A stretch of DNA of 64,000 bases from Pyropia yezoensis. Lineage: Eukaryota; Rhodophyta; Bangiophyceae; Bangiales; Bangiaceae. Positions within the stretch are counted from its first letter, which is position 1. Each line of letters begins with the position of its first letter. The stretch is from positions 27,380,894 to 27,444,893 of the forward strand of contig CM020618.1 of NCBI GenBank assembly GCA_009829735.1, written 5' to 3'. Under the pieces are notes generated by a model that saw nothing but the letters and a program-made list of their open reading frames with translations, was not told the DNA's origin and made no database searches. Shown in pieces: positions 1 to 64,000 of this stretch. The translations under genes and the position numbers were made by a program.

Positions 1-968
1 CGGCGTCGAGGTGGCCACATCATATGTGGTGAAGGGGGTGGTGGGTGAGGGGGGGGGGGGGCGACAAGGAGAGCAGCGCCAAGTCCGATGGAGAGGGGCG
101 GTGGCTGATTGGGCATGCAAGGGGACTCCGTTTCGGGACAGATGATCGGGGCCTAGGGCGTGCGGCTACGACTCGGGGTGCTCTCTCCGGAGGGCTATGG
201 TCCGCCTTAAATCGTGTCGCAATGGACACGCGGCGCACCGTCACCTTACTTAATCTGATACATGAAGTAAATCTCGTGAAGTCTCGACACAAATAGTCAG
301 CTCAGTACTGTCCGCCCGTCGGCACCGCGGTGAAGCTCGTGACTGCTCGCCGAGGGGGACACTCTTGGTGACCGCCTGATCGCTCGCGAGCAACTGTCCA
401 TGTTGGTAATACTGTATGTACAGCCATGCAGTCGTCAACCTCGAGATCATACAACAGCAACAGGCCAACAACCACGACCGCCCTGCTTGATCCAAAAGGG
501 GCAACTGAGGGGGGGGGAAGGGGGGGGAGCCTGACACCTCCTGGCAGCGTCCACGCCGAGCCGCCGTAGCGGCGCCCCCCGCCGCCTCGTCGCCGTGGGT
601 GCCACGGCCAACACCACACGCAGCAGGGCAGGTAGGTAGCCACGACGCTGCCGCGCCGCGCGGCGCGGCAACGGCGCACGCGCGCCAGGTCGGGGGACTG
701 AGCTCGTCTCCCCTCCCCCCCCGTTGCCGCCCTCTCCCCCTCTGCCTCTCTAGACCTCTTTAGGCCGCCGCCGTGGCGCCGCGCCGTGCCGCACCCCGTT
801 TTCCCCGTCGCCCCCGTGCCCAGCCTATTCCCGCCCCCGCCGCCCGCCCGCTGCCGGCCGGCTTGCCGTGCCGCCGTCCGCCTGCCCGAGCACCGCGGTC
901 GCCGGCGGCGGGCTGGCCCCGGACCGCGTTACGCTGGGCGCTGCCGGGCGTCGACTCTGTCAGCTCTC

Positions 969-1005
<37 letters not shown>

Positions 1006-1013
1006 GCGGTATT
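1..1013. other. Intergenic / 5' flank of the propeller gene
   Basis: I see no supported gene here. Open frames on both strands are short, Arg/Pro-rich and without family motifs. The left half is ordinary mixed sequence. From about 500 onward it becomes C/G-rich with runs such as the G tracts near 508-528 and the long C tract at 971-1003. The segment presumably holds the promoter and 5' UTR of the gene that starts at 1014, but no defined promoter element can be pointed to. Confidence 0.5.
971..1003. repeat. C33 homopolymer just upstream of a start codon
   Basis: An uninterrupted run of 33 C ends 10 nt before the ATG at 1014, so if transcribed it lies in the 5' UTR. Its length is likely to be unstable and poorly sequenced. 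It does not affect the downstream reading frame, because the start codon lies after it. Confidence 0.9.
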
Positions 1014-2869
1014 ATGACGCCGTCCCCACCCGGCCACATGCGGCGAGTGCTAGTCGCAGTCGCTGCAGCGGCGGTGACCGCCGCGGCTGCTGCCGCCGCC
1101 GCCGCCGCCGCGGCAACCCCCCCCCCCCCCTGGAAGGATGCGGCACTCCGCCGCGCCGCGTGTGGGGCCGGCTACCCCGGCGCGGTCACCCCCCCCGGCT
1201 ACTGTGCGTACTCGGCCGCGTCCGGGTTGGCGGGCCCACGGGGGATCGCGGTGGACACGGCCGGGGACCTGCTCGTCGTGGAGCGGTTCCGCCCCCACAA
1301 GGGCCGCATCCGCTCCTACCACCTGCCCCCCTGGGCGGTGCGGACGGGCCTGCCCGGCCGCCTCCGCGCGGTGACGCTCGTGCCGGCTGACGAGGAGGTG
1401 AACCTCAACCACGGGGTGGCGGTGCGGGGTGGCTTCCTCTACGCCAGCAACGACACGAGCGTCTTTCGGTGGCCCTACCGGGCGGGCCAGCGGCGGTGGA
1501 TTGGGAATGGCCCCCGGCAGGTGGTCATTGACGGCATGCCGGGGGGGGTCGTCCTCCGTCACTATACGCGGACGCTGAAGTTCAACGCCGCGGGGGACCT
1601 CTTCCTGTCGATTGGCAGCCGAGAAACGGACGGCGTCGACGGCACCCCGTGGCGGAGTATGGTCAAGCGGTATCCCGCGGCGGTGGTGGCGTCGTGGTCA
1701 AAGCCGCGCGCGGCGCCGCTGCACTGGCAGCGGGGCGAGACGTGGGCGCTCGGCCTCCGCAACGAGGTGGGCCTCGCATTTGACGCCAAGGGCGTGCTGT
1801 GGGGGGTGGAAAACGGGAACAACCTGGTGCGGGATGACCGCCTGGGGGGGGACATTACGGACGACAATCCTTGTACGTTGCGGGGCGGGGGGGGAGGAGA
1901 GGAGCAACGGCCGGGTGGGATGCTGGCGGCCGCTACTGGGGAGTACGGCCCACTGCCACCCGAAAGCGTCGTGGCGTTGACTGTGGGGTTGCGGCGTTAA
2001 CTGTGGGGTTACGGCGGGAGCTGGCTGTACACAGTGGCTGATAGCGGCCGCCGTGGCGCTCGTGGCCCCCACACCCGAGACCATCCCGACTAACGGCTGC
2101 GTGTCGCATGCGGCGCCTCGCGCTTTGGGACACCCTCTGGCCCTCCCTCTGTTCCTGTGCCACGCCTTTTTCTCCCCGCTGCCGCTGGTCCCACTTGTCT
2201 ATCACCCCCCCCATCCCCAATCCCCCCCCTGCAGGCGAGGAAATCAACCGCTTGGACAAGCCAGGGGGTTTCTTTGGGTACCCTTACTGCTGGTCTGAAC
2301 ACACACTCCCCGCCCCCCGCAAGTCGGTGCCCGGCCGGCAGCATGCGTGGCTGCCCTTCACCGCCCCCGCCCGCCCAGGAGCTCCCCGCAAGAAGTTCCG
2401 GGGCATCCCCATCACCAACGCGTTTTGCCGAAACCGGGCACGGGTGGTGCCCCCCGCCGCGTGCTTGCCCGCCCACTGGGCGCCGCTGGGCATGGCGTTC
2501 CAGCCGCCGCCCCCGCCGGCGGGCCCGGCCGGTGTTGCCGAGGCGCGGCGGCGGCGGTACGCCTTCCCCGCGTCTGGGTCGGGCGACGCGATCGTGTTGA
2601 GCCACGGGAGCTTTAGCCGGGACCCCGCCGTCGGCTACGCCGTCGGCCGCGTGCGCTACACCAACGGCGCGCCCGTGACGGGCCAGCGCGGAGACTTGAG
2701 CGTCGCCGTAACCCCAGAGGTGCTGTTTGGGAGTGCCACTGCCGAGGACGGGGACGTGACGTTTGCCAATGGCTTCCGGCCGCTGGACGGGCTGTTTTGG
2801 ACCGACGGGAGCTTTGCGTTCACGGGTGACAAGACGGGGGAGATTGTGTTGCTGCGCTACTACTGGTAA
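1014..2869 (+). CDS. Secreted glucose/sorbosone dehydrogenase-like beta-propeller protein (2 exons)
   Basis: Exons are 1014-1872 and 2235-2869 (497 aa). The 362-nt intron runs GTACGT...TGCAG in phase 1 and joins GDITDDNP to CEEINRL with the frame kept. The first ~35 residues are an Arg pair followed by an Ala/Val-rich hydrophobic run, which reads as a signal peptide. The body shows six-bladed propeller signatures of the soluble quinoprotein sugar dehydrogenase family in order: GIAVDTAGDLLVVE, FNAAGDLFLSIGS, GLRNEVGLAFD, GVLWGVENG, GGDITDDNP, EEINRL, FFGYPYCW, and a closing FTGDKTGEIVLLRYYW strand. Family members oxidise sugars with PQQ or another quinone; the substrate and cofactor here are inference. 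An Arg/Pro/Ala-rich insertion (about residues 340-410) is lineage-specific padding. The start was chosen because the upstream frame is low complexity and the leader follows directly; the Met at 1038 is an alternative. It is convergent with the S7 gene. Confidence 0.8.
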
Positions 2870-3289
2870 GATGGCGGGAGTTGGACGGGGGAGGGGGTGG
2901 CTTAGCAGCAGGGGGAAAGCCCTTCTTTAGAATTGTGCCACCCTGTCCATCCACTGGTCCGGGCGTCCGGTGCCGCCGATTCCTCAACCACCCACAGCAT
3001 GCCGCGACGACAGGCGCGGGACGGCGCGTGTGCTTGGCCCATGCAGCCCGTCGGGATCGGGAGATTCCAATCCATCGTCGCTTTGGTGCGGCGGCTCGAC
3101 CGTGGCCGCTGTCACCAGCACGGGCAAAGAAGCCGACGACGACCCAGCAGGGGGCCACCAATGAGCAAAAAGCAAATCACGCGATAACCGTCCCTATCCC
3201 CCCCCCCCCCCCCCCCCCCCCTTCCCGAACTGCACGTCTCCCCCGCGGCGCGCGAGGCAGAGACGCGTTCTCTCCCCCCATATCCTGCG
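2870..3289. other. Convergent intergenic region
   Basis: This lies between two 3' ends (the + strand propeller gene and the - strand S7 gene). It contains a C24 run at 3198-3221 and no reading frame with recognisable motifs. It probably holds both 3' UTRs; no clear polyadenylation signal is seen. Confidence 0.5.
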
Positions 3290-4685
3290 TCATGCCTTGC
3301 GAAAGTACACATACGCCTTGTTGGCTTCGGCCGACCGGTGCATGTCGTCCCGCCGCGTGCGGGTGCGGCCAGTCTTATTGGACAGGTCCACCAGCTCCCC
3401 CGCCAGCCGCAGGCCCGCCCCATGCTCCTTCCGCAACCGGAATGAGTCACTGTGTAGGGCGCCGCACGGAAATATAAAAAAGAACCCATGGAAGAAGAGG
3501 AGGAAAGCGGGGGACGGCGGACGCAGGGATCACAAACGATGGGGGGTGTGCGGTACGGCAGGATGAAAACCAACAAGAAGTGTCAGCGACCGTAGGCAAC
3601 GGCGATACCAACGTCAGTACGAGCGTGCCCCACGGGGTCACCCGAGTAGGTCCACGAGAGGGGGCCCACGGCAATGGTGCGACCAGACCTCTCCCCCTCC
3701 CCCCCAACAACTCTAGGTGGGCGCACAGACAACCGGCAGCCCCTGCACTGGACGCCAACCCACTTCCGCGCAGGCCAGGGGTACACCCACGACATGGAGC
3801 GGCGAGACACATCCGCTACTCAACGGCCCTGCCGGTAGGCCCCCCCCCCCCCAGCACACATACTCCCTCCCATCGCACCCCCCCCTCCCACCCAACGCAC
3901 CGTAGCAGTCGTAATGCCAACGACTCTGCCCGTGCCGGCCTGCAGGGGACGGGCATCTGGATGGCCCGGCCGCCCGACTTCCACTTGATTGTCTCGACCA
4001 GCGGCTTGGCATTCTCCACCGCCGAGTGGATAAACTCAACAGGTCTGAGAAAGGGGGGAAGCGAAGGGGAGGCAGAATGGTTGTGGCCGGCGGCGGTGGC
4101 AGACGAATGCATTGCAGAAGGCAGCGGGGACAGGGGCACGGGGGAGGGTGAGATGGGGGGGAGTCGGGGGGCGGAGCGTGCGTGAGTGGGACGGTCCGGC
4201 GGACACAACGCATACCGCCGCGAGCCCCGCGGCACGCGCCCGAAAGAAGGGTACTGCGTCAATGGAAGGCGTCGGGCGGCAAACCCCACCCCGCCGGCGT
4301 CGCGGCCTCGCGTTCAAGGCGCGACTCCCGCAGGTCGTCGCCAGCCGCAGCCGCCAGGCCCGGGCGCCACCGCCAAGAGGAGAGTGGTAGCAAGGGGGGA
4401 AGCTCGCGAGGTGACCAACGTCCCCTATCGCCCGCTTGCCTTCCGCTCGGTGAAGAGCCGCGTGCGCAGATAACAAACAAACGAAGAAATATCAGACCAG
4501 GCAGGAAAGGAGCCGCCCCGGTCACCACCCGAAAGACCCCCCCCCACGTACCTCTCCACCCCGTGACGACGACGAAGCTCCACCACCGCCTCTTCAATAA
4601 TGGCCATGGATTTGGTCTTCTCCCCGTGCCGCATGAACATGCACGCCATGCGCGCCAGCAGGGGGTCCCGTACCAAGATGGACAT
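3290..4685 (-). CDS. rps7: Organellar-type ribosomal protein uS7, nuclear gene (3 exons)
   Basis: Three exons on the minus strand, 4685-4552, 4044-3901 and 3449-3290, give 145 aa. Donors are AG|GTACGT and CG|GTGCGT; acceptors are TTCTCAG and ACACAG. The phases match at both joins. Exon 1 carries DPLLARMACMFMRHGEKTKS, the S7 helix-1 signature. Exon 2 has FIHSAVENAKPLVETIK, GGRAIQMPVP and the ESLALRLL helix. Exon 3 has LRLAGELVDLSNKTG and the family-closing RRDDMHRSAEANKAYVYF. The middle helix matches bacterial S7 in length only when the exons are joined this way, which supports the model. S7 binds the 3' major domain of small-subunit rRNA and nucleates the 30S head. The bacterial-type sequence implies an organellar ribosome, most likely mitochondrial, since red algal plastids usually keep rps7. 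The start has a strong context (GCCGCCATG) and an in-frame stop 18 nt upstream, so there is no classical presequence. It is divergent from NUP107. Confidence 0.88.
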
Positions 4686-5253
4686 GGCGGCCGGAATGGC
4701 TCAGAGAGAAGAGCAGAGCAGACGAAAAGGAGGGAGTGCCAATGACACAGCGCGGGGCGTAGCAACGGGGACAACCCCGTCCCCGCCGCGACGACGCGGG
4801 TATGGTGGTGTGCGCTCAACGAGCTTGGCGTGCGGGAGAGGAGGCTCTCTCTGCGGCGGTGGTGGTCTCGACCGCCCTCGGAGGCGGAAAATTGATCCGC
4901 TTAAGATGCGCTAACAGATTCCAAGTACGACTTCAAGCGGAAAGCACGAAAGTGGCGCCCCCAAGTCAATATATTTCAAGCAGTTTCTCACCCGCGATCG
5001 GCGTCGCGCTCGCCTTAGGGCGCGCGCCTGTGCGTCACGTCCATCCCCACCATCGCCTAGCCCTGCCACCCCCCCCCCTCGTTCCACCCCCTGCCCCCTC
5101 CCCCCACCCCCAGCCGTTCTCTGCTCACGAGCTGTCACCCTCGCCGCACTTATCCCCATCAACCCCTCCCGTGTTTTTCTCTATTTTTTGTGCGCGTTGG
5201 CCGACTTGCTCACCTCACACGCCTCGCCCTCTTGCTCCCCCCCGCCGACCGTT
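4686..5253. other. Divergent promoter region between S7 and NUP107
   Basis: 568 nt separate two start codons that face away from each other. The centre (about 4880-5000) is the least GC-rich stretch of the neighbourhood and the right part is a C-rich pyrimidine tract (5065-5165). It presumably carries both promoters, possibly shared. No TATA box or initiator can be assigned with confidence. Confidence 0.5.
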
Positions 5254-5559
5254 ATGGCTTCGACGACGCCCCTGCGGCCACCGCGGGGGCGCCACGCGGC
5301 CCATCCCCTCCACGCCCTCCCGCCGTCCCCCTTTACTCCCCGTCTAACCCGTGCACGCACCGCCGCGGCCGCTGCGGGAGGAGGGAGTGGCGGTGGCGGT
5401 GGGGATGGGGGGGGTGGCGGCGGTGGCGGGGGGTGGGTCGGGGGCGGGGGTGCTGGGGGTGCCGCGTTCCCCCCCGCCACTGGCGGCGGCTTGCCACTGG
5501 TCACCCCCCAGGCGACCGCGCGGCGAATGTTTGACTTTCCCGCCCCCGCGTCGGCCGAC

Positions 5560-5601
<42 letters not shown>

Positions 5602-8600
5602 GGCGGTGGCGGCACGGGGGCCGACGCCCCTCCCACGCGGGTGAGCCTGGGCGCCGGCGGCGCGGCGCTGCTGCTGCCCGTTCCGGGTGACGCTGCGGAC
5701 TTTTTGGCGGGGGGCGGCGAGGAGGCGCTGCGGGTGGCCGCGCGGGATATCCTTGCCGCGGCCACTGCGAGCGTTGGTGGCGGCGGCGGTGGTGGCGGCG
5801 ACGGCGGTGAAGAGGGGGGAGGAGGGGGGGGGGGTGAGGGAGAAGGGGACGGGGTGGGCCCCGACGACGACCACGTCCTTGCGGCGGTCGGTTTTGGCCG
5901 GGAAATGGCGGTTGCCGTCGAGGCGGCGGCGGGGGTGGCGGTCTCGTTTGCGCGCGACCGGCAGCTCCACCCGTTTGTGCGGTACGTTGAACCCGTTCCG
6001 ATGGGGTGGGCACGGGTGGGGGTGGTAGGCGAGAGCGGAGGAGGCGGGGTGCGGGAAGGGGCTGCTGCGTTGCCTGTCGACACTCAGGCCTTGCTTGCCG
6101 TTTGAGATAGGGGAAGGGGAGGGAGGGGAGGAGGGGAGCGGCGCAGTGCTGCGTGTCGTTGCGCATTCCCTGCCCGTCGTGCGAGGCAGGAGAGTGGACG
6201 CTGGTAGTGGGGGGGGGGGTATGATTGGTAGCGACCGCCTTGGGGAAGAGGAGGTCGCGCCCTGCCGGCCCCCGCTTTCTACGCCTGCCCCGTTGACATT
6301 GCGCCCCGCGCGGTTCTAACTGGGAAACCCTACTCGTGGCGCTGCGGGGACGTCTCGTTTGTTTTGGTGCTCCCTATGCTCATCGTGCCCCCCCGTTTTA
6401 CCGTACCATTCCCCACAGCTCCCGCGTCGCGGCCGTCGCGGACCGTCTTAACCTGGAGCACTCCCTGTGGCACCTGCTCACCCACACTTTCCCTCCCCCG
6501 CCCTCGGCCCCGTCGCCCGGGGATACCCCATCGGAGCGCTTTGCGCCCGGCGGCGGGGGCGGGGCCCCTTCCCCGCCCTACGGCGCTACCGCAAAGGATG
6601 GCGGGGTGGCGGCTGGCACCCCCACCCTCCTCACCGCCCGCCGCACGCTCGCGGCGGTCGAGGCGGCAGCAGCGGCGCGGCTGGCCGCCGCCCCCCCCGC
6701 CGTTGCGGCGCTGGCGCCGCTCGACGACCCGGCTTACCCCGCCGCGTACACCGCCGCGGCCGCCGGCACCGCGCCAACGCTCGACACCCCCCGGTCAGGC
6801 GAGGAGGCGGCGGCGGCGGGGCGGCTGGCGCTGGCTGCTCTCCAGGCGGTGCGGGCAGGGGATGTGGCCGCCGCCGCCGCGGCCGCGCGGTCAGTGGGGG
6901 GGGCGGCGGGGGTGGCCGCCGCGCTGCTCTTGGGCGGCGTGGGGGGAGGCGTCGTTGCCACCAACGGCGCGCCTGGCGGCGCCCGCGCGTCGTGGCTGCG
7001 CGTCGCCCGCAAGGTGGCCGCTGACGGCGGTGGTGGCGTGGGGCCGTTGGAGCGTGCCCTCCTGGGCGTGCTGGCTGGCTCACCGGCGCCCGCCGTGGCG
7101 GTGCTGTCAGACTTTGAGGACCTGGTGTGGGCGCGCCTGTCGGCGGCGGTCGTGACGGCACTGCCGCGGAGGGGTGACATGAGCGGCCGCACCCTCCGTG
7201 GGGCGCTCCGCGCGGCCGCCCTTGGCGCCGTTGATGGCGCGGTGCCGCTGACAGGTGACGGCCTCCGCGGCGTGCCTGGTCGTGGGGGGGGGGTGGGCGG
7301 CCTCGGCAGACCGGGCAGCCGCGGGGGTGGGGGCGGCGGCGGCGGCGTGGCCGCCCGCACAGGCGGTGCTGCCGCTGCTGCCCTCCGCCGCATCTGGTGC
7401 GTGGCGGCGCTTGGCGGCGACGGCTCCGTCCTGCGCCCCCTCGACGTGGTGGACCTCTACGCTGCGACCGCCGACCTTGCCGGTACCGCGTCGGCCGACG
7501 GCGGCGAGTGGGCCGCTCGCACCGCCGCGGCGGTGGCGGTGTTTGGCCGCCTCGCCGGCCTCGTGGCCGCCGCCGACGTTGCGACCGAGTATGACGATGC
7601 CCTCGAGGGGTACGTCCGGTTGCTCACCACCGCCGCCTCGCGGGGGCTGGGGGGCGGGGCGGGGGGGATCCCGGCAGCCCCGTCGACCGCACTGGTGACG
7701 GCCGGCGGCGGCGGCGGGCGGCGGCCGACGCCCGCCGCGGCTCGCCCCCCCTGGGACGTGATTGTCCGGTGGGCGACGCAGCTGCTGGCCCCCCCCCGGG
7801 TTGTGGCCGCCCTTTCGGCGGCCCTCTTGGCCGCCACCGCCGCGGACAGGGCGGTGGGGGTGCCACCCGGGGCGGCGCCGTCGACCGCCGCCCGGCGGGC
7901 GGTGCTGACCAAGGCGGGCGCATATCTGGCCTCCCGCCCTGGGGGGGGTGGCCTTCTCCGCGCCGCCGCCACCGGCGCCGTGTCGTCAGTGCTGCCTGTT
8001 GCGGCGGGGGGCACTGGCGGCGGCGGCGGCGGCGGGGCCGACCCCGTCGCCGCCCTGACGCTCCTGACGCTCCCAGGTTATGAGCAGCCCGCCGCGGCCG
8101 TGACTGCGGCCGCCGCGCTTGCGCGCACCGCCTTCCTCACCCCTGACGAGCGGGAGGCGGCGCGGGCGGCGGTGGCGGCGATCGAGCCGCCCCTGCTCGC
8201 CGCCGTTGCCGCTGCCGACGCGCCCGCCGACGGCATGGCCACAGCAGCGGCGGCGGCGGCGGCCGCCGCCGCCGCCGAGCTCACCGACTGGCGCGCCTAC
8301 TACGCCGCGCTGGCCGCGACGGACGTGTACACGAGCCGCTATCACACCCGCCGCCCGCCGCCGCCCGATGCGGCCACGCGGGCGGCGGCCTCTGCCGGTG
8401 TGGGGGGCGGCGGCCGGGGCAGCTGGGCTCCGGGCGGCGACGGCGGTGCAGCCGCCACCGCTGCGGTCGTGGACGCGTACGTGGGCGCCCTCCGCGCGTA
8501 CGATGACGCGGTGGGTGCGGCGCGCGCCGATGCGGTCGCCGCCATCACCGCCGTCCTGTGTCCGCCTGACGGGCGGTGGATGCGCCACGCGGTCGACGGC

Positions 8601-9008
8601 GATGGGGACGGCGACGACGACGGCGACAGCGACGGCGACGGCGGCGCCGGCAACGGTGGCGCCGGCGGCGCTGGCAACGGCACTGGCGCGGCCGACGGCG
8701 GCGCTGCCGCGGCGGCCGCCGCCCGCCGGTCATCCCAGCTTGCCGCCGTCCGGGCGGCGGTGGTGCCCGCCCTGGCCACCCGCCTGGCCGCCCTGCACGC
8801 GGACGCTGCCGACGCGGCGGCGGCGCTGGGCGTTGCGGCCGTCGTGGCCGACGGGCGGTGGCGACTGTGGGAGGACTTTCCCCGGGGGGGCGTCGCCGCG
8901 TTTGTGCGCGGCCTGGCGGGGGTGGCGGTGGAGCGCCTGGGGGGGGTACCCACCGCCGCCGCCGGGGGGGTGCGCTACGCGGGCACTGTGTTTGAGGAGC
9001 GGGATTGA
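5254..9008 (+). CDS. NUP107: Nucleoporin Nup107/Nup84 homologue (2 exons)
   Basis: Exons are 5254-5981 and 6419-9008 (1105 aa). The 437-nt intron (GTACGT...CCACAG) joins HPFVR to SRVAAVADRLNLEHSLWHLL in frame. Nup107 is a scaffold helical-repeat subunit of the Y-complex of the nuclear pore. Family landmarks appear in order. There is an SR-x-LW-x-L helix after the splice. LAALQAVRAGDVAAAAAAAR matches the 'lvRaG..eeA' helix. LERALLGVLAGSPAPAVAVL followed by SDFEDLVWARL matches the diagnostic 'yE.a.yg.L.gd...vlp...weD.lWa.l' block. Near the C-terminus, ITAVLCPPDGRWM, RLAALHADAADAAAALG, VVADGRWRLWEDF and AFVRGLAGVAVERL match the tail. Residues 45-140 and several loops are Gly/Ala expansions. Human-type Nup107 is about 925 aa, so the excess is mostly padding. 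The start is the Met in good context (GTTATGG); an upstream GTG-initiated extension was not used. Confidence 0.75.
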
Positions 9009-9027
9009 GTTTGAGGAGCGGGATTGA
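8990..9027. repeat. 19-bp tandem duplication across the NUP107 stop codon
   Basis: Two exact 19-nt units (8990-9008 and 9009-9027), each starting GTTTGAGGAGC and ending in a TGA. The first copy encodes the last residues and stop of NUP107 and the second lies in the 3' UTR. The duplication leaves the protein end unchanged. Confidence 0.85.
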
Positions 9028-9609
9028 GTTTGGGGGGGGGGGGGGGGGGAGTGAGTTGGGAGGGGATGCGGGCTAGTGTGGGAGGGTGCGTATTTTGAAA
9101 GGGCGGGGGGGGGGACGGGGGGGGAGGCGCGGGCGAAGGGGGAGGCTTGGTGGGTTTGGTCGAGAGTCTGGACGGACGGCGTCGGTACCGTCGGCTCGTG
9201 CCATGACTGCCCGACGGCAGAGCGGCGGGAGTGGTCTCGCCGCCACGGCGCTAGGCCCAAGAGCGGCCATCGGTGAAGAAGGGCTGTTCTTGATCGCACC
9301 CGCGAACCAAACGTCAACCGCTGGACCCCGTCTGGCTACGTCTATCCCCCGCTACTCCTATGCATGTATGTATGTCTGTACAGTACCACCCGTGTCGGTG
9401 CCGTCGTCGGCCAACCCTCCTAGAGGGGAGGGCCCTCTGCCACCCCTACCCCCACAGTCCCCTCCCTCCCCAGCCCGTGCCCCCCCCCAACTGGTCTTTG
9501 CCCTTGGGCGGCTGTCGCCACCCCCCCCTCACATCCACCTGCCCCCGACCCATTCCAGGATCACCCCCCCCAACCCCCCCTCCCGCACCCCCCCACGAGA
9601 GAGAGACCT
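9028..9609. other. Convergent intergenic region with G and C tracts
   Basis: This separates the 3' ends of NUP107 (+) and the carotenoid oxygenase (-). It has G runs near 9032-9050 and 9106-9123 and C-rich stretches at 9430-9600. I see no supported gene. Confidence 0.5.
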
Positions 9610-11846
9610 CTACCGGCGGTTGATCGCCGCGTCCACGCCCGCCTCCACCGGCACCTCCACCCCGTCGGCACTCCCCTGCGGCCCGTCGGCGGGCAGCCAC
9701 GCGCCGTGAAAGCCATACGGCACGTGCGCGCCGCCGAGGCCGAGCCGCGCCACCGGCGCGTCGCCATTCATCGTTGCCGCGTCATAGATGGCCAGGCGGG
9801 AGGTGGAGCCCTTGACGCCCCCGACGGGGCCCGCCGACCACGTGTAGGTCATCAGGTAGCCATCGTCCTCGGCGCCGGCGGCGGGGGCAGCGCCGGCGGC
9901 AGCGGCGGTGGTGGCGGCGGCGGCCGCAGCGGCGGCAGCGTCGGTGGTGGTGGTGTCGACGGCGGCAGCGGCGGTGGTGGTGGTGTGGGCGGCGGCAGCG
10001 TCGGCGGGCAGCCCCGACCCGCGGGGCACAAACACCGCCTCCCCACAGTACACCCCCGGCGGCATGGCCGCCACCCCCGCAACCGCCTCTGCCTCCAGGT
10101 CGTACTTGACAATCGCGTCCATCTCGACGCCCGCCGCGTCGGCGAGGCGGGTGAGGTACACGTACCGCGGCGGCCGGGCGCTGCCGCCAAAGGCTGTGGC
10201 GGCGACGCGGGGGAACTCGACCCCCCCGCCCTCGACGGGGGTGCCCCCCCCGCCAAACAGCCGCCGCACCGCCACCCCCCCCGTCGGCAGGTGGAGGTCG
10301 TACCGGGTGAGCACCCCCGGCGCCTTGTCCCCCCCCGCCAGCGACAGGTCAATGTAGTCGTACGTGCACGCCACCAGCGTCACCGTCTGCCCGTCGGCCG
10401 ACTCCCACGCGCCGACGGTGTGGAAAACAAAGCCGTTGGGGGCGTCAAACCAGCGCATCCCCGCATCGGTCGCCGCCCCGCGGGGGAGGAGGCCAATGCG
10501 CAGCGGCAGGTCGGGGCGGTAGACAAATGGCAGCTGCGCCTCCCGCACCATCCGGGCGCCGTCAAAGCGCAGCGGCCCGTCGAGGACAAGGACGAAGCGC
10601 TCGGTGAGGGCGGCGTCGTGAATCATGGACGGGTGGTCCAGGCTGGCCACCGGCACCACCCCCTCCAGCCGCCCCTTGGCGTCGAGGGTCACCACCTCTG
10701 CGTACGGGTGGCGCACCATGTTGTAGTTGACCCCAACCAGCTGGCCACTCCCCCCGTCCTGCCGCGGGTGGGCGGTGAAGACGCGGCCGCCGACGCCGTC
10801 GACGTTGGCGGGGGACTCGCGGCCAAAGGTGGTGCTGCCCAGCGTCTCAATGACGCCCTCACACGCAACGCGGAGGGCGTAGGGGAGGCCCCCCTCGTTG
10901 AGTGCCAAAACCCGCTTGGCGTGCACCACCAGCGCCGTGTTGGCCGTCCCCCGCCCCGCCGGCGCGTCGTCATTGGCGGCGGCGGCGGGGGCGTCCCCAC
11001 CGGCGGCCGCCCCCCCCCCCCCCCCCCCGCGCCAACCCCCGACGGCCGGAGGCCCAGGCCCAGCCGCGACCGCGCCGCGCTAATCCCAATGAGCAGCACC
11101 CCCGCGAGGCCGTACATCCCCCCCAGCCGGCCGTACCGCGGAAAGCCCGCCCGCACCTCGGCCACCAGCTGCGCCGTCACCACCCACTGGCCCGAGTAGC
11201 TGCCGCCGCCGCGGCGGAGGGCGACGGCGTGGACGTAGCCGTCGCCGTCAAACCAGTGGAAGCCACTCACCGGCGCGTTGCGGGGGTGGGGGTTGGGCCC
11301 CACCCGCGCAAACGTGCCGGCAATGTCCGCCGGGATGGCGCCGTCGTCCACCGTGACGGGCAGCCGCTGGGGGGTGGCGGCGGTGGGCGTAAAGCCGCCC
11401 GACAGAAAGGGCGACGCCGCCACCGCGGCGGTGCGGCCGGCCAGGCGGGCAACCACAATCTCCGTCGCGTCCAGTGCGCGCATGCCCAGCCGCCGCAACA
11501 TGACGCCGGTGGGGGGTGCGGACCGGGCGGCGGCGGCAGCGGCAGCGGCGGCGGCGGCGGCGGCGGCGACGGCGGCGGCCGCGGCGGCGGCGGCGGTGGC
11601 GGTGGCGGTGGCGGTGGGGCCGGCAGACGGCCGCCAGCCGGTGGCCGCCACGGCCGCGACGGCGACCGCCGATGCCACCGACGCGGTGGCGGTGGCGGCC
11701 GACGGGGACCAGGACGCCCAGCCAGACGAGCCGAGCGCCTGGGCGGTGGACAGGGGCGGAAAGGGCGGGGACGCGGGGGGCGGGGACGCTGCGCCGGTGG
11801 GGGGGAGGGGGGTGGGCGCCATGCCGTTGAGGCTCGCTGCCGTCAT
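9610..11846 (-). CDS. Carotenoid cleavage oxygenase (RPE65/CCD family), frame broken at a C19 run
   Basis: Read on the minus strand from the ATG at 11846 (an in-frame GTG lies at 11864). The N-terminal ~130 residues are Ala/Pro-rich. Then come GTFARVGPNP and FHWFDGDGYVHAV, the opening strands of the CCD propeller. All four iron-binding His contexts are present: VFTAHPRQDG, HPSMIHDAAL, GFVFHTVGAWE and VPYGFHGAWLP. NTALVVHAKRVLALNEGG also matches the family. An Ala/Thr-rich insertion lies between the third and fourth His. CCDs are Fe(II) dioxygenases that cleave carotenoid double bonds, usually in plastids or cytosol; the substrate is unknown. The upstream and downstream halves are in different frames that meet in the homopolymer at 11010-11028. 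No GT-AG intron explains this, so run-length error, true mutation or polymorphism are the options. Apart from that run the gene looks functional. Confidence 0.88.
11010..11028. repeat. C19 homopolymer at the carotenoid-oxygenase frame break
   Basis: 19 consecutive C on + (G on the coding strand), encoding poly-Gly. The two halves of the carotenoid oxygenase are each open across it but in different frames. A change of one or two bases in run length would merge them. Confidence 0.85.
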
Positions 11847-13505
11847 GGCGCCGTTGCACGGCACGACACAGGCGGGGTCCTACGCAAATACAGGGGGGGG
11901 GATAGAGCCCGGCGGGGGCACGCCAGAGGGGAGAGCCCTGCCAGAGAGGTGGGGGGGGGCGACGTGGGGGGGCAAGGGGGGGGGGGGGTGGGGGGGGGGT
12001 CGTATTTGGCACGAGCAGCAAAGAGGCGCGGCGAGCCCCGACGGTTAACGCCGTCAGTGGGTGTCCTGCAGCCGCCCCGGGGGGCTCTGCGCCCAGTCAC
12101 TGCCAGGGACGGGTGGTGTCTTGTTGGGCGCGAGTGGGGGGGGGGGGGGGGGGGGTAGGCGCGCGAGGGGCTGGTGACCGGGGGGCGGAGAACCGCGTGG
12201 GGCCCTAGCGGGCGCCGCAGGGGGGCGGCGTGGGGGCGGGCGGGGGGGGTTGGGGGTGGAGTGGAAGTTGGGCCAATTCCACTCGGGGAGGGGTGGTGGT
12301 GGTGGTGGTGGTGGTGGTGGTGGGGAGCCGCGCGGCGAGATAGGGACGAGCGGGCAAGGTGGCGTGGCGGGTGGGGAGCAGGGACGGGGGGGGGGGGGGG
12401 GGGGGGGGGGGGGCGGCGGGGAACAGCAACGCCTCGGGACGGCTGGCCTTTTGTGAAGTGTCTAGCCAGAGTTTTGCGGGGAGGGGGCGGCTGGCTGGCG
12501 GGGGGGGGGGGGGCAAGGAGGGAGGAACTGCGGCGACTGGGGGGAGGCGAACCAACACGCGGGGGGGCCACGCTGGGTTACATACCCCGGCCAGAGGGGG
12601 GGCGCCGTTGTGGAGGGGTGGCGGCGTTTGCAACGGGCGGCGGCGGGGAGGTGCCCCTCCACAATAGCCGCCGCCACATTCTTTGCCCCCGCCCGTTCGC
12701 CCCCCGCTTCCGCGTGCCGCTGTTGCCTGCCCCCCTAGCTAGGCCCTTGGTCACCCCACACACCCCACGCAGAGGCAGCTGCCTCGGCCCGACGGCAGGC
12801 AGACTGGCAGGCGCGGCTTCCACTCCGTCACGCACCCCCCCCCACTGGGCCGGCCGCCGCGCCTCCCCCCCCCCCCCCCCCCCCCCCCCAGAGTTGGTGC
12901 CACGGGCGCACAGGCCAAACAAAAATTTCCACCACTGTTGCTTTGTGGGGGGGGGGGGTGGGGGGCGAGTGCTCGCCTGTCGGTTGGGATCATGAGGCTG
13001 CACAGCGGCGCCTCACGCGGAGGGATCTATGTCGATTACAGTTCCACAACCGTCGCTTGGCAGGTCTGCGGTCTGGAGCGTGTGCCGATTGGCCAGCCTT
13101 GCAGCCAGGGCTGGTATGTATCCACGCGGCACAGCTTTGGGCGGGGCACGAGGCTTTGGCGCAATCGTACGCGCGTACCCAAGAAATTCATGGACGGACA
13201 GAGGTGTCGAGTAAAGAAGCGTAGCAAACGGGTCGTTTTTTGTTGTTGTTTTTTTTCGTACGGGAGCTGCCGTGGTCGGCGTCGCGCCCCCTTTGCCTGC
13301 CGCTACACGCCAGTCCCTCGCTCTCCCCCACTGGCAAAGATGCCCCCCCCCCCCCCCCCGATGGGTGGCCAACCGGCGCACAAGCACCCCTCTGGCGACC
13401 CGCGGCGCGCCACGGCACGGCACAAGGGGGTTGAACGTTCGGAGCGAAAAGGGGGACGGGTTGGACGGGAGGGTGACGAGCGCCGCACGCCACGCCTGCG
13501 GGTGC
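11847..13505. other. Intergenic region rich in G tracts and a GGT microsatellite
   Basis: About 1.66 kb between the 5' end of the carotenoid oxygenase and the 3' end of BCD1, both on minus. It holds repeated G runs (for example near 11965-12000, 12130-12155, 12388-12413, 12500-12513), a C run near 12868-12890 and mixed sequence at 13000-13250. Open frames here are artefacts of the skewed composition. The closely spaced G runs could fold as G-quadruplexes, an inference from the sequence only. Confidence 0.5.
12292..12323. repeat. (GGT)n microsatellite
   Basis: About ten uninterrupted GGT triplets in non-coding sequence upstream of the carotenoid oxygenase. Confidence 0.9.
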
Positions 13506-14433
13506 CTAGCCGCGGCCGACCCCGTTGGCGCTGGCCGCGTGGTCAGCGGCGGCGTCCGCCACGGACGAGGAAGAAGAGGAGGCGGACGACGACGACGAGG
13601 AGGAAGAGGACGAGGAAGAGGCGGACGATGACGACGACGAGCAAGACGAGGCTGACGATGAAGACGACGGGCCCGCCCCCGCCGCCCCGCCCGCGCCCGT
13701 GCGACCCGCCGCCGACGCTGTCGCCGCGACCACCACCCCACCGGTGGGCGGCGGCGGCGGCGGCGGCGGCACCCGTGGCGCAGCGGCGAGCTCCGCGACG
13801 CGGTCGCCCCAGCCGAGCACCAGCGTCGGGTATTCGAGGATGACCCGGCCGGCCAGGGCGGCGCGCAGGCTCCCCCGCCCGTCCACCCGTAGGTACCGCC
13901 GGCACGCGTCGGCAGCAGCCGCGACAGCGGCAGCGTCGTTGGCGGCGGTGGCGGCGTCGGCGGTGGTGGCGGCGGCGGCGGCCGCACCCGGATCGCCCGT
14001 CGGTCCCGCGCCAGCCTCGTTGACCAGAAACGCCACGACCGCTTCGTCGGGCATGCCGTCGGGGGGCACCCCGATGCCACGCGACGCGTCCCCGCCCCCC
14101 CCACCCCCCGCCCCCTCCCCGCCACCACCACCGCCACCGCCACAGCCACCACCACCGCCACCGCCGCCGCCGCCACCACCACAACCGCCAGCCGGGTCGC
14201 CCCCCCCCCCGCGTGCTCGCTTGGCCGCCCGCCGCCGGGCGGTGGCCACGGCAGCGGCGACCAGCTCCCCAACCACCACCCCATCGTCCACGGCGGGGAT
14301 GACCAGCGGCGGGCCGCCGCCCGGCAGCACCACGTCCACCCGCCACACCAGCGACACGGCCGCGCCGCCGCCGCCCCCACCGCCACCGCCACCGCCGCCG
14401 CGGCGTCGGCGGGGACGTCGGGTGGTGGGGAGG

Positions 14434-14486
<53 letters not shown>

Positions 14487-16402
14487 GGCAGCCGCCGCCG
14501 CCGCCGCTGGCGCCGCCGCCGCGTCTGCGCAGCCAGCGGGGGCACCCCCCAGGGGGGCGCCCGCCGCGACGTCGCCGCCCCCGCCGGCCGCCCCCCCCAC
14601 CCCGCCCGCCACGGGGGCAGCAGCGGCCGCGCCGCCGGCGCGCCGCGGCGGGTGCGCTTCCGGCGCCGCGCCCGCCGCCACCGCCCCTGCCACCGGCACG
14701 GTGGCGGCGGCGGCGGCGGCGTCAGCGGCGGCGGCGGCAGCGGCGGCGGCGGACCGCCCTGCCGCCGCAGCCGCCCCGGGCCCGGCCGCCAGTGGCGGCG
14801 GCACCCCCGCTGCAGGCGCGTCGTCCCCCCCGCCGCCGGCGGGGGTCCCTGCCACCGCCGCCCCGGCAGCCGACGCCACCCCCGCTGCCGCCGCCGGCAC
14901 CGGCGCGGCGGCCGCGGCCGGCGCGGCAACGGGCGGGGTGGCGGCGGCAGCGACCGCTGCCCGCGGCGGGGCCGACGGTAGCTCCTCTGGGGCGCTGTCC
15001 GCCCCCTCGGCCGCCGCGTCGGCGGCACCGGCCGCCGCCCCCGAGCCGGCGGCGGCGGCGGCGTCGGCCGCGTCTGCCGTCGCCGCGGCAGCCGCCCACG
15101 CCGCGTCGGCGGTGGCGCCGCCGTCTGCCGCTGCCGCCGCATCCACCACCACCACTCCCGGCGGGCCGAGCGGGCGCTTCCCCCCCCCCCCCGCCCCTCC
15201 CCCCCCCGCGTCGTCAGGAGCCCCCCCCCCCCCCCCCCCCCTCCTCCCGCGGGCGCCCCCCGCCCCCCCCCCGCGGCGCACGCACGACCCGTTGCCCCGG
15301 CGGCGGCTCGCCGGCGGCGGCAGCGCCCACCACCGCACCCCGCGGCGGGCGGCCTCGGCGGCGAGCGCCGCGCGGCGGGCGGCGCCAACGGCGCCGCCCT
15401 CCCGCCGCCGCCGCGCCGCGGCAGCGGCGGCGAGCGTTGCCAGCGACGCGCCGCCGCCGCCGGCGGCCGCTACGTCCGACGGCAAGATGATGCCACGGCC
15501 GGCCACCGTCGTCGCCATGGCCGCCACGCCTCCACCACCACCCCCACCACCCCCACCACCACCACTACCGCCACCCCTCCCCCCTGCCCCCCCCCCACCC
15601 CCCCCCCCCCCCACCCCCGCGACGGCCGCCGCAACGAGCGGTGGCCCCCCCGCCCCCCCCCCGGCCTCCCCCCCCCCACCGCGGCGAGCGCGGCGGCCCC
15701 CCCCGCGGCGGCCAGCTCCGCCGTCGCCGCCGCCAGCAGCGCCGCGTCGTCTGCCAGCGCCGCCGCGTCGAGGCGGCGCATGGACGCAAAGGGCGCCCGC
15801 ACGCGGGTGCCGGTGCACGCCTCCCCCCCCCCCGGGCCGCCGCGCCGCCGCGCCGCCGCTGCCTTGTGCGCCCGCACGCACGGGAGGGAGCAGGAGGCTG
15901 CCGCGCAGCGGGGGCAGGTGTAGACGGCGGGGGTGCCACAGGTGGCGCAGGCGGGGGGGTGTAGGGGGGGGCGAGGGGGGGGGCGCAGAGGGGAGGGGGG
16001 GGCGACGGCGACCCCCCCGGGGGAGGGGGGGGGACGGCGGGGCGGAGGGGGTGCATGGCGCGCCCGTCGGCGGCGGGCGGGGTGAGCGGGGGCGGGGGGG
16101 GAGTGGGCTGTGTCTGCAGCAACAGAGCCGAGGCGGCCGACAGCGCAGGGCAACCAACGGGGACAGCCGCGACGGAGCCAGGGAGGGGGGGGGGCGCACG
16201 GGCGCCCGTGCCGCCGCGTCGGCCCGCGTATGGACACGCCGCGGCACGGACGATGGCGTGCGGCGTGGCGCCCGTCGCCGCAGCAGCACCGCCGGCCAGG
16301 GAGGGGGGGGGGGGGCGCGCGGCGGCCGTCCAGTACACGCCGCGGCAGCCAGCGTCGACGGCGGCGGGGCGACACGGCCGCGGCGGCGGCGGTAGCTGGC
16401 AA
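13506..16402 (-). CDS. BCD1: Box C/D snoRNA protein 1 (BCD1/ZNHIT6) homologue, frame broken in a G/C homopolymer zone
   Basis: The N-terminal frame (16402 to about 15500) contains a complete zf-HIT finger at about 15949-15815: CATC, CPRC, CSLPC, HK and a final C in ACTGTR, eight ligands in family spacing. FASMRRLDAAALADDAALL follows, matching the BCD1 region after the finger. The remainder lies in another frame (about 15700 to 13506). It carries RRGVRWWALPPPASRRRGN, matching the 'R.L.flP.g..rrk.N.S' block, then a long Ala-rich insert, then VWRVDVVLPG, RYLRVDGRGSLRAALAG and VILEYPTLVLGW, the BCD1 C-terminal fold, and a Ser-rich tail. BCD1 is a nuclear assembly factor for box C/D snoRNPs. The frames switch somewhere in 15500-15700, a region of G/C runs; no plausible intron is seen. 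The start is the only ATG in the finger frame upstream of the finger, and a further 5' exon cannot be excluded. Confidence 0.75.
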
Positions 16403-17412
16403 CCACGGCGGCGGCGGCCGCGGTAGCGACCACGGCGGCGGCGTCGCAGGCGGGGGGGGGGCGGGATGGCTTGGTCACTGCTGCCCCCGGCGAGCAAAGA
16501 AGCGGCGGCCGACTCGCCGCAGAGCACCACGGGCGACGGTGGGGGGAGGACGAGCACGACGACGACGGAATTGATCTGGCCACTTGCGGCGGCCAGTCTT
16601 GAGGTCAATCGGCAGTCTTCAGCGACGTACTGTAATGCGATACCTTTTGTATGAAAAAAGGGCGGGACTTCAGGCAACAACGGTTGCCCAGAACCGCTGC
16701 AACTTGCGAAGGCCCGGTCCAGACCGACCCCAGCACGGAGTGTCGATAATACCAGGGTAGGATTCCTGACTAAGGGGGTAGGATTCTGGCTAAGGGGGTA
16801 GGAGATCGATTAGGGGTGGTAGTAAGCATGATTAGCGGGGGGCTATGGGGTGCCCTCCTGACAGTGACCTCATGCCCCCGCGGCTTTTGGCGCGCCCCCG
16901 GCTGCGGTGCAATCACCGACTTCGTGGACGGGGGGCACGCGGTGACTTGGTGCCGCGACTATGTTTGGTGCCTCACCTTGGTGCCCCGACTTGGTGCCGT
17001 GCACCGACTTCGTGCGGTGCCGCAACTCGCCACGTGCGCCGCGTGCGCCGCGTGCCCGACCTGCCGCGTTGCCGACCTGCCGCGTCGCCGACCTGCCGCG
17101 TCGTTCCCTGACCTGTCTTGTGCTCGTGGCACGTGCGCGCGCCTGTGGTGCGCGCCCATACGCCATCCACCACTCTGGCACACGCACATCCGGCACACCC
17201 CCGCAAGCTGTGCTGGAATCGCACCACTTGCTGATGTTCGGGAGGCGGCCTGTTCCTTGGACCCTGGACTCCGTGCACAGCTGCTAGGCTTCTTCAACAT
17301 CGGTACGCGCCAGAGACCATCGTGGGACAGCGCTTTTGCATCATTGTGTTTTGTATGGGCGTGAGCACGGGCGGTGGGCTAGCTTCTATGTGGCAACGGA
17401 TGACTGATGTAG
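16403..17412. other. Composition boundary and left flank of the transposon nest
   Basis: Homopolymer-rich GC sequence ends near 16640. To the right, GC drops and mixed sequence begins. There are short direct repeats: a GGGGGTAGGATTC-type motif at about 16755-16800, and three 16-bp units at 17057-17104 beginning CGACCTGCCGCGT. A + strand frame from about 16828 to 17364 (starting ATGATTAGCGG) has no recognisable motif and I do not call it a gene. The left end of the KDZ element must lie in or left of this segment, but I cannot identify its terminus. Confidence 0.45.
17057..17104. repeat. 16-bp tandem repeat, 3 copies
   Basis: Three adjacent units beginning CGACCTGCCGCGT, differing at one or two bases at the unit end. 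Confidence 0.8.
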
Positions 17413-17548
17413 TTGCTTCGCTTCACCCGTGTGCTGTTGAATGATTGCCGTTCTTGTATATCTGTCTACTCTGAATCGGCATCAGCAGACCAGCTGCAGG
17501 ACCTGCCAGCTGGGGACGTGGACGGGGACCGGGACGAGGATTACTCTC
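17413..17548 (+). CDS. KDZ-like transposase, 5' fragment (cut by A1)
   Basis: An open frame without ATG, following an in-frame TAG at 17410, ends exactly at the A1 insertion site. Its last part, ADQLQDLPAGDVDGDRDEDY, is acidic and continues in frame into SRLMEEYAAVFDV after A1. The true N-terminus must be upstream, either across an intron (acceptor-like CAG at 17484-17486 or 17496-17498) or lost. Coding status is inferred from frame continuity only. The Met in SRLMEEY just after A1 is an alternative start. Confidence 0.4.
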
Positions 17549-18017
17549 TGTGGCAGTATTGACCCCCAGGTAGGGGGGCAACACGTGCCATGCAAGGGGC
17601 GGCAGGCCACTAGCCTGATCCGTTCCTCCCCCTGCATTTGGGTCCATATTCCCTAAGTTTGGGATAGTTAGCTTAGTAGTAAATCCAACTTGGATTTGAG
17701 GGTTTTCTGCATTTATCGTCTTGAATTTTCGTGTGGCCCGGTGGGCAGGTGCTGGGGTGGGAGATTCTGAGTGGCGAGATTCTGAGTGGACCCTGGGGGG
17801 ATAAGGGGAGGGACAGCGGGGCTTGGCCCTGCGTCCCCGTCCCGACCAAGAAACTGTTGGACCACACACCATCTTCTTGTTTGTCCGTGGGGGGTTTGCC
17901 CCACAACAGGGACAGAGTGTGTGCGACTTGCACTTCTTCCGGTTCCCCCGACACGGGAGGCAGCCCTGGCACACCGCCCCAACTTGGGTGCCGTGTGTGC
18001 TTGTGGTTTTTGCCACA
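17549..18017 (+). repeat. A1 5' LTR
   Basis: 469 bp, TGTGGC...GCCACA. It contains perfect odd-centred palindromes at 17681-17697 and 17978-17988. Its reverse strand is open through the whole LTR in one frame and would encode a Cys-rich stretch (CQGCLPC...CPCCG). Confidence 0.95.
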
Positions 18018-18019
18018 TT

Positions 18020-18037
18020 TGGTGGAGCAGCAGGGGA
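18020..18037 (+). promoter_or_regulatory. A1 primer-binding site
   Basis: 18 nt starting TGGTGGAGCAGCAGG, two bases after the LTR. The complement ends GCTGCTCCACCA, a tRNA 3' end. The U at position 70 of that acceptor strand is the hallmark of tRNA-Ala (G3:U70), so an Ala tRNA primer is inferred. Family B has the same 18 nt. Confidence 0.75.
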
Positions 18038-18136
18038 CAGAGGTAAACTTTACCTCCGGGTGCACCCGGGTGTAGGGGGCCCTCTGTCTCAGAGGAACGG
18101 TGGTCTTGGACCGTGTCATACGGATCGTCAGCCAAC

Positions 18137-20084
18137 ATGGCTAGCTCGGACCCCCCGTCGTCCGGGGAGTACACGGGTGACGCACGTACTTCAGTGCCTT
18201 TGAATACTGGTGAGACACAGGTGGGTTTACCTGGGGTCGCAGAGGGACTAGAGGTCCCTCAAGCCAGCAGGACTGGAAGTACGGGCGGGCAACAGGCCAC
18301 CCCGACTCAGTCGGGAGTTCACTTGGGTGACACTTCTGATGTGGGTGGGCCGAAGTCTGGCCACCGTGTGGTATACTCAACGGGAACGTCCCAAGGGGTG
18401 AGGACTGTCCCCGCGGGTTCCACTCGGGTTGGAGCCAACTTTGGCTTGGAGTCGTCGCCAACTAGGCTTTCGGAGGACGGTGGACCTCCGTTGGTCGGCG
18501 ATGGGCTCGCGCCCATGCCCCCGGTTGAGACCCCTGAGGAACGTGGTTACCCCTCAGGTGGACTCCCGGAGGCGGACCGAGACTCAACTGGAGTCGTCAA
18601 TCCACTCCTCGCGGAAACTGTCCGTCGGGAGGCGACCAATGTGTTGCGGCAGACTTTGCCGGACCTGGTGGTCACGATGACGAATACTATTCTGAATCAG
18701 ATTGTGGCGAGTTTGCCAGATGGCCTTAATGTCCAGACCGGATTGGGGCTTTCGAGCCCACAGGCGCAGGGGGAATCCCTCCCCACGCCTATCTCGGGTC
18801 GCCCCGAACTGGGGGCGACACCTGTGACTCCCAACGAGGGAGCCACACCATACGCGGTGGGGCGTACGCCCTTCACGGGGGAGTTCCCCTCGGAAACGCC
18901 GGCGGCTACACCAAGCTCGCCGTACCAGACTACAGGCACTGAGGGTGGACTTACCCCAGTGCCACAGCGGCTGTTCCCTCAACGTGAGGTGCCGCCCAAG
19001 ATTCAGGTAGCCAACCCGGTCTACCAGCGGATCTTTGACTGTGAGACCTACGCTCTCCACAACAAGTCGGTGGCGTATGGTCCTGACCAGGCCCGAGCTA
19101 TGGGCCGTGCCAAGAAGAATGCACTTCATTCTTTTGGGCACAGAGCGGAGTGGGATGGAACTCCCCCCCCTCCGTGTCTTTGAGTTCCTACGTCGTTTCA
19201 CAAAAGCCTGTGACGACAATGCCATAAGTGAAGGCATGGCTTTTTACATGCTACAGGAGTTTACGAAGGGCGACCTACGGACAGAACTTTTGTCCGTCAT
19301 GCCCAGCTCCTCAAGTGGAGGCGCTGGGGAGGTGACGTCCTATTTGGAGCTCGTCAACTGGTTGTTGAGAGCCATGGTTGATGAGGCAGCGTTGGCTTCT
19401 CAAGTCGAGGAGTTTACGCAAGCCCATCAGGAAGAGGCGGAGGACGAGTTGTCCTTTGCGGAGCGAGTCCGTAAGCTCAACAATCTTTGTGGGTTTCTTC
19501 ATCCACAAGCTGTGGTGAAGAGTCGGCTTGTGGAGGGACTCCATTGGTCAGTCCGGATGGAGACCCGGGAGCATAACACTGCCCGGGCGACCCTGGCCGA
19601 GTTGGCCAGGTTCGCCTATCGCAGAGGCGAGGCCTACCGCAAGTTGCGGGAGGAACAACGCCAGGAGCGTCAGGCCGAGTTGGCCAAGGAACGGGAGGAG
19701 GCGCGCCAGGCCAGAGAGTTGAGAGAGGCACGCCGAATCCGCAAGGAGAGGGTGGTAGCTGCCGTGGGAACTTCCCAGGGTACCTCTTCGTCTTCCCCAG
19801 TTGGGAAGACCCCTCCGGGAACTGACCATCGGTGTTGGAACTGCAACTCCGATGGACACTGGGCATATGACTGCCCCAAGTTGAGTAAACGCATCCAACA
19901 ACTTGTTAGGAATGCGAGTAAGAAGTCGGCTACGAGCGAAGTACGTTCACGCCGCGAGGGTGGGTCTCGACCGGTCGTCGCGGTCGCCACACCCTCGGCG
20001 GAGGAGGCGGACACGTCGTCCTCGGACTCGTCGTCTTCCTCCCCGCCCTCAGATTCGGACGCCAAGTCGGCGGGAAACGAATGA
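18137..20084 (+). CDS. gag: A1 Gag polyprotein, with internal +1 frame switch at a C8 run
   Basis: Starts at ATG 18137 in good context (CCAACATGG). The first frame (to 19183) is a Thr/Pro/Gly-rich N-terminal region ending in a helical capsid part (YALHNKSVAYGPDQARAMGR). At C8 (19163-19170) homology passes to the +1 frame, which continues PLRVFEFLRRFTKACDDN and matches family B Gag ALIFAFLRRFVKACND in one uninterrupted frame. A Glu/Arg-rich coiled-coil-like stretch follows, then the zinc knuckle CWNCNSDGHWAYDC (CX2CX4HX4C) and a Ser-rich tail. The same break is in A2, so it is not a sequencing error unique to this copy. Gag forms the particle and binds element RNA. The stop at 20082 overlaps the pol ATG (ATGA). 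Confidence 0.85.
20072..20078 (+). promoter_or_regulatory. Putative -1 frameshift heptamer GGGAAAC at A1 gag/pol
   Basis: The sequence reads G GGA AAC in the gag frame, two codons before the gag TGA, and pol is in the -1 frame and open from here. G-GGA-AAC fits the X-XXY-YYZ rule and is a heptamer used by some retroviruses. Family B has the same heptamer at the same place. Stop-restart on the overlapping ATGA is an alternative in A. Confidence 0.6.
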
Positions 20085-23000
20085 CCGTTGGGGCTGGTCG
20101 TCCGAAGCTCACAACGGCAGCCTCGGCCAAGTGGGCCAGGAGGACGAACCAACCGTGCCGGATACTGCGGCGACCTAAGGGAGTCCGCCCACCTCGGGTA
20201 GGACTCCCCAAGAACGTAAACCCACGTCGGGTCATCGCGGTGCTGACGGGTGAGAACTTCCAGGTGGCTGGACGGGTGCAACTTGCCCCCGGCCGTGCAT
20301 GCTGTACCCGTATCGTACTTGATACCGGGTCAGGAGCCTCCTTGATACGCAAGTCGCTATTACCAAAGGAGGTGAAGCTCCAACGCTGGAGGTCCAAAGC
20401 TGACCATATGATTGACATCAATGGTGGGGTACTTCCCATCGTTGGTGCCGTGACCCTACCAACTAGGTTGGGGACCCATGAGGTCGACGTGACCTATGGC
20501 GTAGTTGAGAATATATCGGTACCCCTGCTTCTGGGTACCCCTTATGTCGTAACACAAGTGCCTTTGATCTGTGGCCCCGAGTACTGGGTCAAGTTGATGA
20601 ATGGGGAGACTATCCCCATCCTTGGTAAGGGAAAGTCTGTGGCTCCTGTGACAGTCTCACAGTCGAAGCCTGTTTGCTCTGTGAGGGAAGGGTTTACTGC
20701 TACCCTGCGTTTAGCCCGCAAAGTCACGTTGCCCCCCAACTCGGTGGCGCACGTTGACGTTGTAACTGATTTTTCGGGGAACGGGTTGGTGCACCCTAAC
20801 CCCCGTCTTGCTCGCAAGCACCAAGTGCATGTTGCCCTTGGCACGATGGACTCCAAAGCCGGAGTCCCGTGGAGGATCCAGGTGATGAACCTGAGTCCGA
20901 CGCCCAAGTACTTCAAGTCGGGAGCCAAGTTCGGCTATATCGACCAACTTGAGGGACCGGTAGTAGCGGTCACCCTCAACGCGGGCGCAAGTAGCGACCC
21001 GAAGTCCGGAAAGGAGAAGCATCAAGCCAAGTCGGCCACCTCTCCTCGGCCCCATGTGAACATGGAGGGTGTTCCCCCCAGGTTGAGGGTTCAAGTTGAA
21101 CGCCTCTTGGACCAATATCACAAGCTGTGGGATGGTCAATTGGGACTCATGAGAGCCACCCAACACCGGATCGAGTTGATGCCCGGTGCACCCCCTATAC
21201 GCCAACAACCGTATAGGGGAGGACCTCGTTCAAGGGCCCTCGTTAAGGAGCAAGTTGCTCGCATGGAGGCCCTCGATGTGATCGAGGCCAGCAACGCCGA
21301 GTGGGCGAGTCCGGTGGTTATCGTCCCCAAAGTTGATGGGACCCCCCGGTTTTGCATCGACTACCGTAAGCTCAACGAGAGCACGGTGAAGGACAGTTAT
21401 CCCCTACCTAGGATGGATGACTGTCTGGACTCTCTGGGGGAGGCAAACGTGTTCTCTACCCTGGACTGTAACGCGGGGTACTGGCAAATTCCCATTGCCC
21501 CGGAGGACAGGCATAAAACTACCTTTACCTGTCACTGTGGTACCTACCAGTGCAAACGCCTACCGTTTGGTCTGTGTAACGCGCCGGCAACTTTCCAGCG
21601 CGCTATGGACATGATTCTGGCCGGAGTACGGTGGCAGATCTGTCTTGTGTACCTAGACGATATCATTGTGTTCTCCCGAAGTCCGGAGGAACACATTGGC
21701 CATCTTGGCCAGGTGTTCAAGCTACTTGCTGACGCCGGTGTGTCACTGAAGGCGAGTAAGTGCCACCTCTTCACTCAAGAGGTGGAGTACTTGGGACATG
21801 TTGTCCGTCCGGGGCGTCTCAGTGTTAACGAGAAGAACTTGAGGGCCATACGTAAGGCTCAGTACCCCCGGACCCAGACCCAGATGAGGAGCTTCCTCGG
21901 GATGTGTAACGTGTACCGACGTTTCACCAAGGGCTTCGCCAAGGTGGCGAAGCCGCTGAATGAGCTAGTGAGCTCAACGCTACCGAAGAACCTGCCTCCC
22001 CCAAGTCGGGTGGAGCAGGAATCCTTTGAGACTCTTCGGGACCTTCTGCTGAAGCCCCCCATCTTGGCAATTCCCAGGTTGGGAGGCCACTACATCCTGG
22101 ATGTGGACGCTAGCTACGACCAACTTGGTTGTGTGTTGCTTCAGCAGCAGCCGGACAAGGAGTACTTGCCGGTGGGATACTTCAGTAAGGGGCTGAACTC
22201 GGCCGAGAAGAACTACGGAGTCACCGAGTTGGAAGGACTCGCAGTGGTATGGGCGGTGACGTCACTTCGTCACTACCTAGAGGGTGAGAAGTTCCTCATC
22301 CGCTGTGACCACCGCGCGTTGCATTTCATCTTCAAGACGGACTGTACGAACACTCGTCTCAACCGGTGGAGGGTGCGACTGGCACCCTTCAACTTTGACA
22401 TTGAGTACCGACCTGGCAGGCAACATGCCCTTGCCGACGGCCTCTCTCGGGTACCCACCGAGGGGCTGGACACTAACCCAGTCGATGAGGACATCCCCAT
22501 CGTGGGGGTAGTCACGCGCTCGGGTCAGGCGTTGAACCCCGAGGCGCCAGGGAACAAGAAGTACTTGCCCCTGTCCCTGGACGAGGTGGTGAAGGCCCAG
22601 GCCGAGGATCCCTTCTGCAAGTCGCAGAGGGATACATTGGATACGGTGGTTGAGACGCGCTTCTTTCTGGGAGATGATGGCCTCCTCATGAGGAGGGGGG
22701 TATTCCAGGGGACTGAACAACTTGTCGTCCCCGCATCCCTCAAGGACAGTATCCTTGAGAGGGAGCACAACGCTCCCACGGGTGGACACCTGGGGTCTAG
22801 TAAACTGTACCAGACCCTGAGGACCAGGTACTACTGGCCGTCCATGGTGGTGGACATCTACAGTTGGGTGGCTGCCTTCACAAGTTGTGCACAGAACCGT
22901 CTGATGGAACGGCGGCCTAGTACGGCTATGCTATTGTTCCCGGCCAAGGAGCCCTTCGCCGCGTTGGCGATGGACATCCTTGGGCCACTGCCAGTGACCG

Positions 23001-24064
23001 AGGAAGGCAACCAGTACCTCCTGGTCATCTGTGACCGCTTCACGAAACTTACGCGAGCGATCCCACTGGCAGAGATCACGGCCATGTCGGTCGTGTCAGC
23101 CTTCCTAGATCACTGGGTTGCCGCGTATGGCATCCCAGATAGTACACTATCGGACAATGGACCGCAATTTGCGTCCGTACTGTTTCAGGGAGTGCTGGAT
23201 ATGTTGGGGGTTAAGGCAAACTATGCCACCCCCTACCACCCACAAACTACTGGGCAGGTGGAGCGCTTCAACAAAACTATTGTTAGGCAGCTGCGCCACT
23301 ATGTGAGTGAGCACGTGAAGACGTGGGACCAATATATTTCTATCCTTACTACTGCCTACAATTCGCAGGTTCACTCATCTACAGGGGAAGTACCCCTCGC
23401 TTTTGTGACCCCCCGTCGCGTGCGGTCTATTGCCGTGCGGCGGTCGCTCCCAACTTGGGAGGATGGTGGTAGTACGCCTACTCCTACTGAGAGTAAGGCG
23501 GAGTTCGCCGCTAGGCTTGAAAACCTCATCCCTAAAGTCAGGGCTGAGATGGACAAAGCACAAAAGCGCTATAAGCGTACCTTTGACAAAAAGGTGCGCA
23601 ATGCTAAGCATGTACCCGAGCAGGGTGACTGGGTGCTGGTACACTCGCACACCCCAACTGGGGGTAAGCTGGTATTCCAGACGAAGGGACCGTACCAGGT
23701 CCTTCGTACTGATGGGCGGCGCTTCACCATCGAAAGTGACGATGGGGTCCGCACAGTGAACGGACAGGACGTGGTCAAAGTTGCACCACCGCCTGCAGGC
23801 GACCCAGCTTGGGCACGTGCGTTGGAGTCGTGGCGCCTCCCCTCACTGCCTGCGGCCAAACAGGGCCCACAGGAGTACGTGTTCGATAAGTTCATCGACC
23901 ACGGATGGGATGAAGACACTGACCGCCTCATGTTGAGGGTGCGTTGGTTTGGCTACAAAGCCAAGGATGATACGTGGGAGTATGTGGAGGACCTTCCCGC
24001 TGAGAAGGTCCGGGCGTACTGTGCCCGGAATGAGATAGACCCTAACAGCCCTCCCTCAACGTGA
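20081..24064 (+). CDS. pol: A1 Pol polyprotein (PR-RT-RH-IN-chromodomain)
   Basis: 1327 aa from the ATG at 20081. Domains in order: aspartic protease (VLDTGSGAS, residue ~80); RT with FCIDYRKLN, LPFGLCNAPATFQRAM and the YLDD box (VYLDDIIVFS, ~523); RNase H (LDVDASYDQLG, ~673, and DHRALHFIFK); integrase with the HHCC finger (~897-936) and DDE residues in MDILGP, DNGPQFAS and GQVERFNK (~964, 1024, 1060); GPY/F motif (GPYQVL, ~1203); C-terminal chromodomain (VRWFGYKAKDDTWEYVEDL, ~1265-1323). The chromodomain places it among chromoviruses and likely guides integration to marked chromatin. One expected zinc-ligand Cys is Phe (TTC at 22877-22879, AAFTSC); A2 and B have Cys. Everything else looks intact. 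Confidence 0.95.
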   Translation: MTVGAGRPKLTTAASAKWARRTNQPCRILRRPKGVRPPRVGLPKNVNPRRVIAVLTGENFQVAGRVQLAPGRACCTRIVLDTGSGASLIRKSLLPKEVKLQRWRSKADHMIDINGGVLPIVGAVTLPTRLGTHEVDVTYGVVENISVPLLLGTPYVVTQVPLICGPEYWVKLMNGETIPILGKGKSVAPVTVSQSKPVCSVREGFTATLRLARKVTLPPNSVAHVDVVTDFSGNGLVHPNPRLARKHQVHVALGTMDSKAGVPWRIQVMNLSPTPKYFKSGAKFGYIDQLEGPVVAVTLNAGASSDPKSGKEKHQAKSATSPRPHVNMEGVPPRLRVQVERLLDQYHKLWDGQLGLMRATQHRIELMPGAPPIRQQPYRGGPRSRALVKEQVARMEALDVIEASNAEWASPVVIVPKVDGTPRFCIDYRKLNESTVKDSYPLPRMDDCLDSLGEANVFSTLDCNAGYWQIPIAPEDRHKTTFTCHCGTYQCKRLPFGLCNAPATFQRAMDMILAGVRWQICLVYLDDIIVFSRSPEEHIGHLGQVFKLLADAGVSLKASKCHLFTQEVEYLGHVVRPGRLSVNEKNLRAIRKAQYPRTQTQMRSFLGMCNVYRRFTKGFAKVAKPLNELVSSTLPKNLPPPSRVEQESFETLRDLLLKPPILAIPRLGGHYILDVDASYDQLGCVLLQQQPDKEYLPVGYFSKGLNSAEKNYGVTELEGLAVVWAVTSLRHYLEGEKFLIRCDHRALHFIFKTDCTNTRLNRWRVRLAPFNFDIEYRPGRQHALADGLSRVPTEGLDTNPVDEDIPIVGVVTRSGQALNPEAPGNKKYLPLSLDEVVKAQAEDPFCKSQRDTLDTVVETRFFLGDDGLLMRRGVFQGTEQLVVPASLKDSILEREHNAPTGGHLGSSKLYQTLRTRYYWPSMVVDIYSWVAAFTSCAQNRLMERRPSTAMLLFPAKEPFAALAMDILGPLPVTEEGNQYLLVICDRFTKLTRAIPLAEITAMSVVSAFLDHWVAAYGIPDSTLSDNGPQFASVLFQGVLDMLGVKANYATPYHPQTTGQVERFNKTIVRQLRHYVSEHVKTWDQYISILTTAYNSQVHSSTGEVPLAFVTPRRVRSIAVRRSLPTWEDGGSTPTPTESKAEFAARLENLIPKVRAEMDKAQKRYKRTFDKKVRNAKHVPEQGDWVLVHSHTPTGGKLVFQTKGPYQVLRTDGRRFTIESDDGVRTVNGQDVVKVAPPPAGDPAWARALESWRLPSLPAAKQGPQEYVFDKFIDHGWDEDTDRLMLRVRWFGYKAKDDTWEYVEDLPAEKVRAYCARNEIDPNSPPST

Positions 24065-24175
24065 GGGAAGGCCGAGCAACAGTGCCACGAGAGTGCTTCA
24101 AGTCGAAGTGGTACGCAGAGTGGCTTTTAACTACAGCCCTAACCCTCACACTCTCACAACAAAGGCAGCTGCCAA

Positions 24176-26119
24176 CTAGGCACGCATGCTAGACTCTCCC
24201 ACTCCACGGCCCTCGCCCTCACGTGGAGGCGAGCGGCGAGACCCACGCCGATAACGGTCTCCACTCGTTGGAGGGGGCGGCGGCTCCAAGTCGGAACCGT
24301 CGCGCCCCTCACGGTCGCGCAAGTGGCGCCGACCGTGGCCACTCTTCTGCCTGGTCTTGCGCGCAAGTTTGCGACGCAGACGCTGGACAGACTCCGTCTC
24401 CGACGGGGTAGAGGACTCCGAGACGGAGTAAGACAACTCGTCTTCCGACACGGAGGGAGAGCGCCGAGAGTGTCGGCGACGACGGCGAGGAGGCGAGTAT
24501 GCCCGGCTCGCGCGACGTTTGCCACGCCCAAGTGGGGCTGGCTGGGGCATAATAGCCCCAATACGAGCCAACTCGGCTGTCATAAACTCCGCCACCGACT
24601 CGCAACTCGCGGTCCCTACTGCAGTACGAACGGGCTCCTCAAGTTGAGGAGTCTCGGAACTCTGTAGGGTTGCGGTCGACGCGGGCAACCAGGAAATGGT
24701 GCGCACCAACGTGGTGATCATCATCTCTGAGGTTAGAGGCGTGGGCGGCAACACCAACTTGGGGTATATCGTCAGGAGGGTGGCCCCCAAGTTGGGGGAC
24801 ACCGGAGTGGAAGACTCCACGGCCACGCTGATCGGGATGTTCCCGTGAGGTTGGAAAGGAACAGGGGGAAGCGGAGGGGCCCGCCGAGGTGGCGGTACCC
24901 GGGTGTAACTGCGACCCCGACTTGGGGCTCCCGCAGTGGGTTGAGTCATGTGGTCATCATAGGACGGCACGGCCATAACTATGGGCTTGTCCGGGGGTGG
25001 CGCAGTGTGGCGATCCACCCCCGGGGCATACGGGTAGTCCCCGATGCCCAACCCCTCTCGTAGGACCACACGGCCGTCGTGAAGTTCACGAGCGACCCAC
25101 ACGAACTGGCGAAGTGCGCCATCGTCCTTGGGCCCACGAGTGGGGCGGCGCAACTTGTGCTCAATGCTCTCCCACTCGATAAACTTATGGAGCCGGAGCA
25201 TCTCCTCAAGTAGAGTGAGTTGTCCTGATGAGCACCCCTCAGCAACTAGCTGAGGGGTGAGCTGTTCCAAACCCTGGATGAGCCGGAGGGGGAGATGCCA
25301 GAGCATCCCCCGCCGCTGAACACAGGACACCCAGGTCGACATGACCTCGAGGAGCCACTGGGTGGCCAACATGGCCCACACCAGGTGATCAGGGGCAGCC
25401 GTCAACATGACGGAGCCGAAGTGGTCAAGCAACCGGGGCAACAACGCCGGGAACCCGTAGGGGACCTCAACTTGAGGCCACCACTCGGGCTTCTTCGGAT
25501 AGTACTGCTCCTTACTGGCAGCAGACTGTTGAGGAAACTCAAGTTGAGCCGAGGTCACCAAGTAGGGACCTCGCCGGAAGTCTTTCTCCATCCGCACATC
25601 AAAGTGATGAGTGTGCGGATCGGCCTCGTGGAGGTACGGTGGGCGAGTTGCCACAGCGTCCCACGTGAAGGTCGGCAAGTCGCCGGGACCCGGGATAGTT
25701 CCCCCGCGGTCCACCATGGCCTTGGCACGCTGAACGTCCTCAACCTCCTCATCGTCCAGGAAGGCAAACTGGTCCGTCCTGAAGCCGGCAGGGAACCCGA
25801 CCCTATGGGGATACTTCTCCCGCAGGCGGTCCCATACCCGGCCCATCGCTGCGCCAAGTCGGCCACAGCGAAGAACAGTCAGCCCCTCCTCATAAAGAGG
25901 CCAAGCGGGGTAAAACCACCGCCCCAAGGCCTCACGCGGGACAACTTGTCCCGCCTCCGGGGGAGATCCCGCCGTCAACCCAAAGCCGGGTGACGCGGGA
26001 GTCACATCCCCCGGAGCGATGGCGGAGCCCCCGCCGGAAGTCCCGGCGGGTGCTGCACCGTAGGAGGTGTCCTCCATGCGCTCGTCAAGAGAGTCCGTCT
26101 CCACTCCCGGAGTCGCCAT
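24176..26119 (-). CDS. A1 antisense accessory gene (aORF-A), convergent with pol
   Basis: 647 aa on the strand opposite to gag-pol. The ATG at 26119 is in strong context (GAGCCATGG); the frame stays open further upstream but without an ATG. The stop is 111 bp from the pol stop, tail to tail. I recognise no named domain. The centre (about residues 190-320) is helical and hydrophobic-patterned (YYPK, VEVPYGF, TQWLLEVM, LLEEMLRLHKFIEW) and aligns with the family B antisense gene (YYPK, VEIPVGF, NHWLHEVL, FQAMIDFRRL). The last ~110 residues are Arg/Ser-rich (SPPRRRRRHSRRSP), like nuclear or RNA-binding tails. No signal peptide or membrane span is obvious, so it is not an env. A 21-nt perfect palindrome ends 2 nt before the ATG. 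The copy in A2 is also intact with few amino-acid changes. Confidence 0.75.
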   Translation of the reverse strand: MATPGVETDSLDERMEDTSYGAAPAGTSGGGSAIAPGDVTPASPGFGLTAGSPPEAGQVVPREALGRWFYPAWPLYEEGLTVLRCGRLGAAMGRVWDRLREKYPHRVGFPAGFRTDQFAFLDDEEVEDVQRAKAMVDRGGTIPGPGDLPTFTWDAVATRPPYLHEADPHTHHFDVRMEKDFRRGPYLVTSAQLEFPQQSAASKEQYYPKKPEWWPQVEVPYGFPALLPRLLDHFGSVMLTAAPDHLVWAMLATQWLLEVMSTWVSCVQRRGMLWHLPLRLIQGLEQLTPQLVAEGCSSGQLTLLEEMLRLHKFIEWESIEHKLRRPTRGPKDDGALRQFVWVARELHDGRVVLREGLGIGDYPYAPGVDRHTAPPPDKPIVMAVPSYDDHMTQPTAGAPSRGRSYTRVPPPRRAPPLPPVPFQPHGNIPISVAVESSTPVSPNLGATLLTIYPKLVLPPTPLTSEMMITTLVRTISWLPASTATLQSSETPQLEEPVRTAVGTASCESVAEFMTAELARIGAIMPQPAPLGRGKRRASRAYSPPRRRRRHSRRSPSVSEDELSYSVSESSTPSETESVQRLRRKLARKTRQKSGHGRRHLRDREGRDGSDLEPPPPPTSGDRYRRGSRRSPPREGEGRGVGESSMRA

Positions 26120-26444
26120 GGCTCTCCCCAAGTTGGGGAGAGACGCTCTGGCTATCGCAGCACGAGACCCGCCTCGAGTTGAGGGGGACTCGGATCGTGG
26201 GTATACGGGTGGCCTCCCCAGCGTGGGGCGGCCCAGTGGAAGGTGAAGGGGAGGTGGTGGTGATGGTGAAGTGTGAACTGAGGAGAGCAAGCTGCCGAGT
26301 GGGCAAGCTTGAGGAGAGGGGCGGTCAACGTGACCGCCTCCACATCCGTGTTACGTACTCGATGGGGGACAGCAAGTCGCGCCCCCAACGCCGAGACGTG
26401 CGTTTACGCACCCCCTCACAGGGCCGACCGGGTCGGTCGGAACT

Positions 26445-26457
26445 GAGGAGAGGGGAG
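26445..26457 (+). promoter_or_regulatory. A1 polypurine tract
   Basis: 13 purines (GAGGAGAGGGGAG) lie directly against the 3' LTR and would prime plus-strand DNA synthesis. Confidence 0.85.
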
Positions 26458-26926
26458 TGTGGCAGTATTGACCCCCAGGTAGGGGGGCAACACGTGCCAT
26501 GCAAGGGGCGGCAGGCCACTAGCCTGATCCGTTCCTCCCCCTGCATTTGGGTCCATATTCCCTAAGTTTGGGATAGTTAGCTTAGTAGTAAATCCAACTT
26601 GGATTTGAGGGTTTTCTGCATTTATCGTCTTGAATTTTCGTGTGGCCCGGTGGGCAGGTGCTGGGGTGGGAGATTCTGAGTGGCGAGATTCTGAGTGGAC
26701 CCTGGGGGGATAAGGGGAGGGACAGCGGGGCTTGGCCCTGCGTCCCCGTCCCGACCAAGAAACTGTTGGACCACACACCATCTTCTTGTTTGTCCGTGGG
26801 GGGTTTGCCCCACAACAGGGACAGAGTGTGTGCGACTTGCACTTCTTCCGGTTCCCCCGACACGGGAGGCAGCCCTGGCACACCGCCCCAACTTGGGTGC
26901 CGTGTGTGCTTGTGGTTTTTGCCACA
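26458..26926 (+). repeat. A1 3' LTR
   Basis: 469 bp, matching the 5' LTR along its length by eye, and followed by the target duplication CTCTC. Reading + strand from within this LTR, a frame opened at 26640 runs without stop into the KDZ middle piece, so LTR-initiated transcripts could be chimeric. Confidence 0.95.
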
Positions 26927-26931
26927 CTCTC

Positions 26932-29740
26932 GGCTTATGGAGGAATATGCTGCAGTTTTTGACGTGCCGGCGGCAGGTGCTGGTACTGGGGGGGTGCGCG
27001 TGACGACATCCGGCGCCGCGTCTGATGTGCCGGCGGTCGGTCCTGGTATTGGGGACGTGGGCGTGACGACATCCGGCGTGCCAGCACGCACGTTTGCCAG
27101 CCGCGATAGCCCCGTCACGCACGGAATTCGTACGCGCGTTCAGCGCTTGCGCCTGGCACCACGCGTAAGCCGGCCTGTCCGTGCCGTCCGTCTCCTTGCC
27201 CCCCCATTTTCTCTTGTGTCGGGGCGCGCGGAGGGGAGTGGGTCCACTCACATCCAGCCTCCGTCGAGGCGTGTCGCGCGACTGTCGCCCAGCGCTGTTG
27301 TCCGCTATCCTGTGGCGGCCATCTCTCGGGCTACGTATGAGAAAGCCGGCGTTCGTGTCGCTTCGGCTGCGGGCGCTGCTCAAGGCGCTGGTGGTCGGTC
27401 TGGTCAGGACAGGTCAGGCGGGCGAACGGGAAAAGGTGGTCGCCCTGTGGACACAAGGCGCGACACGTGGAAAACTTTGGAAACGGGTATGATGCGCGCT
27501 GCTTGTAAGTCTGTCTTGGTCGTTGGGTTCGAGGCGTGCATGCGGAGCTTCTTCAACGAGACTCTGTCGGAGACGATCTACGACGACCTCTTCGAGTCGT
27601 TGCGTCAGCGCGCTGAGGATTTCTACCGCGGGGAGGTATGGTCCCTGAAGCACATCTACGGCACGCTGTCCTGGTTCATTGACGAACCCACCGACGGAGG
27701 AGGTAAGCAGCTGACGCCGTCGGTAGTGACGACGTGGCTCAACGACACTGGCATGATCTGCTGCTCTTGTGTGGGACGTTCTGTCCACGTGGCGCGCCAT
27801 CGGAGTTCTCCTGGCGAGGACGCACCATGCGTGCATGTCGTCACGTTCTTGCGCGCGGTGACGCGTCTCTGCAAGCGGATTGGGGTCTCTGTTGCCCTCT
27901 TCCGGTCCCGTGTGCCTGCACTGTACACTGGTGAAAACGAAGGGGGGTGCGCCACCGAGAGCATGTCGTCATCAAAGCCACATGCGGAGGATTGGGACGC
28001 GGAGGGCCCGATCCAGACAGTTCGGACTGGGCAGTCTGTCGTAGCCGCGGTGGTGTCTGGCCTCGGACCGTGCAAGGTGCTTGTACCTGTGCGATGCTCG
28101 CGCAAGTCAACGTCATGCGCGTTTTGTGACACTGCCGCTGGATTCTCGTGCGTTCATGCGCTGCGGTGCCGCAGCATTAGCCGCGCTGGCGGCACCGAAG
28201 ATTCTTCTTCCAAGAAGAAGCCCGGCGCAGATGAAGACGCGGCACGGTCGACCCTGCCAATTTCCATGTTTAACTGTCCATACACCGTGCGGGTGGATGT
28301 AGAAGTTTGTAAGCTGATGGAGGCGGGCGACGCTCTTGCTGTGCGGGCACCCTCAAGCTGCCCAACGTGCTCCAAGAGGAGGGATGACGCATCCCTCAAG
28401 ACGGATACTGGAGAGGTGATGTGCAGCAAGGGTTTCTGTCGGATGAAGGTTGAGTCATTCTTCTGCAGCAGCCCGGCGTGCGCGCGGAGGGTCTACCTCG
28501 ACGGAAGGAGTGTTGGAGTTGTCATCTTATCGACATCAACAGCCTCGACGGTCGCAATCATGCGAGATATGGCACGTGAGGTGGCCACGAGTGGATCCAC
28601 ATTTGGGGCGTGCTACCGGCGCTGGTTTAACGCCTTCATGGATCTGTGTGACTCGGACTTGTACTCGAAAATGAAAACCGTGTCGACGCGGTCGCGACAG
28701 ACAGTATCGAGCGTTTTCTTTTTGGCGCTGCGGCTGATGTGCAAGGAGCCGCCTCTGTGGGCCTTCAAGTGCTCTACCTGCCAAGACAAGTCCGGGCGCT
28801 TTCGAGTCATCACGGCGGATGGCATTTGGGCGGGGTACCTGAACCGCATGGCCAGCGAAAAGGACGTGATCCCCACGGAGGTGTGCGCGTCTTTGAAGTC
28901 CAAGGTGGACGCAGCCTCCTTGCACCCCTCCGAGTGGGTGCGCCGGTATGTGCGCATGGCTCTGAAGCAGCCATCCAAACCTGTGGTCATCAAGGCCGGG
29001 CAGCTCAGCTCTGCTCTGCGTGCATTGGCGTTCTTGTGCCCAGCTGCTCTGCCTGGTGTAAAGGAGACGGCGTCGGCGTGCCAATCAACAGGTCTTCTCC
29101 GGCTGCGCGCGCTGTTGATGTCATTCTGGCAGCTGTCGCACTCGTGCTTGTCATTGTGTGACGGTATCCTTGTGTTTATCCGAAAGCTTCTTGGCCCTCG
29201 GTGTTGTTTGAACGACCAGCAAAAGTTGCAGCATCAAACGACTATGGACCAGATTCAAGACTGGAAGGCTGCTGTTTTGCGACGCGAAGACCCAGATTAT
29301 CCTGTTGGGGGTGGGCCGGGGCTAGCAGCACCTGGTGTTCCTGCCGTGGGCGGTGCAGCCGGCGGCGTCGGCGCAGCTCCTGTCCTTGGTGCGGCCGCCG
29401 CAGCCGGTGCAGCTGGCGGCGGAGTTGAACCTGCCGGCGAGGGGGTAGCTGCCGGCGGAGTTGTAGCTGCCGGTCATGGTGCAGCTGCGGGAGGTGGTGG
29501 AATCGGTGGCGGAGGTGCAGCCGCCGCAGCAGATGGAGGAGCTGCTGGCGGCGGCGGCGATGGAGCTCCCGGCGGCGGCGCACACGGTGGCAATCCCGGC
29601 GGCGGTGCACCCCGCGGCAATCCCGGCGGCGGTGCACCCAGCGGCAATCCCGGTGGCGGTGCACCCGGCGGCAATCGTGCAGTTGATGGTGGAGGAGCAG
29701 GTGCTGGTGGCAGGGACACTGGCGCCGAAGATGGTGTTGG
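26932..29740 (+). CDS. KDZ-like transposase, N-terminal/middle piece (cysteine-cluster region)
   Basis: About 936 codons, open from the A1 junction to the A2 junction. After a Thr/Ser/Arg-rich leader comes a conserved part from about 27480: FEACMRSFFNETLSETIYDD, then cysteine clusters CSRKSTSCAFC and FSCVHALRC (about 28097-28170), CPTCSKR, CSKGFCRMKVESFFCSSPAC and the short motif YLDGRSVGV (about 28360-28520). Such CxC clusters accompany KDZ transposases and probably bind zinc and DNA. The piece ends in a Gly/Ala linker with four 8-residue repeats (GGGAPxGNP-like, about 29574-29676) and continues in frame into the piece at 55739. Splitting by A2 should abolish function. Family assignment rests on this Cys pattern plus the C-terminal piece. 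Confidence 0.6.
29574..29676 (+). repeat. 24-bp coding minisatellite (about four copies) in the KDZ linker
   Basis: About four imperfect 24-nt units encode GGGAP-x-GNP repeats within the Gly/Ala linker of the KDZ-like transposase. Confidence 0.75.
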
Positions 29741-30209
29741 TGTGGCAAAAACCACAAGCACACACGGCACCCAAGTTGGGGCGGTGTGCCAGGGCTGCCT
29801 CCCGTGTCGGGGGAACCGGAAGAAGTGCAAGTCGCACACACTCTGTCCCTGTTGTGGGGCAAACCCCCCACGGACAAACAAGAAGATGGTGTGTGGTCCA
29901 ACAGTTTCTTGGTCGGGACGGGGACGCAGGGCCAAGCCCCGCTGTCCCTCCCCTTATCCCCCCAGGGTCCACTCAGAATCTCGCCACTCAGAATCTCCCA
30001 CCCCAGCACCTGCCCACCGGGCCACACGAAAATTCAAGACGATAAATGCAGAAAACCCTCAAATCCAAGTTGAATTTACTACTAAGCTAACTATCCCAAA
30101 CTTAGGGAATATGGACCCAAATGCAGGGGGAGGAACGGATCAGGCTAGTGGCCTGCCGCCCCTTGCATGGCACGTGTTGCCCCCCTACCTGGGGGTCAAT
30201 ACTGCCACA
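29741..30209 (-). repeat. A2 3' LTR
   Basis: 469 bp reverse complement of the family A LTR. The palindrome arm near 30070 carries a private change (GAATTT where the other LTRs have GGATTT). It is followed by the reversed polypurine tract at 30210-30222. Confidence 0.95.
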
Positions 30210-30222
30210 CTCCCCTCTCCTC
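30210..30222 (-). promoter_or_regulatory. A2 polypurine tract
   Basis: On the minus strand it reads the same 13-purine tract as in A1, directly against the 3' LTR. Confidence 0.8.
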
Positions 30223-30547
30223 AGTTCCGACCGACCCGGTCGGCCCTGTGAGGGGGTGCGTAAACGCACGTCTCGGCGTTGGGGGCGCGACTTGCTGTCC
30301 CCCATCGAGTACGTAACACGGATGTGGAGGCGGTCACGTTGACCGCCCCTCTCCTCAAGCTTGCCCACTCGGCAGCTTGCTCTCCTCAGTTCACACTTCA
30401 CCATCACCACCACCTCCCCTTCACCTTCCACTGGGCCGCCCCACGCTGGGGAGGCCACCCGTATACCCACGATCCGAGTCCCCCTCAACTCGAGGCGGGT
30501 CTCGTGCTGCGATAGCCAGAGCGTCTCTCCCCAACTTGGGGAGAGCC

Positions 30548-32491
30548 ATGGCGACTCCGGGAGTGGAGACGGACTCTCTTGACGAGCGCATGGAGGACAC
30601 CTCCTACGGTGCAGCACCCGCCGGGACTTCCGGCGGGGGCTCCGCCATCGCTCCGGGGGATGGGACTCCCGCGTCACCCGGCTTTGGGTTGACGGCGGGA
30701 TCTCCCCCGGAGGCGGGACAAGTTGTCCCGCGTGAGGCCTTGGGGCGGTGGTTTTACCCCGCTTGGCCTCTTTATGAGGAGGGGCTGACTGTTCTTCGCT
30801 GTGGCCGACTTGGCGCAGCGATGGGCCGGGTATGGGACCGCCTGCGGGAGAAGTATCCCCATAGGGTCGGGTTCCCTGCCGGCTTCAGGACGGACCAGTT
30901 TGCCTTCCTGAACGACGAGGAGGTTGAAGACGTCCAACGTGCCAAGGCCATGGTGGACCGCGGGGGAACTATCCCGGGTCCCGGCGACTTGCCGACCTTC
31001 ACGTGGGACGCTGTGGCAACTCGCCCACCGTACCTCCACGAGGCCGATCCGCACACTCATCACTTTGATGTGCGGATGGAGAAAGACTTCCGGCGAGGTC
31101 CCTACTTGGTGACCTCGGCTCAACTTGAGTTTCCTCAACAGTCTGCTGCCAGTAAGGAGCAGTACTATCCGAAGAAGCCCGAGTGGTGGCCTCAAGTTGA
31201 GGTCCCCTACGGGTTCCCGGCGTTGTTGCCCCGGTTGCTTGACCACTTCGGCTCCGTCATGTTGACGGCTGCCCCTGATCACCTGGTGTGGGCCATGTTG
31301 GCCACCCAGTGGCTCCTCGAGGTCATGTCGACCTGGGTGTCCTGTGTTCAGCGGCGGGGGATGCTCTGGCATCTCCCCCTCCGGCTCATCCAGGGTTTGG
31401 AACAGCTCACCCCTCAGCTAGTTGCTGAGGGGTGCTCATCAGGACAACTCACTCTACTTGAGGAGATGCTCCGGCTCCATAAGTTTATCGAGTGGGAGAG
31501 CATTGAGCACAAGTTGCGCCGCCCCACTCGTGGGCCCAAGGACGATGGCGCACTTCGCCAGTTCGTGTGGGTCGCTCGTGAACTTCACGACGGCCGTGTG
31601 GTCCTACGAGAGGGGTTGGGCATCGGGGACTACCCGTATGCCCCGGGGGTGGATCGCCACACTGCGCCACCCCCGGACAAGCCCATAGTTATGGCCGTGC
31701 CGTCCTATGATGACCACATGACTCAACCCACTGCGGGAGCCCCAAGTCGGGGTCGCAGTTACACCCGGGTACCGCCACCTCGGCGGGCCCCTCCGCTTCC
31801 CCCTGTTCCTTTCCAACCTCACGGGAACATCCCGATCAGCGTGGCCGTGGAGTCTTCCACCCCGGTGTCCCCCATCTTGGGGGCCACCCTCCTGACGGTA
31901 TACCCCAAGTTGGTGTTGCCGCCCACGCCTCTAACCTCAGAGATGATGATCACCACGTTGGTGCGCACCATTTCCTGGTTGCCCGCGTCGACCGCAACCC
32001 TACAGAGTTCCGAGACTCCTCAACTTGAGGAGCCCGTTCGTACTGCAGTAGGGACCGCGAGTTGCGAGTCGGTGGCGGAGTTTATGACAGCCGAGTTGGC
32101 TCGTATTGGGGCTATTATGCCCCAGCCAGCCCCACTTGGGCGTGGCAAACGTCGCGCGAGCCGGGCATACTCGCCTCCTCGCCGTCGTCGCCGACACTCT
32201 CGGCGCTCTCCCTCCGTGTCGGAAGACGAGTTGTCTTACTCCGTCTCGGAGTCCTCTACCCCGTCGGAGACGGAGTCTGTCCAGCGTCTGCGTCGCAAAC
32301 TTGCGCGCAAGACCAGGCAGAAGAGTGGCCACGGTCGGCGCCACTTGCGCGACCGTGAGGGGCGCGACGGTTCCGACTTGGAGCCGCCGCCCCCTCCAAC
32401 GAGTGGAGACCGTTATCGGCGTGGGTCTCGCCGCTCGCCTCCACGTGAGGGCGAGGGCCGTGGAGTGGGAGAGTCTAGCATGCGTGCCTAG
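30548..32491 (+). CDS. A2 antisense accessory gene (aORF-A), intact
   Basis: 647 aa, the counterpart of the A1 antisense gene, with the same ATG context, the same palindrome upstream and the same stop. Only a few residues differ from A1: GDGTPAS for GDVTPAS, LNDEEV for LDDEEV, PILGATLLTVYP for PNLGATLLTIYP. It stays fully open although pol of this copy has been cut by another element. It points away from the A2 3' LTR, so an antisense promoter in or near that LTR is expected (inference). Confidence 0.75.
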   Translation: MATPGVETDSLDERMEDTSYGAAPAGTSGGGSAIAPGDGTPASPGFGLTAGSPPEAGQVVPREALGRWFYPAWPLYEEGLTVLRCGRLGAAMGRVWDRLREKYPHRVGFPAGFRTDQFAFLNDEEVEDVQRAKAMVDRGGTIPGPGDLPTFTWDAVATRPPYLHEADPHTHHFDVRMEKDFRRGPYLVTSAQLEFPQQSAASKEQYYPKKPEWWPQVEVPYGFPALLPRLLDHFGSVMLTAAPDHLVWAMLATQWLLEVMSTWVSCVQRRGMLWHLPLRLIQGLEQLTPQLVAEGCSSGQLTLLEEMLRLHKFIEWESIEHKLRRPTRGPKDDGALRQFVWVARELHDGRVVLREGLGIGDYPYAPGVDRHTAPPPDKPIVMAVPSYDDHMTQPTAGAPSRGRSYTRVPPPRRAPPLPPVPFQPHGNIPISVAVESSTPVSPILGATLLTVYPKLVLPPTPLTSEMMITTLVRTISWLPASTATLQSSETPQLEEPVRTAVGTASCESVAEFMTAELARIGAIMPQPAPLGRGKRRASRAYSPPRRRRRHSRRSPSVSEDELSYSVSESSTPSETESVQRLRRKLARKTRQKSGHGRRHLRDREGRDGSDLEPPPPPTSGDRYRRGSRRSPPREGEGRGVGESSMRA

Positions 32492-32602
32492 TTGGCAGCT
32501 GCCTTTGTTGTGAGAGTGTGAGGGTTAGGGCTGTAGTTAAAAGCCACTCTGCGTACCACTTCGACTTGAAGCACTCTCTTGGCACTGTTGCTCGGCCTTC
32601 CC

Positions 32603-33433
32603 TCACGTTGAGGGAGGGCTGTTAGGGTCTATCTCATTCCGGGCACAGTACGCCCGGACCTTCTCAGCGGGAAGGTCCTCCACATACTCCCACGTATCAT
32701 CCTTGGCTTTGTAGCCAAACCAACGCACCCTCAACATGAGGCGGTCAGTGTCTTCATCCCATCCGTGGTCGATGAACTTATCGAACACGTACTCCTGTGG
32801 GCCCTGTTTGGCCGCAGGCAGTGAGGGGAGGCGCCACGACTCCAACGCACGTGCCCAAGCTGGGTCGCCTGCAGGCGGTGGTGCAACTTTGACCACGTCC
32901 TGTCCGTTCACTGTGCGGACCCCATCGTCACTTTCGATGGTGAAGCGCCGCCCATCAGTACGAAGGACCTGGTACGGTCCCTTCGTCTGGAATACCAGCT
33001 TACCCCCAGTTGGGGTGTGCGAGTGTACCAGCACCCAGTCACCCTGCTCGGGTACATGCTTAGCATTGCGCACCTTTTTGTCAAAGGTACGCTTATAGCG
33101 CTTTTGTGCTTTGTCCATCTCAGCCCTGACTTTAGGGATGAGGTTTTCAAGCCTAGCGGCGAACTCCGCCTTACTCTCAGTAGGAGTAGGCGTACTACCA
33201 CCATCCTCCCAAGTTGGGAGCGACCGCCGCACGGCAATAGACCGCACGCGACGGGGGGTCACAAAAGCGAGGGGTACTTCCCCTGTAGATGAGTGAACCT
33301 GCGAATTGTAGGCAGTAGTAAGGATAGAAATATATTGGTCCCACGTCTTCACGTGCTCACTCACATAGTGGCGCAGCTGCCTAACAATAGTTTTGTTGAA
33401 GCGCTCCACCTGCCCATTAGTTTGTGGGTGGTA
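32603..33433 (-). pseudogene. pol: A2 Pol, 3' fragment (integrase end and chromodomain)
   Basis: Covers the C-terminal part of pol from YHPQTNGQVERFNK, which holds the integrase catalytic Glu, through GPYQVL and the chromodomain (VRWFGYKAKDDTWEY) to the stop. It begins exactly at the TA where the TIR element inserted. The missing 5' part is at 50049-53201. Apart from the insertion the fragment is open and nearly identical to A1. Confidence 0.9.
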
Positions 33434-34374
33434 TGGTACGTTGCACAAAAAAGATACATGGAGGTTTCTCTCGGCTCGGGCCCGGGCTCCCCATCGGCCG
33501 CGGCGGGGCCCACGGTGGCCATGCTGACAGAAGGATCACATAGCGCCATGCGAACTCATGAGGTACTTGGACGGTGTACCGCTTTCAGGGACACCCTGGG
33601 TGGACCGGCTGCTGTCGAACCTGAAATGGGGCCATCCTTTTCGCATTGATTTGCCCGGCTCGGGGGTGGGTCCGGGCCCATGTGCTAACTGAGGCTTGGA
33701 AGAGGGGAAGTCGCTTTTGGGGAGGAGCCCGGGGAAGGCTGGAGGCCATTGATTTGAGGACATTTTTCCGTGTGCGGGTCCCTGTTTCTAAGAACGCTGT
33801 TCTTGGGGGAAATGTTCCATGTCATGGGCTCGTTTGATTGGTCCACGAAGAAGCTTGGTCCTCATGTGCCCCTTGCCAGTTTAGGCATCTCTGGCAGGGC
33901 CCCCCACGCCTCTTGATGAAGAAGCCTCTCCCCCCCCTTCCCCTCCTGGACCCCTCTCCTGGACTAGACGCCTTGGGGAGACAAAAATCCACCCACCCCG
34001 CGCCCGCCGCGGCGGTCCCCAACTCCGGGACGTCGGCGGGGCACCTTCCGTGCACAAAGGGCGGCCGAGCGGGCGCAGGGCCCAGAGGGATATTCGTCCG
34101 CACGCGCGAACGTGCGCGACCAGTGGGGGCGATGGAGACCGTTCCCCGCGCATCTGTGGCATGGGGGTGATGATGCGTCGTATTAGAGGAGAGGCGGGCA
34201 GCACGAAGGCCCTTGGTGCTTTTTTGTCCGTAAAGCAGACTGTGTCTCTCCCGAGACCCCCCCAAAAAAAGCTCCAGCAACACCCTGCTCCAGCTTTATC
34301 TCACATCCCCTCTTCACACCCGCACCAAGCCGAGTGCTCAGCCAAGGCACACAGCTCCTTCTATCCCGGGAGAG
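33434..34374. other. Left arm of the TIR element (non-coding)
   Basis: TIR at 33434-33463, then mixed sequence without a supported gene. The last five bases (GAGAG, 34370-34374) are the left target duplication of retrotransposon B. Confidence 0.7.
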
Positions 34375-34947
34375 TGTAGCATCCCTGGCCCCGACTTGGC
34401 GCCGACCCGGGACTGCAACCAGAGGGCACCAGGTGCCAGAACACGCCCGCCGTGTGGCGATGGTTGGCGGCCGTGGCCCGTGCCCGGCACTGGGATGCGG
34501 TGGACTACGCTATCCACACGCGAGAGAGGGATTTCTGATGTGTTTTTGCATATTTGTGAGGGACTTGATTTGAGAGAATTTGAGTGTGAGATTAGTGAGT
34601 GGGAATAGAATTAGTAGTGATAGTGGCCCCCGACCTGACGAGGTTAGACTCGGGTCGGGGCCACTCGGGGTTATGGGGGGGGCTACCGGGCCAACGTGCC
34701 GGGGTTCCCCCAGATGCACGTTAAGAGGGACAGCGAGGCGCCCTCGGCCCGCGCCCTCAGGGAAAAAGACAACTGCGCGTTTGCTTTCCTCTTCCCCGTG
34801 TGCACTACCGTGCGTATCTGTTTGCCCTGCAAGCAGGCACGTGAGGCAACAGGCATACCATTCTCGTAGTTCCCCTTTCTGCGTTACCTGTCCCTTTCCC
34901 CCGAGGGATATTGACACGTGTCTGAGAGGATCGAGTTTTATACCACA
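34375..34947 (+). repeat. B 5' LTR
   Basis: 573 bp, TGTAGC...ACCACA, unrelated to the family A LTR except for the last bases and the PBS beyond it. Confidence 0.95.
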
Positions 34948-34951
34948 TATT

Positions 34952-34969
34952 TGGTGGAGCAGCAGGGGA
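34952..34969 (+). promoter_or_regulatory. B primer-binding site
   Basis: TGGTGGAGCAGCAGG plus three more bases, identical over 18 nt to the family A PBS and four bases after the LTR. It implies the same tRNA primer (Ala-type inferred). Confidence 0.75.
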
Positions 34970-35156
34970 TTGGAGTGTTTGAGAAGAGACATTTGGGAGC
35001 AGCGGTTGCGTTGTTCCTATTCTGTCTTTTTCTGTGGTTTGGGAATTATTTGCACCCGTTCACGGGAACCCCATTCCTGGCTCTCCAACCCCTCTCTTGT
35101 GGTCTTGCGATCTTTGGACACGCAGGTAACTGGACTGTGGCTGTCAAGAGACCAAC

Positions 35157-36917
35157 ATGGCTACCCTCCCTGGCACGACGGTGCCCGAAGGGGTAGACCC
35201 CGCGTCCCTTGACGCATCCCTGGTCACCGCGGGGGACGGTGCCCAACCCGGCGTTCCCCCTACGGGTGAAGCAGACCTGGGCGTGACATCCGGTAGTGGA
35301 CTGGAGTCTACAGGCGGCCAAGTACCGCCTGCTCCCGTTCCTCCGGCTGTTCCTCCCGTTGGAGCCACCCCGGGGTCAACGGCGTTTGAGTCCGCTCGCA
35401 GCAGACGTCTCCCTCCTGTCGGTTCTACTCTTCAACCTCCAGGGATAGCCCCTGGTGTGTTTACTCCTGGACCCACACATGGCAGCTGGGTGTATACACC
35501 TCTTCCTGTGGGCACTAGCAGTGCCAGAGGCACCGCTATGACTGGTTCTACGGGTCTTCCTGAGACTTCGACTCCTGGGACCGGCCAAGCTTTTCCTCCC
35601 CTTGCGTCCTATGGGGCGGGGAGCTCCAAGACCGGTGACCGGAGCAGCCGTAGGCGTCGGCGTCGTCGCCGCCGCTCTAGCACCAGCGAGACCAGTTCCT
35701 CCAGCTCTGAGGAGGGATATGACTGGGATGCATCTCCCGGTCCTACCCGGCGCAGGCTAGTCGAGTTCGACTTCCCTGCCCACCAAGTGGGAGATGCCAC
35801 CCTGAACAAGGTCACGTATTGGGGTAACTACCGGCTGGAGAACCAAGACCAAGGTTACACCCGGAAGATGGCCAAGAAGATGGCATCCCTGAACCGGCGA
35901 ATGCAACCGAGCTTTGGGGGGCATCCTAAGTTTTCCGGGAAGAGACCGGCGCTTATCTTTGCCTTCCTGCGCCGGTTTGTCAAGGCATGCAATGACAACG
36001 ATGTGTCCGAGGGCAAGGCTCTCTATCTCCTGGTTAACTTCATGACCGGAGAAGCGGAACAGCGGTTTGCACAGGTTCTACCAGACTCTGCCGGGCACAT
36101 TGTTGGACGTACCGTCGCGAGTTATCCGGAGGCGGTCAACTGGCTCCTGTCCAACTACGCAGACGCGGACTCCCTGCGTAAGGCAGTCGGTAGGCTGAAC
36201 CGGGCAACCATGGAGAGACAAGAGACTCCAGAGGCGTTCGCCCGTCGTGTCCGGGAGATGAGCGATGCTTGTGGCAACGTTTACCCTGAGGACAGGCTCA
36301 AGATATTCTTCTCGGAGGGGCTTCCTGAATATCTTCAAGTGGATGCGGAGAACTACAACCAGGAACATCAAGAACATACCTTCCAGCAGTTGATGGCCTA
36401 TACCCAGGGCAAGCACCGGCAAGCCAAGGCCCTCCAGGCTCCTATGGTATCAACTCCCAAGCCGTTGTCGCGAGTTCGTCCCGGACCCGACAAGTATAAG
36501 GGAGGTGATAACCCTGTACCGGTACTCGCAGTTGGCGAGGCCTCACCCATGGAGTCAAGGGACAAGTGGGGCGGCTTCGTTTCTAAGGAGCAACCTTCCC
36601 TGGTCGCCCCCAAGCAGATCAGGAACCAGCGGTTCCGGTCTTGCTGGCTGTGCCAGAAGGAGGATCACATGTCCTACCAGTGCCCGACCATTCCCGAGGA
36701 TCTCCAGGAGAAACTCAAGCGTCAAGGACTGGTGTTTGCAAAGGCGGTCAACTGGGCTGACCGGCGGGCACCCTCCAAGATGGACAAGGCACAGGTACAT
36801 GCCATCCGAGTGGCAACCTTACAGAGCATCACGGAGGCTCTGGCAAGGGAAGCTCCTACGGACTTTGACCTGGAGACCGAAACCTCTAAGGACTCCTCGG
36901 AGCCGGGAAACGAGTAG
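35157..36917 (+). CDS. gag: B Gag polyprotein
   Basis: 586 aa from an ATG in good context (CCAACATGG), a single frame. The N-terminal third is Pro/Thr/Gly-rich, followed by an Arg-rich run (SRRRRRRRRRSS) and an acidic patch. The capsid-like helical core (ALIFAFLRRFVKACND, GKALYLLVNFMTGEAEQRFA) aligns with family A Gag. The knuckle CWLCQKEDHMSYQC (CX2CX4HX4C) precedes the tail. It ends at TAG 36915-36917, just after the GGGAAAC heptamer. The unbroken frame here is the reference that shows the family A gag is frame-switched. Confidence 0.9.
   Translation: MATLPGTTVPEGVDPASLDASLVTAGDGAQPGVPPTGEADLGVTSGSGLESTGGQVPPAPVPPAVPPVGATPGSTAFESARSRRLPPVGSTLQPPGIAPGVFTPGPTHGSWVYTPLPVGTSSARGTAMTGSTGLPETSTPGTGQAFPPLASYGAGSSKTGDRSSRRRRRRRRRSSTSETSSSSSEEGYDWDASPGPTRRRLVEFDFPAHQVGDATLNKVTYWGNYRLENQDQGYTRKMAKKMASLNRRMQPSFGGHPKFSGKRPALIFAFLRRFVKACNDNDVSEGKALYLLVNFMTGEAEQRFAQVLPDSAGHIVGRTVASYPEAVNWLLSNYADADSLRKAVGRLNRATMERQETPEAFARRVREMSDACGNVYPEDRLKIFFSEGLPEYLQVDAENYNQEHQEHTFQQLMAYTQGKHRQAKALQAPMVSTPKPLSRVRPGPDKYKGGDNPVPVLAVGEASPMESRDKWGGFVSKEQPSLVAPKQIRNQRFRSCWLCQKEDHMSYQCPTIPEDLQEKLKRQGLVFAKAVNWADRRAPSKMDKAQVHAIRVATLQSITEALAREAPTDFDLETETSKDSSEPGNE
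36905..36911 (+). promoter_or_regulatory. Putative -1 frameshift heptamer GGGAAAC at B gag/pol
   Basis: G GGA AAC in the gag frame, one codon before the TAG. The pol frame (-1) is open from here through 37046 onward with no ATG until 37103, so frameshifting is the simplest way to make Pol. The second copy of this region has it at 41655-41661. Confidence 0.65.
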
Positions 36918-39854
36918 GGCAGGCGCTCTCCCCAAGTGTCTTCCCGAATCTCCAACGGCAGGGTACTTCTACCTGTTCTCCCCTTGCGTGCCGGGAGAAA
37001 GGACGGCAGTTACCTGCTCAACCGGTAGCCGCCTGGACACCCTGTTTGTTCAAGGGGACCTTGCTCGTCCTGCGTAAGGAAAACCTCAAGATTAATGCTC
37101 GTATGCGTGTGGGGGATAGCCTCCCCCAAGCTGTTACGCCGGTGGTCGACACGGGAGCCGGACCAAGCGTCATCACTGAGAACCTGTTACCTCCGGGCTG
37201 GCGTCGACATGCCTGGAGAGCGCCTACCAAGACCCGGATTGTAGACGCATCAGGTCAAACCCTACGACCGCTTGGCCGTCTTCCCGTCGCCATCTATGTC
37301 AACAATGAACCAATGCTTTTTCCCTTTCTAGTAGTCAAGACCTTATCAGTCCCCCTCATCCTAGGCTGGGACTTCCAGAAGCAGCATGTCAAGAGCATCC
37401 TACCCGGAGAAGGAAAGGTGCAGTTCAACCATGGGTTTGTGTCACCAGTGCTGGAGCACCTGGACACCAAGGTTCGTGTGGCCAAGAACCAGAAGGAACG
37501 CATCCCACCCTCTACCTTGACCCTCATCAAACCGGTGCTCCTACCTCCTCGCTCGGAGACCAAGGTTCAAGTCACGACCCGGACTGCAGGTCAATGCCTG
37601 ATCTACGGACGCAAGGAATTTCTGGCGAAACACCGATTATACCTAGCCCACGGACATCACAAAAAGGTGGGGAGGCACACCCCGTTCTCGGTGCTGATCG
37701 TCAACGTGAGCCGGAAGCCAATAACCCTCGCCAAGGGCACTCGAGTTGGTACAGCAGAGCCTTACCGGGGGTCCGCCCGCGCTATGAGCAAGGAAGACCT
37801 CTTGAACCTGCAACAAGAGCTGGCATCCAACCTGACGGCCTTAGACGTATCTCCGGAACAAGAGCAGGCTGGCCGTACTACTCCGAAGCCGGAACAAGCA
37901 CCGCCCGGGATGCCGAAGGTCAACCAAGAAAACGTCCCTCCCGACTTGAAGGAGGCACTGGAGAAGCTTCTCCACGAATATCGGCACCTGTGGTCTGGAG
38001 AGCTGGGCAAGATGGACGCCACCCTACACCGGATTCAACTCAAGCCAGATGCCAAACCAGTGCACATGCACCCATACCGGGCTGGACCTCATCGCCGGGA
38101 TGAGATTGAGAAGCAGGTTAACAAGATGCTCAAGATGGATGTTATCGAGCCGTCTGATGGCGAGTGGGCTTTCCCGGTGGTAGTCGTCCCGAAACCTGGC
38201 GGTCACTTCCGTTTCTGCGTTGACTACAGACGCCTGAACGAGATGACAGTCAAGGATGTATACCCGATACCCCGGATGGATGATTGCCTCGACTTTCTTG
38301 GTGATGCCACCCTCTTCTCGACGCTGGATTGTAATGCCGGTTACTGGCAGATCCCTCTGGCTGACGAGGACAAGGACAAGACTACCTTCACGTGCCACAT
38401 GGGATTATTCCGGTGCAAGCGTCTCCCTTTTGGTCTCACTAATGCTCCGGCAACCTTCCAGAGAGCCATCGACATCATCCTGTCGGGGCTAAGGTGGAGA
38501 ACATGTTTGGTCTACCTGGACGACATCATTGTTTTCTCCAAGACCCCAGCGGAACACCTGGAGCACCTTCGAGAGGTCCTGGCCCTCCTGTCCAAGGCTG
38601 GAGTTACCCTCAAGGCCGAGAAGTGCCACCTGTTTGAGACTGAGGTGGAGTACCTGGGGCACGTGCTGAGTCCGGGGGAGCTCCGAGTCAATGAGAAGAA
38701 CATCAAGGCCCTCCGGCATGCACGGCAACCTAAAACCCAGACGGAACTCAAGAGCTTCCTGGGTATGTGCAACGTCTACCGCCGGTTCGTACGAGACTAC
38801 GCTCTGATTGCCCGGCCCTTGACCAAGCTTACTAGCAAGAAGCTTCCAGCACAACTCCCGGTGTTCAACGAGAAGCAGACAGCAGCCTTCGAAGAGCTCA
38901 AGAAGCGCCTGACCACCACTCCAGTACTGGCGTTACCCAAGCGGGAGGGTCAGTTTGTTCTGGAGACTGACGCCTGTGGCGTCCAGGTGGGGTGCTCACT
39001 ACTCCAGCAGCAACCTGATGGGCACTTCCTCCCGATAGGCTACTACAGTCGCGTCTTGACTCCAGCCGAGAAGAACTATTCCACGACCGAGCGCGAGTGC
39101 TTGGCGGTCGTCTGGGCTTGCTTCCTGTTACGTCCATATCTTGAAGGACAAGAGTTCCTCATCCGGACGGACCACGCCAGTCTAAGGTGGCTGCTATGCA
39201 TGGACAGCAGTCAAGGAAGGGTCGCCCGGTGGCGCCTACGCCTTTCGGAGTTCAAGTACAAGGTGTGCACCAGAGCAGGGAGGGAGCACCACTGCGCCGA
39301 TACCATGTCCCGGCTGGAGACTCCTGCAGCCGATACCGGTCCTATCCCGGAGGAAATACCTTGCTTCATCCTCCCGAATGTCGGACGTGGCTGGCACGCT
39401 CCCCTGTACGAGACACCTGACGCTCATCAACCGGTAACCATTCACCGGATGCTGGAGGCACAATTGACGGACCCTCAATGCTTGGAGCTTCGCCACCAAA
39501 TGGACCTGAACCGGAACAGTCGCTTCTCCGAGTCTACAGACGGACTCCTGGTACGGGTGTCACCCTTCGATGGGGCAACTCAAGTCTACGTACCCCGGAG
39601 CCTACGGACTGACATCCTACGCCTGGAGCACTCGTCTCCCCAGGCCGGGCATCCTGGTATCAATCGGATGTATGCTTCCATGAGACGACATTATTACTGG
39701 GAAACCATGGCCAGTGACGTCCATAAGTGCCTGGAGGCTTGTATTTCTTGTGCAAGGAACCGGTTGTCCCAGAGGAAGAAGACTTCTAAGCTACGCCTAT
39801 TCCCTGCGGCGGAGCCCTTTGCAAGCTTAAGCATGGACATCCTGGGGCCCCTAC
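36905..39854 (+). CDS. pol: B Pol, first copy, truncated by the sequence gap
   Basis: The -1 frame relative to gag, entered at the heptamer. Contains protease (VVDTGAGPSVI), RT (FCVDYRRLNE, LPFGLTNAPATFQRA, VYLDDIIVFS), RNase H (LETDACGVQVG, DHASLRWLL) and the integrase zinc finger (HSSPQAGH, CISCARNR). It stops in MDILGPL, at the first catalytic Asp of integrase, where the N run begins. It matches the complete copy at 41655-45755 along its length, so it most likely represents the same gene assembled twice. Confidence 0.85.
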
Positions 39855-40354
39855 NNNNNNNNNNNNNNNNNNNNNNNNNNNNNNNNNNNNNNNNNNNNNN
39901 NNNNNNNNNNNNNNNNNNNNNNNNNNNNNNNNNNNNNNNNNNNNNNNNNNNNNNNNNNNNNNNNNNNNNNNNNNNNNNNNNNNNNNNNNNNNNNNNNNNN
40001 NNNNNNNNNNNNNNNNNNNNNNNNNNNNNNNNNNNNNNNNNNNNNNNNNNNNNNNNNNNNNNNNNNNNNNNNNNNNNNNNNNNNNNNNNNNNNNNNNNNN
40101 NNNNNNNNNNNNNNNNNNNNNNNNNNNNNNNNNNNNNNNNNNNNNNNNNNNNNNNNNNNNNNNNNNNNNNNNNNNNNNNNNNNNNNNNNNNNNNNNNNNN
40201 NNNNNNNNNNNNNNNNNNNNNNNNNNNNNNNNNNNNNNNNNNNNNNNNNNNNNNNNNNNNNNNNNNNNNNNNNNNNNNNNNNNNNNNNNNNNNNNNNNNN
40301 NNNNNNNNNNNNNNNNNNNNNNNNNNNNNNNNNNNNNNNNNNNNNNNNNNNNNN
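39855..40354. other. Assembly gap, 500 N
   Basis: Exactly 500 N, a conventional placeholder. The bases on its two sides are not collinear: left is integrase, right is mid-gag of the same element. Confidence 0.99.
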
Positions 40355-41667
40355 TTGCGTCCTATGGGGCGGGGCTCCAAGACCGGTGACCGGAGCAGCC
40401 GTAGGCGTCGGCGTCGTCGCCGCCGCTCTAGCACCAGCGAGACCAGTTCCTCCAGCTCTGAGGAGGGATATGACTGGGATGCATCTCCCGGTCCTACCCG
40501 GCGCAGGCTAGTCGAGTTCGACTTCCCTGCCCACCAAGTGGGAGATGCCACCCTGAACAAGTCACGTATTGGGGTAACTACCGGCTGGAGAACCAAGACC
40601 AAGGTTACACCCGGAAGATGGCCAAGAAGATGGCATCCCTGAACCGGCGAATGCAACCGAGCTTTGGGGGGCATCCTAAGTTTTCCGGGAAGAGACCGGC
40701 GCTTATCTTTGCCTTCCTGCGCCGGTTTGTCAAGGCATGCAATGACAACGATGTGTCCGAGGGCAAGGCTCTCTATCTCCTGGTTAACTTCATGACCGGA
40801 GAAGCGGAACAGCGGTTTGCACAGGTTCTACCAGACTCTGCCGGGCACATTGTTGGACGTACCGTCGCGAGTTATCCGGAGGCGGTCAACTGGCTCCTGT
40901 CCAACTACGCAGACGCGGACTCCCTGCGTAAGGCAGTCGGTAGGCTGAACCGGGCAACCATGGAGAGACAAGAGACTCCAGAGGCGTTCGCCCGTCGTGT
41001 CCGGGAGATGAGCGATGCTTGTGGCAACGTTTACCCTGAGGACAGGCTCAAGATATTCTTCTCGGAGGGGCTTCCTGAATATCTTCAAGTGGATGCGGAG
41101 AACTACAACCAGGAACATCAAGAACATACCTTCCAGCAGTTGATGGCCTATACCCAGGGCAAGCACCGGCAAGCCAAGGCCCTCCAGGCTCCTATGGTAT
41201 CAACTCCCAAGCCGTTGTCGCGAGTTCGTCCCGGACCCGACAAGTATAAGGGAGGTGATAACCCTGTACCGGTACTCGCAGTTGGCGAGGCCTCACCCAT
41301 GGAGTCAAGGGACAAGTGGGGCGGCTTCGTTTCTAAGGAGCAACCTTCCCTGGTCGCCCCCAAGCAGATCAGGAACCAGCGGTTCCGGTCTTGCTGGCTG
41401 TGCCAGAAGGAGGATCACATGTCCTACCAGTGCCCGACCATTCCCGAGGATCTCCAGGAGAAACTCAAGCGTCAAGGACTGGTGTTTGCAAAGGCGGTCA
41501 ACTGGGCTGACCGGCGGGCACCCTCCAAGATGGACAAGGCACAGGTACATGCCATCCGAGTGGCAACCTTACAGAGCATCACGGAGGCTCTGGCAAGGGA
41601 AGCTCCTACGGACTTTGACCTGGAGACCGAAACCTCTAAGGACTCCTCGGAGCCGGGAAACGAGTAG
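40355..41667 (+). pseudogene. gag: B Gag, duplicated fragment with frame-breaking indels
   Basis: Lacks the N-terminus. Two deletions close to the contig edge shift the frame; from 40618 on it reads the normal capsid and CCHC region to the stop at 41667. The errors are most simply low-quality contig-end sequence. Confidence 0.8.
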
Positions 41668-44604
41668 GGCAGGCGCTCTCCCCAAGTGTCTTCCCGAATC
41701 TCCAACGGCAGGGTACTTCTACCTGTTCTCCCCTTGCGTGCCGGGAGAAAGGACGGCAGTTACCTGCTCAACCGGTAGCCGCCTGGACACCCTGTTTGTT
41801 CAAGGGGACCTTGCTCGTCCTGCGTAAGGAAAACCTCAAGATTAATGCTCGTATGCGTGTGGGGGATAGCCTCCCCCAAGCTGTTACGCCGGTGGTCGAC
41901 ACGGGAGCCGGACCAAGCGTCATCACTGAGAACCTGTTACCTCCGGGCTGGCGTCGACATGCCTGGAGAGCGCCTACCAAGACCCGGATTGTAGACGCAT
42001 CAGGTCAAACCCTACGACCGCTTGGCCGTCTTCCCGTCGCCATCTATGTCAACAATGAACCAATGCTTTTTCCCTTTCTAGTAGTCAAGACCTTATCAGT
42101 CCCCCTCATCCTAGGCTGGGACTTCCAGAAGCAGCATGTCAAGAGCATCCTACCCGGAGAAGGAAAGGTGCAGTTCAACCATGGGTTTGTGTCACCAGTG
42201 CTGGAGCACCTGGACACCAAGGTTCGTGTGGCCAAGAACCAGAAGGAACGCATCCCACCCTCTACCTTGACCCTCATCAAACCGGTGCTCCTACCTCCTC
42301 GCTCGGAGACCAAGGTTCAAGTCACGACCCGGACTGCAGGTCAATGCCTGATCTACGGACGCAAGGAATTTCTGGCGAAACACCGATTATACCTAGCCCA
42401 CGGACATCACAAAAAGGTGGGGAGGCACACCCCGTTCTCGGTGCTGATCGTCAACGTGAGCCGGAAGCCAATAACCCTCGCCAAGGGCACTCGAGTTGGT
42501 ACAGCAGAGCCTTACCGGGGGTCCGCCCGCGCTATGAGCAAGGAAGACCTCTTGAACCTGCAACAAGAGCTGGCATCCAACCTGACGGCCTTAGACGTAT
42601 CTCCGGAACAAGAGCAGGCTGGCCGTACTACTCCGAAGCCGGAACAAGCACCGCCCGGGATGCCGAAGGTCAACCAAGAAAACGTCCCTCCCGACTTGAA
42701 GGAGGCACTGGAGAAGCTTCTCCACGAATATCGGCACCTGTGGTCTGGAGAGCTGGGCAAGATGGACGCCACCCTACACCGGATTCAACTCAAGCCAGAT
42801 GCCAAACCAGTGCACATGCACCCATACCGGGCTGGACCTCATCGCCGGGATGAGATTGAGAAGCAGGTTAACAAGATGCTCAAGATGGATGTTATCGAGC
42901 CGTCTGATGGCGAGTGGGCTTTCCCGGTGGTAGTCGTCCCGAAACCTGGCGGTCACTTCCGTTTCTGCGTTGACTACAGACGCCTGAACGAGATGACAGT
43001 CAAGGATGTATACCCGATACCCCGGATGGATGATTGCCTCGACTTTCTTGGTGATGCCACCCTCTTCTCGACGCTGGATTGTAATGCCGGTTACTGGCAG
43101 ATCCCTCTGGCTGACGAGGACAAGGACAAGACTACCTTCACGTGCCACATGGGATTATTCCGGTGCAAGCGTCTCCCTTTTGGTCTCACTAATGCTCCGG
43201 CAACCTTCCAGAGAGCCATCGACATCATCCTGTCGGGGCTAAGGTGGAGAACATGTTTGGTCTACCTGGACGACATCATTGTTTTCTCCAAGACCCCAGC
43301 GGAACACCTGGAGCACCTTCGAGAGGTCCTGGCCCTCCTGTCCAAGGCTGGAGTTACCCTCAAGGCCGAGAAGTGCCACCTGTTTGAGACTGAGGTGGAG
43401 TACCTGGGGCACGTGCTGAGTCCGGGGGAGCTCCGAGTCAATGAGAAGAACATCAAGGCCCTCCGGCATGCACGGCAACCTAAAACCCAGACGGAACTCA
43501 AGAGCTTCCTGGGTATGTGCAACGTCTACCGCCGGTTCGTACGAGACTACGCTCTGATTGCCCGGCCCTTGACCAAGCTTACTAGCAAGAAGCTTCCAGC
43601 ACAACTCCCGGTGTTCAACGAGAAGCAGACAGCAGCCTTCGAAGAGCTCAAGAAGCGCCTGACCACCACTCCAGTACTGGCGTTACCCAAGCGGGAGGGT
43701 CAGTTTGTTCTGGAGACTGACGCCTGTGGCGTCCAGGTGGGGTGCTCACTACTCCAGCAGCAACCTGATGGGCACTTCCTCCCGATAGGCTACTACAGTC
43801 GCGTCTTGACTCCAGCCGAGAAGAACTATTCCACGACCGAGCGCGAGTGCTTGGCGGTCGTCTGGGCTTGCTTCCTGTTACGTCCATATCTTGAAGGACA
43901 AGAGTTCCTCATCCGGACGGACCACGCCAGTCTAAGGTGGCTGCTATGCATGGACAGCAGTCAAGGAAGGGTCGCCCGGTGGCGCCTACGCCTTTCGGAG
44001 TTCAAGTACAAGGTGTGCACCAGAGCAGGGAGGGAGCACCACTGCGCCGATACCATGTCCCGGCTGGAGACTCCTGCAGCCGATACCGGTCCTATCCCGG
44101 AGGAAATACCTTGCTTCATCCTCCCGAATGTCGGACGTGGCTGGCACGCTCCCCTGTACGAGACACCTGACGCTCATCAACCGGTAACCATTCACCGGAT
44201 GCTGGAGGCACAATTGACGGACCCTCAATGCTTGGAGCTTCGCCACCAAATGGACCTGAACCGGAACAGTCGCTTCTCCGAGTCTACAGACGGACTCCTG
44301 GTACGGGTGTCACCCTTCGATGGGGCAACTCAAGTCTACGTACCCCGGAGCCTACGGACTGACATCCTACGCCTGGAGCACTCGTCTCCCCAGGCCGGGC
44401 ATCCTGGTATCAATCGGATGTATGCTTCCATGAGACGACATTATTACTGGGAAACCATGGCCAGTGACGTCCATAAGTGCCTGGAGGCTTGTATTTCTTG
44501 TGCAAGGAACCGGTTGTCCCAGAGGAAGAAGACTTCTAAGCTACGCCTATTCCCTGCGGCGGAGCCCTTTGCAAGCTTAAGCATGGACATCCTGGGGCCC
44601 CTAC
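40355..44604 (+). repeat. Duplicate of 35602-39854 after the gap
   Basis: Begins TTGCGTCCTATGGGGCGGGG like 35602. Two small deletions near its left end (AG lost near 40375, one G lost near 40560) are the only differences I noticed. From there the offset is a constant 4750 nt. This looks like two overlapping contigs placed side by side, not a biological duplication. Confidence 0.8.
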
Positions 44605-45755
44605 CTGAGACCTCCAGTGGCAACATATACCTGCTCATCATTTGTGACCGGTTCTCCAAGTTCACTCGAGCAATCCCGTTGAGAACCATCACGGCTCTGG
44701 ATGTCACGTCGGCCTTCTGCGAGTACTGGATAGCTGCCTACGGCCCTCCAGACTCCGTCTTAACCGACAACGGTCCCCAGTTTGCATCCCTGTTCTTCCA
44801 AGGAGTCTGTGACCTGATGGGCATCAAGAACTTGTACACCACGACGTACCACCCTCAAACGAACGGCCAGGTGGAACGATTCAACCGGACCTTAGTGGAC
44901 ATGCTACGGCACTACGTGGAGGAGCACCAAGAAGACTGGGACGAGCTCCTGGCTGTCCTCACTCTAGCCTACAACTCCCGAGTTCACCGGACAACGGGAG
45001 TCGCTCCACTCGATTTTGTCACCCCGAGGCGGCTGACCAACTTCTCCCTGGAAAGAATACCGGATGGTCTCCAGCCTGCACTGAAGTCAGGTCCCAAGGC
45101 AAAGGATGAGTTCCTGGAACAACTAAAGCTCCTGCTCCCAAGAGTCAAGGAGTCAATTTCAAAGACCCAGGAGCGATACAAGCGGGACTATGACAAGGGT
45201 GTCCGGGAAAAGAACAAGGAACTGGGTGGTGGCGACTGGGTTTTTGTGGACAACCATAGCAAGACCCGGGGGAAGCTGGACTCTAAGACGGATGGACCTT
45301 ATGAGATTCTCAATACGGATGGCTGGACCTTCCTTCTAGACGTGGATGGCTCTCCGTACCGGGTGAGCAGCGACCATGTCACCCGAGCTCCACCGCCAAG
45401 CCAACGGGACTTGACCCGGCGTAAGCGGACTGCGATACCCTGGCTATCCCAAGAAGAAGGTCGGGAATTTGTCTACGTCAAGTTTGTCGACCATGCCTGG
45501 AGAGATGGACGCCTGTACCTGCGAGTACGCTGGTTCGGTTTCAACCCGGCAGATGATACATGGGAACCCTCAAACCGGCTACCCATCGCGGACGTCTGTG
45601 CCTACACGCGACGGAACGGGATTGAGGGCACTCCCGTGGCCAGAGCCGGCAAGATTCTGGAGTCGGACACGGAGGAGGACCAAGAGGACGGGGCCAACCA
45701 AGACCCTCGGGACGAGACGAGCTCACCCGCAACGGATGCGGAACAAGAGGATTGA
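41655..45755 (+). CDS. pol: B Pol polyprotein, complete copy
   Basis: Entered by -1 frameshift at the heptamer 41655-41661; about 1319 residues counted from 41796. Order: protease VVDTGAGPS; RT with VYLDDIIVFS (~490 residues in); RNase H; integrase with HSSPQAGH / CISCARNR zinc finger and D-D-E in MDILGP, DNGPQFAS and GQVERFN; GPYEIL; chromodomain VRWFGFNPADDTWEPSNRL near the end, then an acidic tail. It has all expected catalytic residues and an intact zinc finger, so element B may be able to move if gag is intact. Confidence 0.95.
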   Translation, partial: GKRVGQALSPSVFPNLQRQGTSTCSPLACREKGRQLPAQPVAAWTPCLFKGTLLVLRKENLKINARMRVGDSLPQAVTPVVDTGAGPSVITENLLPPGWRRHAWRAPTKTRIVDASGQTLRPLGRLPVAIYVNNEPMLFPFLVVKTLSVPLILGWDFQKQHVKSILPGEGKVQFNHGFVSPVLEHLDTKVRVAKNQKERIPPSTLTLIKPVLLPPRSETKVQVTTRTAGQCLIYGRKEFLAKHRLYLAHGHHKKVGRHTPFSVLIVNVSRKPITLAKGTRVGTAEPYRGSARAMSKEDLLNLQQELASNLTALDVSPEQEQAGRTTPKPEQAPPGMPKVNQENVPPDLKEALEKLLHEYRHLWSGELGKMDATLHRIQLKPDAKPVHMHPYRAGPHRRDEIEKQVNKMLKMDVIEPSDGEWAFPVVVVPKPGGHFRFCVDYRRLNEMTVKDVYPIPRMDDCLDFLGDATLFSTLDCNAGYWQIPLADEDKDKTTFTCHMGLFRCKRLPFGLTNAPATFQRAIDIILSGLRWRTCLVYLDDIIVFSKTPAEHLEHLREVLALLSKAGVTLKAEKCHLFETEVEYLGHVLSPGELRVNEKNIKALRHARQPKTQTELKSFLGMCNVYRRFVRDYALIARPLTKLTSKKLPAQLPVFNEKQTAAFEELKKRLTTTPVLALPKREGQFVLETDACGVQVGCSLLQQQPDGHFLPIGYYSRVLTPAEKNYSTTERECLAVVWACFLLRPYLEGQEFLIRTDHASLRWLLCMDSSQGRVARWRLRLSEFKYKVCTRAGREHHCADTMSRLETPAADTGPIPEEIPCFILPNVGRGWHAPLYETPDAHQPVTIHRMLEAQLTDPQCLELRHQMDLNRNSRFSESTDGLLVRVSPFDGATQVYVPRSLRTDILRLEHSSPQAGHPGINRMYASMRRHYYWETMASDVHKCLEACISCARNRLSQRKKTSKLRLFPAAEPFASLSMDILGPLPETSSGNIYLLIICDRFSKFTRAIPLRTITALDVTSAFCEYWIAAYGPPDSVLTDNGPQFASLFFQGVCDLMGIKNLYTTTYHPQTNGQVERFNRTLVDMLRHYVEEHQEDWDELLAVLTLAYNSRVHRTTGVAPLDFVTPRRLTNFSLERIPDGLQPALKSGPKAKDEFLEQLKLLLPRVKESISKTQERYKRDYDKGVREKNKELGGGDWVFVDNHSKTRGKLDSKTDGPYEILNTDGWTFLLDVDGSPYRVSSDHVTRAPPPSQRDLTRRKRTAIPWLSQEEGREFVYVKFVDHAWRDGRLYLRVRWFGFNPADDTWEPSNRLPIADVCAYTRRNGIEGTPVARAGKILESDTEEDQEDGANQDPRDETSSPATDAEQED

Positions 45756-45900
45756 GAAGAAGGGAACGGGTATATCAAGGAGAACACGCAATGCAAGCAT
45801 GGAACAATCAAGGAAACCAAGCACCCGCTCGAGCAACCCTTCTCTCCGCCTCTTCCCTCCTCGCTTCTCCCAAGACCCTCACCCTCCTTGCCTCCAACTA

Positions 45901-48018
45901 CTACTCTCGGCGCGGACGCTGAGCCGAGGGAGTGTCCTCCGGCGCTGCCCCCGCGGTACGACGGGAACCGGAGGAAGACGGGATGACGTAGTGCGGTGGA
46001 CGCGGCGCATCCCGGTATGACGCCATCGGAGAAGTACCAGTAGTTGCCGGTGGCTCCCGATCATCCAGATATGTCCGTCGGCGCCGCTGGAAGCCCGTGA
46101 AGGTCTCTGACCACTGCTGGGCCAAGCCATGCCGCGTCAAAGTCGTCAGAAGTTCGCCAACCACCGGGTTGTTCGACATCTGGCCGCTGTCCGCGCAAGC
46201 AAACACCCGGTCGACCACGTCGTTCAAGACACTGGCGTAAGTGCCCAGCACCAGGGAGGACCCGACGCCTTCAACCTGCACCGGAAGACGACCCAGCTGG
46301 TCTTCAATCATGCCGACGTCGTACTGGTCGCATGTTGGACCACCTTGGTTCAGGTACCAGTCAGGCACCCGGAAGCGGGTAAGGCGCAGAGTCGGCGCCG
46401 GAATCTCGAACCGGCCCGAGGATGACACTACCGGACGGTCCACAACGGCCCCCGAGACCGGAGTACCCAACTCCAGCGGAGGCACAGCGCCGCCGGCGTT
46501 GGAAGAAGGCGTCCGGGGTAGAGCGACCGGAGTAGTCGGCGACCGCACGGCCACTCCCAGACTCGCCGCAGACAAGCGCGGTGCCGGAGGAGCTTGAAGT
46601 ACCGGCACAGCAGGAACAGGGCGCGGACGCGCCGGTGACGGTTCAGGCGAGGCAACCGGGGCGACAGGGGCAACAGGAGGAAGCGGAGCCGCCGCAGACG
46701 CCCGACCGACCGCCGCGGCCCATCCCGACTCCTGTACCGGCGGCCCAACTGGCAGAAGATCAAGGGCGGCCGGAGCAGGAAAGCTACCTAGCTGCGGCCA
46801 CGCCGGAAGCGGCGTCGCCAGCTGCACCTTAGCCGGAGAAGACTGGTAGACCACCTGCGCCCAACCGTAGCCATCCCGACGCGGGCGGTTCTGGTCGGCA
46901 ATCGCGTTCAAGAAGCTCCGGTCATGCACCGGTACCAGACGCCGGAAGTCGATCATCGCCTGGAAGAGCTCCTTGTACTCCTCGTCCTCGCTGCACAGGA
47001 AGTCGACGGTCAACTTGTCGACAATCCAGACCATCAGGAGGTCGGGGAGAAACCAAAGCCGGTTGGACACCAAGACCTCGTGAAGCCAGTGGTTGGCCGC
47101 CAAGACTGTCATCTCGGACGTGTACATCATGTACGGGATTGAGTGGAAGAAGCCCTTGATCGACGCCTGAGTCAAGGCGTCCAAGAAGTACCAGGTGCAA
47201 GGGATGCTGGAAGGAGCAAACCCGACCGGGATCTCGACTTCCTGCTGCTGCGGGATGACCTTGGGGTAGTATGCCGCCCGGTTGGCCTTGTCCAGCTTCC
47301 AGAACTCCTGATGATTGCAGCTCACGATGAAGTCACGCTGACGCCCGCGTCGCTCACCCTGCTCCCGTGCCGGCGACAACTTGGAGTATTTCCGGGTCAA
47401 GAAAGGCGGCTCCAGAGCGACCATGCTCGGACGGGGGTCGCAGTTCAAGCTTCCCGACCCCTTGAGCGCCTCGTCCCAGACCTTGAGCGCCCGGTGGACG
47501 TACCCTTCCTCCTCCGGCCACCGGAGAACGGACGCGGACACGCGACGCTCGGTCAAGGGTAGATCCAGTACCAGTGCGAAGGGGAGATCCTCCAGACGAG
47601 CAACCCAAGAGGAACCCGAGAAGCTCTGAGAGCGGTCTTGTGCCAGGCGCATCTGGTCCGCCGTATGAAGACGTGCCTTGTCCATCTCGGTCAAGACCCC
47701 GCGCTGGAGTTCCTTGCGCCAGAGGTCCATGCAATCCTGCTGGCACTGGGCCGCGCCGGCGTTGCCGACCACCGTGGAGTAACGCCGGGCCGCCAGAGGG
47801 TCCTGCCCAAGGAGCATCTCCGGGAGACCCTCCGGGGGGGCCTCGACCGGGTGCATCGCGGAAGCCGGGGGAACTCGATCCGTCCCCGCCGTAGCGACCG
47901 GCGCCGGCACCGACATCCGAGGAACCGGAGGCAGGAGAGGGGCGCGACTACCCGAGTTCTCCTCCACAACACTCGCCGCCGGAACCACGGGCCCAGCCTG
48001 GATCTCGGAACTGGACAT
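45901..48018 (-). CDS. B antisense accessory gene (aORF-B), convergent with pol
   Basis: 705 aa from the ATG at 48018, stop 145 bp beyond the pol stop, tail to tail, exactly the arrangement of family A. I recognise no named domain. The region around residues 235-360 (YYPK, VEIPVGF, YFLDALTQASIKGFF, ANHWLHEVLVSNRLWFLPDL, FQAMIDFRRL) aligns with aORF-A (YYPK, VEVPYGF, LLDHFGSV, TQWLLEVMS, LEEMLRLHKF). The centre-to-C-terminal part is Pro/Ala-rich (APLPPVAPVAPVASPEPSP), unlike the Arg/Ser tail of A, and then a second structured part (WYLNQGGPTCDQYDVGMIED) follows. Sequence identity outside the core is low, so the gene has been kept through long divergence. Confidence 0.75.
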   Translation of the reverse strand: MSSSEIQAGPVVPAASVVEENSGSRAPLLPPVPRMSVPAPVATAGTDRVPPASAMHPVEAPPEGLPEMLLGQDPLAARRYSTVVGNAGAAQCQQDCMDLWRKELQRGVLTEMDKARLHTADQMRLAQDRSQSFSGSSWVARLEDLPFALVLDLPLTERRVSASVLRWPEEEGYVHRALKVWDEALKGSGSLNCDPRPSMVALEPPFLTRKYSKLSPAREQGERRGRQRDFIVSCNHQEFWKLDKANRAAYYPKVIPQQQEVEIPVGFAPSSIPCTWYFLDALTQASIKGFFHSIPYMMYTSEMTVLAANHWLHEVLVSNRLWFLPDLLMVWIVDKLTVDFLCSEDEEYKELFQAMIDFRRLVPVHDRSFLNAIADQNRPRRDGYGWAQVVYQSSPAKVQLATPLPAWPQLGSFPAPAALDLLPVGPPVQESGWAAAVGRASAAAPLPPVAPVAPVASPEPSPARPRPVPAVPVLQAPPAPRLSAASLGVAVRSPTTPVALPRTPSSNAGGAVPPLELGTPVSGAVVDRPVVSSSGRFEIPAPTLRLTRFRVPDWYLNQGGPTCDQYDVGMIEDQLGRLPVQVEGVGSSLVLGTYASVLNDVVDRVFACADSGQMSNNPVVGELLTTLTRHGLAQQWSETFTGFQRRRRTYLDDREPPATTGTSPMASYRDAPRPPHYVIPSSSGSRRTAGAAPEDTPSAQRPRRE

Positions 48019-48195
48019 ACCGTCCAGACTCCGGGGAACGAGAGGGCCAAGGTGAAGGAGCGGAGGGGGGGGGGGGGGGCAGAATCGGGGCAGGTGATCG
48101 TGACCGGGGTGAAGACGCTCGACCTCGGCACCGGTGTGGACGTGCTAGAGGCTGTGCACGGTGGCACCTGGTTCGGCCCGAGGACGTGCCGGACT

Positions 48196-48205
48196 AGGGA
48201 GGGAG
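48196..48205 (+). promoter_or_regulatory. B polypurine tract
   Basis: AGGGAGGGAG, three bases before the 3' LTR. Confidence 0.7.
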
Positions 48206-48208
48206 CTA

Positions 48209-48781
48209 TGTAGCATCCCTGGCCCCGACTTGGCGCCGACCCGGGACTGCAACCAGAGGGCACCAGGTGCCAGAACACGCCCGCCGTGTGGCGATGGTTG
48301 GCGGCCGTGGCCCGTGCCCGGCACTGGGATGCGGTGGACTACGCTATCCACACGCGAGAGAGGGATTTCTGATGTGTTTTTGCATATTTGTGAGGGACTT
48401 GATTTGAGAGAATTTGAGTGTGAGATTAGTGAGTGGGAATAGAATTAGTAGTGATAGTGGCCCCCGACCTGACGAGGTTAGACTCGGGTCGGGGCCACTC
48501 GGGGTTATGGGGGGGGCTACCGGGCCAACGTGCCGGGGTTCCCCCAGATGCACGTTAAGAGGGACAGCGAGGCGCCCTCGGCCCGCGCCCTCAGGGAAAA
48601 AGACAACTGCGCGTTTGCTTTCCTCTTCCCCGTGTGCACTACCGTGCGTATCTGTTTGCCCTGCAAGCAGGCACGTGAGGCAACAGGCATACCATTCTCG
48701 TAGTTCCCCTTTCTGCGTTACCTGTCCCTTTCCCCCGAGGGATATTGACACGTGTCTGAGAGGATCGAGTTTTATACCACA
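48209..48781 (+). repeat. B 3' LTR
   Basis: 573 bp, same as the 5' LTR by eye; followed by the target duplication GAGAG. Confidence 0.95.
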
Positions 48782-50046
48782 GAGAGCTTCTGCGTCCGCC
48801 TCGCAGCCACCCTTGGCTCGGCCGGGGCAGGCCTGCCCCCCCTACAACAAAAAAATCAGCGCCGGCGGCGCCAGTACCACCGCCACCATCGACGCCGTCG
48901 CCCCCCCCGTTCCATGTACAAAAGTTACTTTACCCCAGCTGCCGTGCCCCCAGGCCGCCTAGAGCTCTCCCCATACCCCCGCTCCCTCCCTCCCACTATC
49001 AACGCAACCGCCATTGAACAGCGCGTGTCGCTATCGCGGGCACCCTACCTCGATCAGAAACCATCCCCGCCGCCGCCACCAGGCGCCCCCCCCTACCCCC
49101 TCCAGAAGAAAGGCCGTCCACCTCTGCCCCTCTCTCCCCCCAAAAATCGTAGTCATCACCGCCGCTGCAGCCACGATCACGATGGCCGTCTCGTCGGCCA
49201 CGTCGGCTGCCAACAGGGGCACCGAGGCGCGCGGGGTCGCCGCCACCGCGGGCACCGGCACAGGCAGGGTGGCCACCACCTCCGCCTCGGCCGCCGGGCC
49301 GGCCGCCACAGCCGCCGACGCCACCAGCGTCGTCGCCGTCCCTGCCGCCGCCGTCATCGCCGCCGCCGCCCCCCCTTCCCTCCCCCCCTAACCCGCCGTC
49401 GTCGCTGCTGCCGTCGATGCCGCCGCCGCCGCTGACGTTCCCGAGCGCCCCCCCCCCCCCCCCCCCAGCACGCCGTCGTCGCTGATGCCGTTCATTCCGC
49501 CGCCGCCGCTGACGTCGCCGCCGCCATCCCCCCCTTCCCCCCCACAAAACTCGTCGTCGCCGCCGCCACTGCCGCCGCCGCAATCGCCGTCGTCGCCGCC
49601 GCCACCGCTGCCCCCCCCCTCCCCCCCCCAACCTCGCCGTCGTAGCCGCTGCCGCCGACGTGGCCACCGCCGCCGACGTCGCCGCCGCCGCCGACGTCGC
49701 CGCCGCCGCCGACGTCGCCGCCGCAGCCACCGCCGCGGCCGCCGCCGCCGTCGCTGCTGCTGCCGCCGCCGTCGTCGCCATCGTCGTCGTCGTCGTCACC
49801 GTCGTCGTCGCCATCGTCGACGCTGCCGTGGCCTACCCCACCGCGTGTACCCCCCTCCCGCTGTCCCACTTGAACTTGATGAGCGTCCTGGCATGGTTTC
49901 CCGAAACGGACCCACCACCGCTCATGTGGGGCGCATTACACCGGGGCATACCATCAAGGCACGTGATTGGCTCAGGTCTGTGGCCCGAAGGTTCTCGGTG
50001 GAAAGAGAAAAAAACGCTCCGTGTATCTTTTTTCCGCAACGTACCA
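48782..50046. other. Right arm of the TIR element, with GCC/GTC trinucleotide repeats
   Basis: Starts with the GAGAG duplication of B. It contains C runs (49448-49466) and a GCC/GAC/GTC trinucleotide array at about 49640-49830, which creates long spurious Arg or Ala frames. It ends in the TIR at 50017-50046. I see no transposase. Confidence 0.7.
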
Positions 50047-50048
50047 TA

Positions 50049-53000
50049 GGGGGTGGCATAGTTTGCCTTAACCCCCAACATATCCAGCACTCCCTGAAAC
50101 AGTACGGACGCAAATTGCGGTCCATTGTCCGATAGTGTACTATCTGGGATGCCATACGCGGCAACCCAGTGATCTAGGAAGGCTGACACGACCGACATGG
50201 TCGTGATCTCTGCCAGTGGGATCGCTCGCGTAAGTTTCGTGAAGCGGTCACAGATGACCAGGAGGTACTGGTTGCCCTCCTCGGTCACGGGCAGTGGCCC
50301 AAGGATGTCCATCGCCAACGCGGCGAAGGGCTCCTTGGCCGGGAACAATAGCATAGCCGTACTAGGCCGCCGTTCCATCAGACGATTCTGTGCACAACTT
50401 GTGCAGGCAGCCACCCAACTGTAGATGTCCACCACCATGGACGGCCAGTAGTACCTGGTCCTCAGGGTCTGGTACAGTTTACTAGACCCCAGGTGTCCAC
50501 CCGTGGGAGCGTTGTGCTCCCTCTCAAGGATACTGTCCTTGAGGGATGCGGGGACGACAAGTTGTTCGGTCCCCTGGAATACCCCCCTCCTCATGAGGAG
50601 GCCATCGTCTCCCAGAAAGAAGCGCGTCTCAACCACCGTATCCAATGTATCCCTCTGCGACTTGCAGAAGGGATCTTCAGCCTGGGCCTTCACCACCTCG
50701 TCCAGGGACAGGGGCAAGTACTTCTTGTTCCCTGGCGCCTCGGGGTTCAACGCCTGACCCGAGCGCGTGACTACCCCCACAATGGGGATGTCCTCATCGA
50801 CTGGGTTAGTGTCCAGCCCCTCGGTAGGTACCCGAGAGAGGCCGTCGGCAAGGGCATGTTGCCTGCCAGGTCGGTACTCAATGTCAAAGTTGAAGGGTGC
50901 CAGTCGCACCCTCCACCGGTTGAGACGAGTGTTCGTACAGTCCGTCTTGAAGATGAAATGCAACGCGCGGTGGTCACAGCGGATGAGGAACTTCTCACCC
51001 TCTAGGTAGTGACGAAGTGACGTCACCGCCCATACCACTGCGAGTCCTTCCAACTCGGTGACTCCGTAGTTCTTCTCGGCCGAGTTCAGCCCCTTACTGA
51101 AGTATCCCACCGGCAAGTACTCCTTGTCCGGCTGCTGCTGAAGCAACACACAACCAAGTTGGTCGTAGCTAGCGTCCACATCCAGGATGTAGTGGCCTCC
51201 CAACCTGGGAATTGCCAAGATGGGGGGCTTCAGCAGAAGGTCCCGAAGAGTCTCAAAGGATTCCTGCTCCACCCGACTTGGGGGAGGCAGGTTCTTCGGT
51301 AGCGTTGAGCTCACTAGCTCATTCAGCGGCTTCGCCACCTTGGCGAAGCCCTTGGTGAAACGTCGGTACACGTTACACATCCCGAGGAAGCTCCTCATCT
51401 GGGTCTGGGTCCGGGGGTACTGAGCCTTACGTATGGCCCTCAAGTTCTTCTCGTTAACACTGAGACGCCCCGGACGGACAACATGTCCCAAGTACTCCAC
51501 CTCTTGAGTGAAGAGGTGGCACTTACTCGCCTTCAGTGACACACCGGCGTCAGCAAGTAGCTTGAACACCTGGCCAAGATGGCCAATGTGTTCCTCCGGA
51601 CTTCGGGAGAACACAATGATATCGTCTAGGTACACAAGACAGATCTGCCACCGTACTCCGGCCAGAATCATGTCCATAGCGCGCTGGAAAGTTGCCGGCG
51701 CGTTACACAGACCAAACGGTAGGCGTTTGCACTGGTAGGTACCACAGTGACAGGTAAAGGTAGTTTTATGCCTGTCCTCCGGGGCAATGGGAATTTGCCA
51801 GTACCCCGCGTTACAGTCCAGGGTAGAGAACACGTTTGCCTCCCCCAGAGAGTCCAGACAGTCATCCATCCTAGGTAGGGGATAACTGTCCTTCACCGTG
51901 CTCTCGTTGAGCTTACGGTAGTCGATACAAAACCGGGGGGTCCCATCAACTTTGGGGACGATAACCACCGGACTCGCCCACTCGGCGTTGCTGGCCTCGA
52001 TCACATCGAGGGCCTCCATGCGAGCAACTTGCTCCTTAACGAGGGCCCTTGAACGAGGTCCTCCCCTATACGGTTGTTGGCGTATAGGGGGTGCACCGGG
52101 CATCAACTCGATCCGGTGTTGGGTGGCTCTCATGAGTCCCAATTGACCATCCCACAGCTTGTGATATTGGTCCAAGAGGCGTTCAACTTGAACCCTCAAC
52201 CTGGGGGGAACACCCTCCATGTTCACATGGGGCCGAGGAGAGGTGGCCGACTTGGCTTGATGCTTCTCCTTTCCGGACTTCGGGTCGCTACTTGCGCCCG
52301 CGTTGAGGGTGACCGCTACTACCGGTCCCTCAAGTTGGTCGATATAGCCAAACTTGGCTCCCGACTTGAAGTACTTGGGCGTCGGACTCAGGTTCATCAC
52401 CTGGATCCTCCACGGGACTCCGGCTTTGGAGTCCATCGTGCCAAGGGCAACATGCACTTGGTGCTTGCGAGCAAGACGGGGGTTAGGGTGCACCAACCCG
52501 TTCCCCGAAAAATCAGTTACAACGTCAACGTGCGCCACCGAGTTGGGGGGCAACGTGACTTTGCGGGCTAAACGCAGGGTAGCAGTAAACCCTTCCCTCA
52601 CAGAGCAAACAGGCTTCGACTGTGAGACTGTCACAGGAGCCACAGACTTTCCCTTACCAAGGATGGGGATAGTCTCCCCATTCATCAACTTGACCCAGTA
52701 CTCGGGGCCACAGATCAAAGGCACTTGTGTTACGACATAAGGGGTACCCAGAAGCAGGGGTACCGATATATTCTCAACTACGCCATAGGTCACGTCGACC
52801 TCATGGGTCCCCAACCTAGTTGGTAGGGTCACGGCACCAACGATGGGAAGTACCCCACCATTGATGTCAATCATATGGTCAGCTTTGGACCTCCAGCGTT
52901 GGAGCTTCACCTCCTTTGGTAATAGCGACTTGCGTATCAAGGAGGCTCCTGACCCGGTATCAAGTACGATACGGGTACAGCATGCACGGCCGGGGGCAAG

Positions 53001-53201
53001 TTGCACCCGTCCAGCCACCTGGAAGTTCTCACCCGTCAGCACCGCGATGACCCGACGTGGGTTTACGTTCTTGGGGAGTCCTACCCGAGGTGGGCGGACT
53101 CCCTTAGGTCGCCGCAGTATCCGGCACGGTTGGTTCGTCCTCCTGGCCCACTTGGCCGAGGCTGCCGTTGTGAGCTTCGGACGACCAGCCCCAACGGTCA
53201 T
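50049..53201 (-). pseudogene. pol: A2 Pol, 5' fragment (PR-RT-RH and most of integrase)
   Basis: Starts at the ATG 53201 overlapping the gag stop. Contains protease VLDTGSGAS, RT VYLDDIIVFS, RNase H and integrase to MLGVKANYATPY, where the TIR element cuts it between the second Asp and the catalytic Glu. The integrase zinc finger here is AACTSCAQNR, with the Cys that A1 has lost. The remainder is at 32603-33433. Confidence 0.93.
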
Positions 53202-55145
53202 TCGTTTCCCGCCGACTTGGCGTCCGAATCTGATGGCGGGGAGGAAGACGACGAGTCCGAGGACGACGTGTCCGCCTCCTCCGCCGAGGGTGTGGCGACC
53301 GCAACGACCGGTCGAGACCCACCCTCGCGGCGTGAACGTACTTCGCTCGTAGCCGACTTCTTACTCGCATTCCTAACAAGTTGTTGGATGCGTTTACTCA
53401 ACTTGGGGCAGTCATATGCCCAGTGTCCATCGGAGTTGCAGTTCCAACACCGATGGTCAGTTCCCGGAGGGGTCTTCCCAACTGGGGAAGACGAAGAGGT
53501 ACCCTGGGAAGTTCCCACGGCAGCTACCACCCTCTCCTTGCGGATTCGGCGTGCCTCTCTCAACTCTCTGGCCTGGCGCGCCTCCTCCCGTTCCTTGGCC
53601 AACTCGGCCTGACGCTCCTGGCGTTGTTCCTCCCGCAACTTGCGGTAGGCCTCGCCTCTGCGATAGGCGAACCTGGCCAACTCGGCCAGGGTCGCCCGGG
53701 CAGTGTTATGCTCCCGGGTCTCCATCCGGACTGACCAATGGAGTCCCTCCACAAACCGACTCTTCACCACAGCTTGTGGATGAAGAAACCCACAAAGATT
53801 GTTGAGCTTACGGACTCGCTCCGCAAAGGACAACTCGTCCTCCGCCTCTTCCTGATGGACTTGCGTAAACTCCTCGACTTGAGAAGCCAACGCTGCCTCA
53901 TCAACCATGGCTCTCAACAACCAGTTGACGAGCTCCAAATAGGACGTCACCTCCCCAGCGCCTCCACTTGAGGAGCTGGGCATGACGGACATAAGTTCTG
54001 TCCGTAGGTCGCCCTTCGTAAACTCCTGTAGCATGTAAAAAGCCATGCCTTCACTTATGGCATTGTCGTCACAGGCTTTTGTGAAACGACGTAGGAACTC
54101 AAAGACACGGAGGGGGGGGAGTTCCATCCCACTCCGCTCTGTGCCCAAAAGAATGAAGTGCATTCTTCTTGGCACGGCCCATAGCTCGGGCCTGGTCAGG
54201 ACCATACGCCACCGACTTGTTGTGGAGAGCGTAGGTCTCACAGTCAAAGATCCGCTGGTAGACCGGGTTGGCTACCTGAATCTTGGGCGGCACTTCACGT
54301 TGAGGGAACAGCCGCTGTGGCACTGGGGTATGTCCACCCTCAGTGCCTGTAGTCTGGTACGGCGAGCTTGGTGTAGCCGCCGGCGTTTCCGGGGGGGACT
54401 CCCCCGTGAAGGGCGTACGCCCCACCGCGTATGGTGTGGCTCCCTCGTTGGGAGTCACAGGTGTCGCCCCCAGTTCGGGGCGACCCGAGATAGGCGTGGG
54501 GAGGGATTCCCCCTGCGCCTGTGGGCTCGAAAGCCCCAATCCGGTCTGGACATTAAGGCCATCTGGCAAGCTCGCCACAATCTGATTCAGAATAGTATTC
54601 GTCATCGTGACCACCAGGTCCGGCAAAGTCTGCCGCAACACATTGGTCGCCTCCCGACGGACAGTTTCCGCGAGGAGTGGATTGACGACTCCAGTTGAGT
54701 CTCGGTCCGCCTCCGGGAGTCCACCTGAGGGGTAACCACGTTCCTCAGGGGTCTCAACCGGGGGCATGGGCGCGAGCCCATCGCCGACCAACGGAGGTCC
54801 ACCGTCCTCCGAAAGCCTAGTTGGCGACGACTCCAAGCCAAAGTTGGCTCCAACCCGAGTGGAACCCGCGGGGACAGTCCTCACCCCTTGGGACGCTCCC
54901 GTTGAGTATACCACGCGGTGGCCAGACTTCGGCCCACCCACATCAGAAGTGTCACCCGAGTGAACTCCCGACTGAGTCGGGGTGGCCTGTTGCCCGCCCG
55001 TACTTCCAGTCCTGCTGGCTTGAGGGACCTCTAGTCCCTCTGCGACCCCAGGTAAACCCACCTGTGTCTCACCAGTACTCAAAGGCACTGAAGTACGTGC
55101 GTCACCCGTGTACTCCCCGGACGACGGGGGGTCCGAGCTAGCCAT
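53198..55145 (-). CDS. gag: A2 Gag, with the same +1 frame switch
   Basis: ATG at 55145; first frame to 54099, second from the homopolymer (G8 on +, about 54112-54119) to the stop at 53198. Composition, capsid core (FEFLRRFTKACDDN) and knuckle CWNCNSDGHWAYDC are as in A1, and the GGGAAAC heptamer precedes the stop. A few residues differ (LMSVMPS, FTQVHQEE, SRFVEGL). It shares the C8 frame switch with A1, so that feature predates both insertions. Confidence 0.85.
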
Positions 55146-55244
55146 GTTGGCTGACGATCCGTATGACACGGTCCAAGACCACCGTTCCTCTGAGACAGAG
55201 GGCCCCCTACACCCGGGTGCACCCGGAGGTAAAGTTTACCTCTG

Positions 55245-55262
55245 TCCCCTGCTGCTCCACCA
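55245..55262 (-). promoter_or_regulatory. A2 primer-binding site
   Basis: Reverse complement of the same 18-nt PBS as in A1, two bases inside the LTR. Confidence 0.75.
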
Positions 55263-55264
55263 AA

Positions 55265-55733
55265 TGTGGCAAAAACCACAAGCACACACGGCACCCAAGT
55301 TGGGGCGGTGTGCCAGGGCTGCCTCCCGTGTCGGGGGAACCGGAAGAAGTGCAAGTCGCACACACTCTGTCCCTGTTGTGGGGCAAACCCCCCACGGACA
55401 AACAAGAAGATGGTGTGTGGTCCAACAGTTTCTTGGTCGGGACGGGGACGCAGGGCCAAGCCCCGCTGTCCCTCCCCTTATCCCCCCAGGGTCCACTCAG
55501 AATCTCGCCACTCAGAATCTCCCACCCCAGCACCTGCCCACCGGGCCACACGAAAATTCAAGACGATAAATGCAGAAAACCCTCAAATCCAAGTTGGATT
55601 TACTACTAGGCTAACTATCCCAAACTTAGGGAATATGGACCCAAATGCAGGGGGAGGAACGGATCAGGCTAGTGGCCTGCCGCCCCTTGCATGGCACGTG
55701 TTGCCCCCCTACCTGGGGGTCAATACTGCCACA
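55265..55733 (-). repeat. A2 5' LTR
   Basis: 469 bp, with a private A-to-G change near 55609. On + it supplies an open frame, starting near its left end, that runs in phase into the KDZ C-terminal piece. Confidence 0.95.
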
Positions 55734-55738
55734 GTTGG

Positions 55739-58013
55739 ATGCGGTGATGCTGGTACCCGTCAGGGTGGCGTAGCCTCCGAAGGCTCCAACGAAGTTGATG
55801 CAGATGCGGGCGGCATCGTTGGAGCTGCCGTTGGTGGGGCAACTGCCGATGGCGTCGGAATTGGCGGCGGCGGTGCTACCGCCGGTGAAGAGCACCTGTT
55901 TGATGGTGCAGCTGCCGGTGGCGGTTACGCACAAGCCGTCGGTGGTGCGGCGGCTGGCATTGTTGCAGGCGGCGGCGGCGGGGCACGCGCCCGTGTTTAC
56001 GGAGTTGGCGGGCGCGGCTCAGTTCCCCGCGGTGCTGGTGGAGCGGCGGGTGGCAGTTGTGGAGCTGCGGATGACAGTGGGGAAGCTGCAGGCGGCGAGA
56101 CAGCCGCCGCTGACGGGGCTGCTGCCGCCGCAGGCGGAGGTGGACGGGGCGGTGCTGCCCTCGGTAGGGGTGGTGGAGCTGCGGAAGGCGGCCGGGGAGC
56201 TGCTGGCGGCGGTGTAGCGGGCGGTGACGGGGCAGTCGGCGGTGGCGGGGCGGCTGCCACCGGCGGCGGAGGTGAAGGGGGAGGTGCAGCTCTTGGCGAG
56301 GGTGGTCGAGCGGGTGGCGGCGGTGGTGCTCCTGCTTGCGAAGTTGCAGCAGGCGGTGGAGGGGCAGCTGGCGGTGGCGGGGCAGCGGCCGCTGGCGGCG
56401 GAGGGGGAGGGGGCGGTGCAGCTCTTGGTGGGGGTAATGGAGCTGCGGGTGGCGGCGGTGGAGCTGCTGGCGGCGGCGCAGCAGGCGGCGGCGGTGCAGC
56501 AGGCGGCTGCGGTGCAGCAAGCGGCGGCGGGGCAGCCGCCGCTGGCGGGGCAGCCGCCGCTGGAGGGGCAGCCGCCGCTGGCGGGGCAGCCGCCGCCGCC
56601 GGCGGAGGTGGAAGGGGCGGTGCAGCTCCTGGCGGTGGTGCGGTTGGCGGCGTCGGTGTCCACGTCTATGCCCTGGGTGCCGGCGCGCGCATCGCTCGTC
56701 AGCCCGCTGCCACTGCACGGCAGCGCCATGTTGACCGTACAACAAATGAGCCAGGGGAGTCAAGGTGCTTCCTGCCCGCCATGACGGCGCTTGGGGCGAC
56801 TCTGTACCGGGATGTCAGCTCCTTTTGCATCGCTGTCGCGGCGGACCCTGTCGTCAACACGTACAAGCCGGATGACTGCGCTGGCATTTCGGCGTTAAGC
56901 GCCTGCCTCGGTGCGGATGACGCGTTTGCGCGGCTCACGAACCTGTACAAGTACTGCTCCGACAGCGTAGATGCCCACCCGGAACTGTCAGAGGAGGACA
57001 GGACGGCTTCCTTGTTGCTCGTGGAAAACTGCATATTGTTCGCCTTCATTGCCGCCATCATGTCGTCTGCCTCGCTGTTTGCACGAGTGCGCGTGCGCGT
57101 GGCTCAGCTACTGCTGTCCATTCGAGCGGTGGTGCAGGGGTATCACGCCACTTCCCCGGTAGAGGCCGGCAGTGCTGCGGCGTACCAAGCTGCCTGGGGA
57201 GACCCCTCTGTCGGCGCCGCCGAGCTTCGCCGCCGCTTTCTGGAAGCATACCCCAACGTTTCGGATGATCCGTTGGTGACTGGTGCATTCTTTCCTGGGC
57301 TTCCCATGTGCCGGCCCTGTCCCTTCCACGGCACAGACTGTCCAGAGCTCGGTACCTGCAGCAAGAACTACAAGGAGGTTCACAAGCACTTTTCACCTGG
57401 TACATTTACCCTGTGTTGCGTCTGTTCGCATCCCAAGATGGTTGGGTTTGTTGTTCTTGACAAGCGAGAGGGGCCACCAGCGCTGCTCAGTGCGCTCTTG
57501 TGCTACTTTGCGCTGCTTCCCTCGTACGTCGTTTACGACTTTGGATGCGGGGCGCTCCGGTCGGCGCTGGGGAAGCTGTGGTTTTTTGTCGCGGTGGTGA
57601 AGCTCGTGTCGGACCTGTTTCACATTGTCAACCACTTGTGCACCGACGCATTGCACCCGCGCTCTTACTCGGGTCTGGACGGGTCCAACACTGTCGCGCA
57701 CGAACAACGCAGTGCGCCGATCAATCTGATGCGCCGTTCTCTCCGCGCTTGCGGACAAGACGAGTACATCACGCTGTTGCAGACGCTCAACATCATGTAC
57801 AACATCATGGCACACGCTCGGGCGTCGTCATCGTGCCGCCTGTCTGAGGACTACAACTTCCGGCAGTACTACTTTTCCCAACAGCCTTGCCCTTGCGGGT
57901 GTGCCTATTCACCTGCACGTCCTCCTGTGCCTGTCGTCCCTCAGCAGCCGGATGTCGTTGCCTTGGCGGATCCTTTGGGCGTTGGTGAATGGGTTGAGGG
58001 CGATGAATGGTGA
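55739..58013 (+). CDS. KDZ-like transposase, C-terminal catalytic piece
   Basis: About 758 codons. The first ~330 are a Gly/Ala linker continuing that of the middle piece. From about 56780 it is structured: a helical part (CILFAFIAAIMSS), a small Cys cluster (CRPCPFHGTDCPELGTCSKN), then the core FSPGTFTLCCVCSHPKMVGF, YFALLPSYVVYDFGCGALRS, LFHIVNHLCTDALHP and GLDGSNTVAHEQRSAPINLM. The succession of YD-x-x-C, H-x-x-x-H-x-C and NT-x-x-x-EQ is the pattern I associate with KDZ transposases, whose acidic residues form the catalytic site. It ends with CPCGCAYSP and an acidic tail. It is in frame with the middle piece once A2 and its GTTGG duplication are removed. Whether the linker is translated or hides an intron is open. 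Confidence 0.65.
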
Positions 58014-59099
58014 GGGGAGGGCGCTTGCGCGGGAGTAGTTTGCATTGGCTTCTCCGCAGGCGTCGGAGGGCAGGATAGACTGTGAAGGGCTGAAGGTAAA
58101 TCTACGCCGTTCTCGACCGACAATGGGTATTCAGCGGGGTGCGTCGTGCGCGCCAGCAGCGGCTTCGCCGCCCAACCGTGCAGCGCCTAGAGCGCGAGTC
58201 GTCGCCGGGTCGGGTCGGCCATGCGCAGGCGAGAAGCCAGGGTGCTGTGGCAGATGCTGCCATCGCCTTTAGTGCGCCGGTGGGTTTGCGTGGGGGGGGG
58301 GCAGAGCCTGGAATTGATGGGAGGGTGTAGACCGGTTTCACTGAACGAAAGGGGGGGGGGAAGCAGTCCCGTGGTGGCGGGGGGGTGCTGGCCGCGCTGC
58401 CTGCCCAAGCACCGCCGGGGTGCTGGCGGCGCTGCCTGCTCAAGCCCCACCGTCGCACGGAGGCGGGGGAGCACAGAGTGCCCTTGCCCTTTCACGAGCG
58501 GGAGGCACAGTTGCGCAGTGGCGGGGGGGCGACGGCCACCAGGTCGGCGCCAGGAAGGGCAGTCGTCTTGTCTTGGTTGGCTGACGGTGGGTCGGGTGGA
58601 CGGCTGGGCGATGCCGTGTGCACGCAGTCGCACTGTGGTGGGAAAGAGTGCCGGCACTGTCTGGCTGCGGCGGGATGCGCCGGCCACCTCGTTAGCGCCA
58701 GGATGGTCAGTCGCCGTCTGCGCCGATGCGAGTAGGCAGGGGGGGGGGGGGCACACGGCTGGGTGATGCTGCTGTGCTGCGGCCGCCGGCAGTCAGTGCC
58801 AGGTGCAGCAGACGACATCGGTGCGTCGGCCGGGTGGTGTGGGGCGGTCTGCAGCTCGTTTTGTGGGGTTGGTGTGCTTGCGGGGGCATACTGGGAGTGC
58901 CGCCTCTGCCGTCGTGTGCGCCACGGCGTTGTCTGCGGTCGGGGAAAGCAGCAGTAATGCAGAAGGAAGAGGGTGTCGCCATCCGCCAGAACCTGGGTCG
59001 ATGTATGCGCAAGAGGCATAATAAGGCGCAGCATGCGAAGAGACGCGAGGTGGTCCAACCCACAAGTGCCAATCCTCGTTTGGAGTTGTATTCAATTTC
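58014..59099. other. Non-coding right flank with degenerate repeats
   Basis: Begins at the KDZ 3' UTR. Contains a 35-bp tandem duplication (58382-58416, 58417-58451; starts GGGGTGCTGG) and copies of a diffuse motif (reverse of CTTCCTGGCGCC...GACC...GGCCG near 58520-58570 and 58680-58730) that reappears in the opposite orientation at 60-62 kb. No supported gene. Confidence 0.45.
58382..58451. repeat. 35-bp tandem duplication
   Basis: Two adjacent 35-nt units, starting GGGGTGCTGG, that differ at three or four bases. Confidence 0.8.
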
Positions 59100-59372
59100 A
59101 TGCAGAACTACAGTATGAAAAGCTGTCTGTTGATCGCGGTGTGTGCGCTGATGGGAGCATGCGTACAGTCGACGCGCGACTCCCTTGCTCGAGCGCGCTT
59201 ACCTACGCGCCACGGAGCAGTGGCGGACTGTTTGCCGGCCGTTGGACGCTGCCGAAGTGGTTACGTATGCAAACGATTGGCGTTGACGCGTGACAACCGT
59301 TTACACAAAGTTCATGACGGGCGCGTGCCACCTGCCGAAGGCAGTCTATTTCTGGACTTCATACTGCATTGA
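59100..59372 (+). CDS. Candidate small secreted Cys-containing protein (90 aa)
   Basis: ATG at 59100, with a second in-frame Met at 59115. MKSCLLIAVCALMGACVQS is a plausible signal peptide with a cleavage-like ACVQS end. The mature part has DCLPAVGRCRSGYVCKR, three Cys at short spacing, then a polar tail. I recognise no family. It stands alone in non-coding sequence, and the frame is short enough to be chance. The hydrophobic leader in correct position is the only reason to list it. Confidence 0.3.
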   Translation: MQNYSMKSCLLIAVCALMGACVQSTRDSLARARLPTRHGAVADCLPAVGRCRSGYVCKRLALTRDNRLHKVHDGRVPPAEGSLFLDFILH

Positions 59373-62300
59373 TCACATTCCAAGTAAGCCATGCTGCAAT
59401 TGCTACGCCGACCTGGTCACCACTACGCGAACCGTACAGCAGGTGAGAAGCGCAGGTCGCCGTGGTTCGTCATACGCAACTGCGACTCATGGCAACCACC
59501 GACGCATTGCACGAGCGAACACCCTCCTTCTGCCCGGATAGCTGCCGTCATCGACACACGCAACACAGGCTCGCAGCCAGTAACAAGTGCAGCTCTCCCA
59601 AGCCCTCCCCTCCCCCCCCCCCTGCTATCTCTCCCCTAACAGCAGTGTAAATGGAGCTCCCGACATCGGCAGCCTCTGAACTGATGCATCGAAGTCAACT
59701 GGCGCTGCGGGCGCTGGCCGGGTGGCGCGCGGCTTTTTGACATCGTGCGGCTGCTCCCCCCCCACTCGGCAGAAAGCTAGACCTACCGCCGCCCAGCACC
59801 ACCTGAATATAAGGCTTCCTCCCCATCCCCACGCAGCCAAATAAACCACAACAGGGGCTGCTGGCGCAGGCAGCGTGGCCCTCGCTTGCGTGCTATAGCA
59901 TTCATTTCGTCCTTTCCCTGGCTGGCCGACAGCGGCACCGACCGTGACTGCAACTGCTGGCGCTCTCGACATGGCTGGCGCTCCCTTGCCATGGCGCGAC
60001 AATGCCTCCCTCCCGACCATCCAGCAAGCCAGACCGGAGTCCCCCCGCCACCCCCCCTGTCGCGATCCCCCCCCACCTACCCAGCGCAACACCGGGAAAT
60101 ACCCGTCTTCCTGGTTCTGACAAGCGAGCTGGCGCCCAGCAGGCACCGCGGACTGTGCCGCCCCAACCCCCCCAACAGCGAGACAGATTTCCCATGTATC
60201 TGCCAGTTTTTCAGTGCGGCTGGTGTCCTCCCGCCGCTGACCGGCTGTGTCTTCCCAGACCTGTCAGTTCAGTGCCGCTCGAACGGCAAATGGCGCTGCT
60301 CGCACTGTCGGGGTGGCCCAAGCTCCCCCACCACAACCTAGATGAGTTCCCCTGAAAGGCCACCCCACCGCCGCTCGGGCGACGTCTGGCCTTCCTGCGT
60401 TGACCAGATCGCCGGCTCCCAGCCGCCTCAGCGCGCTCGCGTTCACCCACTGGCAATCGCGCAAGAGCGGTCGGTGTGCCTGATCCTTCCCCCGTCCGCA
60501 AACTTCCCCTCTGCTAACCCCTGCCGCACAAACGTCGAGTGGCACACCCGGCCATGACGAATGTCGGTCGGCACTCCCCCACCACCACCCCGCAGTACCC
60601 GAAAACGCTGAGCCAAGCCACCGCCACATTGCCCGCCACTTCTCTCCCTAGCGCTGAACATGTAAAAGGCGCCCCCTCGCCACCTAACGACGTTAGCCTC
60701 GACGACCGGCACGTCAGCCACAGCGGCCGGCGCCGCCCCGCCACAGCGCGACTGCAATCCCCCCCCCGGCATCCGTCCAAATTGGTCGGTGTCTGCCCGC
60801 AAGCCCCAGGTTGTGCGACCAGCTCAAGCGCATGCCCACTTCGGCACGGACGGCGGCTGGGCTTCCTGCAGCTGACCAGCTCGCTGGCGTCCCGCTGCCA
60901 CGACGCGACCGCATCCCCCTCCCGTCGAAACAGAAAAGTGATGTTGACGCCAGCGGGCGTCACTCGGTGCCCACGCGCCTCTCCCTCTCAATGTATGTAC
61001 ACCACAGGTTGCCCATTTCTGTCAGCTCTTTCGGATGGTCACTGATCAGGCTGGGCCGGGTAGTCCTACCATACAAGTTCCAGAGTCGAGGCGCCTTGAC
61101 CAGTAGCACCGTTCGTCGTGCCCCGGCTGAACGTGGCATCAACGGGAGGGTTCATCCGGCCGTCCGGGGCATCAGGCAACCTGGCATTAGGTCACAGCGG
61201 CCAGCCCACGAGACCGGCCAGCGCCCATCCGCCTTTGCGCCTTTGCGTCCCCCCCCTGTTCATGCAGCAATGGTCGACGGCCTCGCCCAGGCTCCCCCCG
61301 GTCCAGACGACCCCCCTCGTACCCACCGCAGCACCGTCAACAACGCATCTCTCTGGATCTGAAAGGGCAGCCGGCCTCGCGCAGCCAGCATAAGACTAAG
61401 CTGCCCCCCCTTCTAGCCATCGCGAGACTGAGGCTCCCTTCATGACAGCCTGATTAGTCGGGTGGCGTCGTCCCTGCACGACGCGGCTGCACCCAACCCC
61501 TCGCACCAGCGCACTGTCGTACGACGGCAATTGGCCCTTCTTGAGCAGCCAGGGCTGGCAGCGGCCTCTGGCCACCACTCGTTCGTATCTCCTCCCCCAA
61601 CCAACCGGCTAGAGCGGCCGGCGTTCCGCCGTCACCGCGTGGACGTGGCCCTGCCCCCCCTGTCTTCAAACAGCAGCACGACGACAACTGGCGCAACATT
61701 ACCGGCCAGAGGGGCCAGCGCCCTCCGGCCACGGCCCGTTCGTGTCTCGTCCCCCAGCCAACTGTTCTGGGCGGACGGCGCCCCCCGGCCACCGCGCGGC
61801 CCTGTCCCTCCACCCCTGCCAGCCGATTATTGCGGAAGGCCCCCCCCAGCGACCTCCCGACCATGTCCGCCACCCCCTATTATCCCACGACGACACTGAT
61901 GGCGACTTTGGCATGTGTCACTGCTGAAGTATCTGGAACGCCCCCGCCACCGCTTGGTCGTGTTCCCCCCCCCCACCAGCCCGCCGCAAATGTGACCGCG
62001 ACTGGCTCGCCAGGCGCTGCGCGTGTGGTCGGCGCCCACCTGCCAACGCCCGGCCGTGACCCCTCTCAATGCCAGCCCCGAGAAGGAAGCAACAGCTGAG
62101 TGTGCGAGCTGAGGACAGCACAAAATGAAATCGAAGGCTCCCACGTCTCTGCTTGAGATGACCAGGTCAAATATCATGAGCAGGTCGTTGCAGTACAATT
62201 GGGCACGGAAGTTCCTTTGGACTGTCCTCATCCCGGGGTGCCAGGAAGGGTCATGAAGCGACGAGATGACTACGAGGAACGAGCTTATTGGACGCATGTG

Positions 62301-62564
62301 AATCTCAAGAGATCTTGCGGCACTGTCTATCTAGGCCTTGTTGATAATTGCCCTCGTTGCGCAATGCATTGGACGTGTTTCGGCGACGAAAACTTGGGTG
62401 TAATCTAGACGCCGCCGTGGGCAACGGAGCAAAGTTGCCGCCAGTGGTCCTGCACCTGTGTGCCCCATTGTTTCTGCGCTTGACTGAGCCCACCCCGCTT
62501 CATCTCCGCTACCTCTTCCCCGTCGGCTGCTCACACCTGCACACATCCATCTCTCTGCACTCTC
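59373..62564. other. Non-coding region with degenerate dispersed/tandem repeats
   Basis: C-rich sequence in which related blocks recur at irregular spacing: TTCCTG...TGAC(C)AG...GCTGGC at 60107, 60392 and 60862, and two ~150-bp blocks at 61558 and 61706 sharing TCTGGCCAC / TCCGGCCAC...CGTTCGT...CTC-TCCCCCA. They look like an old, decayed satellite or transposon interior. Frames here are Pro/Arg-rich and without motifs. The segment 62100-62564 is unremarkable. Confidence 0.45.
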
Positions 62565-63278
62565 ATGCTGCCTACCAGCGCTATGTCTGGCCACTTTCTC
62601 TTCGGCGGGGACTGCGTCAGCGTCTTCGAGACGGACTGTGCTGCCCGCAGATGCGTGCCTGACAACGCCCGTGCGCTTTGTCTCCCTTCAACCGACTTCA
62701 CCATGGCGCACTGTCGTACAGTGGAGCAGGCCAAGGCGGCAGTGGCTGCCATTGTGTCGGAGGCGACCGACTCAAGCCGGCGGACTTGGACGCGTTGGGT
62801 AGGGTTCGAGAGTGTCTGGACTTCCCGTGTGCGTGTACACGCCGTCGCGATCTTCTCTGGCTTCTCTGCGGCCGTGCTTCCTCTCTGCTACTTGAGTGGT
62901 GTTCTGCCCGCGGAGTGGAGCGATTTGCTGCAGAGCCGCAGCATCGTCAAAGCTTGCGGCTCGGACATCCCTTTGGCCAACTCGGTGGCGGCAGTGGGCG
63001 CCCATCTTAAACATACACGCGACATTGCCGACCTGGCGTTGGAGACCGCCATCGCCTCCCCGCTGTCCAACCTGTCCGACTTCTTGTTCAATGTGCAAAT
63101 GACGATTGTGCCGGAGGAGCTGGCATTGTGCCAGATGTGTTGGCGGGGACCTTTGAGCGACACACAGGCAGGCGTCTTGGCCATGCATGCGTACGGCGCA
63201 TTCTGTGTCTCGGAGGAGCTATCTGCCCCTTGTTATCCCATGGAGCCTGGCTCTGTTTCTCGGTTTAGTTTCTTTTAG
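62565..63278 (+). CDS. Unidentified open reading frame (237 aa)
   Basis: ATG at 62565 (internal Met at 62583 and 62703). Codon composition and amino-acid balance look coding: mixed helices such as SRVRVHAVAIFSGFSAAVLP, LANSVAAVGAHLKHT and ALETAIASPLSNLSDFLFNV, with no low-complexity runs, in contrast to its surroundings. CVSVFETDCAARRC and CQMCWRG contain Cys pairs. I recognise no family. It could be a host gene, a partial exon or a second frame of the KDZ element; nothing in the sequence decides. Confidence 0.35.
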   Translation: MLPTSAMSGHFLFGGDCVSVFETDCAARRCVPDNARALCLPSTDFTMAHCRTVEQAKAAVAAIVSEATDSSRRTWTRWVGFESVWTSRVRVHAVAIFSGFSAAVLPLCYLSGVLPAEWSDLLQSRSIVKACGSDIPLANSVAAVGAHLKHTRDIADLALETAIASPLSNLSDFLFNVQMTIVPEELALCQMCWRGPLSDTQAGVLAMHAYGAFCVSEELSAPCYPMEPGSVSRFSFF

Positions 63279-64000
63279 ATTGTTCATGGATGGGACTGTC
63301 GCTCTCGTGTCTGATAATCTGTTGTGTCGGAGCGAGAGCCTTTATGGCATGCGCATGTTTGGAGTTACGGATTGGCCCCCGTTGGATGGTCGCTCGCACA
63401 TCAGTCGAGTGGCCGCCCAGCCATACGGACTGGACGACAGACAGGTTCGGGACGGTAGTACGCCGAGTCTCATCCGTAGAGACCCCATGCGGGCAGGAAG
63501 CATGAGCGGTCCTGCAGGAGCTCTGCTTCGGCGCAGCGACATAGCCGCTGGGCGTGTGTTTGTGCGCCATGCTGGTCTTTAATGCTCGCGCATGGTTACC
63601 CGGTTGCGTCAACACGACGCTGAAATTCGGACGATTAATTTTTACTTTTTTATATTCACCTCAAAACATGTGTGGAAAACTCGCGCGCTGGTGGCCCGAT
63701 CTGGGTCCTTTACCCACCCCCAACAGCCGGTTCGTGAGCTCTTTTTCCAAAGGGCGAACCGTATCTTCGCCGACACCATCTCTGTCCTTCGCGCTCTTGT
63801 TGCCCCCGGTACCCCTGTCTTACGCTGCATCCTACTCGCTGCGAACGACATACTGCATCCTACTCGCTGCGAACGACATCCTGCTGTTGGAGAGCATCCC
63901 GCGCAGCATTAGGTCGTCTTCACTGCACTCCACGCGGCTCGATTGCGCCAGGCGTCGGGCGCTCGCCCGGTCTCCCTTGCCATCGGGCCCTGTCTCCTCC
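63279..64000. other. Unassigned right end
   Basis: No supported gene. A + strand frame from 63285 to 63582 overlaps the end of the previous frame and has no motif. It contains a 28-bp tandem duplication at 63825-63880. Confidence 0.4.
63825..63880. repeat. 28-bp tandem duplication
   Basis: Two adjacent 28-nt units starting CTGCATCCTACTCGC, differing only at the last base. Confidence 0.9.

Follow-up and report, generated by a model that had tools for sequence, protein, structure and literature searches.

An antisense gene downstream of pol in several Ty3/gypsy families of the red alga Pyropia yezoensis

In plants and fungi, a scattering of LTR elements are known to carry antisense accessory genes, on whose function there is no agreement. 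The question of what such genes are is raised by a stretch of 64,000 nucleotides of the genome of Pyropia yezoensis (GenBank assembly GCA_009829735.1, contig CM020618.1, positions 27,380,894 to 27,444,893 of the forward strand; henceforth, the window), in which retroelements of two families, denoted A and B, carry a long open reading frame on the strand opposite to gag and pol. Is this antisense frame (aORF) a protein-coding gene that the elements retain and, if so, what might its product do? The window is GC-rich and yields long chance ORFs elsewhere, e.g., one of 1025 codons at 13506-16583, so that ORF length by itself is no proof of coding.

The antisense frame within elements A and B

A preliminary description of the window placed an antisense gene between pol and the 3′ LTR of two copies of A (A1 and A2) and of B; its length was given as about 650-705 codons and the distance of its stop from the pol stop as 110-145 bp. 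The gene is indeed present in all three (from the ORF list, with the LTRs located); the two stops lie 111 bp apart in either copy of A and 145 bp apart in B. The features of these elements, in window coordinates, are the following.

17549-26926, + strand: element A1, with LTRs, gag, pol and the antisense gene
17549..18017, + strand: A1 5′ LTR, 469 bp, TG...CA, same sequence as the 3′ LTR, 5-bp target-site duplication CTCTC
18113..20084, + strand: A1 gag, in two overlapping frames (18113-19183 and 19035-20084)
20081..24064, + strand: A1 pol, with RT, RNase H and integrase, and weak protease and chromodomain-like matches
24176..26119, - strand: A1 antisense gene (aORF), 647 codons from the first ATG; frame open up to 26350
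25136..25654, - strand: conserved core of the A aORF protein, residues 213-385, common to B; residues ~261-427 are common to families D, E and F (below)
24389..24532, - strand: Arg/Ser-rich basic tail of the A aORF protein (translation and motif scan)
26458..26926, + strand: A1 3′ LTR, where an antisense promoter would be expected
29740..33436, - strand: 3′ part of A2, an inverted copy of A, with 3′ LTR, aORF and the end of pol
30377..32491, + strand: A2 antisense gene, 704 codons from TTG
50047..55734, - strand: 5′ part of A2, split off by a nested insertion
34375..34947, + strand: B 5′ LTR, 573 bp, target-site duplication GAGAG
35157..41667, + strand: B gag and tandem gag-pol duplication (35811-39854 equals 40561-44604)
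41796..45755, + strand: complete pol of B, 45% identical to pol of A
45901..48018, - strand: B antisense gene, 705 codons
46885..47421, - strand: conserved core of the B aORF protein, residues 200-378
48209..48781, + strand: B 3′ LTR (repeat comparison)

The frame of the A1 aORF spans 704 codons (24176-26290), with the first ATG at 26119. The 57 codons upstream of this ATG look constrained (7 synonymous and 4 nonsynonymous variants, small numbers) and the frame is open to 26350, so that the true start may lie upstream. Family A has amplified recently: the LTRs of A1 are identical, and the 63 best-scoring genome copies match at 98-100%. In some other copies of A, gag is a single frame of 664 codons. 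A2 is interrupted by an inserted stretch (33437-50046), with inverted repeats at its ends as judged by eye, that contains element B; the tandem duplication of gag-pol in B amounts to 4.75 kb. The identity of A and B is 45% over 1292 residues of pol and 29% over 282 residues of gag. The term 'chromovirus' applied earlier to these elements depends on a chromodomain-like tail of pol whose scores, 19.5 bits in A and 20.4 bits in B, fall under the Pfam cut-off of 25.1 bits.

Homologs of the aORF protein across families

When the six reading frames of the A region were compared with the six of B, the antisense/antisense pair scored 44.3 bits and every other pair at most 24.3. The BLAST alignment of the two proteins shows 23% identity over 166 residues (E 9e-9, in a single comparison), and its score was reached by none of the shuffles in three runs (0/1000, 0/5000 and 0/1000, the 5000 being local-composition shuffles); profile comparison with hhalign gives P 3.9e-5. 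Thus, the alignment of A and B noticed in the preliminary description outscores shuffled sequence (0/5000). Its pairs of motifs are correct except for TQWLLEVM/NHWLHEVL, which is out of register: both BLAST and MAFFT pair NHWLHEVL with STWVSCVQ of A.

The search for further members covered an assembly of 107.5 Mb, with the integrase and chromodomain families as queries; from among the 150 matches listed for each, 13 regions downstream of pol were read, namely, four copies of A, B2, family C, family D and six chromodomain families (L029-L034). B2 (L036), D and D2, the second copy of D, were picked by integrase match; two further families, E and F, were picked by aORF similarity. Among the four integrase-picked copies of A, three have a recognizable aORF: one is wholly open, one is frame-broken and one keeps ~404 residues; in the fourth, a gap and other sequence cut the aORF short. 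Of the copies that score best against the aORF protein, 56 of 63 in A and 61 of 63 in B contain no stop; being selected by aORF score, these two sets, like the 20 A copies analyzed below, favor intact ORFs. Family D has an antisense frame of 995 codons, with an Arg/Ser-rich stretch and 156 bp between its stop and that of pol. The aORF of E is convergent with a gypsy pol, with the stops 41 bp apart, and that of F lies opposite to a gypsy pol that is interrupted. Hence the same arrangement recurs in D, E and F, with one region of each family read; the placement between pol and the 3′ LTR refers to A1, A2 and B, where the LTRs were located, and in B2, D, E and F the frame is antisense and downstream of pol. 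The aORF sought in other copies was therefore found in additional copies of A and B and in D, E and F.

A protein search that turned up two Pyropia D-family proteins (below) also yielded P0010, a protein of 419 residues that is 51% identical to the D aORF protein; as a query against the genome, it produced 96 matches at E≤1 among the best 100 scored of 1116 candidates. Within these best 100 of 1116, six are D copies and 39 are E/F-like (at least 330 residues, ~26-31% identity), 31 of the 39 without a stop; orientation to pol was read in two of the 39, E and F themselves. Many short matches cover core residues ~274-384 (E 1e-4 to 0.06), several of them in frames of 722-724 codons like those of A.

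The family is held together by a short core. The comparison of A with the D/E/F profile (including P0010) gives hhalign P 1.8e-7 over 151 columns, against 0.086 for the reversed control, and the BLAST scores of A with D, P0010, E and F were reached by 0 of 1000 shuffles each. By contrast, B compared directly with D/E/F gives hhalign P 0.027, similar to the reversed control (0.056), and by BLAST it is no better than shuffles, 107, 427, 175 and 170 of 1000 of which reach its scores with D, P0010, E and F, respectively; B thus joins the family through A. The link between A and D becomes strong only once E, F and P0010 are added to the profile: the D pair against the A pair gives P 0.002 (D against B, 0.43), and an earlier hhalign comparison of the A/B alignment with D alone gave a probability of 0.7%. 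Single-sequence searches behave likewise. With A as the query, phmmer at default settings did not find B among 796 ORF translations; in searches of the same 796 translations, B retrieved a broken copy of A (E 2.7e-5), D retrieved an unrelated ORF of the window (E 0.0033) and none of the A copies, and a D profile ranked the broken A copy first outside the D loci (E 0.0055). The core common to A and D, E and F comprises about 110-150 residues. In the core alignment, at least six of the seven sequences have in common a Gly-Pro block, a Leu series and one Ala, one Trp and one acidic position. The flanks of A and B differ, as had been stated from the outset: the tails are Arg/Ser-rich in A and D (motif scan) and in E and F (by eye) and Pro/Ala-rich in B, in which the basic tail is weak, with a single RRRR run in the motif scan.

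Family C is an exception. No antisense frame of more than 231 codons follows pol in its two near-identical copies (99.7% identical there), and neither C nor L029-L034 matched the N-terminal 450 residues of an aORF protein at better than E 0.56; the absence in L029-L034 is weak evidence inasmuch as these are single regions that reach ~3 kb past the end of pol. An unrooted integrase tree separates A, B, B2, C, D, E and F from the 1186- and 1255-codon chromodomain families by a branch with 100/100 support. Family C, thus, belongs to the same clade, at least one member of which can do without the gene. Within the group, D, E and F are united at 87/85, and D and E without F at 91/94, values under the starred level of support; A, B, C and D/E/F are otherwise not separated. 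A tree in which the aORF-bearing rows A, B, B2, D and E are held together is not rejected (p-AU 0.155). The aORF thus marks most of the families sampled from one Ty3/gypsy group in P. yezoensis, and it may have been gained once and then lost in C, or gained later.

Frame-specific selection on the antisense protein

Selection was gauged in four comparisons. Within family A, we used 20 copies picked by score to the aORF protein, with the expectation derived from the copies' own mutation spectrum. Variants present in at least two of the 20 copies comprise 36 synonymous and 9 nonsynonymous changes in the aORF (pN/pS 0.11), compared to 83 and 28 in pol (0.14); with all variants included, the ratio is 0.31 for the aORF (83 synonymous, 59 nonsynonymous) and 0.43 for pol. 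Singletons show higher ratios, 0.46 for the aORF and 0.66 for pol, as expected if many single-copy changes came after insertion. By base calls, with insertions outside the count, the aORF is open in 19 of the 20 copies and pol in 7 of 15 complete frames. Between B and B2, the dN/dS of the aORF is 0.22, dropping to 0.012 at residues 150-300 (21 synonymous changes, 1 nonsynonymous), and that of pol is 0.11 over 397 codons; the protein identity is 90.5% for the aORF and 93% over 393 residues for pol. Constraint on the aORF is accordingly similar to that on pol in A and, in B/B2, weaker than on pol with a ratio still well below 1. Between D and D2, whose DNA is 84% identical and whose frames comprise 995 and 1010 codons, dN/dS is 0.207, and between E and F (70% protein identity, dS 0.93) it is 0.211.

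These ratios are specific to the antisense frame. The codon-registered sense frame gives 0.24 (shared variants) and 0.48 (all variants) in A, compared to 0.11 and 0.31 for the aORF, and 0.30, 0.356 and 0.373 in B/B2, D and E/F, respectively; the remaining four frames range from 1.66 to 4.55 for the shared variants of A and from 1.06 to 2.30 in the other comparisons. Purifying, frame-specific selection on the aORF protein is strongly supported in the four comparisons (A, B/B2, D/D2 and E/F). Values of dN/dS close to 1 would have spoken against retention of the gene; those between related copies and families are 0.21-0.22 (B/B2, D/D2, E/F), and this selection in four of four comparisons, along with homologous convergent genes in families outside the window, bears out the earlier characterization of the aORF as retained.

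Two trivial origins of the frame were considered. A chance ORF in GC-rich DNA is ruled out by homology confined to a single frame pair, by the shuffles and by the frame-specific selection. An env-like sense gene read on the wrong strand is likewise ruled out: stops crowd the three sense frames of the ORF with its 200-bp flanks (A: 31, 20 and 18; B: 20, 14 and 9), and a low ratio appears only in the codon-registered sense frame, where it is above the antisense ratio throughout. We conclude, with near certainty, that the aORF is a conserved protein-coding antisense gene. For the same reasons, the notion that only the antisense RNA matters, through dsRNA regulation, with the ORF incidental, is almost certainly wrong: high GC content does give long chance ORFs, such as that at 13506-16583, but the frame-specific ratios are far below 1 in four comparisons and protein homology is found in one frame pair only.

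Known antisense genes and possible functions

Database comparisons place the protein in no described family. There is no Pfam match at E≤10 for the aORF proteins of A, B, B2, D and P0010 (the HMMER filters drop most matches above ~0.1), and E and F have sub-threshold matches only (E 0.3). In the PDB, A and D match nothing at E≤1, and B has three matches (E 0.045-0.16), all within its Pro/Ala-rich region, which we take to reflect composition. Protein searches, over the best 8000 candidates by shared words, named only two hypothetical proteins of Pyropia, I4F81_010186 and I4F81_004114, both of them aORFs of family D, and, within those best 8000, no host relative; scans of viral contigs with the A and B proteins found no relative. 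Searches of the open-licence PMC literature brought to light no mention of a gene like this in elements of red algae, and the main text of the P. yezoensis genome paper, which gives 48% repeats with LTR elements predominant, lacks the words 'gypsy' and 'antisense' (PMC7423979). The earlier impression that no protein of this kind had been described agrees with all these comparisons (for the PDB, A, B and D). The layout is of a known type, and the protein family appears to be new.

The layout is that of the aORF-3R class, antisense ORFs between pol and the 3′ LTR described in Grande (gene23), RIRE2, Retand (ORF4) and PvRetro13, which occur in most copies of their families and for which that account gives no known function (Vicient and Casacuberta, 2020, PMC7264820). 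The antisense gene of Grande is described as having its own promoter and a nuclear product (PMC7264820). The likeness to the Pyropia aORF is one of place and strand: the named aORF-3R are from land-plant elements, Retand being a non-chromovirus, whereas the Pyropia elements belong to a red-algal lineage and have a chromodomain-like pol tail, and the two have been set against each other by Pfam only. For Retand, TRP28 (Transposase_28, PF04195) is described as a lineage-wide antisense protein suspected of DNA binding (Vicient, 2025, PMC11963269). The Pyropia protein resembles it in being antisense and lineage-wide but differs in that PF04195 has no match at E≤10 in ten aORF proteins (the HMMER filters drop most matches above ~0.1); membership in the TRP28 family is thus unsupported by this Pfam scan. 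Outside plants, both PMC7264820 and PMC8365987 cite Zhao et al. (2011) for brtn, the antisense gene of the gypsy element Boty of Botrytis, which the former paper groups with aORF-3R. In an animal Steamer-like element from the mussel Mytilus, an antisense RNA that contains a translatable ORF is transcribed from the 3′ LTR (PMC10974842).

With respect to function, we tentatively favor, at a little under even chances for the mechanism as a whole, an antisense accessory gene with its own promoter whose product is a nuclear, basic-tailed nucleic-acid-binding protein that acts on the expression of the element itself. Transcription of the aORF would start in the 3′ LTR or next to it on the inner side, apart from that of the gag-pol RNA; the protein would combine a conserved N-terminal/central domain that folds with a basic tail of variable sequence that takes it to the nucleus; there it might bind nucleic acid or chromatin and act in trans on the life cycle of the element, through control of expression or protection from silencing. 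This scheme leans on the nuclear antisense product of Grande, on Retand TRP28 and on retroviral antisense genes, with the antisense RNA of the Steamer-like element as a further analogous precedent. The best known of the latter is HBZ of HTLV-1, an antisense protein made from a 3′ LTR promoter that is a nuclear regulator. HBZ is a bZIP protein; in contrast, the aORF proteins have no Pfam match to bZIP or to any other domain. Against the mechanism as a whole stand the weak basic tail in B, the linkage of B through A only, the lack of the gene in C and the broken aORFs among the integrase-picked A copies. A more ambitious version, which we regard as possible but doubtful, would make the aORF the third gene of an entire lineage of red-algal gypsy elements, founding a new protein family and under its own control, with a product that counters silencing or regulates expression in trans; such a gene would be a non-retroviral counterpart of HBZ, independent of TRP28, and old, given ~25% identity between families and a constrained core.

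Other roles compete with the favored one. The genome contains one Argonaute/Piwi match, which makes silencing plausible as an opponent, and the protein could be an active anti-silencing factor that blocks small-RNA or chromatin silencing by the host, for instance by binding dsRNA of the sense and antisense transcripts. Convergent transcription would itself be expected to produce dsRNA, and the tails are basic and RS-rich; but with no known suppressor or dsRNA-binding domain in Pfam (E≤10; A, B, B2, D and P0010), we deem this unlikely. Rather unlikely, too, is a structural or pre-integration role in the particle or in nuclear import of cDNA, akin to that of retroviral accessory proteins, for which pol-like constraint on the A aORF and a basic tail that could bind RNA can be adduced: the protein would then have to be translated from an antisense transcript, yet family C, in which the ORF is missing, manages with gag and pol.

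HBZ and Ty1 p22 exert self-restraint in their own systems, and long retention across families, together with the suitability of separate antisense control for feedback, would agree with an aORF protein that limits the copy number or expression of its element. We find this improbable, considering that such restraint should be hard to maintain by selection among competing copies and that A amplified recently. Finally, the absence of retroelement or viral relatives in Pfam or the PDB might point to a host gene captured once by the ancestor of the lineage, with a role now unrelated to transposition; the protein searches likewise revealed no host relative among the best 8000 candidates, and we consider such capture very improbable.

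The present analysis traces one gene through five families or subfamilies (E and F being 70% identical) within a single genome, from variation inside a family to a synonymous divergence of 0.93, and shows frame-specific selection in all four comparisons. Such a multi-family comparison renders answerable the question whether an antisense ORF is real and needed, and the answer here is that it is real and retained; retention suggests that the elements need the aORF protein. The D-family aORFs already reside in NCBI as 'hypothetical proteins', which is a warning for annotation. Furthermore, P. yezoensis, with three chromosomes and recent insertions, is a tractable system in which to ask what such genes do.

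Gag and primer-binding site of families A and B

In both window copies of the Ty3/gypsy LTR family A, A1 and its inverted counterpart A2, gag is split into two overlapping frames, the longest of 364 codons:

18113-20084, gag of A1, two overlapping frames
53198-55169, gag of A2, two overlapping frames
18018-18040, primer-binding-site string after the 5′ LTR of A
34948-34972, primer-binding-site string after the 5′ LTR of B

Among 20 A copies examined, the primer-site string was found in 10 besides these two, and six of those 10 carry a single gag frame of 664 codons; family A does include copies with an intact gag. The primer-binding-site string, TTTGGTGGAGCAGCAGGGGA, is identical in A and B and lies 3′ of the 5′ LTR in both; despite this common site, the best likeness between A and B LTRs is one 15-base match, at chance level.

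Nested insertions and the duplication in B

33437-34374 and 48782-50046, stretch inserted in A2, two parts either side of B
35811-44604, gag-pol tandem duplication of B, 4.75 kb

The stretch that breaks A2 carries terminal inverted repeats (GTTGC...) along with a duplication of 5 bp; it is likely a non-autonomous DNA transposon and is in turn broken by B. The duplication units within B are 99.9% identical (no mismatches and three gaps across 4247 columns), and the duplication may be either genuine or an assembly artefact.

Elsewhere in the window, 13506-16583 is very GC-rich (0.86 across 14001-16000), and both of its strands carry long overlapping ORFs, around 1000 codons in length. The genome search returned one Piwi-domain match (G000:C3:5004889-5005788), its sole Argonaute.

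The antisense protein of family D

In family D, which lies outside the window (region L044, G000:C1:34415951-34418935), antisense ORFs downstream of pol correspond to NCBI entries I4F81_004114 and I4F81_010186, labelled hypothetical proteins; gene model I4F81_004114 omits an internal Arg/Gly-rich stretch. Beyond its Arg/Ser stretch, the D protein has a second conserved segment, C-terminal, to which nothing in the A or B antisense proteins aligned and whose dN/dS of 0.15 indicates strong conservation.
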